Of a stretch of DNA of 64,000 nt, positions 1-64,000 are shown piece after piece. This stretch comes from a bacterium MS4 (GTDB lineage Bacteria > Bacillota > Clostridia > Oscillospirales > Acutalibacteraceae). Numbering within the stretch: the first letter of the stretch is position 1; every line of letters begins with the position of its first letter. Below the pieces are notes generated by a model. That model was not told the origin of the DNA. It searched no databases and was given only the letters and a program-made list of their open reading frames with translations. The translations under genes and the position numbers were made by a program. The stretch spans positions 434,001 through 498,000 of the forward strand of contig CCFG01000017.1 in the NCBI GenBank assembly GCA_000752215.1, in the 5' to 3' direction.

Positions 1-2
1 GC

Positions 3-176
3 GCTTACACCTTCTCCGACAGCGGAGTCTACAGCAACGCCCTCCCCTACCACACCGAAATCCTCAGGCAGATGAAGGAAAGGAATGTCGAGGGAAGCGT
101 CAATACCCTGGTCAGGCATCTGCAGACCATCGAGTCCGACATGCATTCGCTTTTGGGAACGATGATGTCGGAATAG
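3..176 (+). CDS. GntR/FadR-family regulator, C-terminal fragment cut by the window edge
   Basis: An open frame enters from the left edge (first full codon at base 3) and stops with TAG at 174-176. It encodes 57 residues with no start in view. The helical sequence with a VxxHLxxxxxxM-like end resembles the last helices of the FCD ligand-binding domain of FadR-type GntR repressors. Directly downstream lies a strong promoter with an operator-like site for the aldolase gene, so this protein may regulate that gene. The DNA-binding half is outside the window, so the family call rests on a short stretch and on context. Confidence 0.6.
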   Translation, partial: AYTFSDSGVYSNALPYHTEILRQMKERNVEGSVNTLVRHLQTIESDMHSLLGTMMSE

Positions 177-221
177 GTCACGGCCCGCTGGAAATTATTT
201 TGCGCCGCGCGATTTTCTCTA

Positions 222-250
222 TTGACAGATTCTGCAGAGTAAAGTATAAT
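222..250 (+). promoter_or_regulatory. Sigma-A promoter of the aldolase gene
   Basis: TTGACA at 222-227 and TATAAT at 245-250 with a 17-base spacer, a full consensus match. Transcription should start near 257, about 120 bases before the GTG of the DapA-like gene. Confidence 0.85.
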
Positions 251-263
251 AACCACAAGATTA

Positions 264-276
264 ATTGTCAGACAAT
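264..276. promoter_or_regulatory. Operator-like palindrome ATTGTCAGACAAT
   Basis: A perfect inverted repeat (ATTGTC-A-GACAAT) sits just downstream of the expected start point, where a bound repressor would block transcription. The core TCAGACAAT recurs at the same place relative to two other promoters at 2683-2692 and 3749-3758. GntR/FadR-type regulators are encoded nearby and are the likely binders (inference). Confidence 0.65.
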
Positions 277-376
277 ATTACAATCATATTGTTATGCTTG
301 TTGGCCGCCGCTTTCGGCATAAAGCGGGCCAGATTCGTCCGATGTCATGTGATTATGATATTAGGAGGAAGTTCCA

Positions 377-1264
377 GTGGCAGAGAAGAAGCTCTATGGC
401 ATTATCGCTCCGCTCATCACTCCCTTTACAAAAGACGGGGAGCTGGATGAGGCACTTGTTGAAAAGGAAATCAAATATTTACTGAAATCGGGCGTTCACG
501 GAATCAGCCCCGGCGGCAGCACCGGCGAAGGAGCCGCTGTGACCGACGAGGAACTGGTCCGCATGATCAAACTGATCCGCTCGATCGACAGGGACATTCC
601 GATTGTAGCCGGAATTATCCGCAACAGCACCAGAGCGGCCGTTGCAGGCGCGCTGGCCGCAAAGGCCGCGGGCGCGGACGCGCTGATGGTTACTCCGGTT
701 TCCTATAACGTGCTTGTCCCGGACGACGAAGGCAACTACAGCTTTTACGAGGCTATTTCCAAGGCGACGGATTTACCGATCGTCATTTACAACGTTGTCC
801 CCCAGAATACCATTTCCGCCCCTCTGTTCAGCCGTCTGCTCAACATTGAGAATGTGATCGGCATTAAGCAGAGCTGCGGCGGCATTATGGCGTTTTACGA
901 AATGAAGATGGTAAACGGCAGCCGCGGCAAAATATTCAGCGCGACGGACGACATGCTGTATTCCACCTATGAGCTCGGTGCGGACGGAGCTATTTCCGCT
1001 ATTTTGACCGTATTCCCCGAGATCTGTGTAGAAATGTGGAACGACGTGCAGAATAAAAACAGCACCCATGCTCTGGAACTGCAGAACAGGATGTACGCCA
1101 CCTGGCAGGCAATCGCCGGAAACCAGTTCCCCATCCGGATTAAACACGCCCTCCATCTGCTGGGCAGGAACCCCGGCTATCCCCGTTCCCCGATCACCCA
1201 TATTGCGGAGCAGGATCAGAAAAGAATTGAAACCGCTCTCAGAGACGCCGGTTTCATTCAATAA
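377..1264 (+). CDS. Dihydrodipicolinate synthase/N-acetylneuraminate lyase family aldolase
   Basis: 295 residues, the usual size for the class I pyruvate aldolase family (DapA, NanA, KDG aldolase). The GTG start has AGGAGG 9 bases upstream. The family marks are visible: GGSTGEG at residues 46-52 (carboxylate-binding GxTGE), Tyr138 in VIYNV and the Schiff-base Lys164 in IGIKQS. It probably cleaves or condenses a 2-keto-3-deoxy acid with pyruvate. A lysine-pathway role is less likely, because it sits with a GldA-like dehydrogenase, an ABC importer and GntR regulators rather than lysine genes. It has its own promoter and operator upstream. Substrate unknown; family call secure. Confidence 0.9.
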   Translation: MAEKKLYGIIAPLITPFTKDGELDEALVEKEIKYLLKSGVHGISPGGSTGEGAAVTDEELVRMIKLIRSIDRDIPIVAGIIRNSTRAAVAGALAAKAAGADALMVTPVSYNVLVPDDEGNYSFYEAISKATDLPIVIYNVVPQNTISAPLFSRLLNIENVIGIKQSCGGIMAFYEMKMVNGSRGKIFSATDDMLYSTYELGADGAISAILTVFPEICVEMWNDVQNKNSTHALELQNRMYATWQAIAGNQFPIRIKHALHLLGRNPGYPRSPITHIAEQDQKRIETALRDAGFIQ

Positions 1265-1379
1265 TCCTTCTCCGGCACAATCCTTACATAATTTCCCTTT
1301 CTATTTTTATCCCCGAACCGATATGTTCCTGATTTTATTCATAAAGCTCACCTTTCGCATACTGTGACGACCGCTTCGG

Positions 1380-1415
1380 CCACCCGTCATTCTATGCGGG
1401 AGGTGAACTTCTTTA
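1380..1415 (+). terminator. Probable terminator after the aldolase gene
   Basis: CCACCCG and CGGGAGGTG form an imperfect stem (one bulge) around a short loop, followed by the T-rich tail TTCTTTATTTT. It lies about 115 bases after the stop codon. Confidence 0.5.
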
Positions 1416-1476
1416 TTTTCCCCACCGTGCAGCAGGCAGTATCCATCGGCCCCTGCTCCTCCCATGCCAAAAGCAA

Positions 1477-1505
1477 AGCATCCCTTCCGAAACGGAAGGG
1501 ATGCT
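1477..1505 (-). terminator. Terminator of the GldA-like gene
   Basis: A perfect 13-bp stem (AGCATCCCTTCCG with its complement) and a three-base loop. Read on the minus strand it is followed by TTTGCTTTTGG. It lies 40 bases after the stop of the minus-strand dehydrogenase gene. Confidence 0.75.
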
Positions 1506-1546
1506 GAAAACTTTGAAAAACTTTTCCCCTCATAAAGGGAGCCGGG

Positions 1547-2629
1547 TTACAGCATGTATTTCAGGTTGGAGCGGATCGCCTTGCGGAGCTTCAGATCGTC
1601 TTTGTCGGTAGCGTTCAGGATATAGTCCGTCAGCTTTTCCAAAGTCGCGTCGTCCGTGGAAATTCCGATTTCTTCCAAAGTGACCGGAACATGGATACTT
1701 GCGAGGAATTTTTTGATTGCTTCGATCTCTTCCTGCGGGACCCCGTTGACTCCCAGCTGAAGGGGGATTCCCAGGCCGACCAGCTCTCCATGCAGATACT
1801 GACGGCGGACCTCCTTGTACATGCAGCAGACCGCGTCGTAAAAGTTATGGGCAAGGGCCAGCTGCTTGCCGCCGGTGGAAAGGTTGGAAACCAGTCCGGT
1901 AAGCATAATGTTGCAGCAAACGATGTCCTCCACCAGATCGCAGTGCTCCCCGTTTACAAAGGCTTCATAGGCCTTCTGTGCCTTTTCGAGATAGTTGTCG
2001 TAGGTGTATTTCGCAACGACCGTCGCGGCGTCGGTATTGGCGCGGTTGTTGGCGGTTCCCAGCCGGATCATGGTAAACATGATTTCCGGGTTCTTTGCCA
2101 TCGCGTCCGCAATGCCGGAGGCGAAATAGCGCGGCGGGCAGTCGTCCTGGACGATCTCCAGATCGACAATGACCGCACTGACCTCGTGGTGCATAAACCG
2201 ACTTCCGTTGACCGACCCGTTTTCATTGTAAGCGACATAAAGGACGGCGTAGGAGGCACAGGTGGCGGAGGAAGTGGGGACCGTAATGATCTTCACGTCC
2301 GTCAGGTCGCTGGCGGCTTTTGCAATGTCTATGGTTTTGCCGCCGCCCACACCGATGATCACGTCAGCGCCGCTCTCGCGGACCTCCTGAGCGATCTGTT
2401 CAAAGCTTGCATCCACTGCCGGCTCGTCAAATGCCCTTACTGCATAGTCCACCCCGGCCTGCTGCAGCTTCATTCCCATTTTCTTCATTACTTTGGACAG
2501 CGTGGTTTCATCGCCTAATATGTAGGCTTTCCGACCGATGGACGAAGCTTCGGCGCCGATTTCGTCCAAAGCGCCGTAATACTGTATGTACCGCCCCGCA
2601 CCAAGTTGGATCGCTTCCCGATTATTCAT
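1547..2629 (-). CDS. GldA-like iron/zinc-dependent alcohol dehydrogenase (copy 1)
   Basis: 360 residues of the glycerol-dehydrogenase branch of the iron-containing alcohol dehydrogenase family. The NAD-binding GxGGGK motif is at 93-98. The expected metal ligands are Asp175 (SGIADAM), His261 (LALAHNF) and His280 (YLHGE). It should interconvert a small alcohol or hydroxy acid and a carbonyl in the cytoplasm. The gene stands alone on the minus strand between the aldolase and the GntR gene, with its own promoter and operator. A paralogue at 50459-51541 aligns without gaps and keeps the same metal and nucleotide residues, so each importer module carries one. After the Asp ligand these proteins read AKNPE or AKKPE instead of the ATWFEA typical of GldA, which suggests a substrate other than glycerol. 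Confidence 0.9.
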   Translation of the reverse strand: MNNREAIQLGAGRYIQYYGALDEIGAEASSIGRKAYILGDETTLSKVMKKMGMKLQQAGVDYAVRAFDEPAVDASFEQIAQEVRESGADVIIGVGGGKTIDIAKAASDLTDVKIITVPTSSATCASYAVLYVAYNENGSVNGSRFMHHEVSAVIVDLEIVQDDCPPRYFASGIADAMAKNPEIMFTMIRLGTANNRANTDAATVVAKYTYDNYLEKAQKAYEAFVNGEHCDLVEDIVCCNIMLTGLVSNLSTGGKQLALAHNFYDAVCCMYKEVRRQYLHGELVGLGIPLQLGVNGVPQEEIEAIKKFLASIHVPVTLEEIGISTDDATLEKLTDYILNATDKDDLKLRKAIRSNLKYML

Positions 2630-2680
2630 AAATCCGTACTCCTTCTGTATTGTAACATTGTTCGTTGAGCATACTGACTG

Positions 2681-2693
2681 ATATCAGACAATC
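2681..2693. promoter_or_regulatory. Operator-like site with the TCAGACAAT core
   Basis: ATATCAGACAATC lies just downstream of the minus-strand promoter of the GldA-like gene. It shares TCAGACAAT with the sites at 264-276 and 3747-3758. Confidence 0.6.
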
Positions 2694-2706
2694 TATGATT
2701 GTAAAA

Positions 2707-2735
2707 ATAATACCATCAATATCGGGAAATTACAA
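2707..2735 (-). promoter_or_regulatory. Sigma-A promoter of the GldA-like gene
   Basis: On the minus strand, TTGTAA (2730-2735) and TATTAT (2707-2712) are separated by 17 bases. Transcription would run towards the GldA-like gene, whose ATG is 78 bases from the -10 box. Confidence 0.6.
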
Positions 2736-2770
2736 CCCTTTTGTGAAAACAGGATGGATAAAATTCGGAT

Positions 2771-3505
2771 TTATTTGTTGAAAGCCTCTGGCGCGGTCTG
2801 TGTATCGTCCTGCCCCTGCACCAGCAGAGACATGTCTTCCAGCGCGATCAGGATGTGCGCTTCCATTGCTTCGGAGGCTTCGGCGGGATCGTGCCTGACC
2901 AGCGCCTGGATGATATCCTGGTGAGGCTTCACGGCATGCGTGCGATTTTCCGGAATGGAGTACGAGTGGGCGCGATAGGACCTGAGCGCATCGGAAATCT
3001 GCGCGTTAATGGTCATAAACAGCGGATTGTGCGACCCCTTCGCGATGCCGGCATGAAAATATTCGTCGTACATAATGATCTGGTTGATCTGTCCGGTATG
3101 AATGGCCTGCACAAAATTCTCGTGGATTTCCATCAGGCTGGCCAGCTCGTTGTCCGTCATGTTTGTGGCGCAGAGCTTCGCCATCATCTGCTCTACCGCG
3201 AGGCGTACTTCCATGATGTCCGCAATTTTATAATTGTTCACGGAAAACCAGTTCTTCGCAATGCTGGCCGTAATGTCGCGCGGCTGGGCGACAAACGCGC
3301 CTCTTCCGTGCTGAATATCCACATACCCCATCGCCTGCAGAATGCGAAGGGCTTCGCGAATGGTGGAACGGCCCACCTGAAGCTGCTGGCTCAGTCCGTT
3401 TTCGGAAGGAAGCTTATCCCCGGAAGAATAGTTCCCGGTAATAATATATTCTTTAATGGCCTCGACCACTTTGTCCGTGATGGAAACCTTTGTGATTGGC
3501 TGCAT
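2771..3505 (-). CDS. FadR-subfamily GntR transcriptional regulator
   Basis: 244 residues. An N-terminal winged helix-turn-helix (LPSENGLSQQLQVGRSTIREAL region, residues about 30-65) is followed by an all-helical FCD effector domain with the usual D-x-x-x-H and later His metal-site residues (YDEYFH, KPHQD, EAHIL). The ATG at 3505 is preferred because GAGAGGGGTG lies upstream of it. A TTG at 3526 would add seven residues. It lies between the GldA-like gene and the divergent Liv operon, both of which carry the TCAGACAAT site, so it is the prime candidate repressor of this module (inference). Confidence 0.88.
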   Translation of the reverse strand: MQPITKVSITDKVVEAIKEYIITGNYSSGDKLPSENGLSQQLQVGRSTIREALRILQAMGYVDIQHGRGAFVAQPRDITASIAKNWFSVNNYKIADIMEVRLAVEQMMAKLCATNMTDNELASLMEIHENFVQAIHTGQINQIIMYDEYFHAGIAKGSHNPLFMTINAQISDALRSYRAHSYSIPENRTHAVKPHQDIIQALVRHDPAEASEAMEAHILIALEDMSLLVQGQDDTQTAPEAFNK

Positions 3506-3708
3506 GCAGCAGAACACCCCTCTCAATATAAAGGAAACGTATCGTTAAAAATAATTATAAAATGTTTGAAAGAAAAAAGCAACTAAGAACTTCATGATTT
3601 AAGCCAAATCTGCATCTTTTGTCAGATCTCCTTACAAATCATTTTTAAATATTGCACATAAAAAATCTAAAAGATTAAAAATAAATATATAATTGACTTA
3701 AAACACTC
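3506..3708. other. AT-rich divergent regulatory region
   Basis: About 200 bases of AT-rich DNA between the GntR gene and the promoter of the Liv operon. No open frame with a ribosome site is visible. A half-site TTGTCAGA occurs at 3619-3626, which could allow self-control of the regulator. Its own promoter was not identified with confidence. Confidence 0.4.
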
Positions 3709-3737
3709 TTGACAGATGGAATTTACTCTCGTATAAT
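3709..3737 (+). promoter_or_regulatory. Sigma-A promoter of Liv operon 1
   Basis: TTGACA at 3709-3714 and TATAAT at 3732-3737 with a 17-base spacer, a full consensus match. The operator-like site begins 9 bases after the -10 box. Confidence 0.85.
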
Positions 3738-3746
3738 TTACGTATG

Positions 3747-3758
3747 TTATCAGACAAT
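3747..3758. promoter_or_regulatory. Operator-like site TTATCAGACAAT
   Basis: Same core and same placement after the -10 box as the sites in front of the aldolase and dehydrogenase genes. A further ATCATATGAT palindrome follows directly. Confidence 0.62.
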
Positions 3759-3839
3759 CATATGATTTTATGATCTTACAAATCGGCGTGAAGGTCTTCG
3801 CGTACCCCATTCAGTATTATTTTAGGAGGAGAAAAAACA

Positions 3840-5090
3840 ATGAAAAAGGTCGAAACTATGAGTGCACACGGCGCAACCACTATCAGCAAAAGTTGGTTCA
3901 GGAAGATCACGGCTTTGGTAATGGCATTATGTTTGACACTTTCCTATGGGTGCGCGGGCAATTCACAGTCGTCGGACGCTTCCGGCAGCCCGAGCACGGC
4001 AAATTCCGCTGCAGAGCAGAAGTTTGACGGCAAAATCACCATCGGCGTTTCCGCAGGTATTACCGGAAGCATCCCGATGGCCGGCGAAAGAACGCTGCAG
4101 GGCGTAAAAATGGCGGTTGAGGAAATCAACGCCAAGGGCGGCGTACTGGGCAAGGAACTGGTGATTGAAGTCGCGGACGACCAGTCCAATCAGAGCGTCG
4201 TTATCAACGCAGTCAACAAACTGGCCAGCAACCCCGACGTGGTCGCCATTATCGGGCCCCATCTGAGCGGCAGCGTCATGGCGGCCAGCGACACTTTGAA
4301 AAAGGCAAAGGTTCCGTTCCTTTCACAGGGAACCAGCCCGAAGCTGAGGAAGATCGGCAACGAGTATCTGTTTAAAATCAGACCCTGCGACGCGATTTCC
4401 GCAGAAGTCGCCGCCAAATACGCAGTCGAGGATCTGGGCGCCAAGAAGGTCGGCATCTCCTACAACAATAACGACTTCGGCGTAGGCGGCAAGGGCGTTA
4501 TCGAAGAATACCTTACCAAGGTCGGCGTCCCCTTTGTTTCCGAAGGACACAACTCCGGCGACAAGGACCTGACCGGTCAGATCATGAAGCTGAAAAACGA
4601 AAATGTCGACGCCGTGATTTCCTGGACGGACGACGCGGAATCAGCACTGACAGCGCGTCAGTTCTATGAGCTTAACCTGAACAAGCCTGTCATCACCTCC
4701 ACCGCCACCTCCACACAGCAGGTTCTTGACCTGATCGATGAAAAGGCCGTCGAAGGTTTCTACAGCGTATGCGATTTCGTAATTACCGACCCGTCCGCGG
4801 AAGTACAGGACTTTGCAAAACGCTTTAAAGAGAAATACGGGATTGCCCCGGATCAGTACGCGGGCAACAACTACAGCGTCACTTACCTGCTTGCGGACGC
4901 GATCACCCGCGCCGGAAAAGCCGACAGGGAATCCATCCGCGAAGCTCTGGCCAGTACCAAAGGCGTTTCGGGATTATCCGGTACATATACAAACGACAGC
5001 AACAACGAGCTGATCCACGAGTGCAAGCTGGTTCAGATCAAGAGCAAGGTTCCTCAGGTTATCAAGACGATTTCTGTTGACGTAAAGTAA
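3840..5090 (+). CDS. Liv-type ABC transporter substrate-binding lipoprotein (system 1)
   Basis: 416 residues of the type I periplasmic-binding fold used by hydrophobic amino acid (HAAT) importers. A basic start and hydrophobic stretch end in the lipobox LSYGC (Cys38), followed by a Ser/Ala/Gly linker, so the mature protein should be anchored outside the membrane. The ATG has AGGAGG upstream. It is the first gene of a five-gene importer and is separated from the permease genes by a hairpin with a T-run. The family binds branched-chain amino acids but also many other small acids and amides. The neighbouring dehydrogenase and aldolase point to a catabolic substrate, identity unknown. Confidence 0.92.
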   Translation: MKKVETMSAHGATTISKSWFRKITALVMALCLTLSYGCAGNSQSSDASGSPSTANSAAEQKFDGKITIGVSAGITGSIPMAGERTLQGVKMAVEEINAKGGVLGKELVIEVADDQSNQSVVINAVNKLASNPDVVAIIGPHLSGSVMAASDTLKKAKVPFLSQGTSPKLRKIGNEYLFKIRPCDAISAEVAAKYAVEDLGAKKVGISYNNNDFGVGGKGVIEEYLTKVGVPFVSEGHNSGDKDLTGQIMKLKNENVDAVISWTDDAESALTARQFYELNLNKPVITSTATSTQQVLDLIDEKAVEGFYSVCDFVITDPSAEVQDFAKRFKEKYGIAPDQYAGNNYSVTYLLADAITRAGKADRESIREALASTKGVSGLSGTYTNDSNNELIHECKLVQIKSKVPQVIKTISVDVK

Positions 5091-5098
5091 GTGCACTT

Positions 5099-5146
5099 CC
5101 CGCCTGTTGTTGCATCTTGCGCCGCAGCAACAGGCGGCTTTTTTAT
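5099..5146 (+). terminator. Intra-operon terminator/attenuator after the binding-protein gene
   Basis: A 14-bp stem with one G-T pair (CCGCCTGTTGTTGC against GCAGCAACAGGCGG), a ten-base loop and the tail CTTTTTTAT. It begins nine bases after the binding-protein stop codon, inside the operon. Partial termination here would give more binding protein than membrane components. Confidence 0.8.
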
Positions 5147-5174
5147 GACAATATGGAAAGAAGATGAAAAAACA

Positions 5175-6053
5175 ATGCTGGAAAGCGTCTTGCAATTAAT
5201 CGTCAGCGGCATTGCCATGGGCTTTATCTACGCCCTGGTCGGCATTGAATACACTCTGGTGTGGAATTCAACTGGTCTTTTGAATTTCAGCCATGACAAA
5301 TTCATTATGCTGAGCGCCTATATCTTTGCGGGTACCTTCGTAATCAGAATGGGCCTTCCCCCCGCGATCGGAGTCATCGCATCCCTTCTGGTGATGTTTC
5401 TTTTCGGCGTGCTGGTGGCAGTCGGGATCTTCAATCCCCTGCGCAGCATGGCCTCCCCTATTTTCGCCGTTATGGGCACCGTAGTGCTTGGACGGATTCT
5501 CTCTGAAATGGTGCGCCTGATCTGGGGGCCCATTCCCTTCACCCTTCCGAATTATCTGACGGGGACCTATCAGGTCGGAAATATTGTGATCGGCCGCGTC
5601 AATATCTGGATTATCGTCATATCCTCTCTGCTGGTCGCCGCACTGCAGATCTTTTTCAAGACGACCAAAACGGGAAAAGCCATGCGGTGCGTACAGCAGA
5701 ACAAAAAAGCCGCCACGCTGATGGGAATTGACGTCAGCAGAAACATCGTGTTCACCATCGTGCTCAGTTCCCTGGTTTGTACGGTCATCGGCATGCTGGT
5801 CATCCCGCTGTTCACAGTGGATACCGCCATGGCAAATATGATCGGGCTCAAGGGCTTTTCCTCCGGCGTCATCGGCGGCTTCGGCTACCTGCCCGGCGTC
5901 ATCGCGGGCGGCGTTTTCCTTGGCGTGCTGGAAAATTTCAGCACCCTTGTGCTTCCTGCCGTTTATAAGGACTGTGTCGGATTCGTGCTCATGATCATCT
6001 TCCTGCTGGTCCGTCCGTCCGGCATCTTGGGACACCGGAAAAACCTGCGTTAG
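5175..6053 (+). CDS. livH: Liv-type ABC permease LivH (system 1)
   Basis: 292 residues from the ATG at 5175, which has GGAAAGAAG upstream. The longer frame back to 5091 would run through the terminator hairpin. The protein is strongly hydrophobic with about eight membrane spans. It carries LivH-family stretches near the start (VSGIAMGFIYALVGIEY, GLLNFSH) and GLKGFSSGVIGGFGYLPG near the C-terminus. It should form the channel with LivM. The LivH protein of system 2 (48241-49110) is closely similar along its whole length. Confidence 0.93.
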   Translation: MLESVLQLIVSGIAMGFIYALVGIEYTLVWNSTGLLNFSHDKFIMLSAYIFAGTFVIRMGLPPAIGVIASLLVMFLFGVLVAVGIFNPLRSMASPIFAVMGTVVLGRILSEMVRLIWGPIPFTLPNYLTGTYQVGNIVIGRVNIWIIVISSLLVAALQIFFKTTKTGKAMRCVQQNKKAATLMGIDVSRNIVFTIVLSSLVCTVIGMLVIPLFTVDTAMANMIGLKGFSSGVIGGFGYLPGVIAGGVFLGVLENFSTLVLPAVYKDCVGFVLMIIFLLVRPSGILGHRKNLR

Positions 6054-6070
6054 AAAGGAGAATGCCGGAT

Positions 6071-7069
6071 ATGAAAAAAGTTAAAATTGCACTGATGGCT
6101 CTGGTTCTCGTTTTGCTGATTGCATTCCCTCTGTTTGACAGCAATCTTTATCACCAGCAGCTGATGAACCAGGTGTTTGTCAATATCATAGTGGTCATGG
6201 GCCTGAACTTTATTACCGGCCTGACCGGCCAGATGAATCTGGGCACGGCGGGTATTTTCGCGTTGGGCGCCTACGGCTCCGCGCTGATGTGCACCAAGCT
6301 GGGCACCCCGGTCTGGCTCGGCTTCCCGATTGCCATTGTGATCGGCTTCCTGATCGGAAGAGGGCTCGGCTACCCCAGCCTGCGTGTGAAGGGCGTCTAT
6401 CTGTCGCTGACCACGATCGGCTTCAGCGAGGTCGTCAGGCTGATTCTCACCAACGCCATCGACTTTACGGGGGGCTCCCAGGGCGTCCAGAACATCCCCT
6501 TCCTGAATCTGTTCGGGTTTGAATTCAACACGCCGTTCAAAATCTACTATCTCTATTTCGCGCTCACAATCATCATGGCCATCGCGGCGGCGAGAATCGT
6601 CTCCTCCAAATGGGGCAGGGTCTTCAAAGCCATCCGCGACAACAGCGACGCGGTGGAGGCGTGCGGAATCGACGTCGCGAACCTGAAAATCCTGGCCTTT
6701 ACAATGGCGGCCGTTTACGGCTGCATCGGCGGTTTCCTGTATACCCACATGATGGGCTACATCAACCCGACGGCGTTCAATCAGGACCTGTCGGTAAACT
6801 ACCTTGTTATGATGATGATCGGCGGTATCGGCTCCGTAGCGGGAAACGTACTGGGCGCCGTCATGGTAACCCTTTTACCGGAAATCCTGCGCTTTATGCA
6901 GAATTACTACTGGCTGATTTTCAGTATTATCACGCTGATTTTCGCAGTGTTCCTGCCGTACGGCATTGTGTCCCTTTTCAAGAAATCGGAAAGGCAGGAA
7001 AGGCATTTCGATATATTCCATTCCATTAAGAAAGCCCGGGAAATATGGGGAGGAAGGATCGCCAAATGA
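6071..7069 (+). CDS. livM: Liv-type ABC permease LivM (system 1)
   Basis: 332 residues from the ATG at 6071, ten bases after AAAGGAG. An upstream ATG at 6062 is only one base from that ribosome site and less likely. The protein has many membrane spans and LivM signatures: GLNFITGLTGQMNLGTAGIF in the first third and MIGGIGSVAGNVLGA in the last. It pairs with LivH. Its stop codon overlaps the ATPase start by four bases (ATGA), so the two are translationally coupled. Confidence 0.92.
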   Translation: MKKVKIALMALVLVLLIAFPLFDSNLYHQQLMNQVFVNIIVVMGLNFITGLTGQMNLGTAGIFALGAYGSALMCTKLGTPVWLGFPIAIVIGFLIGRGLGYPSLRVKGVYLSLTTIGFSEVVRLILTNAIDFTGGSQGVQNIPFLNLFGFEFNTPFKIYYLYFALTIIMAIAAARIVSSKWGRVFKAIRDNSDAVEACGIDVANLKILAFTMAAVYGCIGGFLYTHMMGYINPTAFNQDLSVNYLVMMMIGGIGSVAGNVLGAVMVTLLPEILRFMQNYYWLIFSIITLIFAVFLPYGIVSLFKKSERQERHFDIFHSIKKAREIWGGRIAK

Positions 7070-7845
7070 AGACAATATTAAGAACTGAAAATGTTGTAAA
7101 AAACTTTTCCGGGCTGGTCGCGGTACGTGATTTGTCCTTCGAAATGGCTGAACGGAACATCCACGCGCTGATCGGGCCTAACGGGTCCGGAAAAACCACG
7201 ACCATCAACATGATTACCGGCGCTTTTCCGGTAACGAGCGGCCGGATTTTCTACGGGGACACCGAAATCAGCGGAATGCCCACTTATCAGATCGCCCGGC
7301 TGGGGATCGGAAGGACGTTCCAGAACCTGAAGCTGTTCCATTCCATGACGGTGATGGAAAACCTGATGGTAGGCGGCCACCAGATGATGCCCGCCGGCAT
7401 TTTCCGCTTTCTGGTGGACCCCGCCAAAAGCAGACAGGAAGAAAAGCAGGTGGAGGAAAAGGCAAAGCAGGTTCTGGATTTTATCGGCATGTACGACCTG
7501 AAGGACGAAAAAGTTTCGTCGCTGCCGTACGGACGCCAGAAAATGACTGAGCTGGGCCGCGCGCTGATGATGGACCCCAAGCTGCTTTTCCTTGACGAGC
7601 CCGCGGCCGGACTGAACCCTTCCGAGCGTGTGGAGTTCGTCAATATCATGCTGAAGACCTTCGACCTTGGGATCGACCTGTTCCTGATTGAACACAACAT
7701 GGACGTCGTCATGAACATTTGCAGCCGGATCACCGTTCTGAACTTCGGTGCAAAAATCGCAGAGGGTACGCCGGATGAAATTAAGAACAACGAGGAAGTC
7801 ATCAAGGCATATCTGGGCAACAGATACCAGGCCGAGAAAGCCTAA
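7066..7845 (+). CDS. livG: Liv-type ABC ATPase LivG (system 1)
   Basis: 259 residues. Walker A GPNGSGKT is at 37-44, the signature is LPYGRQ (LivG-type), Walker B is LLFLDEP and the switch His is in LIEHNMD. The ATG at 7066 has GGAGGAAGG upstream and overlaps the livM stop. It should power import as a heterodimer with the following LivF. Confidence 0.93.
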   Translation: MKTILRTENVVKNFSGLVAVRDLSFEMAERNIHALIGPNGSGKTTTINMITGAFPVTSGRIFYGDTEISGMPTYQIARLGIGRTFQNLKLFHSMTVMENLMVGGHQMMPAGIFRFLVDPAKSRQEEKQVEEKAKQVLDFIGMYDLKDEKVSSLPYGRQKMTELGRALMMDPKLLFLDEPAAGLNPSERVEFVNIMLKTFDLGIDLFLIEHNMDVVMNICSRITVLNFGAKIAEGTPDEIKNNEEVIKAYLGNRYQAEKA

Positions 7846-7861
7846 AGGAGGAGGTTGAACC

Positions 7862-8572
7862 GTGCTAAAGATTAATAAGATTGACGTATTTTACGGAAAA
7901 GTGCAAGCCCTCTTCGACGTTTCCATGGAGATCAACGACAAAGAGATCGTGTCCATTATCGGCGCCAACGGCGCGGGAAAGTCCACGCTGATGAAAGCGA
8001 TTGCCGGGCTGAACAAAGCAAGCAGCGGCACCATCGAGTTCATGGGCGAAGAGATCGGCAATGTCCGCGCCCACAAGATCGTTCACAGGGGAATCGTCTA
8101 TGTGCCGGAAGGCCGCGAGGTATTTCCCGAAATGTCCGTGCTTGAAAATCTGGAAATGGGTGCATTTAACAGAAAGTTCTCCAAAGCTGAGCTGAACAAA
8201 AACATCGAGGAATCCTACGCCCTCTTCCCCCGGCTGAAGGAACGCTCCAAGCAGCTGGCGGGCACCCTCAGCGGCGGTGAACAGCAGATGCTTGCCATTT
8301 GCAGAGGAATGATGTCCGACCCGAAGCTCATTATGTTCGACGAGCCTTCTCTGGGTCTTGCCCCGGTTACCGTCAGCGAAATGTTCGACGCGATCGTAAA
8401 AATTCACGAGGTCCGCAAAATCCCCGTCATCATCGTAGAACAGAACGCATTTATGGCCATGTCCATTTCCGACAGGACCTATGTCATGGAAGTGGGACAC
8501 ATGGTGCAGTGCGGAAACAGCCAGGAACTGCTGAACAGCCCGACAATCAAAAAAGCGTATCTTGGCGGATAA
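7862..8572 (+). CDS. livF: Liv-type ABC ATPase LivF (system 1)
   Basis: 236 residues from a GTG start with AAAGGAGGAGG upstream. Walker A GANGAGKS is at 34-41, the signature is LSGGEQQ, Walker B is LIMFDEP, and VEQN stands in place of the switch His as is normal for LivF. It ends with the typical AYLGG. The LivF of system 2 is the same length and very similar. Confidence 0.93.
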   Translation: MLKINKIDVFYGKVQALFDVSMEINDKEIVSIIGANGAGKSTLMKAIAGLNKASSGTIEFMGEEIGNVRAHKIVHRGIVYVPEGREVFPEMSVLENLEMGAFNRKFSKAELNKNIEESYALFPRLKERSKQLAGTLSGGEQQMLAICRGMMSDPKLIMFDEPSLGLAPVTVSEMFDAIVKIHEVRKIPVIIVEQNAFMAMSISDRTYVMEVGHMVQCGNSQELLNSPTIKKAYLGG

Positions 8573-8589
8573 AGGAAAGATGGTGCATT

Positions 8590-9375
8590 ATGAAACTGAT
8601 CCGTTACCAGTTTGAAGAAAAAATGGAATTCGGAAGTCTGGAAGAACAGACCGTCCGCCGTCTGAAGGGCGATATCGGGAGCGGCTTTTCCGAAACCGGG
8701 GAAACGGTTCCGCTTCGCCGGGTCCGGCTTTTAAGCCCGGTCATGCCCGGAAAGGCGGTCTGCATCGGGCTGAACTACAAAGACCACATTGCGGAATCCG
8801 GGGCAAAAACGCCGGAATCGCCGGTCGTATTCCTGAAACCGAGCACAGCGGTGATCGCTCCGCAGCAGGAAATCGAGTATCCCTCCATTTCCTCCCATGT
8901 GGATTACGAGGGCGAGCTGGCAATTGTGATCGGGAGAAGGACCAAACAGGTCGAAAGGGAAAACGCGGCAGAATACATATTGGGATACACCTGCGCAAAC
9001 GACGTCAGCGCGCGCGACTATCAGCCGGCGGACGGGCAGTGGACCATCGCAAAAGGGTTTGATACCTTTCTGCCGCTGGGGCCCTGCATCCAGACGCAGG
9101 CCGACCCCGCAAATCTGGAAATACGAACCTATCTGAACGGCCGGCTGGTCCAGCACTCCAACACGTCCCAGCTGCTGTTTCGGCCTTACGAGCTCGTAAG
9201 CTACCTTTCGCAGGTCATGACTCTGGAACCGGGAGACGTCATTCTGACGGGAACCCCTTCCGGCGTAGGGCCCATTCATCCCGGCGACGCGGTGGATGTG
9301 GAAATCGAACAGATCGGACGGCTGACCAACACAGTGAGAGCCGCCCAAATACGATCGAGGGAAGCTTTGCAGTAA
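8590..9375 (+). CDS. Fumarylacetoacetate hydrolase (FAH) family protein
   Basis: 261 residues from the ATG at 8590 (AAAGGAAAG upstream), 17 bases after livF, so probably in the same transcript. The C-terminal two thirds are the FAH fold: GLNYKDHI near 60-67, the acidic metal ligands Glu107, Glu109 (DYEGELAIVIG) and Asp138 (ANDVSARD), and LTGTPSGVGP near the end. The family hydrolyses or decarboxylates acylpyruvates and 2,4-diketo acids. Next to a pyruvate-type aldolase it fits breakdown of a keto acid (inference). A longer frame starting at 8299 is only an overlap with livF. Confidence 0.88.
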   Translation: MKLIRYQFEEKMEFGSLEEQTVRRLKGDIGSGFSETGETVPLRRVRLLSPVMPGKAVCIGLNYKDHIAESGAKTPESPVVFLKPSTAVIAPQQEIEYPSISSHVDYEGELAIVIGRRTKQVERENAAEYILGYTCANDVSARDYQPADGQWTIAKGFDTFLPLGPCIQTQADPANLEIRTYLNGRLVQHSNTSQLLFRPYELVSYLSQVMTLEPGDVILTGTPSGVGPIHPGDAVDVEIEQIGRLTNTVRAAQIRSREALQ

Positions 9376-9388
9376 AGGGAGTGAGGAT

Positions 9389-10114
9389 ATGAAACCAATT
9401 CATAAGGTGTCTGTAACTGACCAGACAGTAGAAAAGCTGAAAGAGCTGATCCAGACCGAAGGCTATCAGATCGGCGACCGGCTGCCGACACAGGCTGAAA
9501 TCGGCCTGATTCTGAACATCGGCCGCTCTGCGGTCCGGGAAGCGATCCGCGTGCTGGAAGCGGAAGGGGTCGTAGAGGTACTGTGCGGCAAAGGCGTGTT
9601 CATCATCAATCCCGTCGGCAATGAAAAGCAGAACGCCGAGGATTGGTATGAGCAGAATAAAACGAGAATCACCGACTTTGTCAACGTGAGAGGCGCAATG
9701 GAGCCGCTGGCGATCAAGCTGGCGATGGAACGGGCGACTCCCGCGGACATGGAAAAGATACACGAGAAGCTGCTGGCGTTCGAGCAGGCGGTGGAATCGG
9801 GCGACCCAAGCGTCATGGAAACAACCGATTATGAATTTCACAAGGCAATTCTGGAGACGAGCCGGAACCAGTTTATCCTGAACATCATGGACAATATCAA
9901 CTGGCTGCAGCGGGAGCTGCGCTGCGAGTCCTTCAAAAGCCACAGGGAAGGCCTGAACGCGCAGGAAGGACACCGCAAAATGTACGACGCAATGGTAACC
10001 AATCAGGTAGAAGCCGCTGTGGAAGAGATGAGAGTCCACGTTGCCAATTCACGCATCAATTATCTGAAAATGCTGAAGAATCTGCAGCCTGAAAGTATGA
10101 AAAAAATGCTGTGA
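9389..10114 (+). CDS. FadR-subfamily GntR regulator (second of module 1)
   Basis: 241 residues. A winged helix-turn-helix (LPTQAEIGLILNIGRSAV, about 32-50) is followed by an FCD domain with TTDYEFHKAIL and the later EGHRKMYDA and VHVAN His-containing stretches. The start has AAAGGGAGTGAGG upstream and lies 13 bases after the FAH gene, so it is probably co-transcribed with the transporter and may give feedback control. It resembles the regulator at 2771-3505 in layout. Confidence 0.88.
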   Translation: MKPIHKVSVTDQTVEKLKELIQTEGYQIGDRLPTQAEIGLILNIGRSAVREAIRVLEAEGVVEVLCGKGVFIINPVGNEKQNAEDWYEQNKTRITDFVNVRGAMEPLAIKLAMERATPADMEKIHEKLLAFEQAVESGDPSVMETTDYEFHKAILETSRNQFILNIMDNINWLQRELRCESFKSHREGLNAQEGHRKMYDAMVTNQVEAAVEEMRVHVANSRINYLKMLKNLQPESMKKML

Positions 10115-10139
10115 CAGAAAAGCCTTATACAGATTGAAC

Positions 10140-10170
10140 TCATCCGGCTTTCGGCAGAAGGCCGGATGAA
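10140..10170 (+). other. Hairpin in the leader of the cupin gene
   Basis: TCATCCGGC and GCCGGATGA can form a nine-bp stem just upstream of the AAAAGGAG ribosome site of the next gene. There is no T-run, so this is not a standard terminator; an RNA-stability or control element is possible. Confidence 0.4.
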
Positions 10171-10190
10171 ATAAAAAGGAGAGTTTCGCA

Positions 10191-10655
10191 ATGAAAAAGG
10201 AAATACAGGATATTGCCCCCGGCCTGATCGGGGACGTAGACGTCCAGATGCCCGGGGCCGCACAGGTTTACCGGGAAAACTGGTTTGAGTGGAGAGCAAC
10301 GACCCTGCGTGCCGGCATGAAGCAGAGCACACTGGCGGGCGGCGTGCTGAACATCTGGAAGCATACGCCGGTTTTTGCAGAGCTGGAGTACCATGAGGAC
10401 TGTGAAATGTTCTATTTTGTGCAGGGGACCGCCATTATGCCGTTTGCGGACATAAAGGACGGAAAGATCGATATGGACAGCGTCCAGCTCGTCAGAGTCC
10501 CCGCCGGCACGCAAATCGTCATCCATCCCGGCAAGGCCCACTTTGTCGCCGTGGCGCAGGACGACACGCCGGTTACGATCATTGTGGCCAGCCTCGCAAT
10601 GGACGCCCCCCGCCTCAGCCCCGCGGAGCCGCTGGAGGGGATTCTCGAAATCTGA
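10191..10655 (+). CDS. Small cupin-fold protein
   Basis: 154 residues. The central segment carries cupin-like motifs: EYHEDCEMFYFVQGTAIM, then VRVPAGTQIVIHPGKAHFV with His residues that could bind metal. The pattern is loosely like ureidoglycolate lyase (AllA) or sugar-acid isomerase cupins, but I cannot assign a reaction. It is the last gene of module 1 and is followed by a strong bidirectional terminator. AAAAGGAGAG precedes the ATG. Confidence 0.7.
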   Translation: MKKEIQDIAPGLIGDVDVQMPGAAQVYRENWFEWRATTLRAGMKQSTLAGGVLNIWKHTPVFAELEYHEDCEMFYFVQGTAIMPFADIKDGKIDMDSVQLVRVPAGTQIVIHPGKAHFVAVAQDDTPVTIIVASLAMDAPRLSPAEPLEGILEI

Positions 10656-10710
10656 AAGCTCCAATCATTCATGACATAAATTGAAGTCATAAACTCTTCC
10701 AGGCAAATAA

Positions 10711-10763
10711 GAAATGACCCCCAAAGCGGACAGACAGCCACTGTCCGCAGAGGGGGTCATTTC
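10711..10763. terminator. Bidirectional terminator between the cupin and methyltransferase genes
   Basis: The 12-base arm GAAATGACCCCC pairs with GGGGGTCATTTC, and inside it GGACAG pairs with CTGTCC. Short T-rich tails lie on both sides, between two convergent genes. Confidence 0.75.
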
Positions 10764-10779
10764 TTTGCCGCCGGAGCGG

Positions 10780-11448
10780 TTATTTTTCAGCCTCCGCCAG
10801 ATAATACGATATCCTGTTTTGCCCGCCCTGCTCGGTTCTTTCGATGGAATCAATGACAATGTTCCGGAATCCGGCTTCCGACCAGAGAGCCTGAATCTCC
10901 TGCTCCCCGAAAAAATGGATCGTGCCCCTGTGGGCCAGATTCCCCACGGTAATTTCGCGGTAAGTATTTTCTTCCAGTCTCTCCCCCGTACCGTAGCCGG
11001 TCATTCCCGCCTTGAACAGGCCGGTGGAGAAGAATTTGCCGCCCGGCTTCAGCACACGGAAGCATTCCTGTAGAATCCTTTTTATGTTTTGGACCGTATT
11101 GCCGTTGATCATTGCCGAGTCCACCAAACCGTCGAAAAAGTGATCGGAATAAGGCATACCGGCGGCATCGCTGACGCAGATACGGGCGCGCAGCCCCTCC
11201 TCCCGCATTCTTTCCCTGGCTTTGCGGACGGCCGTTTCCGAGCCGTCGAAAGCATAAACGTCAAAGCCCTCTCTGGCCATGTACCAGGTGACGGCCCCCG
11301 TTCCGCAGCCGACATCCAACAGTTTTATCCGGGCCCGATCGCCTTTGTAAAAATTCCTCGCGACAAAGCGGATGACTTCTTCGCCGGGGTACCTGCCCCA
11401 TTCCTGATTTTGAAAAATCTCTTCCCATGCCGGGTCAAAGCTGTCCAT
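10780..11448 (-). CDS. Class I SAM-dependent methyltransferase
   Basis: 222 residues from the ATG at 11448 (GGGGGAACGAAA upstream; an ATG at 11475 lacks a ribosome site). Motif I LLDVGCGTGAV near residue 43, the acidic end of strand 2 (YAFDGSE) and VLKPGGKFF are typical of the Methyltransf_11 type. Substrate unknown. It lies just outside the glycosylation locus on the same strand but is separated from it by a plus-strand gene, so a role in sugar methylation is only a possibility. Confidence 0.82.
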   Translation of the reverse strand: MDSFDPAWEEIFQNQEWGRYPGEEVIRFVARNFYKGDRARIKLLDVGCGTGAVTWYMAREGFDVYAFDGSETAVRKARERMREEGLRARICVSDAAGMPYSDHFFDGLVDSAMINGNTVQNIKRILQECFRVLKPGGKFFSTGLFKAGMTGYGTGERLEENTYREITVGNLAHRGTIHFFGEQEIQALWSEAGFRNIVIDSIERTEQGGQNRISYYLAEAEK

Positions 11449-11681
11449 TTTCGTTCCCCCTATCGTCGAAATCATCTTGCGGTTCCCTACAAAAAGCCCG
11501 CCGCATACTATACTATTAGCTTAGTGTCATGTACCCTGAAACACGGGCGGCAGGAATTAAGCGGGATATTTTCTGCCCAACCGCATGGAAAGCCCAAGCC
11601 CCCGCCCTGTCCCGCAGTTGTTGACACGGGATACTGCCCGCAAACGGGAAATTGACACTGAAAAAAGAAAGAAGGATATCA

Positions 11682-12053
11682 ATGGCATTACAGTTATTCA
11701 AACTGGTTATGGCCGGTGCAACCGAAACAGTGCCGACACAGTCAAGGTATTTTGGAACAACCTCCGCGGATATTACCATTACCTCCACTGTTTCCTACAC
11801 CATAGCGCCTGACAGTCTGGTAGATGACGACGGCGCCACGGTAGCCGAGATAATTACGGCAACCGATAACAACGGTTTCTATATGTTGTTCATCAACGGC
11901 ACACTGACTCAGTCCGGTATGTACACCGTCGATTCTGCAGCCGGCATTACCATTGGCAACGCCGCGCTCACCGCACCGGTCACCATTTTGGCCAGTTCCC
12001 CCATTACTTTGGGTGTAACCAACTTCGCACCGGTCACTTCCATCACCGGATAA
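11682..12053 (+). CDS. DUF4183 domain protein
   Basis: 123 residues from the ATG at 11682 with AAGAAGG upstream; a TTG at 11652 is a weaker choice. The sequence is Thr/Ser/Ala/Val-rich beta-type with the DUF4183 pattern (SRYFGTTSADITIT, NGFYMLFINGTLTQSG, YTV). No signal peptide is visible. Proteins with this domain occur in spore-forming Bacillota, often linked to surface or spore layers. It is transcribed towards the glycosylation operon, and a related three-repeat protein lies on the other side of that operon, so both may be surface proteins carrying the sugar (inference). Confidence 0.75.
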   Translation: MALQLFKLVMAGATETVPTQSRYFGTTSADITITSTVSYTIAPDSLVDDDGATVAEIITATDNNGFYMLFINGTLTQSGMYTVDSAAGITIGNAALTAPVTILASSPITLGVTNFAPVTSITG

Positions 12054-12117
12054 ACGGAGTACACGGCTTTCCCCACCGAACAGCCGCCCCCCTTGTTCCG
12101 CTTTTGCAGGCACGAAG

Positions 12118-12146
12118 AGGATGCGCTTTACCGCGCATCCTTTTCG
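12118..12146. terminator. Terminator shared by the convergent DUF4183 and glycosyltransferase genes
   Basis: A nine-bp stem AGGATGCGC/GCGCATCCT with a six-base loop and a TTTCGTT tail on the plus strand. The stop codon of the minus-strand glycosyltransferase gene lies inside it. Confidence 0.7.
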
Positions 12147-14707
12147 TTATCCGCTCCATTGCGTATCTGTTTCCTCTCTCTGGATATCCGTTCGCTGTAC
12201 GGGTATTTCTGGCGTCCTTCCTCCAGCCTGCACAAAACATAGCTTCTGCATATCCGGTCGAGCAGCAGAATCAGCTCCGCCGTTTTCCCCTTCTGATCCA
12301 GCAGGGCTCCGGCTTCCACTTCCTTTCCTTCCAGCCACAGAATCCCGACCCTGTAGGCGAGCGCGGCGGGGTAACTCTTTTCCCCCACAGCCGTCTGGGA
12401 AAAGAAGGCATAGGACTGCTCAAACAGGCAGCTCTGGAAATGGATCAACCCGTAAACGAAGTAGACAAACTCCTCCCGGTGGCAGAACCATTCTCCTTCC
12501 GGCACCCATTCCGTCTGTTCCAGAAAGTCACGGAAGCCATCCGGCGCTTCTTTAAACAGCGCCTTCACCTTTTTCTGTGCGTATTCGTTCAGGAAATCCC
12601 ATTGCAGAGCCCGCAGATAAGCGCACAGGGCCATTTCCTTTTTCTTTTGTTTTTCATAAAAATCCCCGATACGATTCTGTATCTCCCCGTTTGCAAGGTT
12701 TGCATCATCCTCACCGGCAGCGCCTTCGCCCGCTTCCGCCCCCGGATTCAGGCTGTGATAAAGACGTAACAGCGCATCGTCCGGCCGACCCGATGCGGGG
12801 AAAGCTTCTTCCTCTTTGTTCTCCTGCGCCCCTCCCCGCAAACCGCGTATCCATTTTCTCAGCTTCTCCGTAAAGAATCTGGCCCACAGCACATATTCCA
12901 AATCCCCTATGGACTGCGGTTTGCCCAGCTGCATCACCCTTTTCGCCGTTTCCAGAAGGCCGTCGGACAGCAGCTGCTCTATGATCCGCTGCTTGAACGC
13001 GACCTGCTGTTCTTCACCGGAAATATGCCCGAAAATTGTCCTGAGCATTGGAAACCGGTCATGCCGCGCCCATTCCTGCGCAAGGCTCACCACGCCTTCC
13101 CCGTCCGCCGACGCAAGCAAAAGCGGCAGAAGAGCCGACGCTTTTTCCTGCCGGCCCAGCCAGAGAAGATGGTTGTGAAGCTGGACCGCCGTTTCAGCCT
13201 CCGGCTGCCCGAGCGCTTGGGTCCCCGTCTGCCTTCCGGTAAACAGGTCCTGAATCAGCCGGAACAGGGACTTTAACGGCGCGTCGATCTCCTGTACGCC
13301 GTCCATTTCCAGAAGCAGCCGCTGTGCCTGCGGCCAATCGTCGCGAAACCAGCAGTTTTCTATTCGCTGCAGCAAAAGCTGGCTGTAAAAAGAGCTGCCC
13401 CGGTCGATGGCCGAAAAATCCTCCACAGCGTCCCCCAGCATCAGGCTGCAGGAAAGGCGGATGCTTTCCGTCTGCTCCCCTTTTCCCAGAAACGATTCCA
13501 GGCATCCCAGATTTTCCAGAATTTTCGGATACTCCCGCTGCTGGAAAAGGATATCCGTCAGTATCATCAGCCGCTGCGGATTTTTTTGCCGTACGGACTG
13601 TGCCCACAGGTTTTCCATCATTTCCGGCAAGCCGGTCTTTTGGGCCAGCCGCCCAATGGAATACAGAAGGCTGTCATCCGCACCGTCCTGCTCACAGGCC
13701 CTGCAGTAACAGCGCAGCGCCCGACGGTCGTTGCACAGCCGCTCATGGAGCTCCCCCAGCGTTTCAAACAGAACGGCGCTGCCGATCTCCGGCCCTGGCG
13801 CGCAGGTATCGGGCTTCTCCCTGATTTTGATGCAGTCATTCAAATCCTGAAACGCTTCCCCATACCGTTCCCGCTGTTTGTGCAGTTCCGCGCGCAGGAT
13901 CAAAAAATCCGAGTAAAAGGGGAATTTTTCAACACCCTCGTTCAGTATTTCCAGCGCTTCCTCATACCGCTGCAGGCAAAGATAAGCCCAGCCCAGGCAT
14001 TTCAACAAATGGGGAGCGAAGAGCTCCCCAAAGCTCGCACCGGCGTACGCCGCCTGTAAATACGGAAGGCTTTCCCCGTACTGCCGGCGGTTCAGAAGCT
14101 CGATGCCGACCAGATACTGTACATAGCCGTCCTGCGGATGCTCCTCCAAATCCTTCGGAAGAAGAGGAATCCGCATATCGAGTTCTCGGGAAAGCACGGA
14201 ATCATCCCTGTGTACAACCGTAACGGGAGCCAGTTCCAGCGCGCCGAGCAGCTCATCCGGAATGCGCTCGAACGACCGGTACCGGAAGCGGTATTTCCCG
14301 CGGTTCCGAAACAAACGGAGCGACTGTACGGGGGAAGAAACGGAATGTTCCTCCGAGGGATTGTTTACATGGAACAGATACCCTTCCACGTTCGGATTAT
14401 CCAGAAGCGGAAGGATTCTTTCCACGTGCTCTTCTCGGATTTTTTCGCCCGGCTGCAGGAACAGGACCCATCTTCCGTTTGCGTGATCGAGGCAGAGATT
14501 TTTCGCTTCGCTGCAGCTGTCCCCCCATTTCATCTGATGAACCCTCGCACCGAGCCTTTGGGCAAGCGCGGCCGTCCCGTCGCGGGAACCGAGATCGACA
14601 ACAATGGTTTCGTCGGCGATCCCCTGCAGTTCCCCAAAGCACGCGGGAAGGAATTCCTCATCGTCTTTTGTAACCACGCACAGACTCAGCCGTTTTCCTC
14701 CTTCCAT
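12128..14707 (-). CDS. Family 2 glycosyltransferase fused to TPR repeats
   Basis: About 859 residues. The N-terminal 100 residues look like a GT-A family 2 domain (LSLCVVTKDDEEFLPACF, ETIVVDLGSRDGT, then WVLFLQPGE in place of the usual DxD). The rest is almost wholly helical with repeated TPR-like units (for example YVQYLVGIELLNRRQYGESL and WAYLCLQRYEEALEILNEG). It is probably cytoplasmic and could extend or attach a glycan while the TPRs hold the protein substrate. ATG 14707 lies ten bases after AAAGGAG. A TTG at 14713 overlaps the upstream stop as TTGA and is an alternative start. Last gene of the operon. Confidence 0.82.
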   Translation of the reverse strand: MEGGKRLSLCVVTKDDEEFLPACFGELQGIADETIVVDLGSRDGTAALAQRLGARVHQMKWGDSCSEAKNLCLDHANGRWVLFLQPGEKIREEHVERILPLLDNPNVEGYLFHVNNPSEEHSVSSPVQSLRLFRNRGKYRFRYRSFERIPDELLGALELAPVTVVHRDDSVLSRELDMRIPLLPKDLEEHPQDGYVQYLVGIELLNRRQYGESLPYLQAAYAGASFGELFAPHLLKCLGWAYLCLQRYEEALEILNEGVEKFPFYSDFLILRAELHKQRERYGEAFQDLNDCIKIREKPDTCAPGPEIGSAVLFETLGELHERLCNDRRALRCYCRACEQDGADDSLLYSIGRLAQKTGLPEMMENLWAQSVRQKNPQRLMILTDILFQQREYPKILENLGCLESFLGKGEQTESIRLSCSLMLGDAVEDFSAIDRGSSFYSQLLLQRIENCWFRDDWPQAQRLLLEMDGVQEIDAPLKSLFRLIQDLFTGRQTGTQALGQPEAETAVQLHNHLLWLGRQEKASALLPLLLASADGEGVVSLAQEWARHDRFPMLRTIFGHISGEEQQVAFKQRIIEQLLSDGLLETAKRVMQLGKPQSIGDLEYVLWARFFTEKLRKWIRGLRGGAQENKEEEAFPASGRPDDALLRLYHSLNPGAEAGEGAAGEDDANLANGEIQNRIGDFYEKQKKKEMALCAYLRALQWDFLNEYAQKKVKALFKEAPDGFRDFLEQTEWVPEGEWFCHREEFVYFVYGLIHFQSCLFEQSYAFFSQTAVGEKSYPAALAYRVGILWLEGKEVEAGALLDQKGKTAELILLLDRICRSYVLCRLEEGRQKYPYSERISRERKQIRNGADNEKDAR

Positions 14708-14709
14708 AA

Positions 14710-15081
14710 TCAAGACGCTCCTTTCTGCGCTTCCCGGAGCAGTTCATATGTCCGGGCCGCCGAATCGTACTCGCCGAGCTGATAGAAGGAATCCCCCATC
14801 TTTTCGATTGCCTCTTCATCATGAGGGCAAAGCGCAAGATACACCCCATAAACGGCGGCGGCTTCCTTCCACCGGAACCGGGTACCCAGCAGGGCTGCGT
14901 AATTATAAAGGATATCCTGATCGGACGGATCCAGCTCATATGCCTTTTTTAAATACCTTCCGGCATTTTCCCAATCCTCCATCTGATAGAGCAGCACCCC
15001 GATCCCGTTGAGGAGCCGGGGATTTTCCGGGTCCTTCAGGAAAAGGCCGAGTTTTCGCTGCAGGTCATTCAGGCTGTTCAT
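14710..15081 (-). CDS. Small TPR protein
   Basis: 123 residues from the ATG at 15081, which has GGAGGGGGCGG upstream. It contains about three tetratricopeptide repeats (RLLNGIGVLLYQMEDWENAG, ILYNYAALLGTRFRWKEAAA, IEKMGDSFYQLGEYDSAA). It overlaps the end of the Maf gene upstream and the start of the glycosyltransferase-TPR gene downstream, so it is probably co-translated and may act as a partner of one of them. No enzyme motif. Confidence 0.75.
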   Translation of the reverse strand: MNSLNDLQRKLGLFLKDPENPRLLNGIGVLLYQMEDWENAGRYLKKAYELDPSDQDILYNYAALLGTRFRWKEAAAVYGVYLALCPHDEEAIEKMGDSFYQLGEYDSAARTYELLREAQKGAS

Positions 15082-17017
15082 TTTCCGCCCCCTCCGTTTC
15101 GTTTTCCAGTTCATCCAGCACCCTGTTCAGTTCCTCCACAGCATTTTCCAGATGGACCGAGATGCTCTGGCAGACAACCTGCAGATGGCTGAAAAAATTA
15201 TACTGCAGCTTGAAAACCTCTGTGATCTTCTCCGGTGTATCCGGCGGTCCCAGCCGGTTCATCAGATAATAATAGACAAAGAAAACCTGCTGCAGGAAGC
15301 AGCGGTACATAGCGTCCGAAAGGAAGAGCTGATACCGCTCCCAATTTTTCCGGTATGTCCGGTCAAGCAGCGCGCGGTATTTTTCGCTGTCTTCCCCTTC
15401 GTTCAGCCGGACCATCCTTTTGCAGTCCAGCCGGGCCCCGACCGCCTCTTGGACCAGATTTCCGTACAGGCCCGCATAGGTTTCCACTGCCGTGATAAAC
15501 TGCGAAAGACGCTCCCGCCTTTCGGGGAGAGACAGTTTTTCCCTGTTCTCCAAAATTGATTCATTCACACGGCAGGGGATGGGCTGCGTGCAGTATTCCT
15601 GAATCACCTGGCTCAGCTTTTCGCAGGTCGTTCCCTCTATTTTGGCCCCGCCCTCCGTGGCGTTGAGAAAGCGGATTTCCGGATGGGCGGCGATTTTTAT
15701 TTCCAGCCCCAGTTTGAAATCCGACCACAGCCAGTTGGAGGGAAGCTTCCTGCCGTTGTTTCCCTCCACATAGACGACGGGCAGCGCCTGTAAGATTTCC
15801 TTCGCTTTTTTTCCTTTCTCCTCATTGTAGGCCGCGCCCTTGCTGTGGGTAGCGCCCCTGGGGCCGTAGGCAAAATCCTGCCCCACGAACACAATGGGGT
15901 CCGCGCCCAGATACGCGGCGAGCTCCAAGGCAAGGTGGGACACATTGGCACCCGCTTCCAGCCCGCTTTCGTCCCCAAGGTGCCGGTTGAACCAGTCGTT
16001 TAAAGCCTCTCTTTTACGGAACACGGGAATCCGGGGGCCGGGGAAGGAGGGAAAAACCCTTTGATCGACCAGCGCGAGGCAGATCAGGGCCATGTCCTTT
16101 GGATAATCCCTGTTTTCAAAGTGATAGGTATAGGTCTCCGGAGTGCGCTCAATGATGGTCAGGATATCCGGTTCAATGTGATTTTTGATCAGAGGGACAA
16201 TGGCGGACTCCACCGAGATGACCAGCCCTTTCCCCTGAATCTTTTTCAGCTGCCTCATGTTTTTATCCAGCGACGGACCGTTGGCGACAATGAACGCGGG
16301 AACATTTTTGTACCGGTCCTTCAGACAGCTTAAATACGGGCTGCGCAGCACTTCCCCGACATTTCCCAGCAGATTGCAGAACCCGATCAGATTGTCCATA
16401 TGGTCGTTTCCCGTATAGAATGTAAACAGGGACAGCCTGGCATAGACATACCTGTGGATTTTCAGATACTGCTCCCTGAAATTCCGCCTTGCGGCAAGGG
16501 TAAAGGCAAGGGTGGGATAAGTACAGCTGTAAAAAACGATGCTGAGGAACAGCTGGTCGAAGGCCTTGGCGAAATGCCCGCTGTCACCGATGAACATCAT
16601 GATTTTGCGTGTCTCGATGATCGGCGTCAGGTCGAAATAATACAGCATCGCTTTAAAAAGGCACAGGTCTTCCTCGAACAGGATCACCAGTGTGTCGGGC
16701 TTTTTTTGCGCGAACACCTCAAACAGCGGATAGCCGAAGCCGCTGCCGTAAAGGAAAATGCATCCCGTTTCGCGCTCCCGGATAGGTGCGTACCACTGCC
16801 GCGCTTCCTCAGCGGGCCGCGCGCCCGTGATCCGGAAGCTTTTCTCCCCCTGATGATACCGGCAGACGGGGAGTCCCTCCCCGTTGTAGCGAACCTCTAT
16901 TTTCCGCCACAGCTCTTCTTCCTCTATTTTCGTCAGGGAGTCCTGTATCCACGGAGCCAGGAGCCGCAGGTTTTTCTCATACGTCTCCCTTGTTTTATCC
17001 TTTGGGGCTATCGTCAT
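15065..17017 (-). CDS. Maf (motility-associated factor) glycosyltransferase, DUF115 family
   Basis: 650 residues, typical of Maf proteins that transfer nonulosonic acids (pseudaminic or legionaminic acid) to Ser/Thr of flagellin in the cytoplasm. The DUF115/MptE-like core is seen as VANGPSLDKN near residue 245, GANVSHLALELAAYLGAD, VFVGQDFAY, and NATEGGAKIEG near 455. It sits in one operon with a full legionaminic-type pathway, the expected sugar donor. No flagellin gene is in the window, so the acceptor is not shown. GGGGGTGTGACGG precedes the ATG, and the stop of the upstream gene lies in that region. Confidence 0.9.
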   Translation of the reverse strand: MTIAPKDKTRETYEKNLRLLAPWIQDSLTKIEEEELWRKIEVRYNGEGLPVCRYHQGEKSFRITGARPAEEARQWYAPIRERETGCIFLYGSGFGYPLFEVFAQKKPDTLVILFEEDLCLFKAMLYYFDLTPIIETRKIMMFIGDSGHFAKAFDQLFLSIVFYSCTYPTLAFTLAARRNFREQYLKIHRYVYARLSLFTFYTGNDHMDNLIGFCNLLGNVGEVLRSPYLSCLKDRYKNVPAFIVANGPSLDKNMRQLKKIQGKGLVISVESAIVPLIKNHIEPDILTIIERTPETYTYHFENRDYPKDMALICLALVDQRVFPSFPGPRIPVFRKREALNDWFNRHLGDESGLEAGANVSHLALELAAYLGADPIVFVGQDFAYGPRGATHSKGAAYNEEKGKKAKEILQALPVVYVEGNNGRKLPSNWLWSDFKLGLEIKIAAHPEIRFLNATEGGAKIEGTTCEKLSQVIQEYCTQPIPCRVNESILENREKLSLPERRERLSQFITAVETYAGLYGNLVQEAVGARLDCKRMVRLNEGEDSEKYRALLDRTYRKNWERYQLFLSDAMYRCFLQQVFFVYYYLMNRLGPPDTPEKITEVFKLQYNFFSHLQVVCQSISVHLENAVEELNRVLDELENETEGAENEQPE

Positions 17018-17023
17018 TTTCCG

Positions 17024-17329
17024 TCACACCCCCATCCATTTCTCAGCCAGCGGATAAACCGCGAATTCCAGCGCGTCGGTCAGGGCGGTCACATCCTGTC
17101 CGCGCAGATACGCGGGCAGCTCTTTCAGGGCCTCCAGCATTTCCTCCAGTTCTATTTCGGGTTCTTCCACACATTGTAAATAATCGAGGATGCTCTCCAG
17201 GTCATCCAGGCTGTTCAGGAATTCGTCAAGCCCGGAGTGGTCCTCTCCCCTTCTGAAATGCCCGACGGAGGAACGCAGGGCTTCCCGGAAGCGGTCGTTT
17301 CGCTCACGGAGCCGGGTCGATTCATTCAT
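17024..17329 (-). CDS. Small acidic helical protein of unknown function
   Basis: 101 residues from the ATG at 17329, nine bases after AAAGGAG. It is Leu/Glu-rich and predicted helical (LDDLESILDYLQCV, LEEMLEALKELPAYL). It is coupled to its neighbours: its start overlaps the previous gene's stop by eight bases and its end is six bases from the Maf start. It may be an adaptor or chaperone for the Maf acceptor (inference). I do not recognise a family. Confidence 0.7.
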   Translation of the reverse strand: MNESTRLRERNDRFREALRSSVGHFRRGEDHSGLDEFLNSLDDLESILDYLQCVEEPEIELEEMLEALKELPAYLRGQDVTALTDALEFAVYPLAEKWMGV

Positions 17330-17636
17330 GGCCGGCATCTCCTTTGTAAATCAATTCTTTCCATGCGGATTGCTGGTACGTTTCCAGATTGTTCAGGGTA
17401 AAAGAGACCGTCCCCCTCATTTTGGCGTCGAAATCCTCCGCTGTTTTCTGTTCCTCCTCCATTTGCTCCTTTGTCAGAAAGACCTCCCGCAGCAAAACGG
17501 ACTGCTTCCGTATTTCAGCCAGCAGCCGCTTCATTTCCGTAATCTGAAACGCTTGCTGAAATATGTCCGCAGCCCGTTTGCGCAGTTCCTCCGTATAAAG
17601 CTCACAGCCATCGTGAAAATTTTCCCTGATTCTCAT
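17322..17636 (-). CDS. Small coiled-coil protein of unknown function
   Basis: 104 residues from the ATG at 17636 (GGGGAGGGAG upstream). The frame extends back to 17753, but that part overlaps the preceding gene and lacks a ribosome site. The protein is charged and helical (RAADIFQQAFQITEMKRLLA, EQMEEEQKTAEDFDAKM), with a look similar to flagellar export chaperones such as FliT, though no clear homology can be shown from sequence alone. It pairs with the next small gene. Confidence 0.68.
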   Translation of the reverse strand: MRIRENFHDGCELYTEELRKRAADIFQQAFQITEMKRLLAEIRKQSVLLREVFLTKEQMEEEQKTAEDFDAKMRGTVSFTLNNLETYQQSAWKELIYKGDAGHE

Positions 17637-17694
17637 GTGCTCCCTCCCCGTTGTTTCCGTAACCGGGGGCGTCCCTTTGCGGCCCGGCCGCAGT

Positions 17695-18741
17695 TCACAG
17701 GAACACCCCGGGAAAATCCAGACTTGCCTGATGATAATCCTCCGGCTTTCCAATATCGATCCAATATTCCCGAATCGGGAAGATGCAGACCGGTTCCTTG
17801 TTTTTCAGCATATTTTCAAGCAGACGATTCATGTCAAAATAGGAGTTCGGAATATCGCTCAAAACATCCGGATTCAGCACATAAATCCCCGCGTTGATAA
17901 AGCTGGCGTAAACGGGCTTTTCGTCAAACCCGATCAGCGTGTCTTTATTGACTTTTACCACCCCGTACGGGACCTGAAAATCATAAGTAGTCACAGCAAC
18001 GGTTGCCCGCGCCTGACGGCTCAGGTGAAAATTGAGCAGCTGCTCAAAGCTCAGCTTTGTCAGGATATCCCCGTTAATGACAATGACCGGCCGGTCTGTT
18101 TTTACCGGAAACAGGCTCAAAGAACCCGCCGTTCCCATCACGTCCTTTTCCATAATATACCGGATCTCCGCGCCCCATTTGGAGCCGTCGCCGAAATAAT
18201 CCCGGATCTGTTCCGACAGGTAGTTGACCGAAAAGCAGAACTGATAAAATCCCTGCTTGATAAACTGGTTTAAAATCGTTTCCAATACGGGTTTGCCGCC
18301 GATTTTCAGCATCGGTTTTGGGCAGCCGTCCGTAAGCGGGCTAAGCCGTTTTCCCTCTCCCCCCGCCATGATCACGACCCAGTTGTCGTTTCTGGACATC
18401 CGGATCAGGTCGTCGATCCACTCGACTCCTGTCACCCGGCCCGCGCCGTCCACCACGGGAAGATGCCGGAGCTTATTCACTTTCAGAATATTCAGGATAC
18501 TCGTTTGATCCTTCATTTCGGGAATCGTAACCGGATGGGGGTTCATGATGTCTTCCACCGGGCAGCTCAGCGGAATGCCTTTCAGGATTCCCCGGCGGAC
18601 GTCCCCGTCCGTAACCGTACCCAGCAATTTTCCGTCCCGGTCCGTTACCACGGCGATCTGCTGGGAGCTCGCATCAATGATTTCAATGGCTTTCTGAATT
18701 TTTGTATCCGGTGATATCAGGATTTTTTCCCAGTCGTTCAT
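17695..18741 (-). CDS. ptmE: Nucleotidyltransferase with N-terminal CBS pair (PtmE-like)
   Basis: 348 residues. Two CBS motifs fill about 1-115 (VTDRDGKLLGTVTDGDVRRG, LRHLPVVDGAGRVTGV). A sugar-phosphate nucleotidyltransferase domain follows, with MAGGEGKRLSPLTDGCPKPM and NGDILT. In the Campylobacter legionaminic pathway PtmE has this CBS-transferase build and makes GDP-glucosamine from GlcN-1-phosphate, which marks the legionaminic rather than the pseudaminic route. ATG 18741 has AGGGGCA upstream. It lies next to the CMP-sugar synthetase gene in the operon. Confidence 0.82.
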   Translation of the reverse strand: MNDWEKILISPDTKIQKAIEIIDASSQQIAVVTDRDGKLLGTVTDGDVRRGILKGIPLSCPVEDIMNPHPVTIPEMKDQTSILNILKVNKLRHLPVVDGAGRVTGVEWIDDLIRMSRNDNWVVIMAGGEGKRLSPLTDGCPKPMLKIGGKPVLETILNQFIKQGFYQFCFSVNYLSEQIRDYFGDGSKWGAEIRYIMEKDVMGTAGSLSLFPVKTDRPVIVINGDILTKLSFEQLLNFHLSRQARATVAVTTYDFQVPYGVVKVNKDTLIGFDEKPVYASFINAGIYVLNPDVLSDIPNSYFDMNRLLENMLKNKEPVCIFPIREYWIDIGKPEDYHQASLDFPGVFL

Positions 18742-18846
18742 GGCGTGCCCCTGTTCCATGCAGTATTTTTAATAAACGGTTGTTCATTATATGCCGGAAT
18801 CTCTGTTCCGGCTCCGTCCGGGCCCGCCGTCAGCTCCTGCGCCGCC

Positions 18847-19596
18847 TTACATCCTGCTGACATAGTCGTACAGCTCTTTGAACTCCTCCTGAAAGAAATA
18901 GCATGCCAGTATTTCCAGAAGATTGAAATCGTCCTCGCAGTCAAGGTCCAGCACCGCGGTGTCCCGCATCAGGAAAATATCGAATTTGCCGTCAAGAGGG
19001 GACTGTTTCAGCTTGCTGAACAGGCTGTTTCTGCGGTAGCAGTAGATCGACGCGTTCATATCGTAGACCTTCGGCGCCTGCTGCCGCGCCGTAAAGCCGC
19101 CGTCCAGCACCTTCCTCATTTCCCCTTCCCTTTGTTCCACCATATTGAAATAGGGGTTTCTTCTGGAGGAGACTACGGAAAAGACGACATCCGTATCCGG
19201 ATTTTTCACGGCTTTCTCCAGCGCCGATTCGATGTCCGCGGTCTTGCGCAAGGGCGACGTGATATCCAGATCGACGACATAATCGTACTGCCTGCCGAAT
19301 TCCTGCTCCATCTCGTGAAGCGAATGCCGGATGGCCGGAAGTTTGGGGGACGCATCCAGGGCAAGCTCCTCCGGCCTTTTGATGCAGATCGGGCCGTAGG
19401 GTTCGGCCATTTTCAAAAGCTGGTCGCTGTCGCTGTTGACACAGACGTCCACCGTATCAAAACGGTGCTTTCTTTTAAAAAGACAGGCCGCCGCTATGGA
19501 ATAATCGATCAGCGGTTTCCCGAAAAAGAGCCGCATGTTTTTATTTGGAATTCCTTTGGATCCGGCTCTGCCGCAGATCGTAATCAGAATGTTCAT
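18847..19596 (-). CDS. neuA: CMP-nonulosonate (CMP-sialic/legionaminic acid) synthetase
   Basis: 249 residues from the ATG at 19596 (AAAGGAGGTCCC upstream). The CTP-binding start ILITICGRAGSKGIPNKNMR and the later DLDITSPLR (metal-binding Asp) are characteristic of NeuA/LegF/PseF cytidylyltransferases. It should activate the nonulosonic acid with CTP to give the donor for Maf. Its start overlaps the preceding oxidoreductase stop by four bases. Confidence 0.9.
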   Translation of the reverse strand: MNILITICGRAGSKGIPNKNMRLFFGKPLIDYSIAAACLFKRKHRFDTVDVCVNSDSDQLLKMAEPYGPICIKRPEELALDASPKLPAIRHSLHEMEQEFGRQYDYVVDLDITSPLRKTADIESALEKAVKNPDTDVVFSVVSSRRNPYFNMVEQREGEMRKVLDGGFTARQQAPKVYDMNASIYCYRRNSLFSKLKQSPLDGKFDIFLMRDTAVLDLDCEDDFNLLEILACYFFQEEFKELYDYVSRM

Positions 19597-20528
19597 GGGA
19601 CCTCCTTTCCCAAAGCAATATTTAAAATTGCCTGACAGCGGCGAAGATTGCTGTACGGAATTCTGTCGCAAATATGATCGATAAAAAAGCGCATTTCCCT
19701 GAGATAGCTTTCATTTTCCTCTTCCTCAAAGCGATACTGTTCCCTGCCGTCCGTAAACGAAAGGGTGTTTGACAGAAGATCGCCGGTAATTGTGCCGTTT
19801 TCAGTAAAAATTTCTATTTCCCGCCTCGGCACCCTGCCGAAATAGTCCAGATGCACTTCGACCGCTTTATCCGGGTACCGGGCAAGGTAGACCGCCAGGT
19901 CCTCGCTGGAGATTTCAAGGCGCGAATATCTCCCCAAGACACTGGAAACCGTTTGCGGAAAGCCAAACAGGGCGACCAGATAATCCCACTCATGAATCAG
20001 GTCCAGCGCGACGCCGCCGCCCAGCTCCTTTCTGGCGCTGTACACCAGCCGGTAGTCGGCGCCCGGCCGCCAGTCCGGCAGATAGCTGGAACAGATGACC
20101 CGTACACTGTAAACCGGTTCCCCGGGTAAAATTTCCCCGAGCTTTTGAATCACGGGCGAAAACCGCAGCGGCCCCGCGACATAATACACGCCCTGGGGGT
20201 TCAGGTGCAGGGCTTCCAGCCGGTAATCCCCGCCGTCAAACAGCGGCTTTTCAATGAACAGATGCTTTGCCCTGCCCGCCATTGTCCGGATTGCGGCATA
20301 ATGCAGGCTGGTGGGGTTGGTAATAAAGGCGATGTCATAATTGCTGCCGAGCTCCTCTTCGCCAAAAAGCTGCCCGGCAAGAAGCGCTTCCGTTTCCGCA
20401 TCCAGCGCCGCGCCGGTTTTTCTCAGCGCGTAGATTTCCAATGGCAGGTTCCGCCCGCGGGCAACGGCGGTCAAATTCCGGAGGTGGCGTTTCCCTATGG
20501 AGCCCAGCCCGCAGAAACAGACCTTCAA
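19593..20528 (-). CDS. Gfo/Idh/MocA family oxidoreductase (first of two)
   Basis: 311 residues. The Rossmann start VCFCGLGSIGKRHLRNL gives the GxGxxG NAD(P) site, LFIEKPLF is the usual EKP motif with its Lys, and a substrate-side segment GGGVALDLIHEWDY holds the likely catalytic His. It should oxidise or reduce a sugar or sugar-acid intermediate. It starts at TTG with GGGAGGGAG upstream and overlaps the preceding stop as TTGA. Its place between neuB and neuA suggests a modified nonulosonic acid. Confidence 0.85.
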   Translation of the reverse strand: MKVCFCGLGSIGKRHLRNLTAVARGRNLPLEIYALRKTGAALDAETEALLAGQLFGEEELGSNYDIAFITNPTSLHYAAIRTMAGRAKHLFIEKPLFDGGDYRLEALHLNPQGVYYVAGPLRFSPVIQKLGEILPGEPVYSVRVICSSYLPDWRPGADYRLVYSARKELGGGVALDLIHEWDYLVALFGFPQTVSSVLGRYSRLEISSEDLAVYLARYPDKAVEVHLDYFGRVPRREIEIFTENGTITGDLLSNTLSFTDGREQYRFEEEENESYLREMRFFIDHICDRIPYSNLRRCQAILNIALGKEVP

Positions 20529-21514
20529 GGCTCCCTCCCCTCGATTTTGTCGATCAGCCGCAGGGTTTTCCGGTCCTCCTCAAAGGTATACCGTTCCCTG
20601 TTTTTTCCGCCGGTTATTTTGTCGACAAATATCCTGAGCTCTTTCAGATAAGCGTTTTCCGTGATCGTCTGCGCATACTTTTCATCCCTGAGCACGTTGG
20701 AATCCGTTTCTATTCTTTCCGTCCTTTTTTCCTCTATATTGTATCGGTACAGGCTATCCGGCGTTCCATCCCAGGCAAGGTACAGCTTTTCCGAATAGAC
20801 AAGAAGGTTCCGTTCGGCTTTTCTGGAGACGACATCCACGATCCAGATTCCCTTGTTCCCGTTTTTATGTTCCAGCACAACGAAATAATTATCGGGGTAC
20901 CCGAGCTCCAGAGAGGAGAGATGGTCCTTGAAAACCGTAAGCCGCCTTATTTTCCCAAAGGTATGCAGAATCCACGGCAGTTCAATTGCAAAAATCTCCC
21001 GGCAGGCGTTGGTGCGCGGGTCGCTCACAAAAAAATCGCGGTAGTTTTCCCACGGATGCCAATCCGGCAGGTACTGGCCGACGTGGTACCGGTAATTCAC
21101 TCTTTCCCGCTGCTTGAGAACACAGTCCCTGATCTTTTCGATCTCTCCGCGGTAAAGCAGGGTGGAGGACAAAAACAGTTTGACCCGGTGCTCTTCGGCG
21201 GCCCGTAAAATCTCCTCATACCGGTCTGAAAGCAGGTTGATTTCGCTGAAAATGTGCAGCCCCTTTTCCATGCAGTCCAGAATGACGGCGCCGTGGCTGG
21301 CCGGGGGAGTACAGACCAAAGCGGCAAACGGTTTTTCCCGTTCGACCGCCGTGTTTGCATCCGCGTAAACGGGGATGCTGAAAAGCGCCTGTGCCTGTGC
21401 CCTTCTCTCTTCCCGGAGGTCCGCCCCGCATACCGCAATGCCGTCAAAGTGCTTTAAGAGCAGTCCAATCCGCCTTCTGCCCATGGAGCCCAGACCAATC
21501 ACCAGAAGCTTCAT
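20525..21514 (-). CDS. Gfo/Idh/MocA family oxidoreductase (second of two)
   Basis: 329 residues. GLGSMGRRRIGLL gives the nucleotide-binding turn. The EKP region is altered to IFSEINLL, so the conserved Lys of the family is missing at the usual place. The remainder has the expected alpha/beta C-terminal fold (IFAIELPWILHTFG). Loss of the Lys may mean an altered reaction or a partner role with the adjoining copy. It overlaps that gene by four bases. Confidence 0.8.
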   Translation of the reverse strand: MKLLVIGLGSMGRRRIGLLLKHFDGIAVCGADLREERRAQAQALFSIPVYADANTAVEREKPFAALVCTPPASHGAVILDCMEKGLHIFSEINLLSDRYEEILRAAEEHRVKLFLSSTLLYRGEIEKIRDCVLKQRERVNYRYHVGQYLPDWHPWENYRDFFVSDPRTNACREIFAIELPWILHTFGKIRRLTVFKDHLSSLELGYPDNYFVVLEHKNGNKGIWIVDVVSRKAERNLLVYSEKLYLAWDGTPDSLYRYNIEEKRTERIETDSNVLRDEKYAQTITENAYLKELRIFVDKITGGKNRERYTFEEDRKTLRLIDKIEGREP

Positions 21515-21558
21515 TGCAAATTTCCTTTCTGAATACCGGCCGTAAAATCCGCTCCCGC

Positions 21559-22557
21559 CTAAAACTCGATCCCTTCGTCTTCCTCAAAATCCCGGACGGC
21601 CCGCGCTCCCAGAACGTCGTACCAGCGCATTGGGGAAATCCCCGTTCCCGGCCTTTTCGACGTGATATTGTCCGTCGTAAACACCTCGCCCTTAAAAATC
21701 TTTCGGGACGCGACGATGCTTTTTCTGACGATACTGCGGTTTTCCCTTTCGGAATCCGTTACATGCTTTTCCCCGCTGCCGAGTGCCTGCTCGACATTGC
21801 GGATGTCCCTGACCATCCTGCAGAGTTCATCCGGCTCTATGCTCGCCCGGTGGTCGGGGCCCTCCATCCCGCGGCTCAGCGTAAAATGCTTTTCGATGAC
21901 CCGGGCCCCGAGCGCCGCGGCGGCAATCGGAACCTCGATTCCCTGCGAATGGTCCGACAGGCCTACCGGCAGCCCCAGCTGTTCTTTCAGGGTTTGCATG
22001 GCGCGCAGGTTGACGTCCCGCATGGGCGTCGGATACTGCGTGTTGCAGTGCAGCACCGTAACATCTTTTTTCGCGTTCTTTTGCAGGACGGAGACGGCGT
22101 CCCGGATTTCCCAGAGCTCGCTCATGCCGGTCGACAGAAAAACAGAGCCGGGCAGCCCGGCGACGGTTTCCAGCAGCGGCAGATTCGTGATTTCGCCCGA
22201 AGGGACCTTGAGGATTTTTATGCCCAGAGAGGATAAAAACCGGGCGCTTTCCGTGTCAAACGGAGTGGACAGGAACCCGATTCCCGCCGTGTCGCAATGG
22301 TCCTTCAGCCGCCGGAAATCCTCAAAGGACAGTTCCAGCTTTCTGACCATATCCAGCATGGACTCTTCCGGGCCGGTGGTCTCTTCCTGATACGCCGCTT
22401 TCTTTGCGTATTTTGATATGATCGCTTCGCTTTTCCAGGTCTGAAATTTTACATAGTCCGCTCCGGCCTCCGCGGCGGCGTCAATCAGCCGGTAGGCCAG
22501 ATCGATTCTGCCGTTATGGTTTACGCCCGCTTCCGCCACGATCAGTGTTTTTTTCAT
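21559..22557 (-). CDS. neuB: N-acetylneuraminate/legionaminate synthase (NeuB/LegI family)
   Basis: 332 residues from the ATG at 22557. The longer frame to 22668 lacks a ribosome site, while GGGGGCAGGG precedes this ATG. NeuB marks: VAEAGVNHNG near the start, VKFQTW, STPFD, KVPSGEITN, VLHCNTQYPTP, GLSDHS and IEKHFTL. A C-terminal antifreeze-like (SAF) domain reads KSIVASRKIFKGEVFTTDNI. It condenses a six-carbon amino sugar with phosphoenolpyruvate to form the nine-carbon acid. Confidence 0.93.
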   Translation of the reverse strand: MKKTLIVAEAGVNHNGRIDLAYRLIDAAAEAGADYVKFQTWKSEAIISKYAKKAAYQEETTGPEESMLDMVRKLELSFEDFRRLKDHCDTAGIGFLSTPFDTESARFLSSLGIKILKVPSGEITNLPLLETVAGLPGSVFLSTGMSELWEIRDAVSVLQKNAKKDVTVLHCNTQYPTPMRDVNLRAMQTLKEQLGLPVGLSDHSQGIEVPIAAAALGARVIEKHFTLSRGMEGPDHRASIEPDELCRMVRDIRNVEQALGSGEKHVTDSERENRSIVRKSIVASRKIFKGEVFTTDNITSKRPGTGISPMRWYDVLGARAVRDFEEDEGIEF

Positions 22558-22571
22558 TTGCCCTGCCCCCG

Positions 22572-23633
22572 TTACGCCCGGTACTGGATCAGTCGGCCGT
22601 TGTCCGGGCGGAAGTCTTTGTCCGAAGCTGCGCGGATATCCAGCAGCTCCCGATAGGCTTCTTCCCAAAAGATATTCCGCCCGATATAAAAATCCGCCAG
22701 GCCTTTTTTATGAAAGGATCTCTTGAATAGAAACAGACTATCCTGCGCCTCCACACCGCCGCCGAGGTGAAACTGCCGGTATCCGTTTTCGGCCCCCCAG
22801 CACGCCGCCGTGTAAAGCAGCAGGTTATTGGGCGACAAAGAAAGGGTGTCCCTCTGCGCCGCGGAAAGATGATAGTGCATCCGTCCGTTGCAGTACAGGA
22901 TGATTGCGGAACAGATGGTTTCATCGTCCAACATCGCGTAAAACAGGCGGCAGCAGTCAGCCGTATTGGCAAAAAAATCGTTGAAGAATTCCTCGCTGAA
23001 ATAATAATAGTCGGCGGCGTTTCTTCTGTGCATGGTATCGTAGTACAGCCGGACAAAGGTCCGCCGGGCTTCCTCACTCTGGCCGTTTTCAATCCGGATA
23101 TGATTTTTCAGCGCTTTACGGACAGCGCCCCGGCACCTCGATTCCAGATTGGCGTTGATCACGGCCTGATCGGCGGTATCGATAAAAACGGTCTGCCTGT
23201 TTTTCCACAGCTCGCAGCTTCCCTCAAAAACCTTGTGATTCTGAAGGAGAGGATGGAAGCGAATGAACTGCGACACGATCCGGGCCGAACGGCAGTAGTC
23301 GTTGAGCTGTCTGAAAAAATCCCCGACCTCCCGCCCATTAAAGCCGTCTGTCAGCGGTCCGCCGTAGCCGTAGGGTGTTGACCAGTCAAAATACCGCCCC
23401 CGCTCCAGAATTCCGCCGTAAGGGGGAAAATCGGCGATATCGTTCTGCTGCACAACGTAGCAAAGCCGCAGCTTTTCCCCGCGATAAGAAAGCAAAAGCG
23501 GGTCGCCGTCCCCCGTATAGCGGAAAGCGGAAACATATCCGCTGAGATAGTACACGTCGTACCGGGGGAAAGAACGGACAACTGCGTCCCAGTTTTCCCG
23601 CTTTTCAAAAGGAATGATCTCAAGAGTTCCCAT
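22572..23633 (-). CDS. FemAB/GNAT-type acyl- or aminoacyl-transferase
   Basis: 353 residues from the ATG at 23633 (GTGGGGGAG upstream), overlapping the end of neuC. The two-lobe GNAT fold of the Acetyltransf_6/FemAB group is suggested by RKALKNHIRIENG, LLLYTAACWGAENGY and FHLGGGVEAQDSLFLFKRSF. The family moves acetyl groups or amino acids from aminoacyl-tRNA. In known legionaminic pathways this position belongs to LegH, a NeuD-type hexapeptide acyltransferase, which is absent from the operon. This gene may therefore acylate the sugar or add an amino acid to it (inference). Confidence 0.75.
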   Translation of the reverse strand: MGTLEIIPFEKRENWDAVVRSFPRYDVYYLSGYVSAFRYTGDGDPLLLSYRGEKLRLCYVVQQNDIADFPPYGGILERGRYFDWSTPYGYGGPLTDGFNGREVGDFFRQLNDYCRSARIVSQFIRFHPLLQNHKVFEGSCELWKNRQTVFIDTADQAVINANLESRCRGAVRKALKNHIRIENGQSEEARRTFVRLYYDTMHRRNAADYYYFSEEFFNDFFANTADCCRLFYAMLDDETICSAIILYCNGRMHYHLSAAQRDTLSLSPNNLLLYTAACWGAENGYRQFHLGGGVEAQDSLFLFKRSFHKKGLADFYIGRNIFWEEAYRELLDIRAASDKDFRPDNGRLIQYRA

Positions 23634-24843
23634 TGTTCTCCCCCACTCTGGAAAGCCCGGATTCCCCGTGCCGGATTTCCGCACACCCCGCCTGATAGAA
23701 ATGCTTTTTCAGCAAACGTCGATAGTCCGGAACAGACCGGAGCGCCCTGACGATTTTTTGCGCGCTTCCGCCCATTCCGTACGGATTGACCGCGTCCGAG
23801 CAGTCTTTTGTAAACGCGGCCCGAACCGCTTTTTCTATTTCCTGCCTTTTCGCAGCGCAGTGAATAACGGAAGAAGCAAAAAGCCTGCCCTTTTGACGGT
23901 CGCCGATGTCGACCGTCGGCTTATGGAAGGAAGGGACCTCGTAAATCCCGCTGGAGGAGTTCCCCACCACCGCGTCCGCCTGAGCGATCAGGCTGAAATA
24001 GCGCGGCTGCCCCAGGGACGGAAACACGGCGGCATTCGGATGGCAGGCCGCAAAACCGTCCAGCAGGCGGATGATTTCCCGCCCCTGCGGGTCGGCGTTC
24101 GGCTTTGTGAAGATCAGCCCCACGTCGGGGCCGAGGCTGTGCAGGGCCGCCGTCAGCTCCCGGAATTGCTCCCCGGAGTCCTTGGCGTCCAGCGTGACGG
24201 GGTGGAACGTAATCAGCAGATTCCTTTCCAGAAACCGGAAGGGAAGCGATTTTTCCAGCTCGGTGCGGCTCATTCCGGGCAGGGAAAGAATCCGGTCGAT
24301 TCCAAGGCTGCCGACGTTATAAATATGGGATGGGTCCTCGCCCAGCTGCCTGACCCTCCGGTCAGCTTCCGCGTTGGTCACAAAATGAAGCTGGGACATC
24401 TTTGTAATACTGTGCCGGATGGCCTCGTCAAAGGCACCCTCCGTCGTATCCCCCCCGCCGATATGGGCGATGGGGATTTTTGCAAAGAGCGCGGCCTGGA
24501 CAGCCGCCAGCATTTCGTACCGGTCGCCCGTCGCCACCAGCAGGTCTGGCTTCAGCTCCGAGAAAGCGTCCGCGAAGCCGATCACCCCGAGTCCCACGGA
24601 CTTGGCGATCCCCGCCGGGGTATCGCTCGACAGAAGCGTCTCCACTTTTTTATCGATGGGGAAGCCGTCCTCTTCGATTTCCCGGTACGTCAGCCCGAAT
24701 TCCGGCGACAGGTGCATGCCCGTCGCGATCAGCTGCATCTGAAATTCCGGCGCTTGTTCCAGCTCCTTTAAAAGGGGATTCAGCAGCCCGTATTCCGCCC
24801 GCGTCCCCGTAACAACACAGATTTTTCGTACTACGGCGCTCAT
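23620..24843 (-). CDS. neuC: Hydrolysing UDP-sugar 2-epimerase (NeuC/LegG)
   Basis: 407 residues with the epimerase 2 fold: VVTGTRAEYGLL at the start, ATGDRYEML, HIGGGDTTEGAFDE, NVGSLGIDR, TFHPVT and GNSSSGIYEVPS. The enzyme removes the nucleotide and inverts C2 of the diamino sugar before the NeuB step. The start overlaps the aminotransferase stop by four bases (ATGA), with GGGGGAAAG upstream. Confidence 0.92.
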   Translation of the reverse strand: MSAVVRKICVVTGTRAEYGLLNPLLKELEQAPEFQMQLIATGMHLSPEFGLTYREIEEDGFPIDKKVETLLSSDTPAGIAKSVGLGVIGFADAFSELKPDLLVATGDRYEMLAAVQAALFAKIPIAHIGGGDTTEGAFDEAIRHSITKMSQLHFVTNAEADRRVRQLGEDPSHIYNVGSLGIDRILSLPGMSRTELEKSLPFRFLERNLLITFHPVTLDAKDSGEQFRELTAALHSLGPDVGLIFTKPNADPQGREIIRLLDGFAACHPNAAVFPSLGQPRYFSLIAQADAVVGNSSSGIYEVPSFHKPTVDIGDRQKGRLFASSVIHCAAKRQEIEKAVRAAFTKDCSDAVNPYGMGGSAQKIVRALRSVPDYRRLLKKHFYQAGCAEIRHGESGLSRVGENNGNS

Positions 24844-26024
24844 GGGCTTTCCCCCAGACGGGCGCTGCTGGGAACGTTGATAATCCGCTGTTCCAGGCTT
24901 TCCGCCGCGGACAAATCCATATGAGGACAGTCCCGGAACATCGGTAATTCACTCATTAAGGTCCAGGCCGGGCGGGTCAGAATGCCCTGCCGGTTGCTTT
25001 CGGAAAGGATACGGTCGCGCAGGGCTATATCCTCCCGGTCAAGAAGCAGGGCGTTCAGCCAGTAATTACTCTTCGCGCAGGACGGTTCGCGGAAAAAGGC
25101 AATCCCAGGGACATCCGCGAAAGCCTGCCGATATTTTTCGGCAAGAGCCCGTTTCTTTCGGATAAACCCATCCAGCTGCTCCAGCTGGGCGCATCCGAGC
25201 GCAGCGTTGATGTTGGGCATCCGGAAATTATACCCGACGCAGTCATGAAGAAAAGCCCACCGGTGCGGCTGCTTTGCGGTGGTGCTGATATGTTTGGCCA
25301 GCCCGGCAAGCTCTTCGTCGTTCGTCAGGACGGCCCCGCCCCCGCCGGTGGTGACGATTTTATTGCCGTTGAAGCTGAGGGAGGAAAGCTTTCCGAAATT
25401 TCCGGTGTGGACGCCCTTATAATAGCTGCCCAGAGACTCCGCGGCGTCTTCGATCAGCTCCAGCCGATATTTTTTGCATACTTCCAGAAGCGGGTCAAGA
25501 TCGGCGGGATGACCGAACGTGTGCACGGCGATCACAGCCCGGATCGGCCGCCCGGTGATCCGATTGCGGCAGCAGCCGTCCTTCTGGTCGGTTATTTTTG
25601 CAAGATAGGCGTCCAGCTTCGCGGGGTCGGCCCCCAGCGTATCCGGATCGCTGTCAATAAAATGGGGAACAGCTCCGCAGTAGCACACCGCGTTCGCCGT
25701 GGCGACAAAGGTCAGCGCGGGGACAAGCACCTCGTCGTCCCGCCCGATCCCGGCCAGCCTGAGGCACAGATACAAAGCGGCCGTCCCGTTTACTACCGCC
25801 ACAGCGCGCTTCACTCCCGTGAACTGAGCGAGCTGCTCCTCAAACCGGTCCACATAGCTTCCCACGGACGACACAAAGCCCGAGTCGAGGCAGTCCCGCA
25901 CATATTCCCATTCCCTGCCGCGAAAGCAGGGTTCGTGAAGCGGAACGGGCTTCTCCGCCCCGTTCAGTACTTCTTTCAGCGCGGAGAGAATATTTGAAAT
26001 ATCCTCGTTTTTTGCCGTACTCAT
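24840..26024 (-). CDS. legC: DegT/DnrJ/EryC1-family aminotransferase (LegC-like)
   Basis: 394 residues. PLP-dependent sugar aminotransferase: NGTAALYLCLR, EDAAESLGSYY (Asp contacts the ring nitrogen) and the Schiff-base Lys in SFNGNKIVTTGGGG. It should add the amino group at C4 of the 4-keto sugar formed by the preceding dehydratase, as LegC does. It overlaps legB and neuC by four bases each. Confidence 0.92.
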   Translation of the reverse strand: MSTAKNEDISNILSALKEVLNGAEKPVPLHEPCFRGREWEYVRDCLDSGFVSSVGSYVDRFEEQLAQFTGVKRAVAVVNGTAALYLCLRLAGIGRDDEVLVPALTFVATANAVCYCGAVPHFIDSDPDTLGADPAKLDAYLAKITDQKDGCCRNRITGRPIRAVIAVHTFGHPADLDPLLEVCKKYRLELIEDAAESLGSYYKGVHTGNFGKLSSLSFNGNKIVTTGGGGAVLTNDEELAGLAKHISTTAKQPHRWAFLHDCVGYNFRMPNINAALGCAQLEQLDGFIRKKRALAEKYRQAFADVPGIAFFREPSCAKSNYWLNALLLDREDIALRDRILSESNRQGILTRPAWTLMSELPMFRDCPHMDLSAAESLEQRIINVPSSARLGESP

Positions 26025-27031
26025 AGATTATACCTGTCGGTCTTATACAGCTTCAGATGTTCGGGATCGCTGAACCATTCCGCCGTCTCTTTCAGTCCCC
26101 GTTTCAGCCCCTCCCTGCCCGCGTACTCCGGCTTCCAGCCGAACAGGCCGGCTGCTTTCGCGGTATCCGCGCAAAGGCGCTCCACCTCGCTTTTTGGGGG
26201 GCGCACCCGCTCGGGGTCGGTTTCTATCTCAATCTTGGCCCCCATCACCTCCGCGATGAGCTGTGCTGTTTCTCCTATGGAAACCTCATAATTGCTGCCG
26301 ATATTGACGACCTCGCCGACTGTTGCGTCACACTCGGCGGCTTCTATCAATCCCCGCACCGTGTCCCGGACATAATTGAAATCCCGGGTGGGGGTCAGGG
26401 AACCGAGGCGGATTTTCCGTTTGCCCGCGGCGATCTGGGTGATGACGGTCGGGATGACCGCCCGGGCCGACTGTCTGGGTCCGTAGGTGTTGAATGGACG
26501 GACGACGGCGACCGGCGTGTGAAAGGAATCATAAAAAGAAAGAGCCAGCTGGTCGGCTCCGGTCTTTGACGCGGCGTAGGGGGACTGCGCGTGCAAAGGA
26601 TGGGTTTCCGGTATGGGAACCGCCCGGGCCGTCCCGTAGACCTCGCTGGTCGACGTGTGGATGATTTTTTCCGTCCCAAGCTCCCGCGCCGCCTGCAAAA
26701 CGTGAAAGGTTCCCTTCATATTCGTGTCAATATATGCACCGGGAGAATAATATGAATAAGGGATTGCCACCAAAGCGGCCAGGTGAAAAACAACATCGCA
26801 GCCTTCCATTGCTTTTTTTACCCGGTAAGGATCCCTGATGTCCCCTTCCAGCACTTCCAGACTGCTTTTAATCTCAGCCGGGGACTGGTCGAGCCAGCCC
26901 CAGGAGTTAAACGAATTGTAACAGACAAAGGCGCGGACACTGGTTCCTTTTCTGACCAAACCTTCCGTCAAGTGCGAACCGATAAAACCGTCCGCGCCGG
27001 TAACCAGAATCCTTTTCCCATCGAAGTTCAT
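26021..27031 (-). CDS. legB: NAD-dependent 4,6-dehydratase/epimerase (LegB-like)
   Basis: 336 residues of the extended short-chain dehydrogenase family. [10 protein letters not shown] is the NAD site, STSEVYG and YAASK hold the catalytic Tyr and Lys, and [13 protein letters not shown] is the sugar-nucleotide region. LegB makes the 4-keto-6-deoxy intermediate from a nucleotide-GlcNAc. It is the first gene of the operon, with AGGAGGAATAAG before the ATG. A sigma-D-like -10 box (GCCGACAT on the minus strand, 27110-27117) lies upstream but has no good -35 partner. Confidence 0.92.
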
Positions 27032-27140
27032 CTTATTCCTCCTGACAAAGTTTCCGCTATTCTATAATATATTCCGCCATGTAAAAAATAGAAGTAATTC
27101 CCCTGGAGAATGTCGGCGTTTGCAAAATGGAGTGAATCTT

Positions 27141-28661
27141 ATGTTAAAAAGTAAATTCCCCCTGATTACCTGCCGTTTAACAGATCAAAACGGCAACGCC
27201 TTAAACCCATGCGAACCGGGCGCGGTTCGCTATACGGAGCTATCGTCCCAAAAGGACCGTCCTCAGGAGCAGATCAGGCTCCCGGACGGGGAAACAGCCG
27301 TCCAAAGCATTGTGACCGTTCTGCTGGAGGGCTTCGTCACTGTGTCTCTGGACGGGAGCACGATGTCGGCCCCTCTTCCGTTCAGCATCATCCGGTGTAT
27401 TTCCCTTTACGCGCCCCGGGGGACTCTGCTCCATTTTGCGGTAAGCAGCTTTCATTGCTGTGCCGTGCCGGTTTATCCCAAAAGCGGTGCCGGTACCGAC
27501 CGGGTCAAAATTTTTATCAATGTCGACACTGCCGTCGATTCCAGATCAAAAGTAAACCTCCGGATTCCGGAGGTGGATTCTTCCCTTACGGTGAAAAACG
27601 CAGTTTGCATCCATGCCGACAGAATCTACGATTCCGTCCTTTTCAAAAGCGGAACCTCCCTGTACTATCAGAGCATGACCTTAAAAGCGGAGATTTACCA
27701 GTACAACGCTTTATCGGACGGAGTCAAAAAAGCATACACCAATCAGGATGAACTCACCCAATACGGTGACAGGGGGATTCTGTCCCCACGGGAGGTCTCC
27801 TACTGCAATGTGTTTGTGAACGGGGTTCTGCAGCCGAAGAAAAACTACGTAATCACAAAAGGCCTTCTGCAGCTGACAACAAAAAACGCGCCTGCCGCGG
27901 GGCAGGCGGTGATGATTTTGTTCGTCACCCTCCGAAACGACTCCAATCAGAAGATGCGGGTGATCAACGATCAGTACAACGCCGTTTCCGACGGCACGAA
28001 AAGGGTCTTTACGAATGAAGACGAACTGAAAAAATACGGCGGCCGGGGCATCCCAGACCCGAAAGAGGTCTCGTACTTCAACCTCTATGTCAACGGTGTG
28101 CTGCAGCCGACCAGAAACTATATCGTCCGCAAAGGGCTTCTGGAGCTGACCACGACGGACGTTCCCGAAAAAAATCAGCTGGTCATTCTGGAGGCGCTGG
28201 TTATCAGGGACCCGGACGGCCATCTTTTCAAGACGGAAACGTATCAGTTCAACGCCCGCTCCAACGAGGAAAAAATCTATACCGATCAGGACCAGCTGCT
28301 GATGTACGGCGACAAAGGCATTCCGGACCCGAAGCAAAGCGCCTATCTGAATCTGTTTGTCAACGGCGTCATTCAGCCGGGCGTCAATTACGCGGTTCAA
28401 AAGGGCTATCTCATTCTGAAAACGCAGGACGCCCCTATAGAGGGAGCTCCCATTTCCCTGCAGTATGTCAACCACCGCCCCGAAGGGCCCGTGTGCGGAT
28501 GCGATATCTCCGATTGCGCCTTCCGCAGGTGGATCAGAAGATACTCGGAGGTGCCGGAAAAAGAGCTTGCTTCCCTGCGGGAGTTCGGAACGGTCCAAAA
28601 GCAGTTCGAAGCATCAGAAAAAAACGGAAGCATTCCGAAACAGGAACGCCCCTCTTTGTAA
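27141..28661 (+). CDS. Three-repeat DUF4183-type protein
   Basis: 506 residues from the ATG at 27141 (GGAGTG upstream). An N-terminal beta-rich part of about 190 residues is followed by three repeats of about 85 residues. Each begins like [20 protein letters not shown] and contains YGDRGIxxPKEVSY, VNGVLQPxxNY and a final LxLxTxDAP stretch, the DUF4183 pattern. The C-terminal tail is short, charged and contains CGCDISDC. There is no signal peptide. It is divergent from the legionaminic operon and mirrors the single-domain DUF4183 gene at the other end, so a surface or spore-layer protein that could accept the sugar is possible (inference). Confidence 0.78.
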
Positions 28662-28683
28662 TAAGCATATCCTCCAAAAACAA

Positions 28684-28724
28684 ACAGAGCGTATGACACA
28701 AGGTCGTACGCTCTGTTCGTTTTT
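28684..28724 (+). terminator. Terminator of the DUF4183 repeat gene
   Basis: A 14-base arm ACAGAGCGTATGAC pairs with GTCGTACGCTCTGT (one mismatch region), with a five-base loop and the tail TCGTTTTT. It lies 22 bases after the stop codon. Confidence 0.85.
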
Positions 28725-28752
28725 CGCCGCCGGTTCAAACAGGCGGATCAGA

Positions 28753-29541
28753 TTAGCTCAGTACGGTAAATTTAACGATATTATAAAGATTGATGACAAT
28801 AATTACAGCCATAAAGCCGATAAACAAACGGTCCACTGTTTCCTCTGAAATTTTCTGGTTTAAATGGCCGCCGATTATACCGCCGGTCACCCCCGCCACA
28901 ACCATAAAAACAAGGATCAGCACACTGATCGGCGGGACGGAACCGTTGATCAAAGTCTGCAAAAGGCTTGCGAGCTGCGAAAACATGATGATATACAGAG
29001 AATTGGCGGCAGCCTTCTTGATGTCCATGGAAAAAAAGAAGAACAGAACCGTCAGATTGATGGGTCCCCCTCCAATACCAAGGAAGGAAGAAATAGCCCC
29101 CAGTGCTAAACCGATCAGGACACATCCCGCCAGACTGCTCACATGGCAGGTACGAATTCTGCCGGAATAAACGCTGTACAGAAGCGCACCCAGTGTAACA
29201 ATTAACAGCAGGCCCGCCTGTACCGCGCCCAGGTGGTTTTCATTCTGGAGCAGGGATTTCAGAATATCGAACAACGATTTCCCAATAATCCCGCCGAAAA
29301 CGGAACCAACTGCAAGAGGTGTGCTTGTCCTGACATCGATCATCCCGCGATTTCTGGAATTTCTCAGCACGGAGATAACGGACATGGAAAGCACCGTGCA
29401 GCCTGAAAGAAAGCTGATGCTGCTGACACTCATAACGCCGACGGCGTCAAGCACAGGCTTGATGATTACGCCGCCGCCTACGCCGCAGATTCCGCCGATG
29501 ACCGAAGCCGACAGACTGACTAAAAAAAACAGCCAAAGCAT
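28753..29541 (-). CDS. TauE/SafE-family membrane permease (copy 1)
   Basis: 262 residues from the ATG at 29541 (GGGGGCAG upstream); a TTG at 29565 is possible. It has about eight membrane spans in two halves with the paired glycine motifs GGICGVGGGVIIKP and AISSFLGIGGGPINL of the family. TauE/SafE proteins are thought to export sulfite or sulfonates or to move other small anions. It ends a minus-strand series that starts with a GntR/UTRA gene, and another member lies upstream at 30232-30966. Confidence 0.87.
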   Translation of the reverse strand: MLWLFFLVSLSASVIGGICGVGGGVIIKPVLDAVGVMSVSSISFLSGCTVLSMSVISVLRNSRNRGMIDVRTSTPLAVGSVFGGIIGKSLFDILKSLLQNENHLGAVQAGLLLIVTLGALLYSVYSGRIRTCHVSSLAGCVLIGLALGAISSFLGIGGGPINLTVLFFFFSMDIKKAAANSLYIIMFSQLASLLQTLINGSVPPISVLILVFMVVAGVTGGIIGGHLNQKISEETVDRLFIGFMAVIIVINLYNIVKFTVLS

Positions 29542-29651
29542 AAGCTGCCCCCATTGTTTTATCAAATATGAAGGAATCTGTTGAAACCGCAGCCAGTCAC
29601 GGCAATTGCTTAGGCCGCCTTATTTCATGAACCTCCATTACCAAATCAATA

Positions 29652-30101
29652 TTATTTTTCTATGGATAATTCTTTTATGTACTGTTTTACCAGCATAACG
29701 CAGTGGTTAATATAAGAATCTGTTGTAGAACTGACTTCTGATGCAATCATAATCCTGCATCGGTTAAGAGGAACCAGTATTTTTTGAGCGGAAGAAGAGC
29801 TGATCGCAAAAGCCATAGCCGGAGTTAACTCCCCCAGCATCGAATTTGCTGAAATAATCGCCAAAGGGCCCAAAATAATGTCTGATTGTTTAGCCGTTTG
29901 AACAATCGCATTTTGCCCGGTGGCGCCGATATCAGCCCCACCTTTCATCATGCAGTTTGTGGCTATGGAGTTTGTACCCAGTGCACACAGAGTCACACCG
30001 TTCCCCTTGAGAAAGTTTTCTCTCAGCTTTATGATAAGAGATTTACCGATACCTCCGCCTTGCCCGTCTACAACAGATATCAAGATTTCTTTTTTTGACA
30101 T
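29652..30101 (-). CDS. DUF3842 family protein
   Basis: 149 residues with the DUF3842 pattern: SVVDGQGGGIGKSL at the start (Rossmann-like glycine-rich turn), ALGTNSIAT, MMKGGADIGATGQNAIV and SANSMLGELTPAMAFAI. The family is common in Clostridia and has no known function. The fold looks nucleotide-binding. Here it sits between two TauE/SafE permeases. AAAGGAAT precedes the ATG. Confidence 0.85.
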   Translation of the reverse strand: MSKKEILISVVDGQGGGIGKSLIIKLRENFLKGNGVTLCALGTNSIATNCMMKGGADIGATGQNAIVQTAKQSDIILGPLAIISANSMLGELTPAMAFAISSSSAQKILVPLNRCRIMIASEVSSTTDSYINHCVMLVKQYIKELSIEK

Positions 30102-30177
30102 AATGTATTCCTTTCATGCATTCACTTTCTGAGGGCCTCAGCAATCAATACAAATGAAGCAGCCGGCACCGTACGCG

Positions 30178-30215
30178 TTCCTTCCGCTGTGGAAGCGGAC
30201 TGACCGACAGGTCCG
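30178..30215. other. Hairpins between permease and DUF3842 genes
   Basis: Two adjoining inverted repeats (CCGCTGTGGAAGCGG and GCGGACtgaccgacagGTCCGC) in the 130-base gap. No clear T-run, so termination is uncertain; processing or stability elements are possible. Confidence 0.35.
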
Positions 30216-30231
30216 CAATATATTTACAGTT

Positions 30232-30966
30232 TTATTTTATCAATAAAAATGCCATTACAGGCAAAGCGACATAGATGATCTTACAGATTTTCTCCCTGTC
30301 GAGCCGGCGAAAAAAATAAAGCCCAAGGAAGCCCGCGGCTATCGCCGCTGCCGACGCAGACACGATGTAGGGTGCTGCATCCAGCGTAATATTCCCATAA
30401 AGGTAATGCAGTAATGTAGAATACAGGCCTGCAATAATGAAGCTAAATTCTATGTTTGCTTTAAAGTTCAGATGGTCGTCACAGATGCTGAAATAATAAA
30501 TCATAAAAAACGGGCCTACAATATTAAACATTCCGGTGGAGATTCCCGTCACCAACCCAAACAGGACCGCATTTTTTAATGACTTTTTGATCACCAGCCT
30601 ATGTTTCTGAGAGATAATGAAATATACTGTCAGCAGCAGGATAAAAACCGCCAGAATAATGCGTAACATCCTTTCAGAGTTGTGCATTAAAATATACATC
30701 CCCAAAGGAATCGTGAGCAGGCAGCAAAGCACCGGGACAAGGACGGTACGCAAAGATAGATTTTTATGCAGTATCGCAACCATCTGCAGGCCGATAGCGA
30801 CTACAGTAATTGCTGAAATTGCCGAACATAAACGCATCGGCAGCACCAGCGGCATCAGGGCCATCGCAAGAATACCATATCCGAAACCAACAGACGCCTG
30901 CAAAAAGGCAGCAAGAAAGTTGATGACGACAATCCATAACAGATTGGTCATCTGAAATTCAAACAT
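30232..30966 (-). CDS. TauE/SafE-family membrane permease (copy 2)
   Basis: 244 residues with about seven to eight membrane spans. The first half carries FLQASVGFGYGILAM and the second GISTGMFNIVGPFFMIYYF, the variant of the TauE/SafE motif with fewer glycines. GGGAGGTACT precedes the ATG. It follows the GntR/UTRA gene by 34 bases and is probably in the same transcript. It differs clearly from copy 1, so the two may form a pair or handle different anions. Confidence 0.85.
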   Translation of the reverse strand: MFEFQMTNLLWIVVINFLAAFLQASVGFGYGILAMALMPLVLPMRLCSAISAITVVAIGLQMVAILHKNLSLRTVLVPVLCCLLTIPLGMYILMHNSERMLRIILAVFILLLTVYFIISQKHRLVIKKSLKNAVLFGLVTGISTGMFNIVGPFFMIYYFSICDDHLNFKANIEFSFIIAGLYSTLLHYLYGNITLDAAPYIVSASAAAIAAGFLGLYFFRRLDREKICKIIYVALPVMAFLLIK

Positions 30967-31000
30967 AGTACCTCCCAGGCGGCTTCACGGCCGCCATACA

Positions 31001-31738
31001 TTAAAAGGTTGTGTGATACCGTTTGAGCGTCAGAGTATAACGATATCGATCCGCCAGATAAACCGTACGATTGAACATGATCGCACGGTCACCCTCGACA
31101 TAGGTGACACGTTGTATCGCCAGTACCGGAGTGGTCACCTTTTGATTCAGCAGGGCGGCTTCCTCCAAAGTGGGGGTTTCCGCCGTGATGGCCTGATCGG
31201 CGGTAGTGATTTTATACCCGTTTTTCTCCAAAACCGGGTAGACAATATCATTGTGGAAATCCAAGCCTTCAAGCAGATATGCCACATTCATCGGCAGATA
31301 TGTATAATCAATGCCGAGAGTCTTCCCGTCAACATAAATCTGACGTATAATCATCAGCATTTTAAAGTCCTGCTCAATGTGCATAGCGGCGCACACTTCC
31401 GGCGGGGCCACAACATACTCCTGTTTTCGAACAACGACTTCACATTTCATTTGCTTGATGGCAAATTCCTCTACAAAACCCATGAGACTGTCCAGCTTAT
31501 GATCGATTACTTTAATCGCAACGTAGTTGCCCTTACCCTGTTTTTTGACAAGTACGCCGTCTTTTACCAACTCGTTGAGTGTTTGCCGTACAGTAACACG
31601 GCTGATTCCATACATCTCTGAAAGCTCCCGCTCGCTGGGGAGTTTATCCCCACCCTTATACTCGCCTTCAGAAATTTTTTGAAGGATCGTGTCTTTAAGC
31701 TGTATAAACAAAGGTTTTCCGTTTCCTGGATATAACAT
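31001..31738 (-). CDS. GntR regulator with UTRA domain (HutC subfamily)
   Basis: 245 residues from the ATG at 31738; a TTG at 31750 is an alternative. The N-terminal winged helix-turn-helix reads KLPSERELSEMYGISRVTVR. The C-terminal UTRA ligand domain includes MLMIIRQIYVDGKTLGIDYTYLP and PVLAIQRVTYVEGDRAIMFN. It is placed between the NitT/TauT importer and the TauE/SafE permeases, so it probably senses the transported compound or a product and controls one or both groups. Confidence 0.9.
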   Translation of the reverse strand: MLYPGNGKPLFIQLKDTILQKISEGEYKGGDKLPSERELSEMYGISRVTVRQTLNELVKDGVLVKKQGKGNYVAIKVIDHKLDSLMGFVEEFAIKQMKCEVVVRKQEYVVAPPEVCAAMHIEQDFKMLMIIRQIYVDGKTLGIDYTYLPMNVAYLLEGLDFHNDIVYPVLEKNGYKITTADQAITAETPTLEEAALLNQKVTTPVLAIQRVTYVEGDRAIMFNRTVYLADRYRYTLTLKRYHTTF

Positions 31739-31774
31739 GTAAACACCCAATTTCCGAATAAATTTATGAACTTT

Positions 31775-31803
31775 ATTATAATACGGTTTCGAGCATTATA
31801 CAA
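31775..31803 (-). promoter_or_regulatory. Probable promoter of the GntR/UTRA unit
   Basis: On the minus strand, TTGTAT (31798-31803) and a perfect TATAAT (31775-31780) are separated by 17 bases. A short AATAAATTTAT palindrome lies just downstream and could be the operator. Confidence 0.5.
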
Positions 31804-31827
31804 GCAATCCGGCTCTGCATGCTCTCC

Positions 31828-32580
31828 TTACCACCATTTGATCTGATCTGTTACATATTTCCTTATTTTGATAAATTCAGGATCCGTAACATCTCTTGGT
31901 CTCGGCAGATCAACGACCACTTCTTCTTTAATCGTTGTAGGCTTATTCGACATAATAAGGATCCGCTCTGCAAGGTAAACCGCTTCTTCTATATTATGGG
32001 TGATAAATACGACGGTACTTCCCAGTTCTTTCCACAAACGAATTACTTCATCTTCAAGATAAAATCTCAATTTTACGTCCATTTGCCCATAGGGCTCGTC
32101 CATCAGCAGCAGGTCGGGATTCATTGCAAACGCTCTCCCGATGATGATCCTCTGCTCGGAACTTACGGACAATTGATGGGGATAGGAATTTCTGAATTTT
32201 TCGAGTCCCAGCAGGGAAATGATATTTTCGACCCGCTCGTCGATTATCTTTTTATCCAGTTTCTTCAGTTCCAGTCCAAACCGAAGATTTTTTTCCACCG
32301 TAAGCCACGGTATGGCGGATGGTTCCTGAAACACAAAGGCTAAATTATGTTTTCTGGGGTCTGCAGACTCTCCGTCAATGAACAGATCGCCTTTGGACGG
32401 CATGTATATCCTGGTCAGCAGGTTTAAAAACGTGGTTTTTCCGCAGCCGGTCGGACCTACTACGCAAACGAATTCTCCCTTTTTAATATTGAACGAAATA
32501 TCATTCAACACATGGAGGTTTCCAAAATATTTTGTCAGGTTTTTTACTTCAATTTTATAGTCCTGATTGCTCTCACTCAT
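31828..32580 (-). CDS. NitT/TauT-type ABC ATPase with degenerate signature motif
   Basis: 250 residues from the ATG at 32580 (GGGAGGAAAA upstream). Walker A GPTGCGKT (42-49), Walker B LLMDEP (Asp161, Glu162) and the switch His195 (ITHN) are intact. The ABC signature, normally LSGGxxQ, reads LSVSSEQ at 137-143. The partner ATPase at 32600-33367 has an intact signature but altered Walker A and switch residues. Together they would form one complete and one degenerate ATP site. The protein resembles SsuB/TauB/NrtD. It is the last gene of the importer operon. Confidence 0.9.
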   Translation of the reverse strand: MSESNQDYKIEVKNLTKYFGNLHVLNDISFNIKKGEFVCVVGPTGCGKTTFLNLLTRIYMPSKGDLFIDGESADPRKHNLAFVFQEPSAIPWLTVEKNLRFGLELKKLDKKIIDERVENIISLLGLEKFRNSYPHQLSVSSEQRIIIGRAFAMNPDLLLMDEPYGQMDVKLRFYLEDEVIRLWKELGSTVVFITHNIEEAVYLAERILIMSNKPTTIKEEVVVDLPRPRDVTDPEFIKIRKYVTDQIKWW

Positions 32581-32599
32581 GACATTTTCCTCCCGGCAT

Positions 32600-33367
32600 T
32601 TATAATGCAAGATCCGTATTTTCAGATATTTCCTTACGGATGGATAAAAACTTTGGATCAATCGTATCACGAGGTCTCGGCAAATCAATATCATAGATTT
32701 CCTTTACTGTTGCCGGACATTCACTCAACAAGACAATTCTGTCACCCAAATAAACCGCTTCCTCAATATTGTTGGTTACGAAGATAACGGTTCTTTTTTC
32801 CTGCTGCCAAATTCTCTGAACTTCCTCTTCCATGGAGTATCTTGTCTGGGCATCCAACTGCCCAAAGGGCTCATCCATCACAAGTATTTCCGGATTATTG
32901 GTATACGCTCTGGCAATGCCTACTCTCTGTTTCATTCCGCCGGACAGCTGATTGGGGTACGACTTTTCGAATCCCTTCAGACCAACAAGATCAATGTATT
33001 TCTGGGCGGTTTCCCGGCGTATGTCCTTATTCACTCCAGCCATCTGCAGCCCAAACTCCACATTACCCATAACTGTTTTCCAGGGCATAAGCGCCAATTT
33101 CTGAAACACCATGCCAATGCGCTTATCGCTCCCAACCAGCTTTTCTCCGTCGAGATAGGTATTTCCCTCCACGGATTTTTCCAGGCCGCCGATAATATTG
33201 AGCAGCACACTTTTGCCGCAGTGGCCCGGCCCGAGGATAACTAAGAATTCATTATCGTATACATCCAGAGAGATATCGGAAACCGCATCAAACACCTTGT
33301 TATTTACCACATAGCTTTGGGATATGTTCTCCAGCCTTAATTTGACCTTTTTCTTGTCCATGGACAT
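32600..33367 (-). CDS. NitT/TauT-type ABC ATPase with altered Walker A and switch residues
   Basis: 255 residues from the ATG at 33367 (GAAGGAGTG upstream), overlapping the permease stop. The signature LSGGMKQ (141-147) and Walker B LVMDEP (Asp165, Glu166) are normal. Walker A reads GPGHCGKS (46-53), with His49 where Gly is expected, and the switch region reads VTNN, with Asn199 in place of the usual His. Both changes fall in the same ATP site as the partner's broken signature. An asymmetric heterodimer is the likely form (inference). Confidence 0.9.
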   Translation of the reverse strand: MSMDKKKVKLRLENISQSYVVNNKVFDAVSDISLDVYDNEFLVILGPGHCGKSVLLNIIGGLEKSVEGNTYLDGEKLVGSDKRIGMVFQKLALMPWKTVMGNVEFGLQMAGVNKDIRRETAQKYIDLVGLKGFEKSYPNQLSGGMKQRVGIARAYTNNPEILVMDEPFGQLDAQTRYSMEEEVQRIWQQEKRTVIFVTNNIEEAVYLGDRIVLLSECPATVKEIYDIDLPRPRDTIDPKFLSIRKEISENTDLAL

Positions 33368-34149
33368 ATCACTCCTTCTGCAATCTGTGTGACAATCGCA
33401 AGGATCGCCCCAACAATGCCAATGCAAATCATAGACAGGAGAACTAAGGCTTGATCTCCCGAATCCATACCTCTTGTAATCAAAAACCCTACTCCGGCTT
33501 TCGCGCCAAGCATTTCAGCCGCCAAAACGACCATCCAGCCCGCGCTTGCCGAAGTACGTATGCCCGCGAAAATAGCATCCAATGCGGAGGGAATCGCAAT
33601 CTGGAACAGCATTTGCCTGCTGTTTGCATTAAAGATTGTTCCAACGTCCAGATACAGTTTATTGACATTGCTCATACCTGCCTGTGTATTGACAACAACC
33701 GGCATCAATGCACCGATAAAAACGATCAGGACTTTGGACCCTTCACCGGTACCAAACCAGATTGTAATCAGGGGAATCCACGCTAATGGAGGCACTGCCC
33801 TGAAGGCGGTAAAAATAGGCCCGAACAGTGCGTTGCACTTTTTGCTCCAACCCAGCACGATACCGAAAGAAACTCCAATGACCCACGATAACAGCAGCGC
33901 TGTAAACACTCTCTGTAAGCTGATTAGAATATGTCCCCACAGGCTCAGGTTTTTGATTGGTTTTCTCAGCAGCTCAAGAAGCCGGTCCCACGTTGCTATC
34001 GGGGATGGAAACTGAGCATTTCCAAAGCTGGATGCGAAAAGCCAGAGGGCGATTAACAGAACAATGGAGACCACAGGAAGGACCTTATAAATCTGTTTCC
34101 TTCTTAATTCCTTTTTTTCCGATTCGCTTAATACAATATGTTTCTTCAT
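33337..34149 (-). CDS. NitT/TauT-type ABC permease (second)
   Basis: 270 residues from the ATG at 34149, which overlaps the preceding stop as ATGA. About six membrane spans, with the EAA-loop region IFNANSRQMLFQIAIPSALD that contacts the ATPase. It belongs to the SsuC/TauC/NrtB family. It differs from the other permease of the operon, so the channel is a heterodimer, whereas most SsuC-type importers use two identical subunits. It carries AFRAVPPLAWIPL, typical of the family. Confidence 0.9.
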   Translation of the reverse strand: MKKHIVLSESEKKELRRKQIYKVLPVVSIVLLIALWLFASSFGNAQFPSPIATWDRLLELLRKPIKNLSLWGHILISLQRVFTALLLSWVIGVSFGIVLGWSKKCNALFGPIFTAFRAVPPLAWIPLITIWFGTGEGSKVLIVFIGALMPVVVNTQAGMSNVNKLYLDVGTIFNANSRQMLFQIAIPSALDAIFAGIRTSASAGWMVVLAAEMLGAKAGVGFLITRGMDSGDQALVLLSMICIGIVGAILAIVTQIAEGVICPWTRKRSN

Positions 34150-34982
34150 AGTTTTTTCCATCCTAACACCTTATTTTCTACCATATTCAAAATGGCCGTA
34201 AACAATGTGCCAATGATTCCTATAACAACAATTCCCAGAATAATAATGTCAGGCCGCGCAAACTGTCTGCCCATCAATATCATATAGCCAAGGCCCGCCG
34301 ACGCAGACAGCATCTCCGCCGCTACCAGTGTGGCCCATGCATTTCCCAGCGCCACCTTTATTCCCGCAAAGGTCATTGTCATGGATGAAGGAATGCCGAT
34401 TTTCCGGAAAATGGTAAAATTCGAGGCGCCGCATGTCTTTGCCACATTTATCAGGACGGGGTTGGTCTGCTTAATACCGGTATATGCATTGATAACACAG
34501 GGGACAAACGCCGAAAAGAATACGATGAACGCTTTTGCCTGTAACCCAATGCCGAGCCAGACGATTGTAAGCGGGATCCACGATATTGGAGGGATTGGAC
34601 GAATAATTTCAAAAACAGGGCGCATAAAGCTGTCGAACCCTCTGTACCATCCCATAAGAAGGCCCAACGGAATTCCAATAATGATTGCCAGAAGAAACCC
34701 CGTCAAAGATACCTGCAGACTGGCTAACACATTTACGCCCAGAACCGCTCCGTCCGGCGCCGGATCCGTAAGCTTCACAACAAACAGATTGAATATAGCT
34801 AACGGTGACGCCAAAAATTTTTCAGAGAGCAATCCGGTGGAAACACTTATCTGCCATATAAGAAAGAAACCGAGCACTCCTATTACAGATAGCATTGCTA
34901 AAAAATACTGACTTTTTCTCTTTTGATTTTGTACAAATGCAATTCGTTCCTCGTTGCTGAATTTTTTCTTGGGTTGGTCCAT
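34146..34982 (-). CDS. NitT/TauT-type ABC permease (first)
   Basis: 278 residues with about six membrane spans. Family stretches are IIRPIPPISWIPLTIVWLG and the EAA loop VAKTCGASNFTIFRKIGIP. AAGGGATGG precedes the ATG. It is coupled to the next permease and lies about 100 bases after the binding-protein gene, with a strong hairpin in between. Confidence 0.9.
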   Translation of the reverse strand: MDQPKKKFSNEERIAFVQNQKRKSQYFLAMLSVIGVLGFFLIWQISVSTGLLSEKFLASPLAIFNLFVVKLTDPAPDGAVLGVNVLASLQVSLTGFLLAIIIGIPLGLLMGWYRGFDSFMRPVFEIIRPIPPISWIPLTIVWLGIGLQAKAFIVFFSAFVPCVINAYTGIKQTNPVLINVAKTCGASNFTIFRKIGIPSSMTMTFAGIKVALGNAWATLVAAEMLSASAGLGYMILMGRQFARPDIIILGIVVIGIIGTLFTAILNMVENKVLGWKKL

Positions 34983-35022
34983 TTTATTCCATCCCTTCCC
35001 CGTTTTCAGAAATATCTTTTGT

Positions 35023-35050
35023 CTTTTCCCCCGCGATTGCGGGGGAAAAG
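35023..35050. other. Strong hairpin between binding-protein and permease genes
   Basis: A perfect 12-bp inverted repeat (CTTTTCCCCCGC and GCGGGGGAAAAG) with a GATT loop. On the transcribed (minus) strand no T-run follows, so it is better read as an RNA-stabilising or processing hairpin that protects the upstream binding-protein message. Confidence 0.65.
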
Positions 35051-35084
35051 CACGTCAAAATTTTATAGATGGATTTACCGGAAA

Positions 35085-36239
35085 TTATTTTGCAGCCGAT
35101 TCCATCAATGCTTTCGCTTCTTTGGCAATGGAGGGGTCGATTAATCCGTCATCCAATAATTTCACCCTGTCCTCAGCCTTGTATTTTCCCTGCTTGACAA
35201 AGAAATCCATTGTCACCAGAAGGTCATTTTCCGCCTGCAGCAAAGGTCTCTTCGTATACAAGCCTTTCGGGTCTTCTACCGTTTTTGTCATAAGCTCAAT
35301 CGACTTGTCAAAGGAAGGGCATTTAAAGTAATCCATAATACGTTTCGCAAGGCTTTCGTCGACTTTGATGCCCTCTTCGTCGCAGGAATCTTTATAGTAT
35401 GCAATCGCCTTGTTCTTATTTTCTTCGCTGGCATTAATCCAGTCCACTGTTTTGTAAAAAACGGCCCAGGTCTTTGTCAGAAGCTCCCTTTTGTCTTTCA
35501 AAGCCTCCCGTGTGGATACAAGGCCGCTGGTATTGGTGATACCCAGTTTTCCGGCATCGCTGATTCTTACATAACCCTGATCTTCAGCGTTGCAGGCAAA
35601 TGCATTCCATACTGCAAGACCGTCTCCCTGTCCCCCGTTAAATGCATTCAACGCACTCGATACGTCCATATTGACCGATTTGATGTCCGACATACTCAAT
35701 CCAAGCTTTTCAAGCTGTGTCGCAAGCGTAAAGTGAGCAGTCGTTCCGACGGGATACAGCCACGTGGTACCCTTCCAGTTGTCGGGATTGGTGGGATCCT
35801 GTGCGATCTTACTGTCTTTTCTTACAAACAGTCCCTGATTATCTTCATAGTCGGCGATGCCGAGCATCGGTGTGTCGTGTCCGATCTGTCCGACCAAAAC
35901 ACCCGCAGAACCCGCACCGGCGATGTCCCAGTCGGCGTTTGCTTCCATCATAGCCGGACCATTGGTAAAGGTCTGGTAATCGACTTCAATATTGAGTTCT
36001 TTGAAAAATCCTTCCTTATCCGCAATATAGAACGGAATGGAAAGAGCGGAACCGGCAAAATATCCCACGCGCAGTGTTTGAGTGTCTTTAAAAGGTTCAA
36101 TGCCAAAAGTTGTCTTGCCTCCCGTTGAGCTTTTTTCTCCGGATGTGGCTTCCGAACTGTTCTGTGCCTGTCCGCAGCCGCTTAAAAGGGATGTACACAA
36201 TGTCAAAATCAGTAGTGCGCTCAGTAATTTCCTTTTCAT
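35085..36239 (-). CDS. NitT/TauT-family substrate-binding lipoprotein
   Basis: 384 residues from the ATG at 36239 (GGGAGGTTTAAG upstream). Signal peptide with lipobox LLSGC (Cys22), then a Ser/Gly-rich linker and the SsuA/TauA-like fold: LRVGYFAGSALSIPFYIADKEG near the start and DWDIAGAGSAGVLVGQ. It should capture a small anion such as a sulfonate, nitrate-like ion or carboxylate outside the membrane. The TauE/SafE and hydroxyacid enzymes nearby favour a sulfonate or hydroxy acid (inference). Confidence 0.9.
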   Translation of the reverse strand: MKRKLLSALLILTLCTSLLSGCGQAQNSSEATSGEKSSTGGKTTFGIEPFKDTQTLRVGYFAGSALSIPFYIADKEGFFKELNIEVDYQTFTNGPAMMEANADWDIAGAGSAGVLVGQIGHDTPMLGIADYEDNQGLFVRKDSKIAQDPTNPDNWKGTTWLYPVGTTAHFTLATQLEKLGLSMSDIKSVNMDVSSALNAFNGGQGDGLAVWNAFACNAEDQGYVRISDAGKLGITNTSGLVSTREALKDKRELLTKTWAVFYKTVDWINASEENKNKAIAYYKDSCDEEGIKVDESLAKRIMDYFKCPSFDKSIELMTKTVEDPKGLYTKRPLLQAENDLLVTMDFFVKQGKYKAEDRVKLLDDGLIDPSIAKEAKALMESAAK

Positions 36240-36365
36240 ACTTAAACCTCCCAGATATTTTATTGTCAATATGGGAATTCAATATTCCAGCTTCTTGAAC
36301 GCCCATATTTTGGCCCTGAACCTTTATCGAAATGCTTTAGGGATTTTCAAAGAGCTGGGAACAGA

Positions 36366-37814
36366 TCAGTCGTCCTTCATACAGAGATGAACAGCGCCGA
36401 GCTTATAGGTCTGCGGCAGGGCAAGAATATTCGGGTTCGGTCCGACAAACTTCTTCTCCGCATCGGCCAGTGCTTCCTCAAATGTCGCACGGGTTTTCAG
36501 GCCCATACTTCTTGCGATTCCCGGCTCTCTGGCTCCCACAATATAGATGGCACTCGTATCCATCTCCGCAATATGGCCGCAGCTCATCATGCTGAACCCG
36601 TGGAACGGATGGAACGCATTCGCAAAACGATACTGGCGAATGTACTCTTCCTTTGTGGCGAAATACTCTCCATAATGATTCATATCCGGCAGTACCTGAT
36701 TGTAATCATGCTGGAACATCTCATGCAGCTCACGCAGATAAGGCCATCTTTCTTCATGGAAATAGCCGTCGCAGATGCTGGAAACAATAAATACACAATG
36801 GTCCGACATAATCCGTTTATGACGGATGACCTGAGCGGACAGCGCCTGCATCATCTGAATTGGGTTGGTGCCCATACCGTTTCCATAGTGGAAATCCGTA
36901 GGCATACCGAACACAACTACATCATATTTCTTATCCGCCCATTTAACAAACGTACGCTTGTCCGCTGTTTTCCAGCTCACGGGCTGCATTTCTTTTGCCC
37001 AACCGCTGTTGATCTCAATCTGACGGGAGTACGTATCCAGCACCGCGTCACAGCAGAAAAACTTTTTGCCCATTTTTTCTTCCATGAGCATCCCCTGCTG
37101 GTCGAACTTATGGCGCATCTCACTGTGTGTCGAAACAGGAACGAAGTCGGGCCGGTGCATTACTTCCGGTACGTGATGCGCTGAGATGCTTCTCCAATGG
37201 CTGATGCCCGTCGCGCAGTGTTTATAGCCGCCGGAGTAGGCCCCGTACGGATTCCCCTGCGTATGGCCGATCAAGATCGCGACATCCGCGTCATATACAT
37301 ATTTGTTCATAATGACATGGTCGCCGTGTTCCGTGAATCCCAAATCGACCAGATGGTCATAATCTTCGCTGTCATGGCTTGTAATCTGACCGGAAAAATA
37401 AAACTCGTGGAACAGGTCGTCACCAAGAATCGTTTTCATTTCCTGTACGGTCGTACGGGGATGAAGGCCGTTGGAGAACAGCAGCAGAATATCTTTTTTC
37501 TCCACACCCGCGGAATATAGCTCGTCAAGGCAGGCACGGACAGAGACCTTGCGGTGACTCGTTGGCTGATTGCCCCCCTTAACGATATCCGGAATAACAA
37601 TGACGACCGTACTTCCTTTATGTGCCAGCTCTGTCAAAGTCGGCATTCCAATCGGGTTACGGATGGAACCGAGAGTCGCCTTGTACAGAGTATCCCAGTC
37701 CTGCGGAAGACACGCCGGATCAGGTACGGTCGTACCCGGGATAAATACGTCCGTGTTATCCGGCAGATTTGCGTTCATAAGGCCCTGACCATATTCAAAG
37801 GACAGCTGCTTCAT
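36366..37814 (-). CDS. LarA-family (lactate racemase domain, DUF2088) protein, copy 1
   Basis: 482 residues. The N-terminal half contains VVIVIPDIVKGG and SNGLHPRTT (His118, place of the LarA catalytic His108). IGHTQGNPYGAYSGGYKHC includes Lys198, where LarA carries its pincer cofactor, and His206 follows. By alignment on the YSGGxK motif, the second catalytic His of LarA (His174) is replaced by Asn188, so simple lactate racemisation is doubtful. No larB/C/E cofactor genes are in the window. It follows the dehydrogenase gene by three bases, so the two should act on the same 2- or 3-hydroxy acid. Confidence 0.8.
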   Translation of the reverse strand: MKQLSFEYGQGLMNANLPDNTDVFIPGTTVPDPACLPQDWDTLYKATLGSIRNPIGMPTLTELAHKGSTVVIVIPDIVKGGNQPTSHRKVSVRACLDELYSAGVEKKDILLLFSNGLHPRTTVQEMKTILGDDLFHEFYFSGQITSHDSEDYDHLVDLGFTEHGDHVIMNKYVYDADVAILIGHTQGNPYGAYSGGYKHCATGISHWRSISAHHVPEVMHRPDFVPVSTHSEMRHKFDQQGMLMEEKMGKKFFCCDAVLDTYSRQIEINSGWAKEMQPVSWKTADKRTFVKWADKKYDVVVFGMPTDFHYGNGMGTNPIQMMQALSAQVIRHKRIMSDHCVFIVSSICDGYFHEERWPYLRELHEMFQHDYNQVLPDMNHYGEYFATKEEYIRQYRFANAFHPFHGFSMMSCGHIAEMDTSAIYIVGAREPGIARSMGLKTRATFEEALADAEKKFVGPNPNILALPQTYKLGAVHLCMKDD

Positions 37815-37817
37815 AAT

Positions 37818-38732
37818 TTATTTCTCCTTCTTGTAATGGCGGTCATACACTTTGTACAACGCGCTGGTATCTTTTCCACCCAATCCATTTGCACTTGCGA
37901 TTTCATTATAGATCTGTACGGTTCCCGCAATGACGGAAGGCGCCTTCGCGTCCTTGGCCATCTGAAGGGCGAGCTTCGTGTCCTTGATCAGCAAGTCAAC
38001 GGTAAAGGTGGGGTGATTATAGTCGTCCGCGACAATGTTTTGTCCTACTTCCTTAAACAGCCCGCTAACGGTCGCGGCCCCGCTGCAGGCCACTGTGTCA
38101 AAGAAAACTTTCTTATCTATCCCGACCTTATCAGCGATTGCCATCACTTCAGAAGAAATGGCATTGATAGTGGAAAACATCATCTGATTAAGTAATTTGA
38201 GTGCATTGCCGGCGCCTGATTCGCCAACATGAATCGCATTCCCCGCGAAAGCCGACAGTACCGGACGCACATATTCCAGCGCCTCAGCGCTTCCACCGGT
38301 CGGCAGCATCCACTTTCCGACCGCCGAGGGCCTGCCGAGAATCGAGCAGTCCAGATAGGCGGCTCCGCGCTGCGCTATCCGCTTTGCAACCGATTTTGTG
38401 GTATTGGGGTCGACGGTGCTGGTATCAATAACAACATGGTCGCCGCTCAGCGCTTCGGACACGCCATCCGTACCAAAAACCACTTCTTCAATCTGTACCG
38501 GTCCAGGTAAAGACATCAATACCACTTTGCAGCTTTTAGTCAATGTTTTCGGTGTGTCGGCAACTTCACACCCCGCAGATCTTGCATACTCTGCTGCTGC
38601 AGGGAACTTGTCATAGGCAACCACAGTCCATCCGGCCTTTAATAAGCTGTCCAGCATACATTTCCCCATTGTCCCGACACCGATTAAGCCTATTTTCTCA
38701 ATGGGCTTATCGGGTTCTGTCCAACTTGTCAT
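37818..38732 (-). CDS. Beta-hydroxyacid (3-hydroxyisobutyrate-type) dehydrogenase
   Basis: 304 residues. Rossmann motif GLIGVGTMG (15-23), the catalytic Lys179 in GNALKLLNQ and Asn182 are as in the family. The substrate loop, usually DAPVSGG, reads DCSILGRPSAVGK, with an Arg (134) that would favour a strongly acidic substrate. Sulfolactaldehyde reductase YihU has a GR in the same loop, but so do some unrelated members. AGGAGGAATTCTC precedes the ATG. First gene of the unit with the LarA-family gene and probably the importer. Confidence 0.85.
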   Translation of the reverse strand: MTSWTEPDKPIEKIGLIGVGTMGKCMLDSLLKAGWTVVAYDKFPAAAEYARSAGCEVADTPKTLTKSCKVVLMSLPGPVQIEEVVFGTDGVSEALSGDHVVIDTSTVDPNTTKSVAKRIAQRGAAYLDCSILGRPSAVGKWMLPTGGSAEALEYVRPVLSAFAGNAIHVGESGAGNALKLLNQMMFSTINAISSEVMAIADKVGIDKKVFFDTVACSGAATVSGLFKEVGQNIVADDYNHPTFTVDLLIKDTKLALQMAKDAKAPSVIAGTVQIYNEIASANGLGGKDTSALYKVYDRHYKKEK

Positions 38733-39361
38733 GAGAATTCCTCCTTTTGCATCCTTGTCATTTTGGGAGTTTCATGGTCATAGATCTTGGCATCTTTTTT
38801 TAGATAATTTTGTGATTCTGTTATCATTTTATCAATGATGCATAAGATATCTTTATCATCATTGCGGAATATAAGTGATTTTTTGGTCTAACTGGTATTA
38901 ATATTAATACCAGTTAGACCAAAAAAATAACTTGCAGAAACCTATAAAAAGAATCTCCCAAGATACCATACCAGTCGTCACAAAGTGAAACTTACCAAAT
39001 AACATCTAAATAATAAAACTATTTTATGCAGATGTCAATATGTATTCTAAAAGTATTTAATTTAACAAAAGCTGACTAAAACTGGCATAAATCTCTTTGT
39101 TTTATTCATTCCGACCTCTCTTTTTATTTATAATTAGCCCCTGTCACGTCACGTCCAATTCCTAGAAACGAAACGATAATCCATACCAGTTTTGCAATTG
39201 TTATTATTGCAATATAGATAAATTTATCTTCAGCATAACTACAATTGTTCACTGGTATTCTTCCAATTAGCCAAAGGATTTCATGAATTCCAGCATGTAA
39301 ATATGGAATGATCCAAATGTTTTTTAGTTACGGTTTCAGGCAAATGTTACAACAAATCACG
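38733..39361. other. Intergenic control region with palindrome and repeated half-sites
   Basis: About 630 bases of AT-rich DNA between divergent genes. No credible coding frame. It holds the 48-bp palindrome at 38879-38926, further copies of the octamer ATACCAGT/ACTGGTAT at 38968-38975, 39183-39190 and 39251-39258, a near copy ACTGGCAT at 39081-39088, and an inverted repeat TTGCAAT/ATTGCAA around 39192-39213. Confidence 0.6.
38879..38926. promoter_or_regulatory. Perfect 48-bp palindrome, probable operator
   Basis: TTTTTTGGTCTAACTGGTAT is followed by TTAA and then continues as its exact reverse complement with no mismatch and no spacer. It lies 147 bases upstream of the dehydrogenase start. 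Nested half-sites TGGTCTAACTGGT suit a dimeric repressor such as a GntR protein (inference). Confidence 0.7.
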
Positions 39362-39369
39362 GCCGATAA
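39362..39369 (+). promoter_or_regulatory. Sigma-D (FliA)-type -10 box of the MCP gene
   Basis: GCCGATAA is an exact match to the flagellar sigma factor -10 consensus and lies 62 bases before the MCP start. The -35 partner is weak (CAAA at 17 bases instead of TAAA at about 15). Chemoreceptor genes are commonly transcribed by this sigma factor. Confidence 0.5.
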
Positions 39370-39385
39370 TAATAAGGAGGAATAC

Positions 39386-39424
39386 TTGACCAGCCATGTA
39401 TTTCTTAATAATAAAACGGAGTGA
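39386..39424 (+). CDS. Possible 12-residue leader peptide upstream of the MCP gene
   Basis: A TTG start five bases after AAGGAGGA reads MTSHVFLNNKTE and stops at a TGA whose GGAG TGA context also forms the ribosome site of the MCP gene, six bases before its ATG. A short frame with such a strong ribosome site, ending in the next gene's ribosome site, suggests translational coupling. Too short for any family call. Confidence 0.35.
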   Translation: MTSHVFLNNKTE

Positions 39425-39430
39425 ATTAGG

Positions 39431-41473
39431 ATGCCTCAAAAAATCTTCCGCAAAAAGCTGCGGAAAATTTCCTGCAAAAGGGGCCTGTTATCAAAACTGC
39501 TATTATTGATTGGTGTCCCTGTTGCGGCTATTTTTTGTATTACGGCGTTAATCGTATTAATGACTGTGAAGCAGTCGGTATCTGCGCTGACAACAAGTGA
39601 GCTTACTGCAAAGTCTCAGGCAGCGTCTTATCAAATCAATGAGTATTTTTCAAAATATACGAATACTGTCAGGCAGATGATGGCGAATGATTCGTTTCAG
39701 CAATACTTTGAGCAGACTTCGGATGAGAAAAGATCTAACAGCGAATCATACTCCGCAAGCGCAAAAAGAACGGTTGACAATATTCTCCAGACGGATCCCG
39801 ACAATTACTCCTCGGTTTGGATTGCAGACTGCGCCACAAACACGATTGTCATATCGAGCAGCGACGAACCGTATGAGATGAATCTTACGGAAAAATCGTG
39901 GTACAAGTCCGTCGTGGAGAAAAAAGATATTGTAACAACCGAGCCATATAAGGATCAGACGACCGGTTCTTCGGTTGTAAGTATGGTCGCCCCCGTATAT
40001 AAGGCCGGGGCAACGGACTTGATCGGCTTTGTGGGAATTGACATTTCCATCAATCATCTGTACAGCATGGTGAAGAATTACCGTCTTGGACAAACAGGTT
40101 TCTATATTCTTACCACCGGTGGCGGACAGCTTGTTTATTATCCGGATGCAGATTTAAAAGGCAAAAATGTATCAGAATCCAAAATGTCCAAAAATATTAT
40201 TGACGCCATCACCAGAAAAACGGCAGGGACCATTACATACACAGCCAAAAATACAACAAATGTGGGATTCTTATCCCCTGTCGGAAGCACCGGCTGGACC
40301 ATAACAACCGGTATGCCGGAAAAAGAATTCAACGGGACCTATAACACCGTACGGTATGCGGTTTTCACGGTTTTTATGATTGCACTGTTGCTTCTAATCA
40401 CGCTGATTTCTCTGATATCAAAAGGCATTATTAACCCTTTGAAGAAATTGACTCTCGCTGCACAGAAAATCGCAGACGGCGACCTTGACGTTCAGGTCGA
40501 TACAAAATCAAAGGACGAAACAGGACAGGTAGCGTCGGCTCTTTCAAAGACGGTGGAAAGGCTGAAGCAGTACATTGATTATATCCATGAAATTTCCGCC
40601 GTACTCGATCAGATTGCTTTGGGAAATTTGGTTTTTGACCTTCGTTGCGACTATGTGGGCGAATTTTCAAAGATCAAAACATCATTGGAAAATATTAAAT
40701 CCACCTTGGTAAAAACATTTTCCGATATTACGGCCACCGCCGACCAGGTCGCAAGCGGTTCCGATCAGGTTGCAGATACTTCACAGGCTCTTGCCCAAGG
40801 TGCCGCAGAACAGGCAAGTTCCATTGAACAGCTGTCTGCGTCCATTATCGAAATTGCAAATCAGGTTACGCAAAATGCAGCTAACGCTGCCGACGCGAAC
40901 CAATCGGCGGATAATGCTTCCCGCGAAGTAGGACGCGGCAACGAATCGATGCGGAAACTGATTTCCGCGATGGAGGAAATCAGCGAATCTTCCCATCAAA
41001 TCGGTAATATTATCAAAACAATCGAGGATATTGCATTCCAGACCAATATTCTTGCACTGAATGCGGCGGTCGAGGCCGCACGCGCGGGTTCGGCGGGCAA
41101 AGGGTTTGCCGTAGTGGCCGACGAAGTAAGAAATTTGGCCGGAAAAAGCGCAGAGGCGGCAAAAAACACAACTGCTCTGATCGAAAATTCCGTCGCATGC
41201 GTTAAAAAGGGAACTTCGATCGCCAATGAAACGGCACAGTCCCTGAACATAATCATTAACGGAGTCAACACAACTTCTGAATTAATCGGGGAAATATCCA
41301 AAGCGACTAATGAACAGATGGTATCGATCAACCAGGTAACTATGGGTGTCGACCAAATTTCATCGGTTGTACAAACCAATTCGGCGACTTCGGAAGAAAG
41401 CGCCGCCGCCAGTGAGGAATTGAATCAGCAGGCCCAGTTGCTTAAAACACTTATTGAGCAGTTTCAGTTTTAG
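39431..41473 (+). CDS. Methyl-accepting chemotaxis protein with dCache sensor
   Basis: 680 residues. A membrane span at about 20-46 is followed by an extracellular double-Cache sensor of about 260 residues ([52 protein letters not shown]). A second span lies near 307-331, then HAMP ([20 protein letters not shown]) and the coiled-coil signalling domain with the conserved tip [20 protein letters not shown]. It senses a small external ligand, often an amino or organic acid, and signals to CheA. It lies divergent from the NitT/TauT gene group, so it may detect the same nutrient (inference). Confidence 0.93.
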
Positions 41474-41561
41474 CTGCATTTTCTGTTTATCTGACCAACA
41501 TGATTGAGGTTTGCGGCACGGGGAAGGAATCCGCTGAATCCACCCCGGGCCGTACGATTTC

Positions 41562-42455
41562 TCACACCGGTTCCAAGCGCGATTTCAGCACATCCTCGCG
41601 GTAAGGGATGGAATCGGCCGCGCCCATTTTCGACACCGCTATGGACGACGCGACGGACGCGATGCGCAGTGCTTCCGGAATTGTGCTTCCGCCGAGATAG
41701 GACGCCAGAAAATAACCGGTGAAGGTATCTCCCGCGGCCGTGGTATCGGCTACCTTTACCCGGTAGGTTCCATGCGCGTATCTGTGCGCCTGATCTCCGT
41801 AAATCACGCCTGCTTTTCCGAGCGTCAGGACCACCTTTGCGTCGGGGTAACGGCTCAGCATCTCCTTCATCATTTCCTCCGGCTCCTTTTTCCCGGTAAT
41901 CTGCGCTCCCTCAATTTCATTGATGAGGAAAACAGACACCTTCCGGAAGTCGCACGCGGACAGGGAACTGTCGAACGGAGAAGGATTCAGCGCGATCTGC
42001 ATCTTTTTTTCATAGGCCTTGTCAATAATATCTCCGACAAGATTGATTTCATTCTGCAGCAGCACGAGGTCTCCTTCCTCGAAATCCGCCAGTACCTCGT
42101 CTACAAATTCTTTCGTATTTCTCCGGTTGGCGCCGCCGAACAGGACGATGCTGTTCTGCCCCTCACCACTCACCTGAATGACCGCGTGGCCGGTTCTCCA
42201 GTCCACCGTGCGGATATATTGGCAGTCGACACCGTTTTCGCGGCAGACGTCCCGCAGCCGTTCCCCATCCGGCCCGACCATCCCCGCGTGGCAGACCTCG
42301 GCCCCGGCTCTTGCCAGCGCCACGGACTGGTTCAGCCCTTTTCCGCCGCAGAACAGCTCTAGGCTGGAGGAAAAGACGGTTTCTCCCGGCTGAACGATGT
42401 GCTCCACGGAATACACGTTATCGTAATTGAGAGACCCGAAATTCAGTACCTTCAT
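41562..42455 (-). CDS. PfkB-family carbohydrate kinase (ribokinase-like)
   Basis: 297 residues from the ATG at 42455 (AAAGGAGATA upstream). The ribokinase fold shows GGKGLNQSVALARAG near residue 40 and the C-terminal signature with catalytic Asp in DTTAAGDTFTGYF. It phosphorylates a sugar or sugar acid. In module 2 it follows an aldolase of the DapA/KDG-aldolase family, a pairing known from 2-keto-3-deoxygluconate use, though the N-terminal sequence is closer to ribokinase. A hairpin precedes its ribosome site. Confidence 0.88.
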   Translation of the reverse strand: MKVLNFGSLNYDNVYSVEHIVQPGETVFSSSLELFCGGKGLNQSVALARAGAEVCHAGMVGPDGERLRDVCRENGVDCQYIRTVDWRTGHAVIQVSGEGQNSIVLFGGANRRNTKEFVDEVLADFEEGDLVLLQNEINLVGDIIDKAYEKKMQIALNPSPFDSSLSACDFRKVSVFLINEIEGAQITGKKEPEEMMKEMLSRYPDAKVVLTLGKAGVIYGDQAHRYAHGTYRVKVADTTAAGDTFTGYFLASYLGGSTIPEALRIASVASSIAVSKMGAADSIPYREDVLKSRLEPV

Positions 42456-42475
42456 AAAAATATCTCCTTTAATCA

Positions 42476-42512
42476 AATACCGGCACACGCGATTTTCAGC
42501 GGTGCCGGTATT
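42476..42512 (-). other. Hairpin upstream of the PfkB gene
   Basis: An 11-bp perfect stem (AATACCGGCAC and GTGCCGGTATT) with a 15-base loop between the aldolase stop and the kinase ribosome site. It has no T-run on the transcribed strand; it may set the ratio of the two messages. Confidence 0.55.
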
Positions 42513-42574
42513 GCTGTGTCAGATTTTGATTTTCCGGCCGTATTCAGGAGGGCCGTCTGTAAGACAAAGGAAGC

Positions 42575-43477
42575 TTATTTCATGTTTGCAAGAAGCTTTT
42601 CGATCTTCTTTTTGTTTTCCGCATCCAGATCGCCCAGCGGCTTGCGGGGCAGGCCCACATCCAGGCCCTGTGCGGTCAGCGTATATTTGCAGATTTCCTG
42701 CCAGTGCGGAACGCCATTAACCTTATCGTTGAAGAAGTAGTCTATGTAATCCTGCATATTGTATTGCTCGGCGATGGCTTTGTCAACATTTTTTTCCTTG
42801 CAGGCGTCGAGCAGCGCGCGGCACTGTTTGGGGAGAATGGCCGGGAAGCCGGACAGCCAGCCGTCCGCGCCGGCGAGCAGCCCTTCCATTGCGCAGTAGT
42901 CGTGACCGTAAAATACGCTGAGCTTGTCGCCGCAGTAGTACTTCAGTTCGTGAACCCTGTTCGGGTCGCCGTGAGCGGCTTTAATGGACTGGATTGTGCC
43001 GTCGTCGACCAGCGACTGTACCTCATTATGATTCAGCTCGTAGCCCGCGAACCAGGGATTGTTGTAGATCATGATGTCAATGTCGAGAGCGGCTCTCAGA
43101 TCGCGGAAGTGCTGTAAAACGGCTTTCTTGTGAGGGTTGAGGTAGAACGGCAGGATTACCATGACGCAGTCGGCACCCTGCTCCTGCGCAAATTTACTCA
43201 TCTTGATGGTGTTCAGCGTATCGTATCTGCCGGTACCGCAGACCAGCGGAACCTGACCGCCGAGGAAGCTTGCAACGTGAGCAATGATTTCCCTCTGCTC
43301 CTCCATATTCATGGCAATGTTTTCACCGGTGCTGCCGCAGACGGAAATGGACTGTGCGCCGTTATCCAGAAGCCAGGTCAGATATTTTTCCATGCCCTTT
43401 TTGTTGTAGGTCTGATCTGCGTTCCAGATTGTCATGGATGCCGGAGTTAAGCCATAAGCCTTTTTGATTTCTTTCAT
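42575..43477 (-). CDS. Dihydrodipicolinate synthase family aldolase (module 2)
   Basis: 300 residues. VCGSTGE at 46-52, Tyr138 (IMIYNN) and Schiff-base Lys166 (QSIKAAHG) mark a class I pyruvate-type aldolase. It is only distantly similar to the aldolase at 377-1264, so the two modules probably use different substrates. AAAAGGAGAGCAA precedes the ATG. An AT-rich palindrome shared with two other starts of this module lies upstream, and an AATCAGC/GCTGATT hairpin lies in its leader. Confidence 0.9.
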   Translation of the reverse strand: MKEIKKAYGLTPASMTIWNADQTYNKKGMEKYLTWLLDNGAQSISVCGSTGENIAMNMEEQREIIAHVASFLGGQVPLVCGTGRYDTLNTIKMSKFAQEQGADCVMVILPFYLNPHKKAVLQHFRDLRAALDIDIMIYNNPWFAGYELNHNEVQSLVDDGTIQSIKAAHGDPNRVHELKYYCGDKLSVFYGHDYCAMEGLLAGADGWLSGFPAILPKQCRALLDACKEKNVDKAIAEQYNMQDYIDYFFNDKVNGVPHWQEICKYTLTAQGLDVGLPRKPLGDLDAENKKKIEKLLANMK

Positions 43478-43546
43478 TGTGTTGCTCTCCTTTTTTTATT
43501 TTTAATCAGCCTCTCTGCTTGCTGATTAATTGCAGATTTAAAATTA

Positions 43547-43568
43547 AAAATAAAAAATTTTTAATTTT
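43547..43568. promoter_or_regulatory. AT-rich palindromic element upstream of the aldolase gene
   Basis: 22 bases that differ at only one position from the element at 44370-44391 (AAAATAAAAAATTTTT then A or T then ATTTT). Likely a shared operator or an upstream promoter element. Confidence 0.5.
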
Positions 43569-43643
43569 TTTAAAAATGAAGCGGCTTCCGCCACTTGGGT
43601 TCTTTATATACTGTCCGCATAGATTTATGCCTTTGCGTCGCTT

Positions 43644-44294
43644 TTACTCTCTGTCGCTCAGGCGGTTGACGATTTTTTCGGCGGCCGTGTTGATATGGAA
43701 GTCAATCACTTCCTCCGCCGCCTTGTAATCGTAGACTTTTAATGTGCGGAGCAATTGGAAATGTTCGTTGACCGCGATCGACTGCTGATCCTCTCCGTGC
43801 GGCGCTATCAGGTAGCTTGACACTTCAAACTGGCCCTGCACCTTTACGTAGACACTGTCCAGACATTCGTTTCCGCCGCATTTGACAAGCTGTTTGTGGA
43901 AAAGCATATCCAGCTTGCGCGACTCCGCGATTTTGCCTTCAATCAGCGTACACGCACATCGGTCGGCAATCTGGGTCAATTCCGTGATACGAATGCTTTC
44001 ATTGGAACAAATCTGTTGGATTGCAAATTTTTCCAGAAGGAGCCTCACCGCGCAGATATCATAAATCTGTTCCCGGGTGAACTTTGGAACGACGACCTTG
44101 CCGTTGTTGGTAAGCGTCAGCATTCCTTCCACGCTCATCGCCTTGACCGCCTGAATGATCGGCGTGCGGCTTATTTCATATTTTTCGGCAATCTCGTCGA
44201 TAAACAGCTGCTGGCCGGGGACCCATTCCCCGTTGATGATGCAGTCCTTCAGTTTGTCAATTACAATTATATCCAGATTTTTTTTTACTGACAT
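43644..44294 (-). CDS. GntR-family regulator with FCD domain (module 2, first)
   Basis: 216 residues from the ATG at 44294 (GAGTGAG upstream; a GTG at 44300 is possible). The winged helix (FIDEIAEKYEISRTPIIQAV) is followed by a short FCD domain (DMLFHKQLVKCGGNECLD). Its N-terminus MSVKKNLDIIV is nearly the same as that of the regulator at 51739-52413, so the two are paralogues. It lies between the aldolase/kinase unit and the Liv 2 operon and probably controls one or both. Confidence 0.88.
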   Translation of the reverse strand: MSVKKNLDIIVIDKLKDCIINGEWVPGQQLFIDEIAEKYEISRTPIIQAVKAMSVEGMLTLTNNGKVVVPKFTREQIYDICAVRLLLEKFAIQQICSNESIRITELTQIADRCACTLIEGKIAESRKLDMLFHKQLVKCGGNECLDSVYVKVQGQFEVSSYLIAPHGEDQQSIAVNEHFQLLRTLKVYDYKAAEEVIDFHINTAAEKIVNRLSDRE

Positions 44295-44329
44295 GTACAC
44301 TCACTCATTAACTTTTTTAAGATGTATTT

Positions 44330-44358
44330 ATCATAGCATTTTCAGATATCCATGTCAA
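44330..44358 (-). promoter_or_regulatory. Sigma-A promoter of the GntR gene
   Basis: On the minus strand, TTGACA (44353-44358) and TATGAT (44330-44335) with 17 bases between. The AT-rich palindrome ends seven bases upstream of the -35 box. Confidence 0.75.
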
Positions 44359-44364
44359 TAAATA

Positions 44365-44390
44365 AATTTAAAATAAAAAATTTTTTATTT
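44365..44390. promoter_or_regulatory. AT-rich palindromic element (GntR gene)
   Basis: 26 bases identical to 51667-51692. The core, running to 44391, is a 22-base perfect palindrome of A and T. Its place just upstream of a -35 box fits a regulator site or an UP element. Confidence 0.6.
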
Positions 44391-44405
44391 TGCATTCTTT
44401 GGTGC

Positions 44406-45695
44406 TCAAAGAAGAAAACCCTCTTCGTCAAACTCCATTTCTTCCGGACTGCCAATCAGCTCCACGTCTTCCCTGTCCCGAATTTCTTCATACAGTGTTT
44501 CCGACACCTGAATTCTGTCCAGAGAAAGTGTGTTTCTGGCTCTCGCAATGCGGACCCGGTCGAAGCGGATGCCGTTGCATGTCCGGATACAGAGGAGCAG
44601 GGCTTCTTGGTCGTTATTGGCGTACATCGGGATCCGCCCGGCATTAAGCACCGTCGCGGTGACGGCGTTTATCCATGTGGGATTCCAGTCGACCCCATTC
44701 AGGCAGCGGCGGGTAGAAATATCCGCCATTGCCAGCCCGCTGCCGTTGTGATGGGTTTCCCTTGTCAATCCGCGGATAAACAGCTTTTGGGTGTGGAATT
44801 CGCCGGGAAACCCTTCGGAGGTATTCCTCCCAACAATATTGGGATCATAGCCGTTTCCGCTGATGTTCTTTCCGATTTCATCAAGGATCAGGACGTCGCA
44901 GTCCCTGAATTTGAATTTGGGCATTCTCCTTTTGGCAATTTCCAGCAGCTCCGCGTCCTTTTGAAGGAGCCTTTCCTTTTCGCAGACCTCCAGATTGCAG
45001 ATTTCGTCATACGCGTTCTGCACCACCCCAACCCCAAAAGCGACGGGGGCTTTTTCCAGAAATATCTGCGCGATTTGGGGAATCAGTTCCGCAAAGCGGC
45101 CAAACCCTTCCATATGGAACATGGACGCCCCTTTGTGCTTTGCAAGCCCGATGGCAATCATCTTTGCCATTCCGCTTTCGTGTTTTCCCCTGAAGTTTGT
45201 GTGCGGCTTGACCTTATTGAACACGACGATCCCGTCGGATTCCCACGCGTTTCTGTCGCAGTATAGAGGAGTTCCGTCCGGCAGCTCACCGTACCGGACT
45301 ACCTCCATGGAAGAGAGGACGGGTACCCCTATGGATTCCTCCGTGACATGGTACCCCGCAAGCAATTCCCGCTGACCTTCGGCGGTCGCCCCGCCGTGGC
45401 TCCCCATGGCGGGGACCAGGAACGGCTCCGCTCCCCACTCTTTCAGAATGTCGCAGACGGTTTTCAGTATCTGCACCAGATGGGGAATCCCCCGGCTGCC
45501 CACGGTCAGGCAGATCCGCCTGCTGCGGAAATGCTCCCTGTTTTCCAGATTGTTCTCCATTTGAAACCGGATGTGCCGCGCGAGATCAGTAATTTTATCA
45601 GCATCGTATTTTTGCCGGACGGTCACCATTTTCGGGATAACGACATGCTCCATTCCCTGAACCGTCAGATGGACTTCGGGAAAATCAATATACAT
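44406..45695 (-). CDS. LarA-family (lactate racemase domain) protein, copy 2
   Basis: 429 residues of another branch of the family: VPAMGSHGGATAEGQ (His100), NKVKPHTNFRGKHESGMAK (His165, Lys178), and LILDEIGKNISGNGYDPN in the middle. Members of this branch are often found with sugar-acid or amino-acid catabolic genes and are not proven lactate racemases. It follows livF of system 2 by 33 bases and ends the operon. It shares little direct sequence with the LarA-family protein at 36366-37814. AAAGGAGAG precedes the ATG. Confidence 0.82.
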   Translation of the reverse strand: MYIDFPEVHLTVQGMEHVVIPKMVTVRQKYDADKITDLARHIRFQMENNLENREHFRSRRICLTVGSRGIPHLVQILKTVCDILKEWGAEPFLVPAMGSHGGATAEGQRELLAGYHVTEESIGVPVLSSMEVVRYGELPDGTPLYCDRNAWESDGIVVFNKVKPHTNFRGKHESGMAKMIAIGLAKHKGASMFHMEGFGRFAELIPQIAQIFLEKAPVAFGVGVVQNAYDEICNLEVCEKERLLQKDAELLEIAKRRMPKFKFRDCDVLILDEIGKNISGNGYDPNIVGRNTSEGFPGEFHTQKLFIRGLTRETHHNGSGLAMADISTRRCLNGVDWNPTWINAVTATVLNAGRIPMYANNDQEALLLCIRTCNGIRFDRVRIARARNTLSLDRIQVSETLYEEIRDREDVELIGSPEEMEFDEEGFLL

Positions 45696-45728
45696 CTTCG
45701 TCGGCTCTCCTTTGACCCGGGCGGCTTA

Positions 45729-46439
45729 TCAGCCGCCCAGATACGCTTTCTTGATCTCGTCGCTGTTCAGGAGCGTGCCGCTGTCGCCGGAAGCGGTAAC
45801 CAGACCGTTTTCCAGCACATAGCAGCGGTTAGATACGCTCAGAGCCATGTACGCGTTTTGTTCCACGATGATAATCGGGATATTCATCATTTTATTGACC
45901 CTGACCAATACGTTGAACATATCGTCCACAATGACCGGCGCCAGCCCCAAAGACGGCTCGTCGCACATCAGCAGCAGCGGGTCGCTCATCAGTCCGCGCG
46001 CGATTGCAAGCATCTGCTGTTCGCCGCCGCTGAGACTGCCGGCCTTCTGACTCGCGCGTTCCTTCAGCCTGGGAAAAAGCTCATACATGGAATCAAGATG
46101 CTCGTTCAGCTGCTTTTGGGAAAACGATTTTGAATACGCACCCATTTCCAGATTGTTCAGCACAGTCATGTTCGGGAACACCTCGCGTCCCTCCGGAATG
46201 TATACGATCCCCTTACGCGTGATCATGTGGGTCTTTTTATCCGTGATATTTTCGCCGCGGTACTCAATGGTGCCGTTTCTAGCCTTTACCACTCCCATAA
46301 TGCAGTTCATCAGGGTCGTTTTTCCCGCACCGTTGGAACCGATAATCGAAATGATTTCCCCATCGCCGATTTCCATGGAGATATTATGTAACGCCTGCAC
46401 CTTGCCGTAAAAAGCATCTATTCCGTTAATTTTAAGCAA
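45729..46439 (-). CDS. livF: Liv-type ABC ATPase LivF (system 2)
   Basis: 236 residues from a TTG start with GGGAGGTGTG upstream. Walker A GSNGAGKT (34-41), signature LSGGEQQ, Walker B LLMCDEP, and VEQN in place of the switch His as usual. It ends in AYLGG. Same length as LivF of system 1 and very similar. Confidence 0.93.
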   Translation of the reverse strand: MLKINGIDAFYGKVQALHNISMEIGDGEIISIIGSNGAGKTTLMNCIMGVVKARNGTIEYRGENITDKKTHMITRKGIVYIPEGREVFPNMTVLNNLEMGAYSKSFSQKQLNEHLDSMYELFPRLKERASQKAGSLSGGEQQMLAIARGLMSDPLLLMCDEPSLGLAPVIVDDMFNVLVRVNKMMNIPIIIVEQNAYMALSVSNRCYVLENGLVTASGDSGTLLNSDEIKKAYLGG

Positions 46440-46459
46440 TCTTCACACCTCCCGTCGTA

Positions 46460-47242
46460 TTAATTCTGGCTCTGCGCCTGATATTTGCGCCCCAGATACG
46501 CCTTGATGACCTCGTCGTTGTTCTGGATTTCCTTCGGCGTCCCCTCGGCGATTTTCGAGCCGAAATTCAGCACCGTAATTTTGCTGCTGATTTTCATGAT
46601 AACGTCCATGTTGTGCTCGATCAGGAAGAAGTCCGTTCCGTCCTCGTAGACCTTCATGATGACCTTGACCAGCTCCGAGCGCTCCGAAGGGTTCAGCCCC
46701 GCCGCCGGTTCGTCCAGAAGAATCAGCTTCGGGCCGGTCATCAGGGCACGGGCCAGCTCGGAAATTTTCTGCCTGCCATAGGGCAGGTTTTCCATCAGCT
46801 CGTCCTTCCATTTGTACATGCCGATATAGTCAAGAATCTGCTCCGCTTTTTCCTTCAGCAGCTTTTCTTCCTTCTGCGCGCCGCGCATGTTGAACAAACC
46901 CTTTAAAATTCCCATGGGCGCTATTTCGTGTCCGCCGACCATCACATTTTCCAGCAGCGTCATGCTGGGGAACACCTTGATGTTCTGAAACGTTCTGCCG
47001 ATGCCGGAACGGGCCACCTGGAAGGTTGGAAGCCCTGAAATGGTTTTCCCGTCCAACTGCACCTCGCCCGAGGTAAGCGGAGTCACGCCCGTAATCAGGT
47101 TGATGGTGGTCGTTTTTCCAGCGCCGTTCGGGCCAATCAGAGCGTGGATCGTGCGGTGCTCCATGGTGAGCGACAGATCGTTTACCGCCACAAGTCCCTG
47201 AAAACGCTTCGTAATGTTACTGACCTGCAATAAACTACTCAT
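46460..47242 (-). CDS. livG: Liv-type ABC ATPase LivG (system 2)
   Basis: 260 residues from the ATG at 47242, overlapping the livM stop by eight bases. Walker A GPNGAGKT (37-44), signature LPYGRQ, Walker B LILLDEP and the switch His in LIEHNMD. It pairs with LivF. Confidence 0.93.
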   Translation of the reverse strand: MSSLLQVSNITKRFQGLVAVNDLSLTMEHRTIHALIGPNGAGKTTTINLITGVTPLTSGEVQLDGKTISGLPTFQVARSGIGRTFQNIKVFPSMTLLENVMVGGHEIAPMGILKGLFNMRGAQKEEKLLKEKAEQILDYIGMYKWKDELMENLPYGRQKISELARALMTGPKLILLDEPAAGLNPSERSELVKVIMKVYEDGTDFFLIEHNMDVIMKISSKITVLNFGSKIAEGTPKEIQNNDEVIKAYLGRKYQAQSQN

Positions 47243-48227
47243 TTTCCGCACCGCCTTCCTGTGTTTTTTGTCCCACACATTTTTTTCTTATCCAGCGGTA
47301 CAGCCTTCTGATCCCGTCACCCCAGCCGTTCGGCAGAAAAATCGCGCCGAGGACGATGATGGTGGCGAAAACCAGCTGATAATAGGTCCCCAGAAACCTT
47401 AAAACCTCCGGCAGGGCAGTCACGATCACCGCACCCACCACGTTGCCGACCACAGAGCCAATGCCGCCCACCATCAGCATGATAACGAAGTTGGCGGAAA
47501 GATCCGTATTGAAGGTGGATGGATTCATATAACCCATGTAATGCGCGTACATGCTGCCGCCTATCGAACCGAACACAGCGGCCAGGGTAAACGCCTTGAT
47601 TTTTACGCTTGCGATATTCACCCCGCACATTTCCACCGCTTCCACATTGTCGCGCAGGGATTTAAACACCCTGCCCCACTTGGAGTAGGTAATCCGACAC
47701 GCGATGAAAAAGGCGATCAGGGCAATCACTAAAAACAGATAATACACGCTCTGCTGTGTGTTGAACTTGAAACCGAAAACGGAAAACGGGGGAATCTGGC
47801 GCAGTCCCTGCGTGCCGCCGGTAACATCGTTCAGGTTTGCGCAGAGCAGCCTGACCACTTCCGCAAAGCCGATGGTGGTGAGGGACAGATAAACGCCCTT
47901 GATACGAAGGCTTGGGAAACCGAGACCAACGCCGATCAGAAGACCCATGCAAACCGCGGCCAGCATCCCGAGCCACGGGGAAATCCCCAGATTTTTGGAA
48001 AGCAGCGCGGAGGTATAAGCCCCCAAAGCGAAAATACCGGCTGTCCCCAGATTCATCTGGCCGGTCAGGCCGGTAATGAAATTCAGTCCCAGCACAATGA
48101 CGATGTTGATCAGCAGACGGTTGATCACCAGCATATAATAATCGTTTTTGACGAACACGGGCACCAACAGCATGAAGATGCTCAATAAAACGATGCCGGC
48201 CAGTTTTGTGATATTTGATTTTGTCAT
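47235..48227 (-). CDS. livM: Liv-type ABC permease LivM (system 2)
   Basis: 330 residues from the ATG at 48227 (AAAGGGGTGG upstream); the longer frame to 48359 overlaps livH. GLNFITGLTGQMNLGTAGIF and MVGGIGSVVGNVVGA match LivM of system 1 closely. Many membrane spans. Confidence 0.92.
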   Translation of the reverse strand: MTKSNITKLAGIVLLSIFMLLVPVFVKNDYYMLVINRLLINIVIVLGLNFITGLTGQMNLGTAGIFALGAYTSALLSKNLGISPWLGMLAAVCMGLLIGVGLGFPSLRIKGVYLSLTTIGFAEVVRLLCANLNDVTGGTQGLRQIPPFSVFGFKFNTQQSVYYLFLVIALIAFFIACRITYSKWGRVFKSLRDNVEAVEMCGVNIASVKIKAFTLAAVFGSIGGSMYAHYMGYMNPSTFNTDLSANFVIMLMVGGIGSVVGNVVGAVIVTALPEVLRFLGTYYQLVFATIIVLGAIFLPNGWGDGIRRLYRWIRKKCVGQKTQEGGAENE

Positions 48228-48240
48228 ACCGCCACCCCTT

Positions 48241-49110
48241 TCATGCTTTTTTGCCCAGTATTCCGCCGGGACGAACGAGTAAGAACAAAATGAGAAGAAC
48301 AAAGGATACGACATCCTTATACACCGCGGGCAGAACCGCAACGGAAAGATTTTCCACAATACCGATAATTAGGCCGCCCAGAATGGCGCCTGGCATATAT
48401 CCGAACCCGCCGATCACGCCGGCTGAAAAGCCCTTCAGCCCGATCATGGAAGCCATATTCACATCAATATTGAACAGCGGGATAATCAGCATACCGATGA
48501 TACAGCAGATAATGGAACTGATTCCTGTTGTGATGCAGATATTCTGGGACACGTTGATTCCCATGAGAGCCGCCGCTTTTTTGTTCTGTGCGACGCAGCG
48601 CATGGCCTTTCCGGTTTTGGTAAAGGTAAGAAACGTCTGCAGACAGGCGACGACAACAATGGAGACAACGCAGATGTAAAGATTTGCCTTTGTAATGCTG
48701 ATGTCATGAATAATCACATTTCCCGTCAGCCAGTTGGGGACGGTGAAGGGAATCGGCCCCCAAATTAGACGGGTAGCCTCGTAAAGAATTCTGCCAAGCA
48801 TAATTGTGCCCATGACGGCGAAAATGGTGGAACGCATGTTTCTAAGCGGGTTGAAGATGGTGGATGCGACAAGCGCCCCGACGATTCCGGAAACGATCAT
48901 CGCGATGATCACCGACAGCCAGGAGTTAAGGCCAAGCCCCAACACCAAGGTTCCCCCGAAGATATATGCTCCCAGGGTGATCAGCTTATCATGGCTGAAA
49001 TTAAGCAAGCCTGTAGAGTTCCAGACGAGTGTGTATTCTATGCCGACCAAAGCATAGATAAAGCCCAGCGCGATCCCGCTGACCAAAAGTTGAATCAATA
49101 TTGCCAACAT
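48241..49110 (-). CDS. livH: Liv-type ABC permease LivH (system 2)
   Basis: 289 residues from the ATG at 49110 (AAAAGGAGTG upstream). It has about eight membrane spans with the same landmark stretches as LivH of system 1 (GFIYALVGIEYTLVW, GLKGFSAGVIGGFGYMPG). It lies 13 bases before livM. Confidence 0.93.
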   Translation of the reverse strand: MLAILIQLLVSGIALGFIYALVGIEYTLVWNSTGLLNFSHDKLITLGAYIFGGTLVLGLGLNSWLSVIIAMIVSGIVGALVASTIFNPLRNMRSTIFAVMGTIMLGRILYEATRLIWGPIPFTVPNWLTGNVIIHDISITKANLYICVVSIVVVACLQTFLTFTKTGKAMRCVAQNKKAAALMGINVSQNICITTGISSIICCIIGMLIIPLFNIDVNMASMIGLKGFSAGVIGGFGYMPGAILGGLIIGIVENLSVAVLPAVYKDVVSFVLLILFLLVRPGGILGKKA

Positions 49111-49147
49111 TGGCTTGCACTCCTTTTCTACATGCGGATCATCGTTA

Positions 49148-49183
49148 TATGCCTCCCCGCCAAAACGGTGCGAGGGAGGCATA
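49148..49183 (-). other. Hairpin between binding-protein and livH genes (system 2)
   Basis: TATGCCTCCC and GGGAGGCATA form a ten-bp stem 22 bases after the binding-protein stop. No T-run follows. It holds the same place as the terminator-like hairpin of system 1. Confidence 0.65.
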
Positions 49184-49204
49184 CAAACTCCTTCCCAGAT
49201 AACG

Positions 49205-50398
49205 TTACTGAAGTTTTACTGTTTCCTGATAGACCGGTTCGGCATTGACCATCTTTGCAACGTGAACCTCATGAACCATGTCGTTGGTGGAATCCGTTGT
49301 CATGGTGCCGACCGGGACCTGCAGGTCCTTGGTCGCGGCGAGCGCGTCCCTGACCTTGGTTCTGTCCGTTGAACCGGCGGTCTTGATGGCTTCCAGCAGA
49401 GAAACGGCCGCGCCGTAATAAGAAGCGGAATAGAGCTCTGCGGGGACCTTGTACTTCGCTTCAAAATTCTTGATGAAAGTCTTGGTTACATCGACCGTAC
49501 TGGTGGAAACGAAGTCCGTCACGCCGTACCAGCCCTCTATTTGCTCGGGCTTGCACATTTCAATAACCTGCGGCATGGTGATACCGGGCGAGCTGATTAC
49601 CTTGGCATTGAGCCCCAGATCTTTGATTTGGCGGGCATGGATGGCGAGCTCAGGGTCATGGGTCCAGATCAGAACAGCGTCCACTTTCGCGTTTTTCATT
49701 TTCATGATCTGGCCGGTAAAATCCTTATCGTTGGTGTTGTGGCCTTCCGCAACATACTCCACGCCTGCCTTTTGGCAGTAGGCTTTCGCCACCTCGTTGC
49801 CTCCGGTGCCGAATTCATCGTTGTTGTAAAACATTCCGACTTTTTTCGCGCCAAGCTTTTCAACCGCATATTGGGCGGCAACCTCTGCGAAAACTGCATC
49901 GGAAGCACGGCAGCGGAACAGAAATTTGTTGTTTAACTGGGAAATTTTTGGGGTTGTTCCACCGGTCAAGGTCGGCACCCCGGCGGAAGCCACAACCTGT
50001 TCGATCGCCATGGCGTTCGTGCTTCTGTGCGGACCGACGATTCCTACGACCCCTTCGCTGATCAGCTTGTTGGCACAGGTGACCGCCATGTCCTGCAGGG
50101 TCTGGTCATCCTCCGTCAGAAGTTGCACCTTTTTCCCGAGCAAGCCTCCTTTATCATTGTACTCATCCACCGCGAGCTGCACCGCCTGCTGCATTCTGAG
50201 TCCATTGAGGGGGTTTGCGCCCGTAAGCATGGCGATCAGTCCGATCTTGATCGTGTCACCGGAAGACGCGGCTCCCGAACCTGCGGAGGCCTGCGCGCTG
50301 GCCGCACCGGAGGAATCCGTGGGGGAACCGTTACAGCCCGCAAGGCTCAGGGCCATACAAAATGCCAGAACAAATGCTGTTAATCTGGTTTTTTTCAT
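49205..50398 (-). CDS. Liv-type ABC transporter substrate-binding lipoprotein (system 2)
   Basis: 397 residues from the ATG at 50398 (AAAGGAGC upstream). Signal peptide with lipobox SLAGC, an Ala/Ser/Gly-rich linker, then the Leu/Ile/Val-binding fold (IKIGLIAMLTG, GIVGPHRSTN, VGMFYNNDEFGTGG). It resembles the protein at 3840-5090 along its length, including FYNND against SYNNND and EGHNTNDKDFTGQI against EGHNSGDKDLTGQI. That points to related ligands for the two systems. Confidence 0.92.
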   Translation of the reverse strand: MKKTRLTAFVLAFCMALSLAGCNGSPTDSSGAASAQASAGSGAASSGDTIKIGLIAMLTGANPLNGLRMQQAVQLAVDEYNDKGGLLGKKVQLLTEDDQTLQDMAVTCANKLISEGVVGIVGPHRSTNAMAIEQVVASAGVPTLTGGTTPKISQLNNKFLFRCRASDAVFAEVAAQYAVEKLGAKKVGMFYNNDEFGTGGNEVAKAYCQKAGVEYVAEGHNTNDKDFTGQIMKMKNAKVDAVLIWTHDPELAIHARQIKDLGLNAKVISSPGITMPQVIEMCKPEQIEGWYGVTDFVSTSTVDVTKTFIKNFEAKYKVPAELYSASYYGAAVSLLEAIKTAGSTDRTKVRDALAATKDLQVPVGTMTTDSTNDMVHEVHVAKMVNAEPVYQETVKLQ

Positions 50399-50458
50399 AG
50401 GTAAGCTCCTTTCATTTATCCGCATTTTGTTATGAATGAACCCTCATAACAAAACAGG

Positions 50459-51541
50459 TTACATAATGACCTTCATACATTCTTTTATTTTTTCATAGAG
50501 AACTTTATCTTCAGAAATCGTCTTCCGGTGCGTATAATCGATCAGCTCCTGCACGGTTTCCGGGGTGCAGTCGATCCCCAGCTGTCCGATCCGGGCGGGA
50601 ATGCCCATGGCGGCGAGCAGGGACTTTGCTTCGTCAATCTCCTTCTGCGGAGAACCGTTGACAGCCATCTGCAAAGGAATGGCCAGTCCGACGATCTCCC
50701 CGTGGAGGAAATTTCTTCTCGCTTCCTTATGCAGGCAGCAGACGGCGTCGTAGAAATTGTGGGCAATGGCCAACTGCTTTCCTCCCGTGGATAAATCGGA
50801 AACCATGCCAGTCAGCATAATGTTCATGCAGATCACATCGTCGAGCCAACCGCTGTCCACCTTGTTTTTCGCGTCTTCAATAGCCTGCAGCGCTTTTTGC
50901 ATGTAATTTTTATAAGTATAGTCCGCAATCCCCGTAGCGACTTCCGAAGTTGCCGTCATTCCCTCCGCGCCAAGGTTGAGCATGGTAAAGTAAAATTCCG
51001 GTTTTTTTGCCATTGCGTCCGCAATGCCGGAAGCCAGGTAGCGTGTGGGGCAGTTGTCGGCGACAAAGTCCAGGTCCACCAGCACCGCGCTGATTTCATG
51101 CGTTAAGAACTGGCTGCAGGCGACAGAGCCGTCCTCGCCGTAGGTTACGTAAAGAACCGCGTAAGCCGCACAGGTCGCTGCGGAAGTGGGCGCCGTAATA
51201 ATTTTTCTGTCCGTAAGATTTCCCGCCCCCTTGGCAATATCAATCACCTTGCCGCCACCCAGACCGACAACCACTTCTGAGCCGGTGTCCCGCAGCCTTT
51301 TCGCGATCCATTCAAAAGATTTTTGCGTGGAGGGCCCTTCGAACTCGTCGACTGTAAAGCGGACCCCGCTTTTTTCCATGCTTTCTTTTACAATATCGCC
51401 GGTTTTGTTCCAAACCGTTGAATCAGTTACTATGTAGGCTGTTTTCCCGCAGAAGGATACTTCCTGCCCGATCTGCTTCAGCGCGCCGTGGCATTGGGTG
51501 TATCTTCCAGCGCCCACCTGAATGTTGTTACCGTCTAACAT
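50459..51541 (-). CDS. GldA-like iron/zinc-dependent alcohol dehydrogenase (copy 2)
   Basis: 360 residues from the ATG at 51541 (AGGAGGTCACAG upstream). Side by side with the copy at 1547-2629 it aligns without a gap and by hand count about half of the residues are identical, including GGGK (95-98), Asp175, His261 and His280. It is the first gene of the Liv 2 operon, 60 bases before the binding-protein gene, so its substrate is probably the imported compound or an early product. Confidence 0.9.
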   Translation of the reverse strand: MLDGNNIQVGAGRYTQCHGALKQIGQEVSFCGKTAYIVTDSTVWNKTGDIVKESMEKSGVRFTVDEFEGPSTQKSFEWIAKRLRDTGSEVVVGLGGGKVIDIAKGAGNLTDRKIITAPTSAATCAAYAVLYVTYGEDGSVACSQFLTHEISAVLVDLDFVADNCPTRYLASGIADAMAKKPEFYFTMLNLGAEGMTATSEVATGIADYTYKNYMQKALQAIEDAKNKVDSGWLDDVICMNIMLTGMVSDLSTGGKQLAIAHNFYDAVCCLHKEARRNFLHGEIVGLAIPLQMAVNGSPQKEIDEAKSLLAAMGIPARIGQLGIDCTPETVQELIDYTHRKTISEDKVLYEKIKECMKVIM

Positions 51542-51666
51542 TCTGTGACCTCCTGTTTCTGGATCAATTAGTGTAAATCCATGTAATATCTCAAAAGCCG
51601 GATTCCGGGGCTGCCGCAGAGAAAGCGGCCCAAAATCAGCTAAATCGAGCAATTAACTTTATTTTT

Positions 51667-51692
51667 AATTTAAAATAAAAAATTTTTTATTT
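51667..51692. promoter_or_regulatory. AT-rich palindromic element (Liv 2 operon)
   Basis: 26 bases identical to 44365-44390, located 126 bases before the start of the GldA-like gene. A 20-base core is a perfect palindrome. Confidence 0.58.
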
Positions 51693-51702
51693 ATTTTTTT
51701 TA

Positions 51703-51725
51703 ATCCCTCCCGGTTCGGGAGGGAT
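51703..51725. terminator. Hairpin between the GntR gene and the Liv 2 operon
   Basis: A ten-bp stem ATCCCTCCCG/CGGGAGGGAT with a three-base loop. The T-rich tail (GTTTTATTTT) lies on the plus strand, although the neighbouring genes are on the minus strand, so it may insulate against plus-strand transcription or simply separate the units. Confidence 0.5.
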
Positions 51726-51738
51726 GTTTTATTTTCTA

Positions 51739-52413
51739 TTATATTTCATTGGCGACTGGAAAATCGGACTTTTTACGGATTTCCAACAGTTGGCCACGAA
51801 TACTTAAAATATGTTCTTCGACCAGAGCAATGGCTTTGTCTTTGTCAAACTGTTTCAGGTACGCGAACAGTGCCATATGGTCTGCGGACGCAACTCCCTG
51901 CATCCTGCTTGTGGAATTCATGGTAAGATAGCTGGCGACCAGAAATCTGCCCTGAATGGAGTCATACACGTCCGTAATGCAGTCGTTGCCCGCCAGAGCA
52001 ACCATTTTCTTGTGAAAGTTGAGGTCTTCCTTACAGGATTTCACATACTCCCCTTGCTTAACGTACTCGCTGCACAGCAGTGCGGGCTGCGTCAGAGTTT
52101 CTACCGCGTTACCGTCTTTTTTATCACATATTTCCGTGACGGCAAATCGTTCAATCAGGATTCTCGCCTTACAGATATCGGTAATTTCCTTATCGTCATA
52201 CTGGGGAACAATGATACGGCCGTTGCTTTTCACTTCAAGAATTCGCTCGTTCGCAAGCAATTTGACTGCCTGTATGACAGGGGTGCGGCTTACCCCGTAT
52301 TTGTCCGTCAGCTCATCGACAAAGATCTTCTGCCCCTGCAGATACTCCCCGCTGATTAGACTGTCTTTTATTTTCTCATAGACAATCATGTCCAGGTTTT
52401 TTTTTATTGACAC
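51739..52413 (-). CDS. GntR-family regulator with FCD domain (module 2, second)
   Basis: 224 residues from a GTG at 52413 with AAGGACG upstream. This start matches the N-terminus of the paralogue at 43644-44294; an ATG at 52452 would add 13 residues. The winged helix reads FVDELTDKYGVSRTPVIQAV and the FCD part DLNFHKKMVALAGNDCITD. It lies upstream of the Liv 2 operon on the same strand. Confidence 0.87.
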   Translation of the reverse strand: MSIKKNLDMIVYEKIKDSLISGEYLQGQKIFVDELTDKYGVSRTPVIQAVKLLANERILEVKSNGRIIVPQYDDKEITDICKARILIERFAVTEICDKKDGNAVETLTQPALLCSEYVKQGEYVKSCKEDLNFHKKMVALAGNDCITDVYDSIQGRFLVASYLTMNSTSRMQGVASADHMALFAYLKQFDKDKAIALVEEHILSIRGQLLEIRKKSDFPVANEI

Positions 52414-52447
52414 GGTACATCGTCCTTCGCATTTCGATCTTTTCTTT

Positions 52448-52476
52448 ATCATATATCAAAGCTGTACAAAAAACAA
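52448..52476 (-). promoter_or_regulatory. Promoter of the second module 2 GntR gene
   Basis: On the minus strand, TTGTTT (52471-52476) and TATGAT (52448-52453) with 17 bases between. A loose AT-rich inverted repeat lies upstream at about 52480-52517. Confidence 0.5.
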
Positions 52477-52626
52477 TAGGAAATTAAAAATTTAATATAA
52501 AATATTTTTAAATTTTTGTTCTTGTGGAAACGTCTATATGAATTGTCATTTCAAAATTTCATGGGCGAAAATCACCGGCCATACGAAAAGTTTTTCCGAT
52601 CAAGTAAAATATGTTAAAAGATAAGA

Positions 52627-52655
52627 TTGACAAATTCGAAAAACCGGAATAAGAT
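52627..52655 (+). promoter_or_regulatory. Possible promoter of the 330-residue unknown gene
   Basis: TTGACA at 52627-52632 and TAAGAT at 52650-52655 with a 17-base spacer. Short direct repeats of GTAAGTA-like sequence follow at about 52669-52690. The rest of the gap from 52477 is AT-rich without a gene. Confidence 0.5.
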
Positions 52656-52722
52656 AGGATTATAAATCGTAAGTAGTAAGTAATAAGTAAACTCAGCTAT
52701 TTTACAAACAGGGGGACTTCTT

Positions 52723-53715
52723 GTGAAGGATTTGAAGTTAACGCAGAGCTTTTCGATGATCGCACTGAATGCACAGAACAGCCTTTACCTGACCACTGTA
52801 AAAAAGGTGGCCCTCCGATGCATGGCTGCTTCCGTAATTCTGGAGGTACTTCTGGACAATCACACGGGCAAGGGCTGGAATACGGTGGATTTACGGAATA
52901 TCGCTTTCCCCGATTCGGAAGAATACTGTCAAGCTGTCCTGGAACCGATGCAGCATAAAAAAGTCAATGCCTCACGGCCTCTCAGCCTGAAACAGTGCCT
53001 GAAATCAGCTTCCGCGCTGTCCGGCAAGAGGTTAAAAAAGCTGGAGAAGAGCGTCGCCGATTCCCTGAGAAGTCAGGACCTGATCGAAGAAATCCCGAAT
53101 CTGCTGGGCTGCGACCTGTATTTCGATTCTGCCGGGGTCCCGTATATGGAATATCGCAGCAACATTCCGGAATACGCGGCAATTACAGAAACCGTAAAGG
53201 CGGAAATTCTGGAAAACGGTCCTGTAACGGATGAAACCGTCTGTATGCTCTGGCTTTTGCGTGAAAGCGGCTGTTTCAGCGACTTCTTTTCCCTCAATGA
53301 CCTGGAAACGGTCGCCGTCAGAATGAACGGGCTTTATTACCAAAATCCTCTTGCGAAAGCCCTATACCCTATCCGCATCCGCCGCGGCGCAGAGCTGGCG
53401 GTAAAGCAGTTCCTGCATTGGAAAAAAAGGATTTTTAAAAGACCTTTTGCTGCGGGCATCAATTTTGTTTACCCTGTTCTTGAGCGCTCACAATCGGTTT
53501 TTATTGATACGGAGGCCTGGTTTTCCAATTCGGACAAAAGGCTGGAGGACGTTAAAAACCGCCTGAAATTATACGGCCATACATTCACGGTACTGCAGAC
53601 CGGGGCAGTCCCGATCATTAAAATAGACAATCTGGTTTATAAGGCAGTTCCGCAGGCGATTTACGGGAGGGTTCCTATTCACGGAGTCCGCCTGATGCCC
53701 CGCCTCCCTTTTTGA
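52723..53715 (+). CDS. Unknown protein, faintly GPP34-like at the N-terminus
   Basis: 330 residues from a GTG start with GGGGGAC upstream. The N-terminal 50 residues (LTQSFSMIALNAQNSLYLTT, then an Ala/Leu-rich helix) recall the start of GPP34/GOLPH3-like lipid-binding proteins, but the match is weak. The remainder is mixed alpha/beta with many basic residues (KQFLHWKKRIFKRPF) and no signal or membrane span. It is followed after 14 bases by a MerR-type gene, with which it forms a two-gene unit. Function not known. Confidence 0.65.
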   Translation: MKDLKLTQSFSMIALNAQNSLYLTTVKKVALRCMAASVILEVLLDNHTGKGWNTVDLRNIAFPDSEEYCQAVLEPMQHKKVNASRPLSLKQCLKSASALSGKRLKKLEKSVADSLRSQDLIEEIPNLLGCDLYFDSAGVPYMEYRSNIPEYAAITETVKAEILENGPVTDETVCMLWLLRESGCFSDFFSLNDLETVAVRMNGLYYQNPLAKALYPIRIRRGAELAVKQFLHWKKRIFKRPFAAGINFVYPVLERSQSVFIDTEAWFSNSDKRLEDVKNRLKLYGHTFTVLQTGAVPIIKIDNLVYKAVPQAIYGRVPIHGVRLMPRLPF

Positions 53716-53729
53716 AGGAGTAAAAAATC

Positions 53730-54014
53730 ATGTCAAGACAACGTACTATGGATGTTATCCTGGCCTCCGAATATGTCTCCATCGGTGAACTGGTGCGTAT
53801 TACCGGGTGCCGCTACAGTACGCTCAAGTTTTATACGGAAGAAAACATGCTGCCGTTTGAACAGGCTGAGCAAAACCTGACCAGAAGGTATCGAAGAGAA
53901 GAGACCGTGAAAAGAATCCAATGGATTAAAAAATTAAAAGAGGATGGGCTCAGTATTCCGCAAATCAAGAATGTTTTGCAGACAGCCCCGAAAAAAGAAA
54001 GAGGGCCGGATTGA
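53730..54014 (+). CDS. MerR-type DNA-binding protein, short form
   Basis: 94 residues holding little more than the MerR winged helix (YVSIGELVRITGCRYSTLKFY, ENMLPF, then RRYRREETVKRIQWIKKLKEDGLSIPQI). The effector and long dimerisation parts of full MerR proteins are absent. GAAGGAG precedes the ATG. It probably regulates its own unit or works with the preceding unknown protein. Confidence 0.8.
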   Translation: MSRQRTMDVILASEYVSIGELVRITGCRYSTLKFYTEENMLPFEQAEQNLTRRYRREETVKRIQWIKKLKEDGLSIPQIKNVLQTAPKKERGPD

Positions 54015-54038
54015 CCGTCAGAAATTTTCGGAGCATAC

Positions 54039-54078
54039 AAAAAGCCGCGTCGGGATTTGCTCCCGACGCGGCTTTCCA
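54039..54078. terminator. Bidirectional terminator
   Basis: A 15-bp stem AAAGCCGCGTCGGGA/TCCCGACGCGGCTTT with a five-base loop. On the minus strand TTTTTG follows, ending the PTS-peptidase operon; on the plus strand it ends the MerR unit. Confidence 0.88.
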
Positions 54079-54095
54079 TGCAGTTCACAAATATC

Positions 54096-55061
54096 TCAGA
54101 GCGCGGTAAGCAAGAATTCCAGGCTGCCCTTCAGCGTATAACCACCCATTCCCGCGGGGATAAAGAGGCTGTCTCCCTTTTGAAGAGGAACCGGCGCTTC
54201 TTTCCCACGGCAAAGCGTTCCTTTGCCGGAAACGCACAGCAGCGACTGAAAACTGGAAGCGTCGGCCGTCATTGCCGTTTCTCCGGAAAGCACAATCCGG
54301 GATACGGTAAAATACGGGCAGGACGCGAGCAGCGTTCTGACACAGTCCCCGTCCCTTACCGGTTCGCCCTGCGGCTTTGTCGAGCGGACGGGCCGTTTCA
54401 GCTGCGTGACATCCAGCGCTTTGTCCACGTGCAGAGCGCGCAGTTTTCCGTCCGCGCCGACCCTTCCATAATCGTAAATGCGGTAGGTCGTGTTGGAATT
54501 CTGCTGGATTTCGGCAAGGACGATCCCCGCGCCGATCGCGTGAAGCGTTCCCGCGTCGATAAAGAACACGTCGCCCGGATGGGCTTCCACTTTGTTTAGC
54601 ACTTCCGTCAATGTCTGATTGCGAATTCGCTCGGCGAATTCCTCTTTGCTGATTTCCTTCTGGAAACCGTAGTAAAGATAGGCGCCCGGCTCGTTTTCCA
54701 GAATATACCACATTTCCGTCTTTCCGTATTCGCCCTCGTGCTCCAGAGCGTATTCGTTGTCGGGATGGACCTGTATGGACAGACGGTCCTGTGCGTCGAT
54801 CAGCTTAACCAGCACCGGGAACTGCTCAAAGCGGTCGCAGTTTATCCCCAGAATCCCCCGTCCCTCCTGTGCAATCAGGTCTTTCAGCGTCTTTCCGTCG
54901 AAGATTCCCCCGGAAATCACGGACAGCCCGTCCGGATGGCAGGAGAGCATCCAGCTTTCCGCCAGTTTCTGCGCGGCGCTCTGCTGGCGGTACTCCGTCC
55001 TGAGCTTTGTTCCTCCCCAAAGATAATCCTTGCAGGGAGCAATGAGTTTCAGCGGTCCCAA
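54096..55061 (-). CDS. manA: Class I mannose-6-phosphate isomerase
   Basis: 321 residues of the short Bacillota type. Zinc-site motifs are QVHPDNEYA, GKTEMWY and GTLHAIG, and the start PCKDYLWGGTKL is typical. It begins at TTG with GAAAGGGG eight bases upstream. It interconverts mannose-6-P and fructose-6-P. As the last gene of a PTS operon it suggests that the imported sugar part ends as mannose-6-P or a similar phosphate. Confidence 0.92.
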   Translation of the reverse strand: MGPLKLIAPCKDYLWGGTKLRTEYRQQSAAQKLAESWMLSCHPDGLSVISGGIFDGKTLKDLIAQEGRGILGINCDRFEQFPVLVKLIDAQDRLSIQVHPDNEYALEHEGEYGKTEMWYILENEPGAYLYYGFQKEISKEEFAERIRNQTLTEVLNKVEAHPGDVFFIDAGTLHAIGAGIVLAEIQQNSNTTYRIYDYGRVGADGKLRALHVDKALDVTQLKRPVRSTKPQGEPVRDGDCVRTLLASCPYFTVSRIVLSGETAMTADASSFQSLLCVSGKGTLCRGKEAPVPLQKGDSLFIPAGMGGYTLKGSLEFLLTAL

Positions 55062-55103
55062 ATCAATGAACCCCTTTCCGTTGTTGTCCCGGCCTTTTAC
55101 GCA

Positions 55104-56288
55104 TTAAAGAGAAACCCTGTCAACAAATTTTTCCATCCGCGCAAACGCTTCCTTTACGTTTCGGAACTGGGTTCCCAGATTGATGCGGATATACCCTTCA
55201 CCATTGCCGACGAAATTGTTCCCGCTTTCCACCAGCACGCCCGTTTCCTTTGCAAGGCGGTGCGTAAAGGTATCGCTGTCCATCCCCGTTTTCCGAATAT
55301 TCACCCACAGCAGATAGGAGGATTCCATCTCCATGCAGGACAGCCGGGGAATCCGGGTCCCGATGGACTCGCGGGCGTAACGATAATTTTCCCCAAGGTA
55401 GCCCATTAGCGCACGGGTGTATTCCTCGCCCTCGTTGTAACAGGCAATGAGCGCGATGATACCGAACACCGCCGGCGAAGTGATGGAATTTTTCGTCAGC
55501 CGGCCGCGGAAGGTTTTGCGCAGCTCGTCATTCTCAATGATGGCGTAAGAGGTTTTCAGGCCACCTAAATTATACTGCTTATTCGGTGAAGATAAAAGGA
55601 TAACATTTTGAAAAAGTTCCCCGGTTTCAACGGTGGAGGTATAAACCCCGTCAAAAATCAGACCGCTGTGTACCTCATCGGCGACGACAATGGTTCCGTA
55701 TTTCCGGCACAGGGAAATCAGCGTGACCAGCTCTTCCCGGCTCCAGATCCTGCCGGAGGGGTTGTGAGGATTGCAGAGCAGATACAGCTTCGGACGGTAT
55801 TGTTTGAGCTGCTCTTCCATTTTTTCAAAATCCATCCGGTAACGGTTGTTTTCCACGACCAATTCATTTTCGATTACCCGCGCGCCAAACGCAGTCGCCG
55901 CCCGCGCAAATGGATCGTAGACCGGCGTGCTGAGCATAACGGAATCGCCCTTCTGGCAGAAGGCCTGCACCGTATAGTGCAGAGTGGAAACCGTGCCGTA
56001 GCACAGGGCCAGCCATTCCTTTTTCGGGGAAGCGTGATGATGCCGTTCAAAGTAACGGATCACCGCGTCGTAGAATTCCTCATAAACGTAGGTATAGCCG
56101 AAAACGCCGATATCCACGGCCTGATGCAGCCTGTTCAGCAGCGACTCCGGCGCGCGGAAATCCATGTCGGCAATCCACATGGGAATATAATCGTCGCCGA
56201 CCGGGCCGAAGTGCTCTTCGATTTTCGCTCTGTCCCATTTGCGGCATTTTTCCGCATAGCGGTCGGGGAAAAGGTCAAAACCCGTCAT
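55104..56288 (-). CDS. MalY/PatB-type aminotransferase, probable cystathionine beta-lyase
   Basis: 394 residues from the ATG at 56288 (CAGGAGGCAG upstream), overlapping the M42 peptidase stop as ATGA. Fold type I PLP enzyme: YIPMWIADMDF at the start, CNPHNPSGR, VVADEVHSGL and the Schiff-base Lys in SSPNKQYNLGG. The MalY/PatB branch cleaves C-S bonds of cystathionine and cysteine conjugates. In a PTS-peptidase operon this hints at a sulfur-linked or cysteine-containing substrate (inference). Confidence 0.88.
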   Translation of the reverse strand: MTGFDLFPDRYAEKCRKWDRAKIEEHFGPVGDDYIPMWIADMDFRAPESLLNRLHQAVDIGVFGYTYVYEEFYDAVIRYFERHHHASPKKEWLALCYGTVSTLHYTVQAFCQKGDSVMLSTPVYDPFARAATAFGARVIENELVVENNRYRMDFEKMEEQLKQYRPKLYLLCNPHNPSGRIWSREELVTLISLCRKYGTIVVADEVHSGLIFDGVYTSTVETGELFQNVILLSSPNKQYNLGGLKTSYAIIENDELRKTFRGRLTKNSITSPAVFGIIALIACYNEGEEYTRALMGYLGENYRYARESIGTRIPRLSCMEMESSYLLWVNIRKTGMDSDTFTHRLAKETGVLVESGNNFVGNGEGYIRINLGTQFRNVKEAFARMEKFVDRVSL

Positions 56289-57343
56289 AGCTGCCTCCTG
56301 TGTGCAAAATCCACGGTCGAAAGGTAAGCGGTCCGGTCCAGGCTTTTCATCAGCTCCGTCAGCAGGAGCACCGCTTTGTCCACATCGGCACAGCTGCCGA
56401 TGGACCAAGGGCTGTGGCCGTAGCGAAGCGGGATGCCGAGCACGGCGCACACCGCGCCGTCGCGGGTCAGGTGAGCCTGGCCGCCGTCCGTACCGCCGTT
56501 GCTGAACATATCCTGCTGCAGCGCAACGCCGTTTTGATCGGCGATCTTCTGAATATGGCTCAGAAGGCGGGAGGAAGGCACCATGGTCTTATCGTAATGC
56601 AGCAGCATGGGACCGTGCCCGATCTGCCGGTTGTTGGTATGGTCCCTGACCAGCTCGTTTCCCCAGCAGGCGACGTCCAGCACGATCACGATGTCGGGCT
56701 GAATCCTGTGCGCGGAGGTCTTTCCGCCCCTCAGCCCCACCTCTTCGCTGGAGGTCGCCGCCATATACAGCTGGTTCGGAAGCGGGGTGCCTGCCAAGCG
56801 CTTGAGCGTTTCCGCCATCACGTAGCAGCCGAGCCGGTCGTCAAAGGCCTTTCCCGCAAAGGTGCCGTCGATTCCGTATTCCTGACATTCGCTGCTGAAG
56901 GTCACCATGTCCCCTATGCGGATACCAAGAGAAAGGGCTTCTTCATCGGAAACGGCGCCGATATCGACGACCAGATCCTTCACGTCGCCGTCCGCGTACA
57001 CGGAATTCAAAACGCCGGGGATTTTACGCCCGGATTCCGTTGTGACCCGGACTCCCTGCATAAATTTGGAGAAGGTGCGGACGCTCCCGACCGGAATGAC
57101 ATGGAGCATACCGATTTTGCTGACGCTTCTGACGAGAAAGCCGACCTCGTCCATATGGGCGCACACCATGACGCGCGGGCCCTGCACATCCCCCTTTTTA
57201 TGGAAGATGGCGGAACCCAGCCTGTCGAAATCGACTTCGTCAGAAACACCCTCCAGCTCTTCCAGCAGGATGCTTCTGACCTCGTCCTCGTGCGAGGCGA
57301 CCGCGTCCGCGTTACTCAGTTTTTTTACCAGTTCAATATTCAT
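56285..57343 (-). CDS. M42 family aminopeptidase (YpdE/FrvX-like)
   Basis: 352 residues. Metal-site motifs: VCAHMDEVGF (first His and Asp), AGKAFDDRLG (bridging Asp), AATSSEEVGLRGG (catalytic Glu pair), VLDVACW and RYGHSPWS. Such dinuclear zinc or cobalt aminopeptidases are tetrahedral cytoplasmic enzymes that trim short peptides. In E. coli the relatives ypdE and frvX also lie beside fructose-type PTS genes, so the peptide part of an imported conjugate may be its substrate (inference). Confidence 0.9.
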   Translation of the reverse strand: MNIELVKKLSNADAVASHEDEVRSILLEELEGVSDEVDFDRLGSAIFHKKGDVQGPRVMVCAHMDEVGFLVRSVSKIGMLHVIPVGSVRTFSKFMQGVRVTTESGRKIPGVLNSVYADGDVKDLVVDIGAVSDEEALSLGIRIGDMVTFSSECQEYGIDGTFAGKAFDDRLGCYVMAETLKRLAGTPLPNQLYMAATSSEEVGLRGGKTSAHRIQPDIVIVLDVACWGNELVRDHTNNRQIGHGPMLLHYDKTMVPSSRLLSHIQKIADQNGVALQQDMFSNGGTDGGQAHLTRDGAVCAVLGIPLRYGHSPWSIGSCADVDKAVLLLTELMKSLDRTAYLSTVDFAHRRQL

Positions 57344-57346
57344 TGG

Positions 57347-58420
57347 TTACTCCTTATCTGCAACAATCAGCTGCTTGGGCGAGCGGGTCAGTACCCGGGA
57401 GCCCTTTTCCGTTACCAGCACATCGTCTTCGATACGCACGCCGCCCAATCCCGGCACATAGATGCCCGGCTCTACGGTCACGACCATCCCGGCCTCCATG
57501 CGCGCTTCCTCCGTGGGGGAAAGGCGCGGGTCCTCGTGGTCGTTGATGCCCAGCGAATGGCCCAGATTGTGGCCGAAATACTCGCCGTACCCGGCTTTTT
57601 CAATCACCGACCTGGCCGCACGGTCCGCGTCGCAGAAGCGGGTCCCGGCGCAAACGGCCTCTATTCCCTTCTGCTGGGCTTCCCGGACGGTTTCATAGAT
57701 TCTCTGCAATTCGGATACCGGCATTTTTCCGACCGCGAACGTGCGGGTGATATCGGAGCAGTACTGGCCGACCTTTGCCCCAAAGTCAAGGGTGACAAGA
57801 TCGCCGGCTTCCAGCTGTTTGGCCCCGGCCTTGGCGTGCGGCATGGAACCCCTTACGCCGCTGGCGACAATGGTGTCGAAGGACTCCTTCATCGCGCCGT
57901 TTTGCTTCATAAAGTAAACCAGTTCGTTTGCGACCTCGTCCTCGCGCATTCCGGCCCTGACAAAGCCGAGAATGTGCGCGTAGGCGCGGTCCGCAATGGC
58001 GCAGGCTTTCTGTATCGTCTCAATTTCCTGAGCGTCTTTGACCGCCCGGATCGGATTGATATTGACGGGAACCAGCGAAGCGCGGAGCTTCTTTTCCAGC
58101 GACCGGTACCGGTCGTAGGACAGATCGTCGCCTTCAAAACCGACGGTACGGATATTTTCTTCTTCAATAATCCTGTTGATGAGCAGGTCATAGGTCTTTT
58201 CCCCGGTCATCAGAAGGACCTGTGCGTCCCGGTTGTTCTGCCGTACTTCCTCGTAATAGCGTGAATCCACAATCACATATTTCTGCTTCTGCGTAATCAG
58301 CACATAGCCCGAGGAGCTGTACAGCCCGGAAAGATAAAATTTGTTGTGGTAAGAGGTGCACAGCATTGCCTGTGCGTCGCAGCCCGCCAGAAGCGCGCGG
58401 CAGTTTTCAAGTCTGTTCAT
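57347..58420 (-). CDS. M24 family Xaa-Pro-type aminopeptidase (YpdF-like)
   Basis: 357 residues. An N-terminal creatinase-like domain of about 125 residues is followed by the pita-bread domain with its metal ligands in TLDFGAKVGQYCSDITRTF, GHNLGHSLG, VTVEPGIYVPG and VRIEDDVLV. It lies three bases before the M42 gene. In E. coli ypdF and ypdE form the same M24-M42 pair next to fry PTS genes. Confidence 0.9.
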   Translation of the reverse strand: MNRLENCRALLAGCDAQAMLCTSYHNKFYLSGLYSSSGYVLITQKQKYVIVDSRYYEEVRQNNRDAQVLLMTGEKTYDLLINRIIEEENIRTVGFEGDDLSYDRYRSLEKKLRASLVPVNINPIRAVKDAQEIETIQKACAIADRAYAHILGFVRAGMREDEVANELVYFMKQNGAMKESFDTIVASGVRGSMPHAKAGAKQLEAGDLVTLDFGAKVGQYCSDITRTFAVGKMPVSELQRIYETVREAQQKGIEAVCAGTRFCDADRAARSVIEKAGYGEYFGHNLGHSLGINDHEDPRLSPTEEARMEAGMVVTVEPGIYVPGLGGVRIEDDVLVTEKGSRVLTRSPKQLIVADKE

Positions 58421-58485
58421 GTTTTCTCCTATATGATTTAAGAAAGGAGTACGAAACGTACCCCTTTCTCTCAGCTACTATGTAA

Positions 58486-59733
58486 TCAGTCGTTGGAGTC
58501 TACTTCCAGCTTGCCTTTTTTAATCAGATTGTTCCGTGCGAAAATAACGATCAGCGCGGTGATGACCGCTCCAATGACGATGCCCGCAATATAAGCGGCG
58601 ATATTGGAGATCAGCGGCCATGCCCAGACAGCGGATTCCGGGAACCACTGGACGGCACCCATGGCGACGGCGGAGGTACCGCCGACGATCGCGCCGATCA
58701 TATAGGCTGGAATCGTGATGGAGGGTTTCTCAAGGGCAAACGGGATGGAGCCTTCGCTGATTCCCATGAAGGCAAGGAACATGGCGGTTTTGCCCTGGGG
58801 ATAGAACTGCTTGTCAAAGACATGTCTGCCGACAACCAGTTTGTCGATGATCGTCGCAAGGCCGAGGCCGATGGACGGAACGACAATGGCGATGCAGCGG
58901 GCCGTAATCGGCAGCAGCTTGTCGGTCGTAAAGCTCAGCGCCACAAATCCCGCGGCCTTGTTGATCGGGCCGCCAAGGTCGATGGCGGTCGCCGCGGAAA
59001 GCGCAATGGCGTAGCCGTAGCCGCCTGCCGCGCCTGCCGCGCCCAGAGCCCCTTTGATCCAGGAGTTGATCAGTCCGCCGAACGGGGTAACGACATAGTG
59101 CATACCCAGCATTACGCCAGCGGCCGCGATAATCGGAATCAGAAAGGTGGTTTTGAAAGCAAGCATGTTGTGGCTTACTTTAATGGATTTATTCAGCCAT
59201 TTTACGAAATAACCGGCTGCGATCGCAATCAGGATAGCGCCCAGGAAGGTGGAAGCGACCGGTGAATTGGCTTCCCATTTGCCGTCCACAAGGCTCAGGA
59301 TGGAAGTCGGCTTTGTAGCCATCAGGCCGCCGATAAAGCCGGCCGGGAAAGCAAGCTTGCCGCCGATGGAGTTCGCCATGAAGGCCGCGAACATCGGAAT
59401 GGCAAAGCCGAACAGGGTTCCGCCGAATTCTGCGGTCAGGTTGGCAAATTTCAGCAGGCCGATGGACGACCCCGTGTATTTTCCGGAGTTCATCGCGTCA
59501 ACAATGCCCATGGAGGGATCGACACCGAGGATGACGTAAGGAATCAGCTGGGAAAGTGCCAGAATCAGTCCGCCCATGATCAGGAACGGAATCATGTTGG
59601 AAATACCGGTCATAACATGTTTGGAAAGCTCTGCCCAGATACTCTTTTTTTCCGGTGCGGGGGCAGTGGAACCGATGTTCAATTTCGGGCGGTTGGCTCC
59701 GCCGTTGACTGCGCTCTTTTTGGTAATTGCCAT
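58486..59733 (-). CDS. PTS fructose-family EIIC permease
   Basis: 415 residues with about nine to ten membrane spans. A short cytoplasmic start is followed by KHVMTGISNMIPFLIMGG (typical opening of fructose-type EIIC), GKLAFPAGFIGG, DLGGPINKAAG and GISEGSIPFAL, the substrate-loop motif. It is a stand-alone IIC, as FryC is in E. coli. Substrate not determined. Confidence 0.92.
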   Translation of the reverse strand: MAITKKSAVNGGANRPKLNIGSTAPAPEKKSIWAELSKHVMTGISNMIPFLIMGGLILALSQLIPYVILGVDPSMGIVDAMNSGKYTGSSIGLLKFANLTAEFGGTLFGFAIPMFAAFMANSIGGKLAFPAGFIGGLMATKPTSILSLVDGKWEANSPVASTFLGAILIAIAAGYFVKWLNKSIKVSHNMLAFKTTFLIPIIAAAGVMLGMHYVVTPFGGLINSWIKGALGAAGAAGGYGYAIALSAATAIDLGGPINKAAGFVALSFTTDKLLPITARCIAIVVPSIGLGLATIIDKLVVGRHVFDKQFYPQGKTAMFLAFMGISEGSIPFALEKPSITIPAYMIGAIVGGTSAVAMGAVQWFPESAVWAWPLISNIAAYIAGIVIGAVITALIVIFARNNLIKKGKLEVDSND

Positions 59734-59762
59734 TTTAACTCCTCCTCAAATAGATTATGTAA

Positions 59763-60089
59763 TTATTGTGCTTCTGCGGAAATCATTTCCTCGATTTCCT
59801 TAATGATGCCTTTTGCGTTTTTGATGGCATCCTGCAGGCTGATTTCATACACGTCGTAGTCGTCGAAACGGTCGTTGTTTTCCGGCGTGATCGCCACGGC
59901 CTGAATAATAATGTCGGCTTCTGCAAGATCCTTGGAGGTAAGCGCATTCTGGATCCCGTCCGCGCCCTGCGTTTCGATCTTTACCTCATACCCCAGCTCC
60001 TTCGCCGCTTCCTCCAAGGACTGCGCGGCCATGAAGGTATGGGCCAGACCCATTGTGCAGGCGCACAGAGCCACCAGTTTCTTTGCCAT
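59763..60089 (-). CDS. PTS fructose-family EIIB
   Basis: 108 residues. The phosphocysteine loop reads ACTMGLAHTFMAA with Cys11, against ACPTGIAHTFMAA in typical fructose EIIB. It receives phosphate from IIA and passes it to the sugar. GGAGGAACAG precedes the ATG. Confidence 0.92.
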   Translation of the reverse strand: MAKKLVALCACTMGLAHTFMAAQSLEEAAKELGYEVKIETQGADGIQNALTSKDLAEADIIIQAVAITPENNDRFDDYDVYEISLQDAIKNAKGIIKEIEEMISAEAQ

Positions 60090-60105
60090 ATTCTGTTCCT
60101 CCTTC

Positions 60106-60567
60106 TTAACTTTGAATCGCTTGATTTATAATACCGAATATTTCATCGGGATCATCTGAATTGAGCAGTGATTTCTGAAACTCCGCGTTGACCAGCTTGC
60201 GCGAAAGCGCGGAAAGAAGCTTCAAGTGCACCGTGCCCCCCACTTCCTTTGGAACCAGCAGAGCAAGGACCACCACGGTCGGTTCGCCGTCCATGGACGG
60301 CCAGTCAATCCCGTGCTTTGTCTTGACCACAAGCACTGAGGGCTTCAGGATCGCGTCGCAGCGCGTGTGCGGAATGGCAAACCCGTCGCTAAAGCCGGTG
60401 CTGTCCACGTTTTCACGCTCCATAAAGCCGTCGACGGTCGCCTGTACGCCGGAGCTGATACCGAACTTCACCGCCTTTTCGGCGATGAAGGCCAGGCATT
60501 CCTCTTTCGTGGAAACGTCCGCATCCAGCAGGACATATTCCCTCTTAAAAACGCTATCTTCCTGCAT
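60106..60567 (-). CDS. PTS fructose/mannitol-family EIIA
   Basis: 153 residues of the PTS EIIA type 2 fold. The phosphorylated His is in GFAIPHTRCD near residue 67; VLALLVP and HLKLLSALSRKL are further family stretches. It is separate from IIB and IIC. Confidence 0.92.
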   Translation of the reverse strand: MQEDSVFKREYVLLDADVSTKEECLAFIAEKAVKFGISSGVQATVDGFMERENVDSTGFSDGFAIPHTRCDAILKPSVLVVKTKHGIDWPSMDGEPTVVVLALLVPKEVGGTVHLKLLSALSRKLVNAEFQKSLLNSDDPDEIFGIINQAIQS

Positions 60568-60579
60568 ATGTGTTCTCCT

Positions 60580-62436
60580 TCAAAAAGAAAAAATTTTAAT
60601 AAATTGGTCGTAAGAAGAGGAAGCAATCAGCTGGTTCACCCGTCTGATGTCCTTTACGCATCCGTACAGCTGCCGGAACATGGACGCGTTGGCGCTGTCG
60701 GCACTGTTGAAGCTGATAAAGAACAGCAGCTGAACGTTCTCCTCCCCCCACTTAATCGGCTGCTGTAAAATACCGATCCCCACCACGGAAGGCAAATCCC
60801 CCTGAAAGATGGTGTGCGGAACGGCCACCAGATTGCCGATGTCCGTGGAGGATTTCTTCTCCCTCATCTTAACGGAATCCAGCGTACTTTTTTGAATGAG
60901 GCCCATCGCCAGCATTCTTTTTCCAATTTCTTCAATCGCTTCTTCCCGCGTTTGCGCCTGAAGCCGGAAAAATGCTTCCGGGCGGAACATGGCGGCGAGG
61001 CTGGGCTTTTCTTCCCCGCTGTGATAGAGGGCGTCCTTGATTCGGACAATACAGTCGCTGCCCAGAAAATCCTCGATGACCACCAGCGGAATATCGCTGT
61101 GATAGCCGCCGATATCGACGGTGGAAATAACAATATCGGGATCGTGTGCGAGCGCGCTTTCCAGATAGTGGATCGGGTACACGCCGGCAATTTCAAGCTC
61201 CGGGATTTCCCTGCTGATCCGCTCGGTAATCAGCTGGCTTGTGCCGATTCCGTAGCTGCACAGAACGACTGCCTTTTTCCGGCTGTTCATTCTTTCATGG
61301 AACGCGCCGAAATGCATGGCAAGATACCCCAGTTCGTCTTCTCCTATGGTTACGCCGTACTCCTTTTCAATCTTCTGCGCCAGAAAGATCGCATAGTTCA
61401 TTTCAATCGGATACTTCTTTTTGATCTGGCTGAGCAAGGGATTTTTCACCGGAATCTGGCTCTCCATCCGCTCCAGAAGAATTTTGATGTGCACGGACAG
61501 GGATTCGATCACTTTTTCGTCGGCGGAATAATCGGAGCCGGAAATCAGGGAGATTTCCCTGATCCGGTCCTTCACAAAGTTGTGGATATGGTCTTCCACA
61601 TTCACCTTATCCGCTTCAAAGCTCTGGATCACGGGGCCGGAAAGCGCGGCAATATACTGAACTTCCTCGTCGTTCAGCGCAATGCCAAAGGACTTTGCAA
61701 GCGGGTCCATCATCTGACGGATCACCTGCAGGTGGTACCGGCGCACGTTTTTCGGCAGCGAAAGATCGGTCAGACGACAGCCCTGTCTTGCGCGGGAAAA
61801 GGAAACGGCGATGCGCATGGACAGGTTCTGAATATCCCTGTCCGCGGCGACGACATGAATCTTTTTTAAGTGCTCCAGCACGGTACCGTCGATCTGCTTA
61901 TACTCGTCTTCGCTCAGATTCGGCAGATTGACCTGAAAGCTGCTCTGCTCGTTGTTGAATCCGATATCCGTCAGCAGTGCGCGGATGTTGATTTCCCCGC
62001 CGTCTATCAGCAGTCCGTAATAGGGCTTTGAAGACAGCTCCAGACTGTATTTGTGAAGATAGTCCTTAATGGACGGCATCATCTTGTTTACGGTGGAAGG
62101 GCTTAAATGCACGCAGCCGGAAAGCGTTTCTATTGTGACGGGCTGTGACTGGATGATCGTCAGAAGAATGCTTCTGACACGTTCGGCGCTGTCTTCGTAG
62201 GATTCGCCGCTCAACAGCTTTTTCACCGCCCTGAGGTCGCCTTTCAGCTCGTAGCCCACGCCGCGCTTTGAAACGATTTCCAGCCCGTCTTCCTTGATTT
62301 CCTCATTGATGATTTCAACATACCGTTTGGCGGTACGGGAAGAAATATCGATCAGCTTGGCAATGTCCTCCGCCGTCAGGGGAGTCTGCGTCTCGCTGAG
62401 ATGTTGTATCAGTTTGATTTGAATTTTCGTCAGCAT
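60580..62436 (-). CDS. PRD-containing transcriptional activator (MtlR/LicR/FrvR type)
   Basis: 618 residues. Order of domains: N-terminal helix-turn-helix (LTAEDIAKLIDISSRTAKRY), a second HTH, two PRDs (about 190-400; His in YLAMHFGAFHERM), an EIIB-like domain with Cys in VLCSYGIGTSQL, and a C-terminal EIIA-like domain with His in LVAVPHTIF. Such activators are controlled by PTS phosphorylation and turn on the operon they head. It lies 12 bases before the IIA gene and is the first gene of the operon. A -10-like TATAAT lies upstream at 62478-62483 on the minus strand. Confidence 0.92.
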   Translation of the reverse strand: MLTKIQIKLIQHLSETQTPLTAEDIAKLIDISSRTAKRYVEIINEEIKEDGLEIVSKRGVGYELKGDLRAVKKLLSGESYEDSAERVRSILLTIIQSQPVTIETLSGCVHLSPSTVNKMMPSIKDYLHKYSLELSSKPYYGLLIDGGEINIRALLTDIGFNNEQSSFQVNLPNLSEDEYKQIDGTVLEHLKKIHVVAADRDIQNLSMRIAVSFSRARQGCRLTDLSLPKNVRRYHLQVIRQMMDPLAKSFGIALNDEEVQYIAALSGPVIQSFEADKVNVEDHIHNFVKDRIREISLISGSDYSADEKVIESLSVHIKILLERMESQIPVKNPLLSQIKKKYPIEMNYAIFLAQKIEKEYGVTIGEDELGYLAMHFGAFHERMNSRKKAVVLCSYGIGTSQLITERISREIPELEIAGVYPIHYLESALAHDPDIVISTVDIGGYHSDIPLVVIEDFLGSDCIVRIKDALYHSGEEKPSLAAMFRPEAFFRLQAQTREEAIEEIGKRMLAMGLIQKSTLDSVKMREKKSSTDIGNLVAVPHTIFQGDLPSVVGIGILQQPIKWGEENVQLLFFISFNSADSANASMFRQLYGCVKDIRRVNQLIASSSYDQFIKIFSF

Positions 62437-62823
62437 CCAATCACCTCGCTTTTATTTTGATCTTACCGGTCAATTCTATTATAACTTTTTATTCGGAAAT
62501 TTCCTTATAATCTTTGACATGGGATGGTGCCACTGAAAATAAATTACTGTCTATCTTGTATAACTTATGTGTCCGATTCTTGAATTTCGGCGGCCTCAAG
62601 GCTTTTTTTGCCTGTGTGCCATCCGACCGGAAGCAAGAAAAAAACAGAACCGTACAAGCAGGAATACGGAAGATATCATTCCATATAATAATATTTCAAC
62701 CTGTCCGTGCACGGAACGCGGCTTCGCCGGAAACAGCGGATATTGCATTTTATTGCGAGTATGATATCATAGTAATCAGTAAAAATCAGCGCCACGGCGT
62801 AAATCATCAAAGGGAGTATTTCT
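62437..62823. other. Divergent intergenic region between the PRD regulator and HPr genes
   Basis: 387 bases without a convincing gene; an open frame at 62514-62924 runs out of frame through the HPr gene and lacks a ribosome site. A possible plus-strand promoter for HPr is TTGCAT with TATCAT at 16 bases (about 62742-62769). A short hairpin GCCT/AGGC followed by seven T lies near 62593-62609. Confidence 0.4.
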
Positions 62824-63081
62824 ATGAAACAGTTTACTTATACCATTACGGATGCCGAGGGAATCCATGCCCGTCCGGCCGGGCTGCTTGTAAAAACAGC
62901 GGCGGCGTTTGCTTCGGACATTAAGGTCGTCAAGGACGGAAATGCAGCAAACGCCAAAAAGATTTTCGCAGTCATGGGCCTGGCCGCCAAAAAGGGCGAG
63001 ACGGTAACCGTTACTGCGGAAGGCAGCGACGAGGCAAAAGCCTTTGAAACGCTGCAGGCTTTCTTCAAGGCCAACTTATAA
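62824..63081 (+). CDS. HPr-family phosphocarrier with Lys at position 46
   Basis: 85 residues. GIHARPAGLLV places the phosphorylated His at residue 15 with Arg17, as in all active HPr proteins. At residue 46, where Bacillota HPr has the Ser that HPr kinase modifies, the sequence is NAKKIFAVMG, giving Lys46. The protein should therefore carry phosphate in the PTS but escape regulatory phosphorylation. It stands alone, divergent from the PTS operon, with AAAGGGAG before the ATG. It may be a dedicated HPr for that operon or the general one. Confidence 0.9.
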   Translation: MKQFTYTITDAEGIHARPAGLLVKTAAAFASDIKVVKDGNAANAKKIFAVMGLAAKKGETVTVTAEGSDEAKAFETLQAFFKANL

Positions 63082-63142
63082 GCCGTTTTTTCCGGAGCAG
63101 GAGAAACGGGCTCCGGAATTCTCACACGGCTGAAAAGCGGTC

Positions 63143-63177
63143 AAAAAAGCGCAGGGAATCATTTCCCTGCGCTTTTT
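63143..63177. terminator. Bidirectional terminator between HPr and MCP genes
   Basis: A perfect stem AAAAAGCGCAGGGAA/TTCCCTGCGCTTTTT with a TCAT loop and A/T runs on both sides. A smaller hairpin CCGGAGC/GCTCCGG lies at 63091-63115. Confidence 0.9.
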
Positions 63178-63214
63178 ATGTACAAATTGGTTTCAATATG
63201 GCCTTCCGTACCCG

Positions 63215-64000
63215 TCAGTTCGCTGTCTGCGGCCATTGATATTTATTTTCTGTCTCCTCTTCCGCTTCGGACTCCCGCTCAGGCTCGTCCCGGACTTCCG
63301 GTTCGGGGCCCTGCTCCGTCTCTTCCTTCAGTTTAAATCTTTTCACAAGAGTGTTCAATGCCTGCGCCTGTCCGGAAAGCTCCTCGCTTGCCGCGGCGCT
63401 TTCTTCCGCTGTAGCGGAATTGGTCTGAACGACGCCGGAAATCTGGTCAACGCCCCGCGTTACCTGAACGATGGCGCCGGACTGGAGATTGGATGCCTGC
63501 GAAATTTTTTCGACCGTTTCGGAAACGACCCGTGCTCCCTCCACTACCTGCAGAAGGGACTGCGCGGTTTGATCGGCAATTTTCGTTCCGTTTTCCACCT
63601 GGGTCATGGAATCCTCAATTAGGGCAGTGGTGTTTTTTGCCGCCGCCGCGCTTTTGCTGGCCAGATTCCGGACTTCGTCCGCCACAACGGCAAAGCCTTT
63701 GCCCGCCGCGCCCGCTCTGGCCGCTTCCACAGCCGCGTTCAGGGCGAGAATGTTTGTCTGGAACGCAATGTCCTCGATCGTTTTGATGATTCTACCGATT
63801 TTTCCGGAGGAATCGTTGATTTTGGACATGGCTGTTACCATTTCCGCCATATGGCGATTGCAGATTTCTATTTCCTCACGGACATGATCCACATTTTCGC
63901 TCGCAAGTCCGGCGTAATCGGCATTATTCCTGACATGAACGGAAATTTCCGTGATGGTTGCGGAAAGCTCCTCGACCGAGCTCGCCTGTTCGGTTGCCCC
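63215..64000 (-). CDS. Methyl-accepting chemotaxis protein, C-terminal part (cut by window edge)
   Basis: At least 261 residues in an open frame that continues past the right edge. It holds the cytoplasmic signalling coiled coil with the tip [20 protein letters not shown] and the methylation-type helices ([18 protein letters not shown] at the edge, [19 protein letters not shown] near the end). It closes with an acidic tail of about 35 residues rich in Glu and Pro. The sensor part is outside the window. It is similar in its tip to the MCP at 39431-41473. Confidence 0.92.

Follow-up and report, generated by a model that had tools for sequence, protein, structure and literature searches.

Complementary motif changes in the paired ATPases of a NitT/TauT-like ABC importer point to two unlike ATP sites

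It has long been asked whether ABC importers need to hydrolyze one ATP or two for each substrate, and the type I importers that depend on a binding protein commonly serve as the example of two equal sites. Within the NitT/TauT type, the cyanobacterial nitrate and bicarbonate importers (NrtBCD and CmpBCD) have two different ATPases, as does the importer analyzed here, whose ATPases are called NBDA and NBDB. The best PDB matches of NBDA were CmpD/CmpC and NrtD/NrtC (9u9z, 8wm7, and 8w9m), and that of NBDB was a maltose-type ATPase (1v43), with CmpD next among distinct proteins. The motif comparison covered CmpD, NrtD, and NrtC, in which Walker A (HSGCGKS), the signature (SGGMKQ), and the switch His were canonical, whereas the NBDA/NBDB pair is changed. 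Alignment with NrtC and NrtD had been suggested as a check by an earlier account of this DNA made from its letters (the sequence-only reading), and both proved canonical at the positions changed in NBDA. CmpC is described as having an extra C-terminal domain (PMC11349869) and NrtC as carrying a homolog of the binding protein (PMC3688454), both of which are absent from NBDA and NBDB.

TauB, SsuB, and SaoA were among the curated families nearest to the two ATPases by score, NBDA reaching 221 bits for SaoA (cut-off, 360), 220.6 for TauB (357), and 162.4 for SsuB (395). Both proteins fell below the cut-off in each of the best 25 of 182 NCBIfam families (including TauB, SsuB, NrtCD, and SaoA), which makes them a lineage beside the named families rather than a TauB or an NrtD. 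The separation from TauB and SsuB is one of profile scores, and the sampled outgroup relatives were canonical.

The importer operon and its neighborhood

The window, the whole stretch of 64,000 nucleotides that was analyzed, carries an operon-like run of minus-strand genes in the order LarA-like, binding protein, PERM2, PERM1, NBDA, NBDB, and GntR (Table 1). Two unlike permeases and an NMT1-type binding protein are thus encoded upstream of NBDA in the same orientation, and the type I NitT/TauT-type gene set is complete (PF00528 twice, PF09084, and PF00005 twice), with the same set in relatives. The binding protein scored 69 bits against TIGR01728, below the cut-off of 163.5. NBDA and NBDB are two separate ORFs rather than one fused chain, and the domain profiles showed no second domain above cut-off beside PF00005 on either of them. 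The GntR/UTRA gene, which also lies beside the ATPase pair in L001, probably encodes the regulator of the importer operon. LarA-like genes are found beside the pair at L001, L005, and L117 too, and the LarA-like protein is a possible pathway partner of the importer.

The ORFs and translations agreed with the sequence-only reading in the coordinates, motifs, and residue numbers of both ATPases; it gave no strand, which is the minus strand for both genes. MDEP is intact in NBDA and present in NBDB. The same reading held the importer to be asymmetric throughout. The two permease genes are unlike; beyond this, the coupling-loop Gly of PERM1 is absent in the window's own subclade only, and its loss therefore lies outside the family pattern.

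Table 1. Genes and ATPase motifs of the importer locus (positions within the window)
Feature	Positions	Strand	Evidence or remark
LarA-like (Lar_N) protein	36366..37814	-	PF09861, 118.1 bits; upstream end of run
Substrate-binding protein, NMT1/SsuA-like	35085..36269	-	PF09084, 50.6 bits
PERM2 permease (BPD_transp_1, PF00528)	34146..34982	-	83.1 bits
PERM1 permease (BPD_transp_1, PF00528)	33337..34161	-	82.4 bits
NBDA, ABC ATPase, 255 aa	32600..33367	-	ORF and translation; PF00005, 98.5 bits
NBDA Walker A, GPGHCGKS, residues 46-53	33209..33232	-	His49 for Gly; Gly48 where outgroup has Ser
NBDA signature, LSGGM (LSGGMKQ), intact	32933..32947	-	Translation; 45/45 in family
NBDA switch, VTNN	32768..32779	-	Asn199 for His
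NBDB, ABC ATPase, 250 aa	31828..32580	-	ORF and translation; PF00005, 101.7 bits
NBDB Walker A, GPTGCGKT, intact	32434..32457	-	Position 4 Gly in 47/47
NBDB signature, LSVSS (LSVSSEQ), where LSGGx expected	32158..32172	-	Translation and family tally
NBDB switch, ITHN, intact	31993..32004	-	His in 47/47
GntR/UTRA regulator	31001..31750	-	Directly downstream of NBDB

Genes around the pair were surveyed in 187 of 239 ORFs, leaving out the pair loci L006, L017, L088, and L125. Among the 25 commonest families were sulfatases (7/89 and 8/98 ORFs), class III aminotransferases (5/98), and TauE exporters (3/89), and three of 98 neighbor ORFs matched TIGR03457, the sulfoacetaldehyde acetyltransferase model. 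Sulfatases appear to make up one neighbor cluster of 15 ORFs from 14 loci, 10 of which have a [CS]xPSR motif. The window itself holds two TauE genes, two LarA-like genes, and one reductase of the 3-hydroxyacid-dehydrogenase type. As a guess, the family's substrate is an organosulfur or hydroxy-acid anion. The binding proteins of relatives diverge widely from that of the window (about 23-76% identity in local alignments), and the substrates therefore probably differ across the family.

Conservation and history of the changes

A first scan of the genome collection with NBDA, by peptide patterns that contained no Walker A, signature, or switch residues, returned 31 loci, 19 of which had an NBDA-NBDB pair. 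With the window this gave 20 pairs, and the complementary changes were identical in kind in all of them. Eleven of the 12 loci lacking a pair were displayed, all canonical, and the twelfth (L031) scored too low to be displayed. With whole-genome searches and the regions fetched from them, the set grew to 45 NBDA and 47 NBDB in 45 pairs, including the window, where identical sequences were counted only once and the pair of genome G502 was kept apart. Clustering at 90% identity left 39 NBDA and 41 NBDB clusters, so the count is not carried by near-copies; the rows share ancestry, however, and the pairs cannot be treated as 45 separate events. Pairs with the changes include named records of Bacillota, Desulfovibrionaceae, and Anaerolineaceae.

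The Walker A motif of NBDA read GxG[Q/H/R/L]xGK in all 45 sequences, against GxSGxGK in the outgroup. Position 3 was always Gly, and position 4 was Gln (34), His (7), Arg (3), or Leu (1), never Gly. The switch residue was Asn in 43 sequences, Ser in one (L084), and unreadable in one (L120), hence not His in any of the 44 readable. Every NBDA kept LSGG, the Walker A Lys, the Q-loop Gln, the Walker B Asp, and the catalytic Glu (each 45/45); the Walker A Ser/Thr was also retained, and the A-loop aromatic was present in all 43 readable rows of the 45. The NBDB signature was [LIV]SxS, with both Gly absent in 47/47, position 3 being Val, Ala, Thr, Ser, or Ile but never Gly and position 4 always Ser (47/47). 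The Walker A Gly, switch His, and catalytic Walker B Glu of NBDB were each conserved in 47/47, and the D-loop Asp was found in 46/47. The exception is L115, which has Thr, showing that the canonical features of NBDB are not all universal. Three columns were at least 95% fixed in NBDA and below 5% in NBDB and the outgroup (Gly48, Tyr155, and Asn199). The corresponding list for NBDB had nine, including Walker A Thr44, signature Ser140, Ile247, Trp249, and Trp250, the last three being C-terminal residues. Judged from the aligned sequences, the complementary motif pattern is more than chance.

All 41 outgroup NBDs, which were hand-chosen, had the Walker A Gly, [LI]SGG, and the switch His. Left out of the outgroup were L031, which missed the script's score limit, L028-L030, which nearly duplicate L027, and L045, L047, and L048; the last six of these loci were canonical as well. 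So were 23 loci (L058-L080) read from the many matches below the NBDA score range in a search of 398 genomes and 11 loci just under the NBDB score gap, nine of them new (L170 and L175 repeat the outgroup places L071 and L059). An Asn-switch pattern, which misses the Ser form, gave 28 matches in the 398 genomes. Seven carried Asn, every one within an NBDA gene; 18 of the other 21 showed a His codon in the printed letters, and in the remaining three, which were the ones translated, no ABC ATPase was found.

The two ATPases are inherited together. Across the 398 genomes, from the window's phylum, NBDA scored at least 365 bits at eight loci in seven genomes (next score, 319) and NBDB at least 417 bits at eight loci in the same seven (next score, 280), the searches having scored the six best first-look candidates per genome, so that misses are possible. 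Of 60 genomes of the family, 4 had an NBDA scoring above 390 bits. NBDB was found in 11/247 genomes (G502 included) from the phylum of G457, in 2/201 from that of G458, and in 2/29, 2/129, and 1/130 genomes of further samples. The samples are partly shared and include the genomes on which they were centered, and one of the 2/129 matches coincides in its coordinates with G151 and is probably that genome. NBDB copies of at least 420 bits numbered six in G462 (L004, Clostridium sp. MCC353) and three in G461 (L008, Hungatella hathewayi), so that some bacteria hold several copies per genome of what may be a single-site importer lineage. NBDB had NBDA in the same locus in 45 of 47 cases, the contigs of the two exceptions (L110 and L112) stopping before the expected NBDA place. 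The sequence-only reading had asked whether the H49, N199, and LSVSS changes co-occur across genomes, and they did so in every readable pair. Pairwise distances of NBDA and NBDB over the 45 pairs were correlated (0.892), a value reached in 0 of 2,000 permutations. The two genes were adjacent at most loci read, in the order NBDA-NBDB, but the order was NBDB-binding protein-permeases-NBDA at L081-L085, L109, and L119 and NBDB-permeases-NBDA-binding protein at L111, L113, L114, and L116. Motifs and partnership were kept across these changes of gene order, which speaks for a functional pair.

Between the window and L001, dN/dS was 0.040 for NBDA and 0.017 for NBDB, at high dS (1.22 and 1.74; saturated against L002). 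By this measure, NBDA is under purifying selection and not decaying. Walker A position 4 of NBDA and signature position 3 of NBDB each required at least five changes on the tree, with Gly in no row. The switch position needed three, consistent with one step to the Ser variant and either two gains or a gain and a reversal for the rest. In a careful tree, which is unrooted, the 45 NBDA formed one clade (97/97) and the 47 NBDB another (100/99), with a branch of 0.67 to the NBDB side versus 0.18 for NBDA. NBDA, NBDB, and two outgroup rows were grouped weakly in this tree (64/97), and a quick tree placed NBDA with the outgroup. A simple sister duplication giving NBDA and NBDB was not supported by the trees.

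According to the sequence-only reading, it would be refuted by homologous pairs from related genomes in which neither subunit has lost its motifs. None was found among the 45 pairs, and the nearest is the partly changed pair of G502 (L108, contig C144), encoded in the order SBP, one permease, NBD, NBD, with no second permease gene within the 10 kb read. In the first NBD there, Walker A is canonical and the signature reads ISGG, yet the switch is Asn; the second has an intact Walker A, a switch His, and the signature LSAG, in which one Gly is changed. By motif position, these changes face each other within one composite site. On the tree, the protein in the NBDA role lay on the NBDB side (100/99), as did the second NBD, and a tree forcing the former into the NBDA clade was rejected (AU, P = 0.017). 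Trees of each half and of a motif-masked alignment (48 of 135 rows) also placed it on the NBDB side. Its signature surroundings, in contrast, were nearer to NBDA (mean identity of 70% versus 49%), and the highest identity of its C-terminal half was to an NBDA. A plain ancestral intermediate is thus not secured, the tree position and the signature stretch pointing different ways. The pair, a single example, may have reached the same asymmetry independently or may represent an early branch.

The proposed holding site and its alternatives

Our preferred reading, with a probability of about 0.82, is that NBDA and NBDB work as an obligate heterodimer that drives a type I NitT/TauT-like importer and whose two ATP sites differ, the second being a non-hydrolyzing holding site. 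The NBDA:NBDB heterodimer would be arranged head-to-tail. Site 1, the canonical one, would comprise Walker A and B, the Q-loop, and the switch His of NBDB together with the LSGGM of NBDA. The degenerate site 2 would comprise the NBDA core, with its Walker A devoid of Gly4, Walker B, Q-loop, and Asn switch, and the NBDB signature lacking both Gly. The ATP sites of ABC proteins are composites between NBDs (PMC7756269), a geometry that places all the changes in one site. The motifs and this established geometry support the earlier claim that all changed residues fall in one composite site, assuming the head-to-tail heterodimer. Site 2 most likely still binds ATP, since the A-loop aromatic, Lys, Walker B Asp, Glu, and Q-loop Gln are kept. 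ATP at this site would help to hold the NBDs together in the closed dimer, and site 1 would hydrolyze once per cycle. Some weak hydrolysis may occur at site 2, where the catalytic Glu is kept in 45/45.

The main rival to a holding site is an empty one, in which the changed P-loop fails to bind nucleotide and one ATP suffices for closure. The bulky residue at Walker A position 4 of NBDA might prevent ATP binding altogether, and the P-loop Gly is lost in 45/45 NBDA and both signature Gly in 47/47 NBDB. We nevertheless regard an empty site as unlikely, because the nucleotide-core residues are kept in NBDA, where erosion would be expected if nothing were bound, and because the invariant Gly at position 3 creates a GxGxxGK[ST] pattern, which is in use by other P-loop proteins.

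The degenerate site could instead be regulatory, sensing ATP, ADP, or the substrate-loaded state, with no ATP held in each cycle. A possible role as ATP sensor is mentioned for the noncatalytic site of ABCC7 (PMC7756269), but the domain profiles revealed no extra regulatory domain on either NBD, and we consider such a role improbable. It is very doubtful that each ATPase homodimerizes, with this or another transporter, and that the motif changes are unrelated. Homodimers would suit the mean NBDA-NBDB identity of only 39% within pairs and the outgroup loci, where the stretch read showed a single ATPase next to the permeases. They would, however, put the changed Walker A and switch at two sites in an NBDA homodimer and leave two sites without a normal signature in an NBDB homodimer. 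Moreover, the loss in one ATPase complements that in the other, the same 7 of 398 genomes contain both NBDA and NBDB, and the two genes remain in one cluster after reordering. Random decay or drift, or a sequencing error in one genome, can be rejected, as nothing was found in its support and the same changes recur in 45 pairs, including the named records of the three groups above, with a dN/dS of 0.04.

Comparison with known importers and exporters

Other importers combine unlike ATPases or unlike sites in different ways. The dipeptide importer DppBCDF has two different ATPases, as in the window, and its cryo-EM structure shows an ATP analog in DppF alone; unlike in the window pair, however, the motifs of both DppD and DppF are functional, and each of the two is reported to hydrolyze ATP when DppA is present (PMC12136057). 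RbsA and NupO, classed as type II, also belong to importers with one degenerate ATP site, but their NBDs are fused in one chain and serve another importer fold, whereas those of the window are encoded by separate genes. Their second NBD has lost the Walker A Lys, and their degeneracy also involves an aberrant signature (PMC11466899), while NBDA keeps this Lys. The remark that a degenerate site was not a described feature of SsuB/TauB-type importers accordingly stands in part: the open-access full texts yielded no description of a NitT/TauT-type case, which is weak evidence, but the fused RbsA/NupO provide an importer precedent (PMC11466899). The lopsided-site design is known from exporters and a few importers with fused ATPases and, as far as we found, has not been described for the NitT/TauT type.

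Since nature appears to have disabled one site in this importer family, it offers a direct test of the one-versus-two ATP question in which the two sites can be told apart by mutation, labeling, and structure, and the partly changed relative in G502 gives a handle on how the asymmetry evolves. Among heterodimeric exporters, which work without a binding protein, TM287/288, TmrAB, TAP, ABCG5/G8, and Pdr5 likewise pair a changed core in one NBD with an altered signature in its partner. Converting all four motifs of Pdr5 to the canonical form abolished its activity (PMC7756269). In human degenerate sites, the signature is changed in all and a Glu-to-Asp change in Walker B is the second most frequent (PMC7756269), whereas NBDA keeps the catalytic Glu and loses the Walker A Gly4 and the switch His. 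We give even odds to the broader view that the whole importer lineage runs on a single hydrolyzable site, by a recipe (Gly4 and switch His lost, Glu kept) unlike that of the exporter review; the G502 pair suggests more than one route to such asymmetry, or steps, with switch and signature changing before Walker A. The family would also permit the degenerate sites of exporters and importers to be compared.

Permease and ATPase variation among related loci

The glycine of the PERM1 coupling loop is replaced by asparagine in the importer of the window and in the related loci L001-L005, L007, L121 (first copy) and L125, and by histidine in L008. Among the loci aligned, six having been skipped, the change of this glycine is confined to the subclade of the window. 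The ATPase pair of L108 (genome G502) is partly degenerate: one ATPase has an asparagine switch and the signature of the other is LSAG, with Walker A intact in both and apparently a single permease gene. In L115, the NBDB reading frame spans 467 aa, versus about 250 aa for the NBDB gene elsewhere, its D-loop aspartate is changed to threonine, and only one permease ORF, a short one, was detected adjoining it; the length may reflect a gene fusion, a frameshift or an error of assembly.

Coordinates of the features discussed
Feature	Location	Strand	Basis
PERM1	window 33337-34161		
NBDB reading frame	L115 (G598:C37) 4051-5451	plus	
Partly degenerate ATPase pair	L108 (G502:C144) 3352-5666	minus	motifs
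Importer-flanking genes	window 28753-30966 and 36366-38732	minus	
Second LarA-type gene	window 44406-45695	minus	above cut-off, NF052515
Liv-type branched-chain amino-acid ABC genes	window 45729-48359	minus	family matches below cut-offs
Two adjoining ATPase-like ORFs	window 7030-8569	plus	motif only

Genes around the importer in the window

Besides two TauE/SafE genes, the importer is flanked by one gene each for a DUF3842 protein, a LarA-like protein and a hydroxyacid-dehydrogenase-type reductase; the match of this reductase to a sulfolactaldehyde-reductase model fell below the cut-off. The second LarA-type gene passes the cut-off for nickel-pincer-cofactor isomerase group 22. Judged only by their motifs, the two ATPase-like ORFs look like another Liv-type ABC pair.

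Importer copies, neighbours and putative substrates

The asymmetric importer is present in six copies in Clostridium sp. MCC353 and in three in Hungatella hathewayi. The binding proteins of these copies have diverged, which suggests substrate diversification. Near the importer, a cluster of 15 related ORFs was spread over 14 loci (L009, L011, L012, L013, L016, L018, L024, L087, L090, L120, L121, L123, L124 and L126); 10 of the 15 carry the sulfatase-like motif [CS]xPSR, and the member in L009 lies directly downstream of NBDB. Clusters of 12 and 9 ORFs, found in many of the same loci, probably correspond to the Pfam counts of response regulators and histidine kinases. In L081, L082, L110, L115 and L119 the importer has a class III aminotransferase gene in its vicinity, and 3 of the 98 neighbours scanned matched TIGR03457 (sulfoacetaldehyde acetyltransferase). 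The aminotransferase and TIGR03457 neighbours point to taurine-like substrates.
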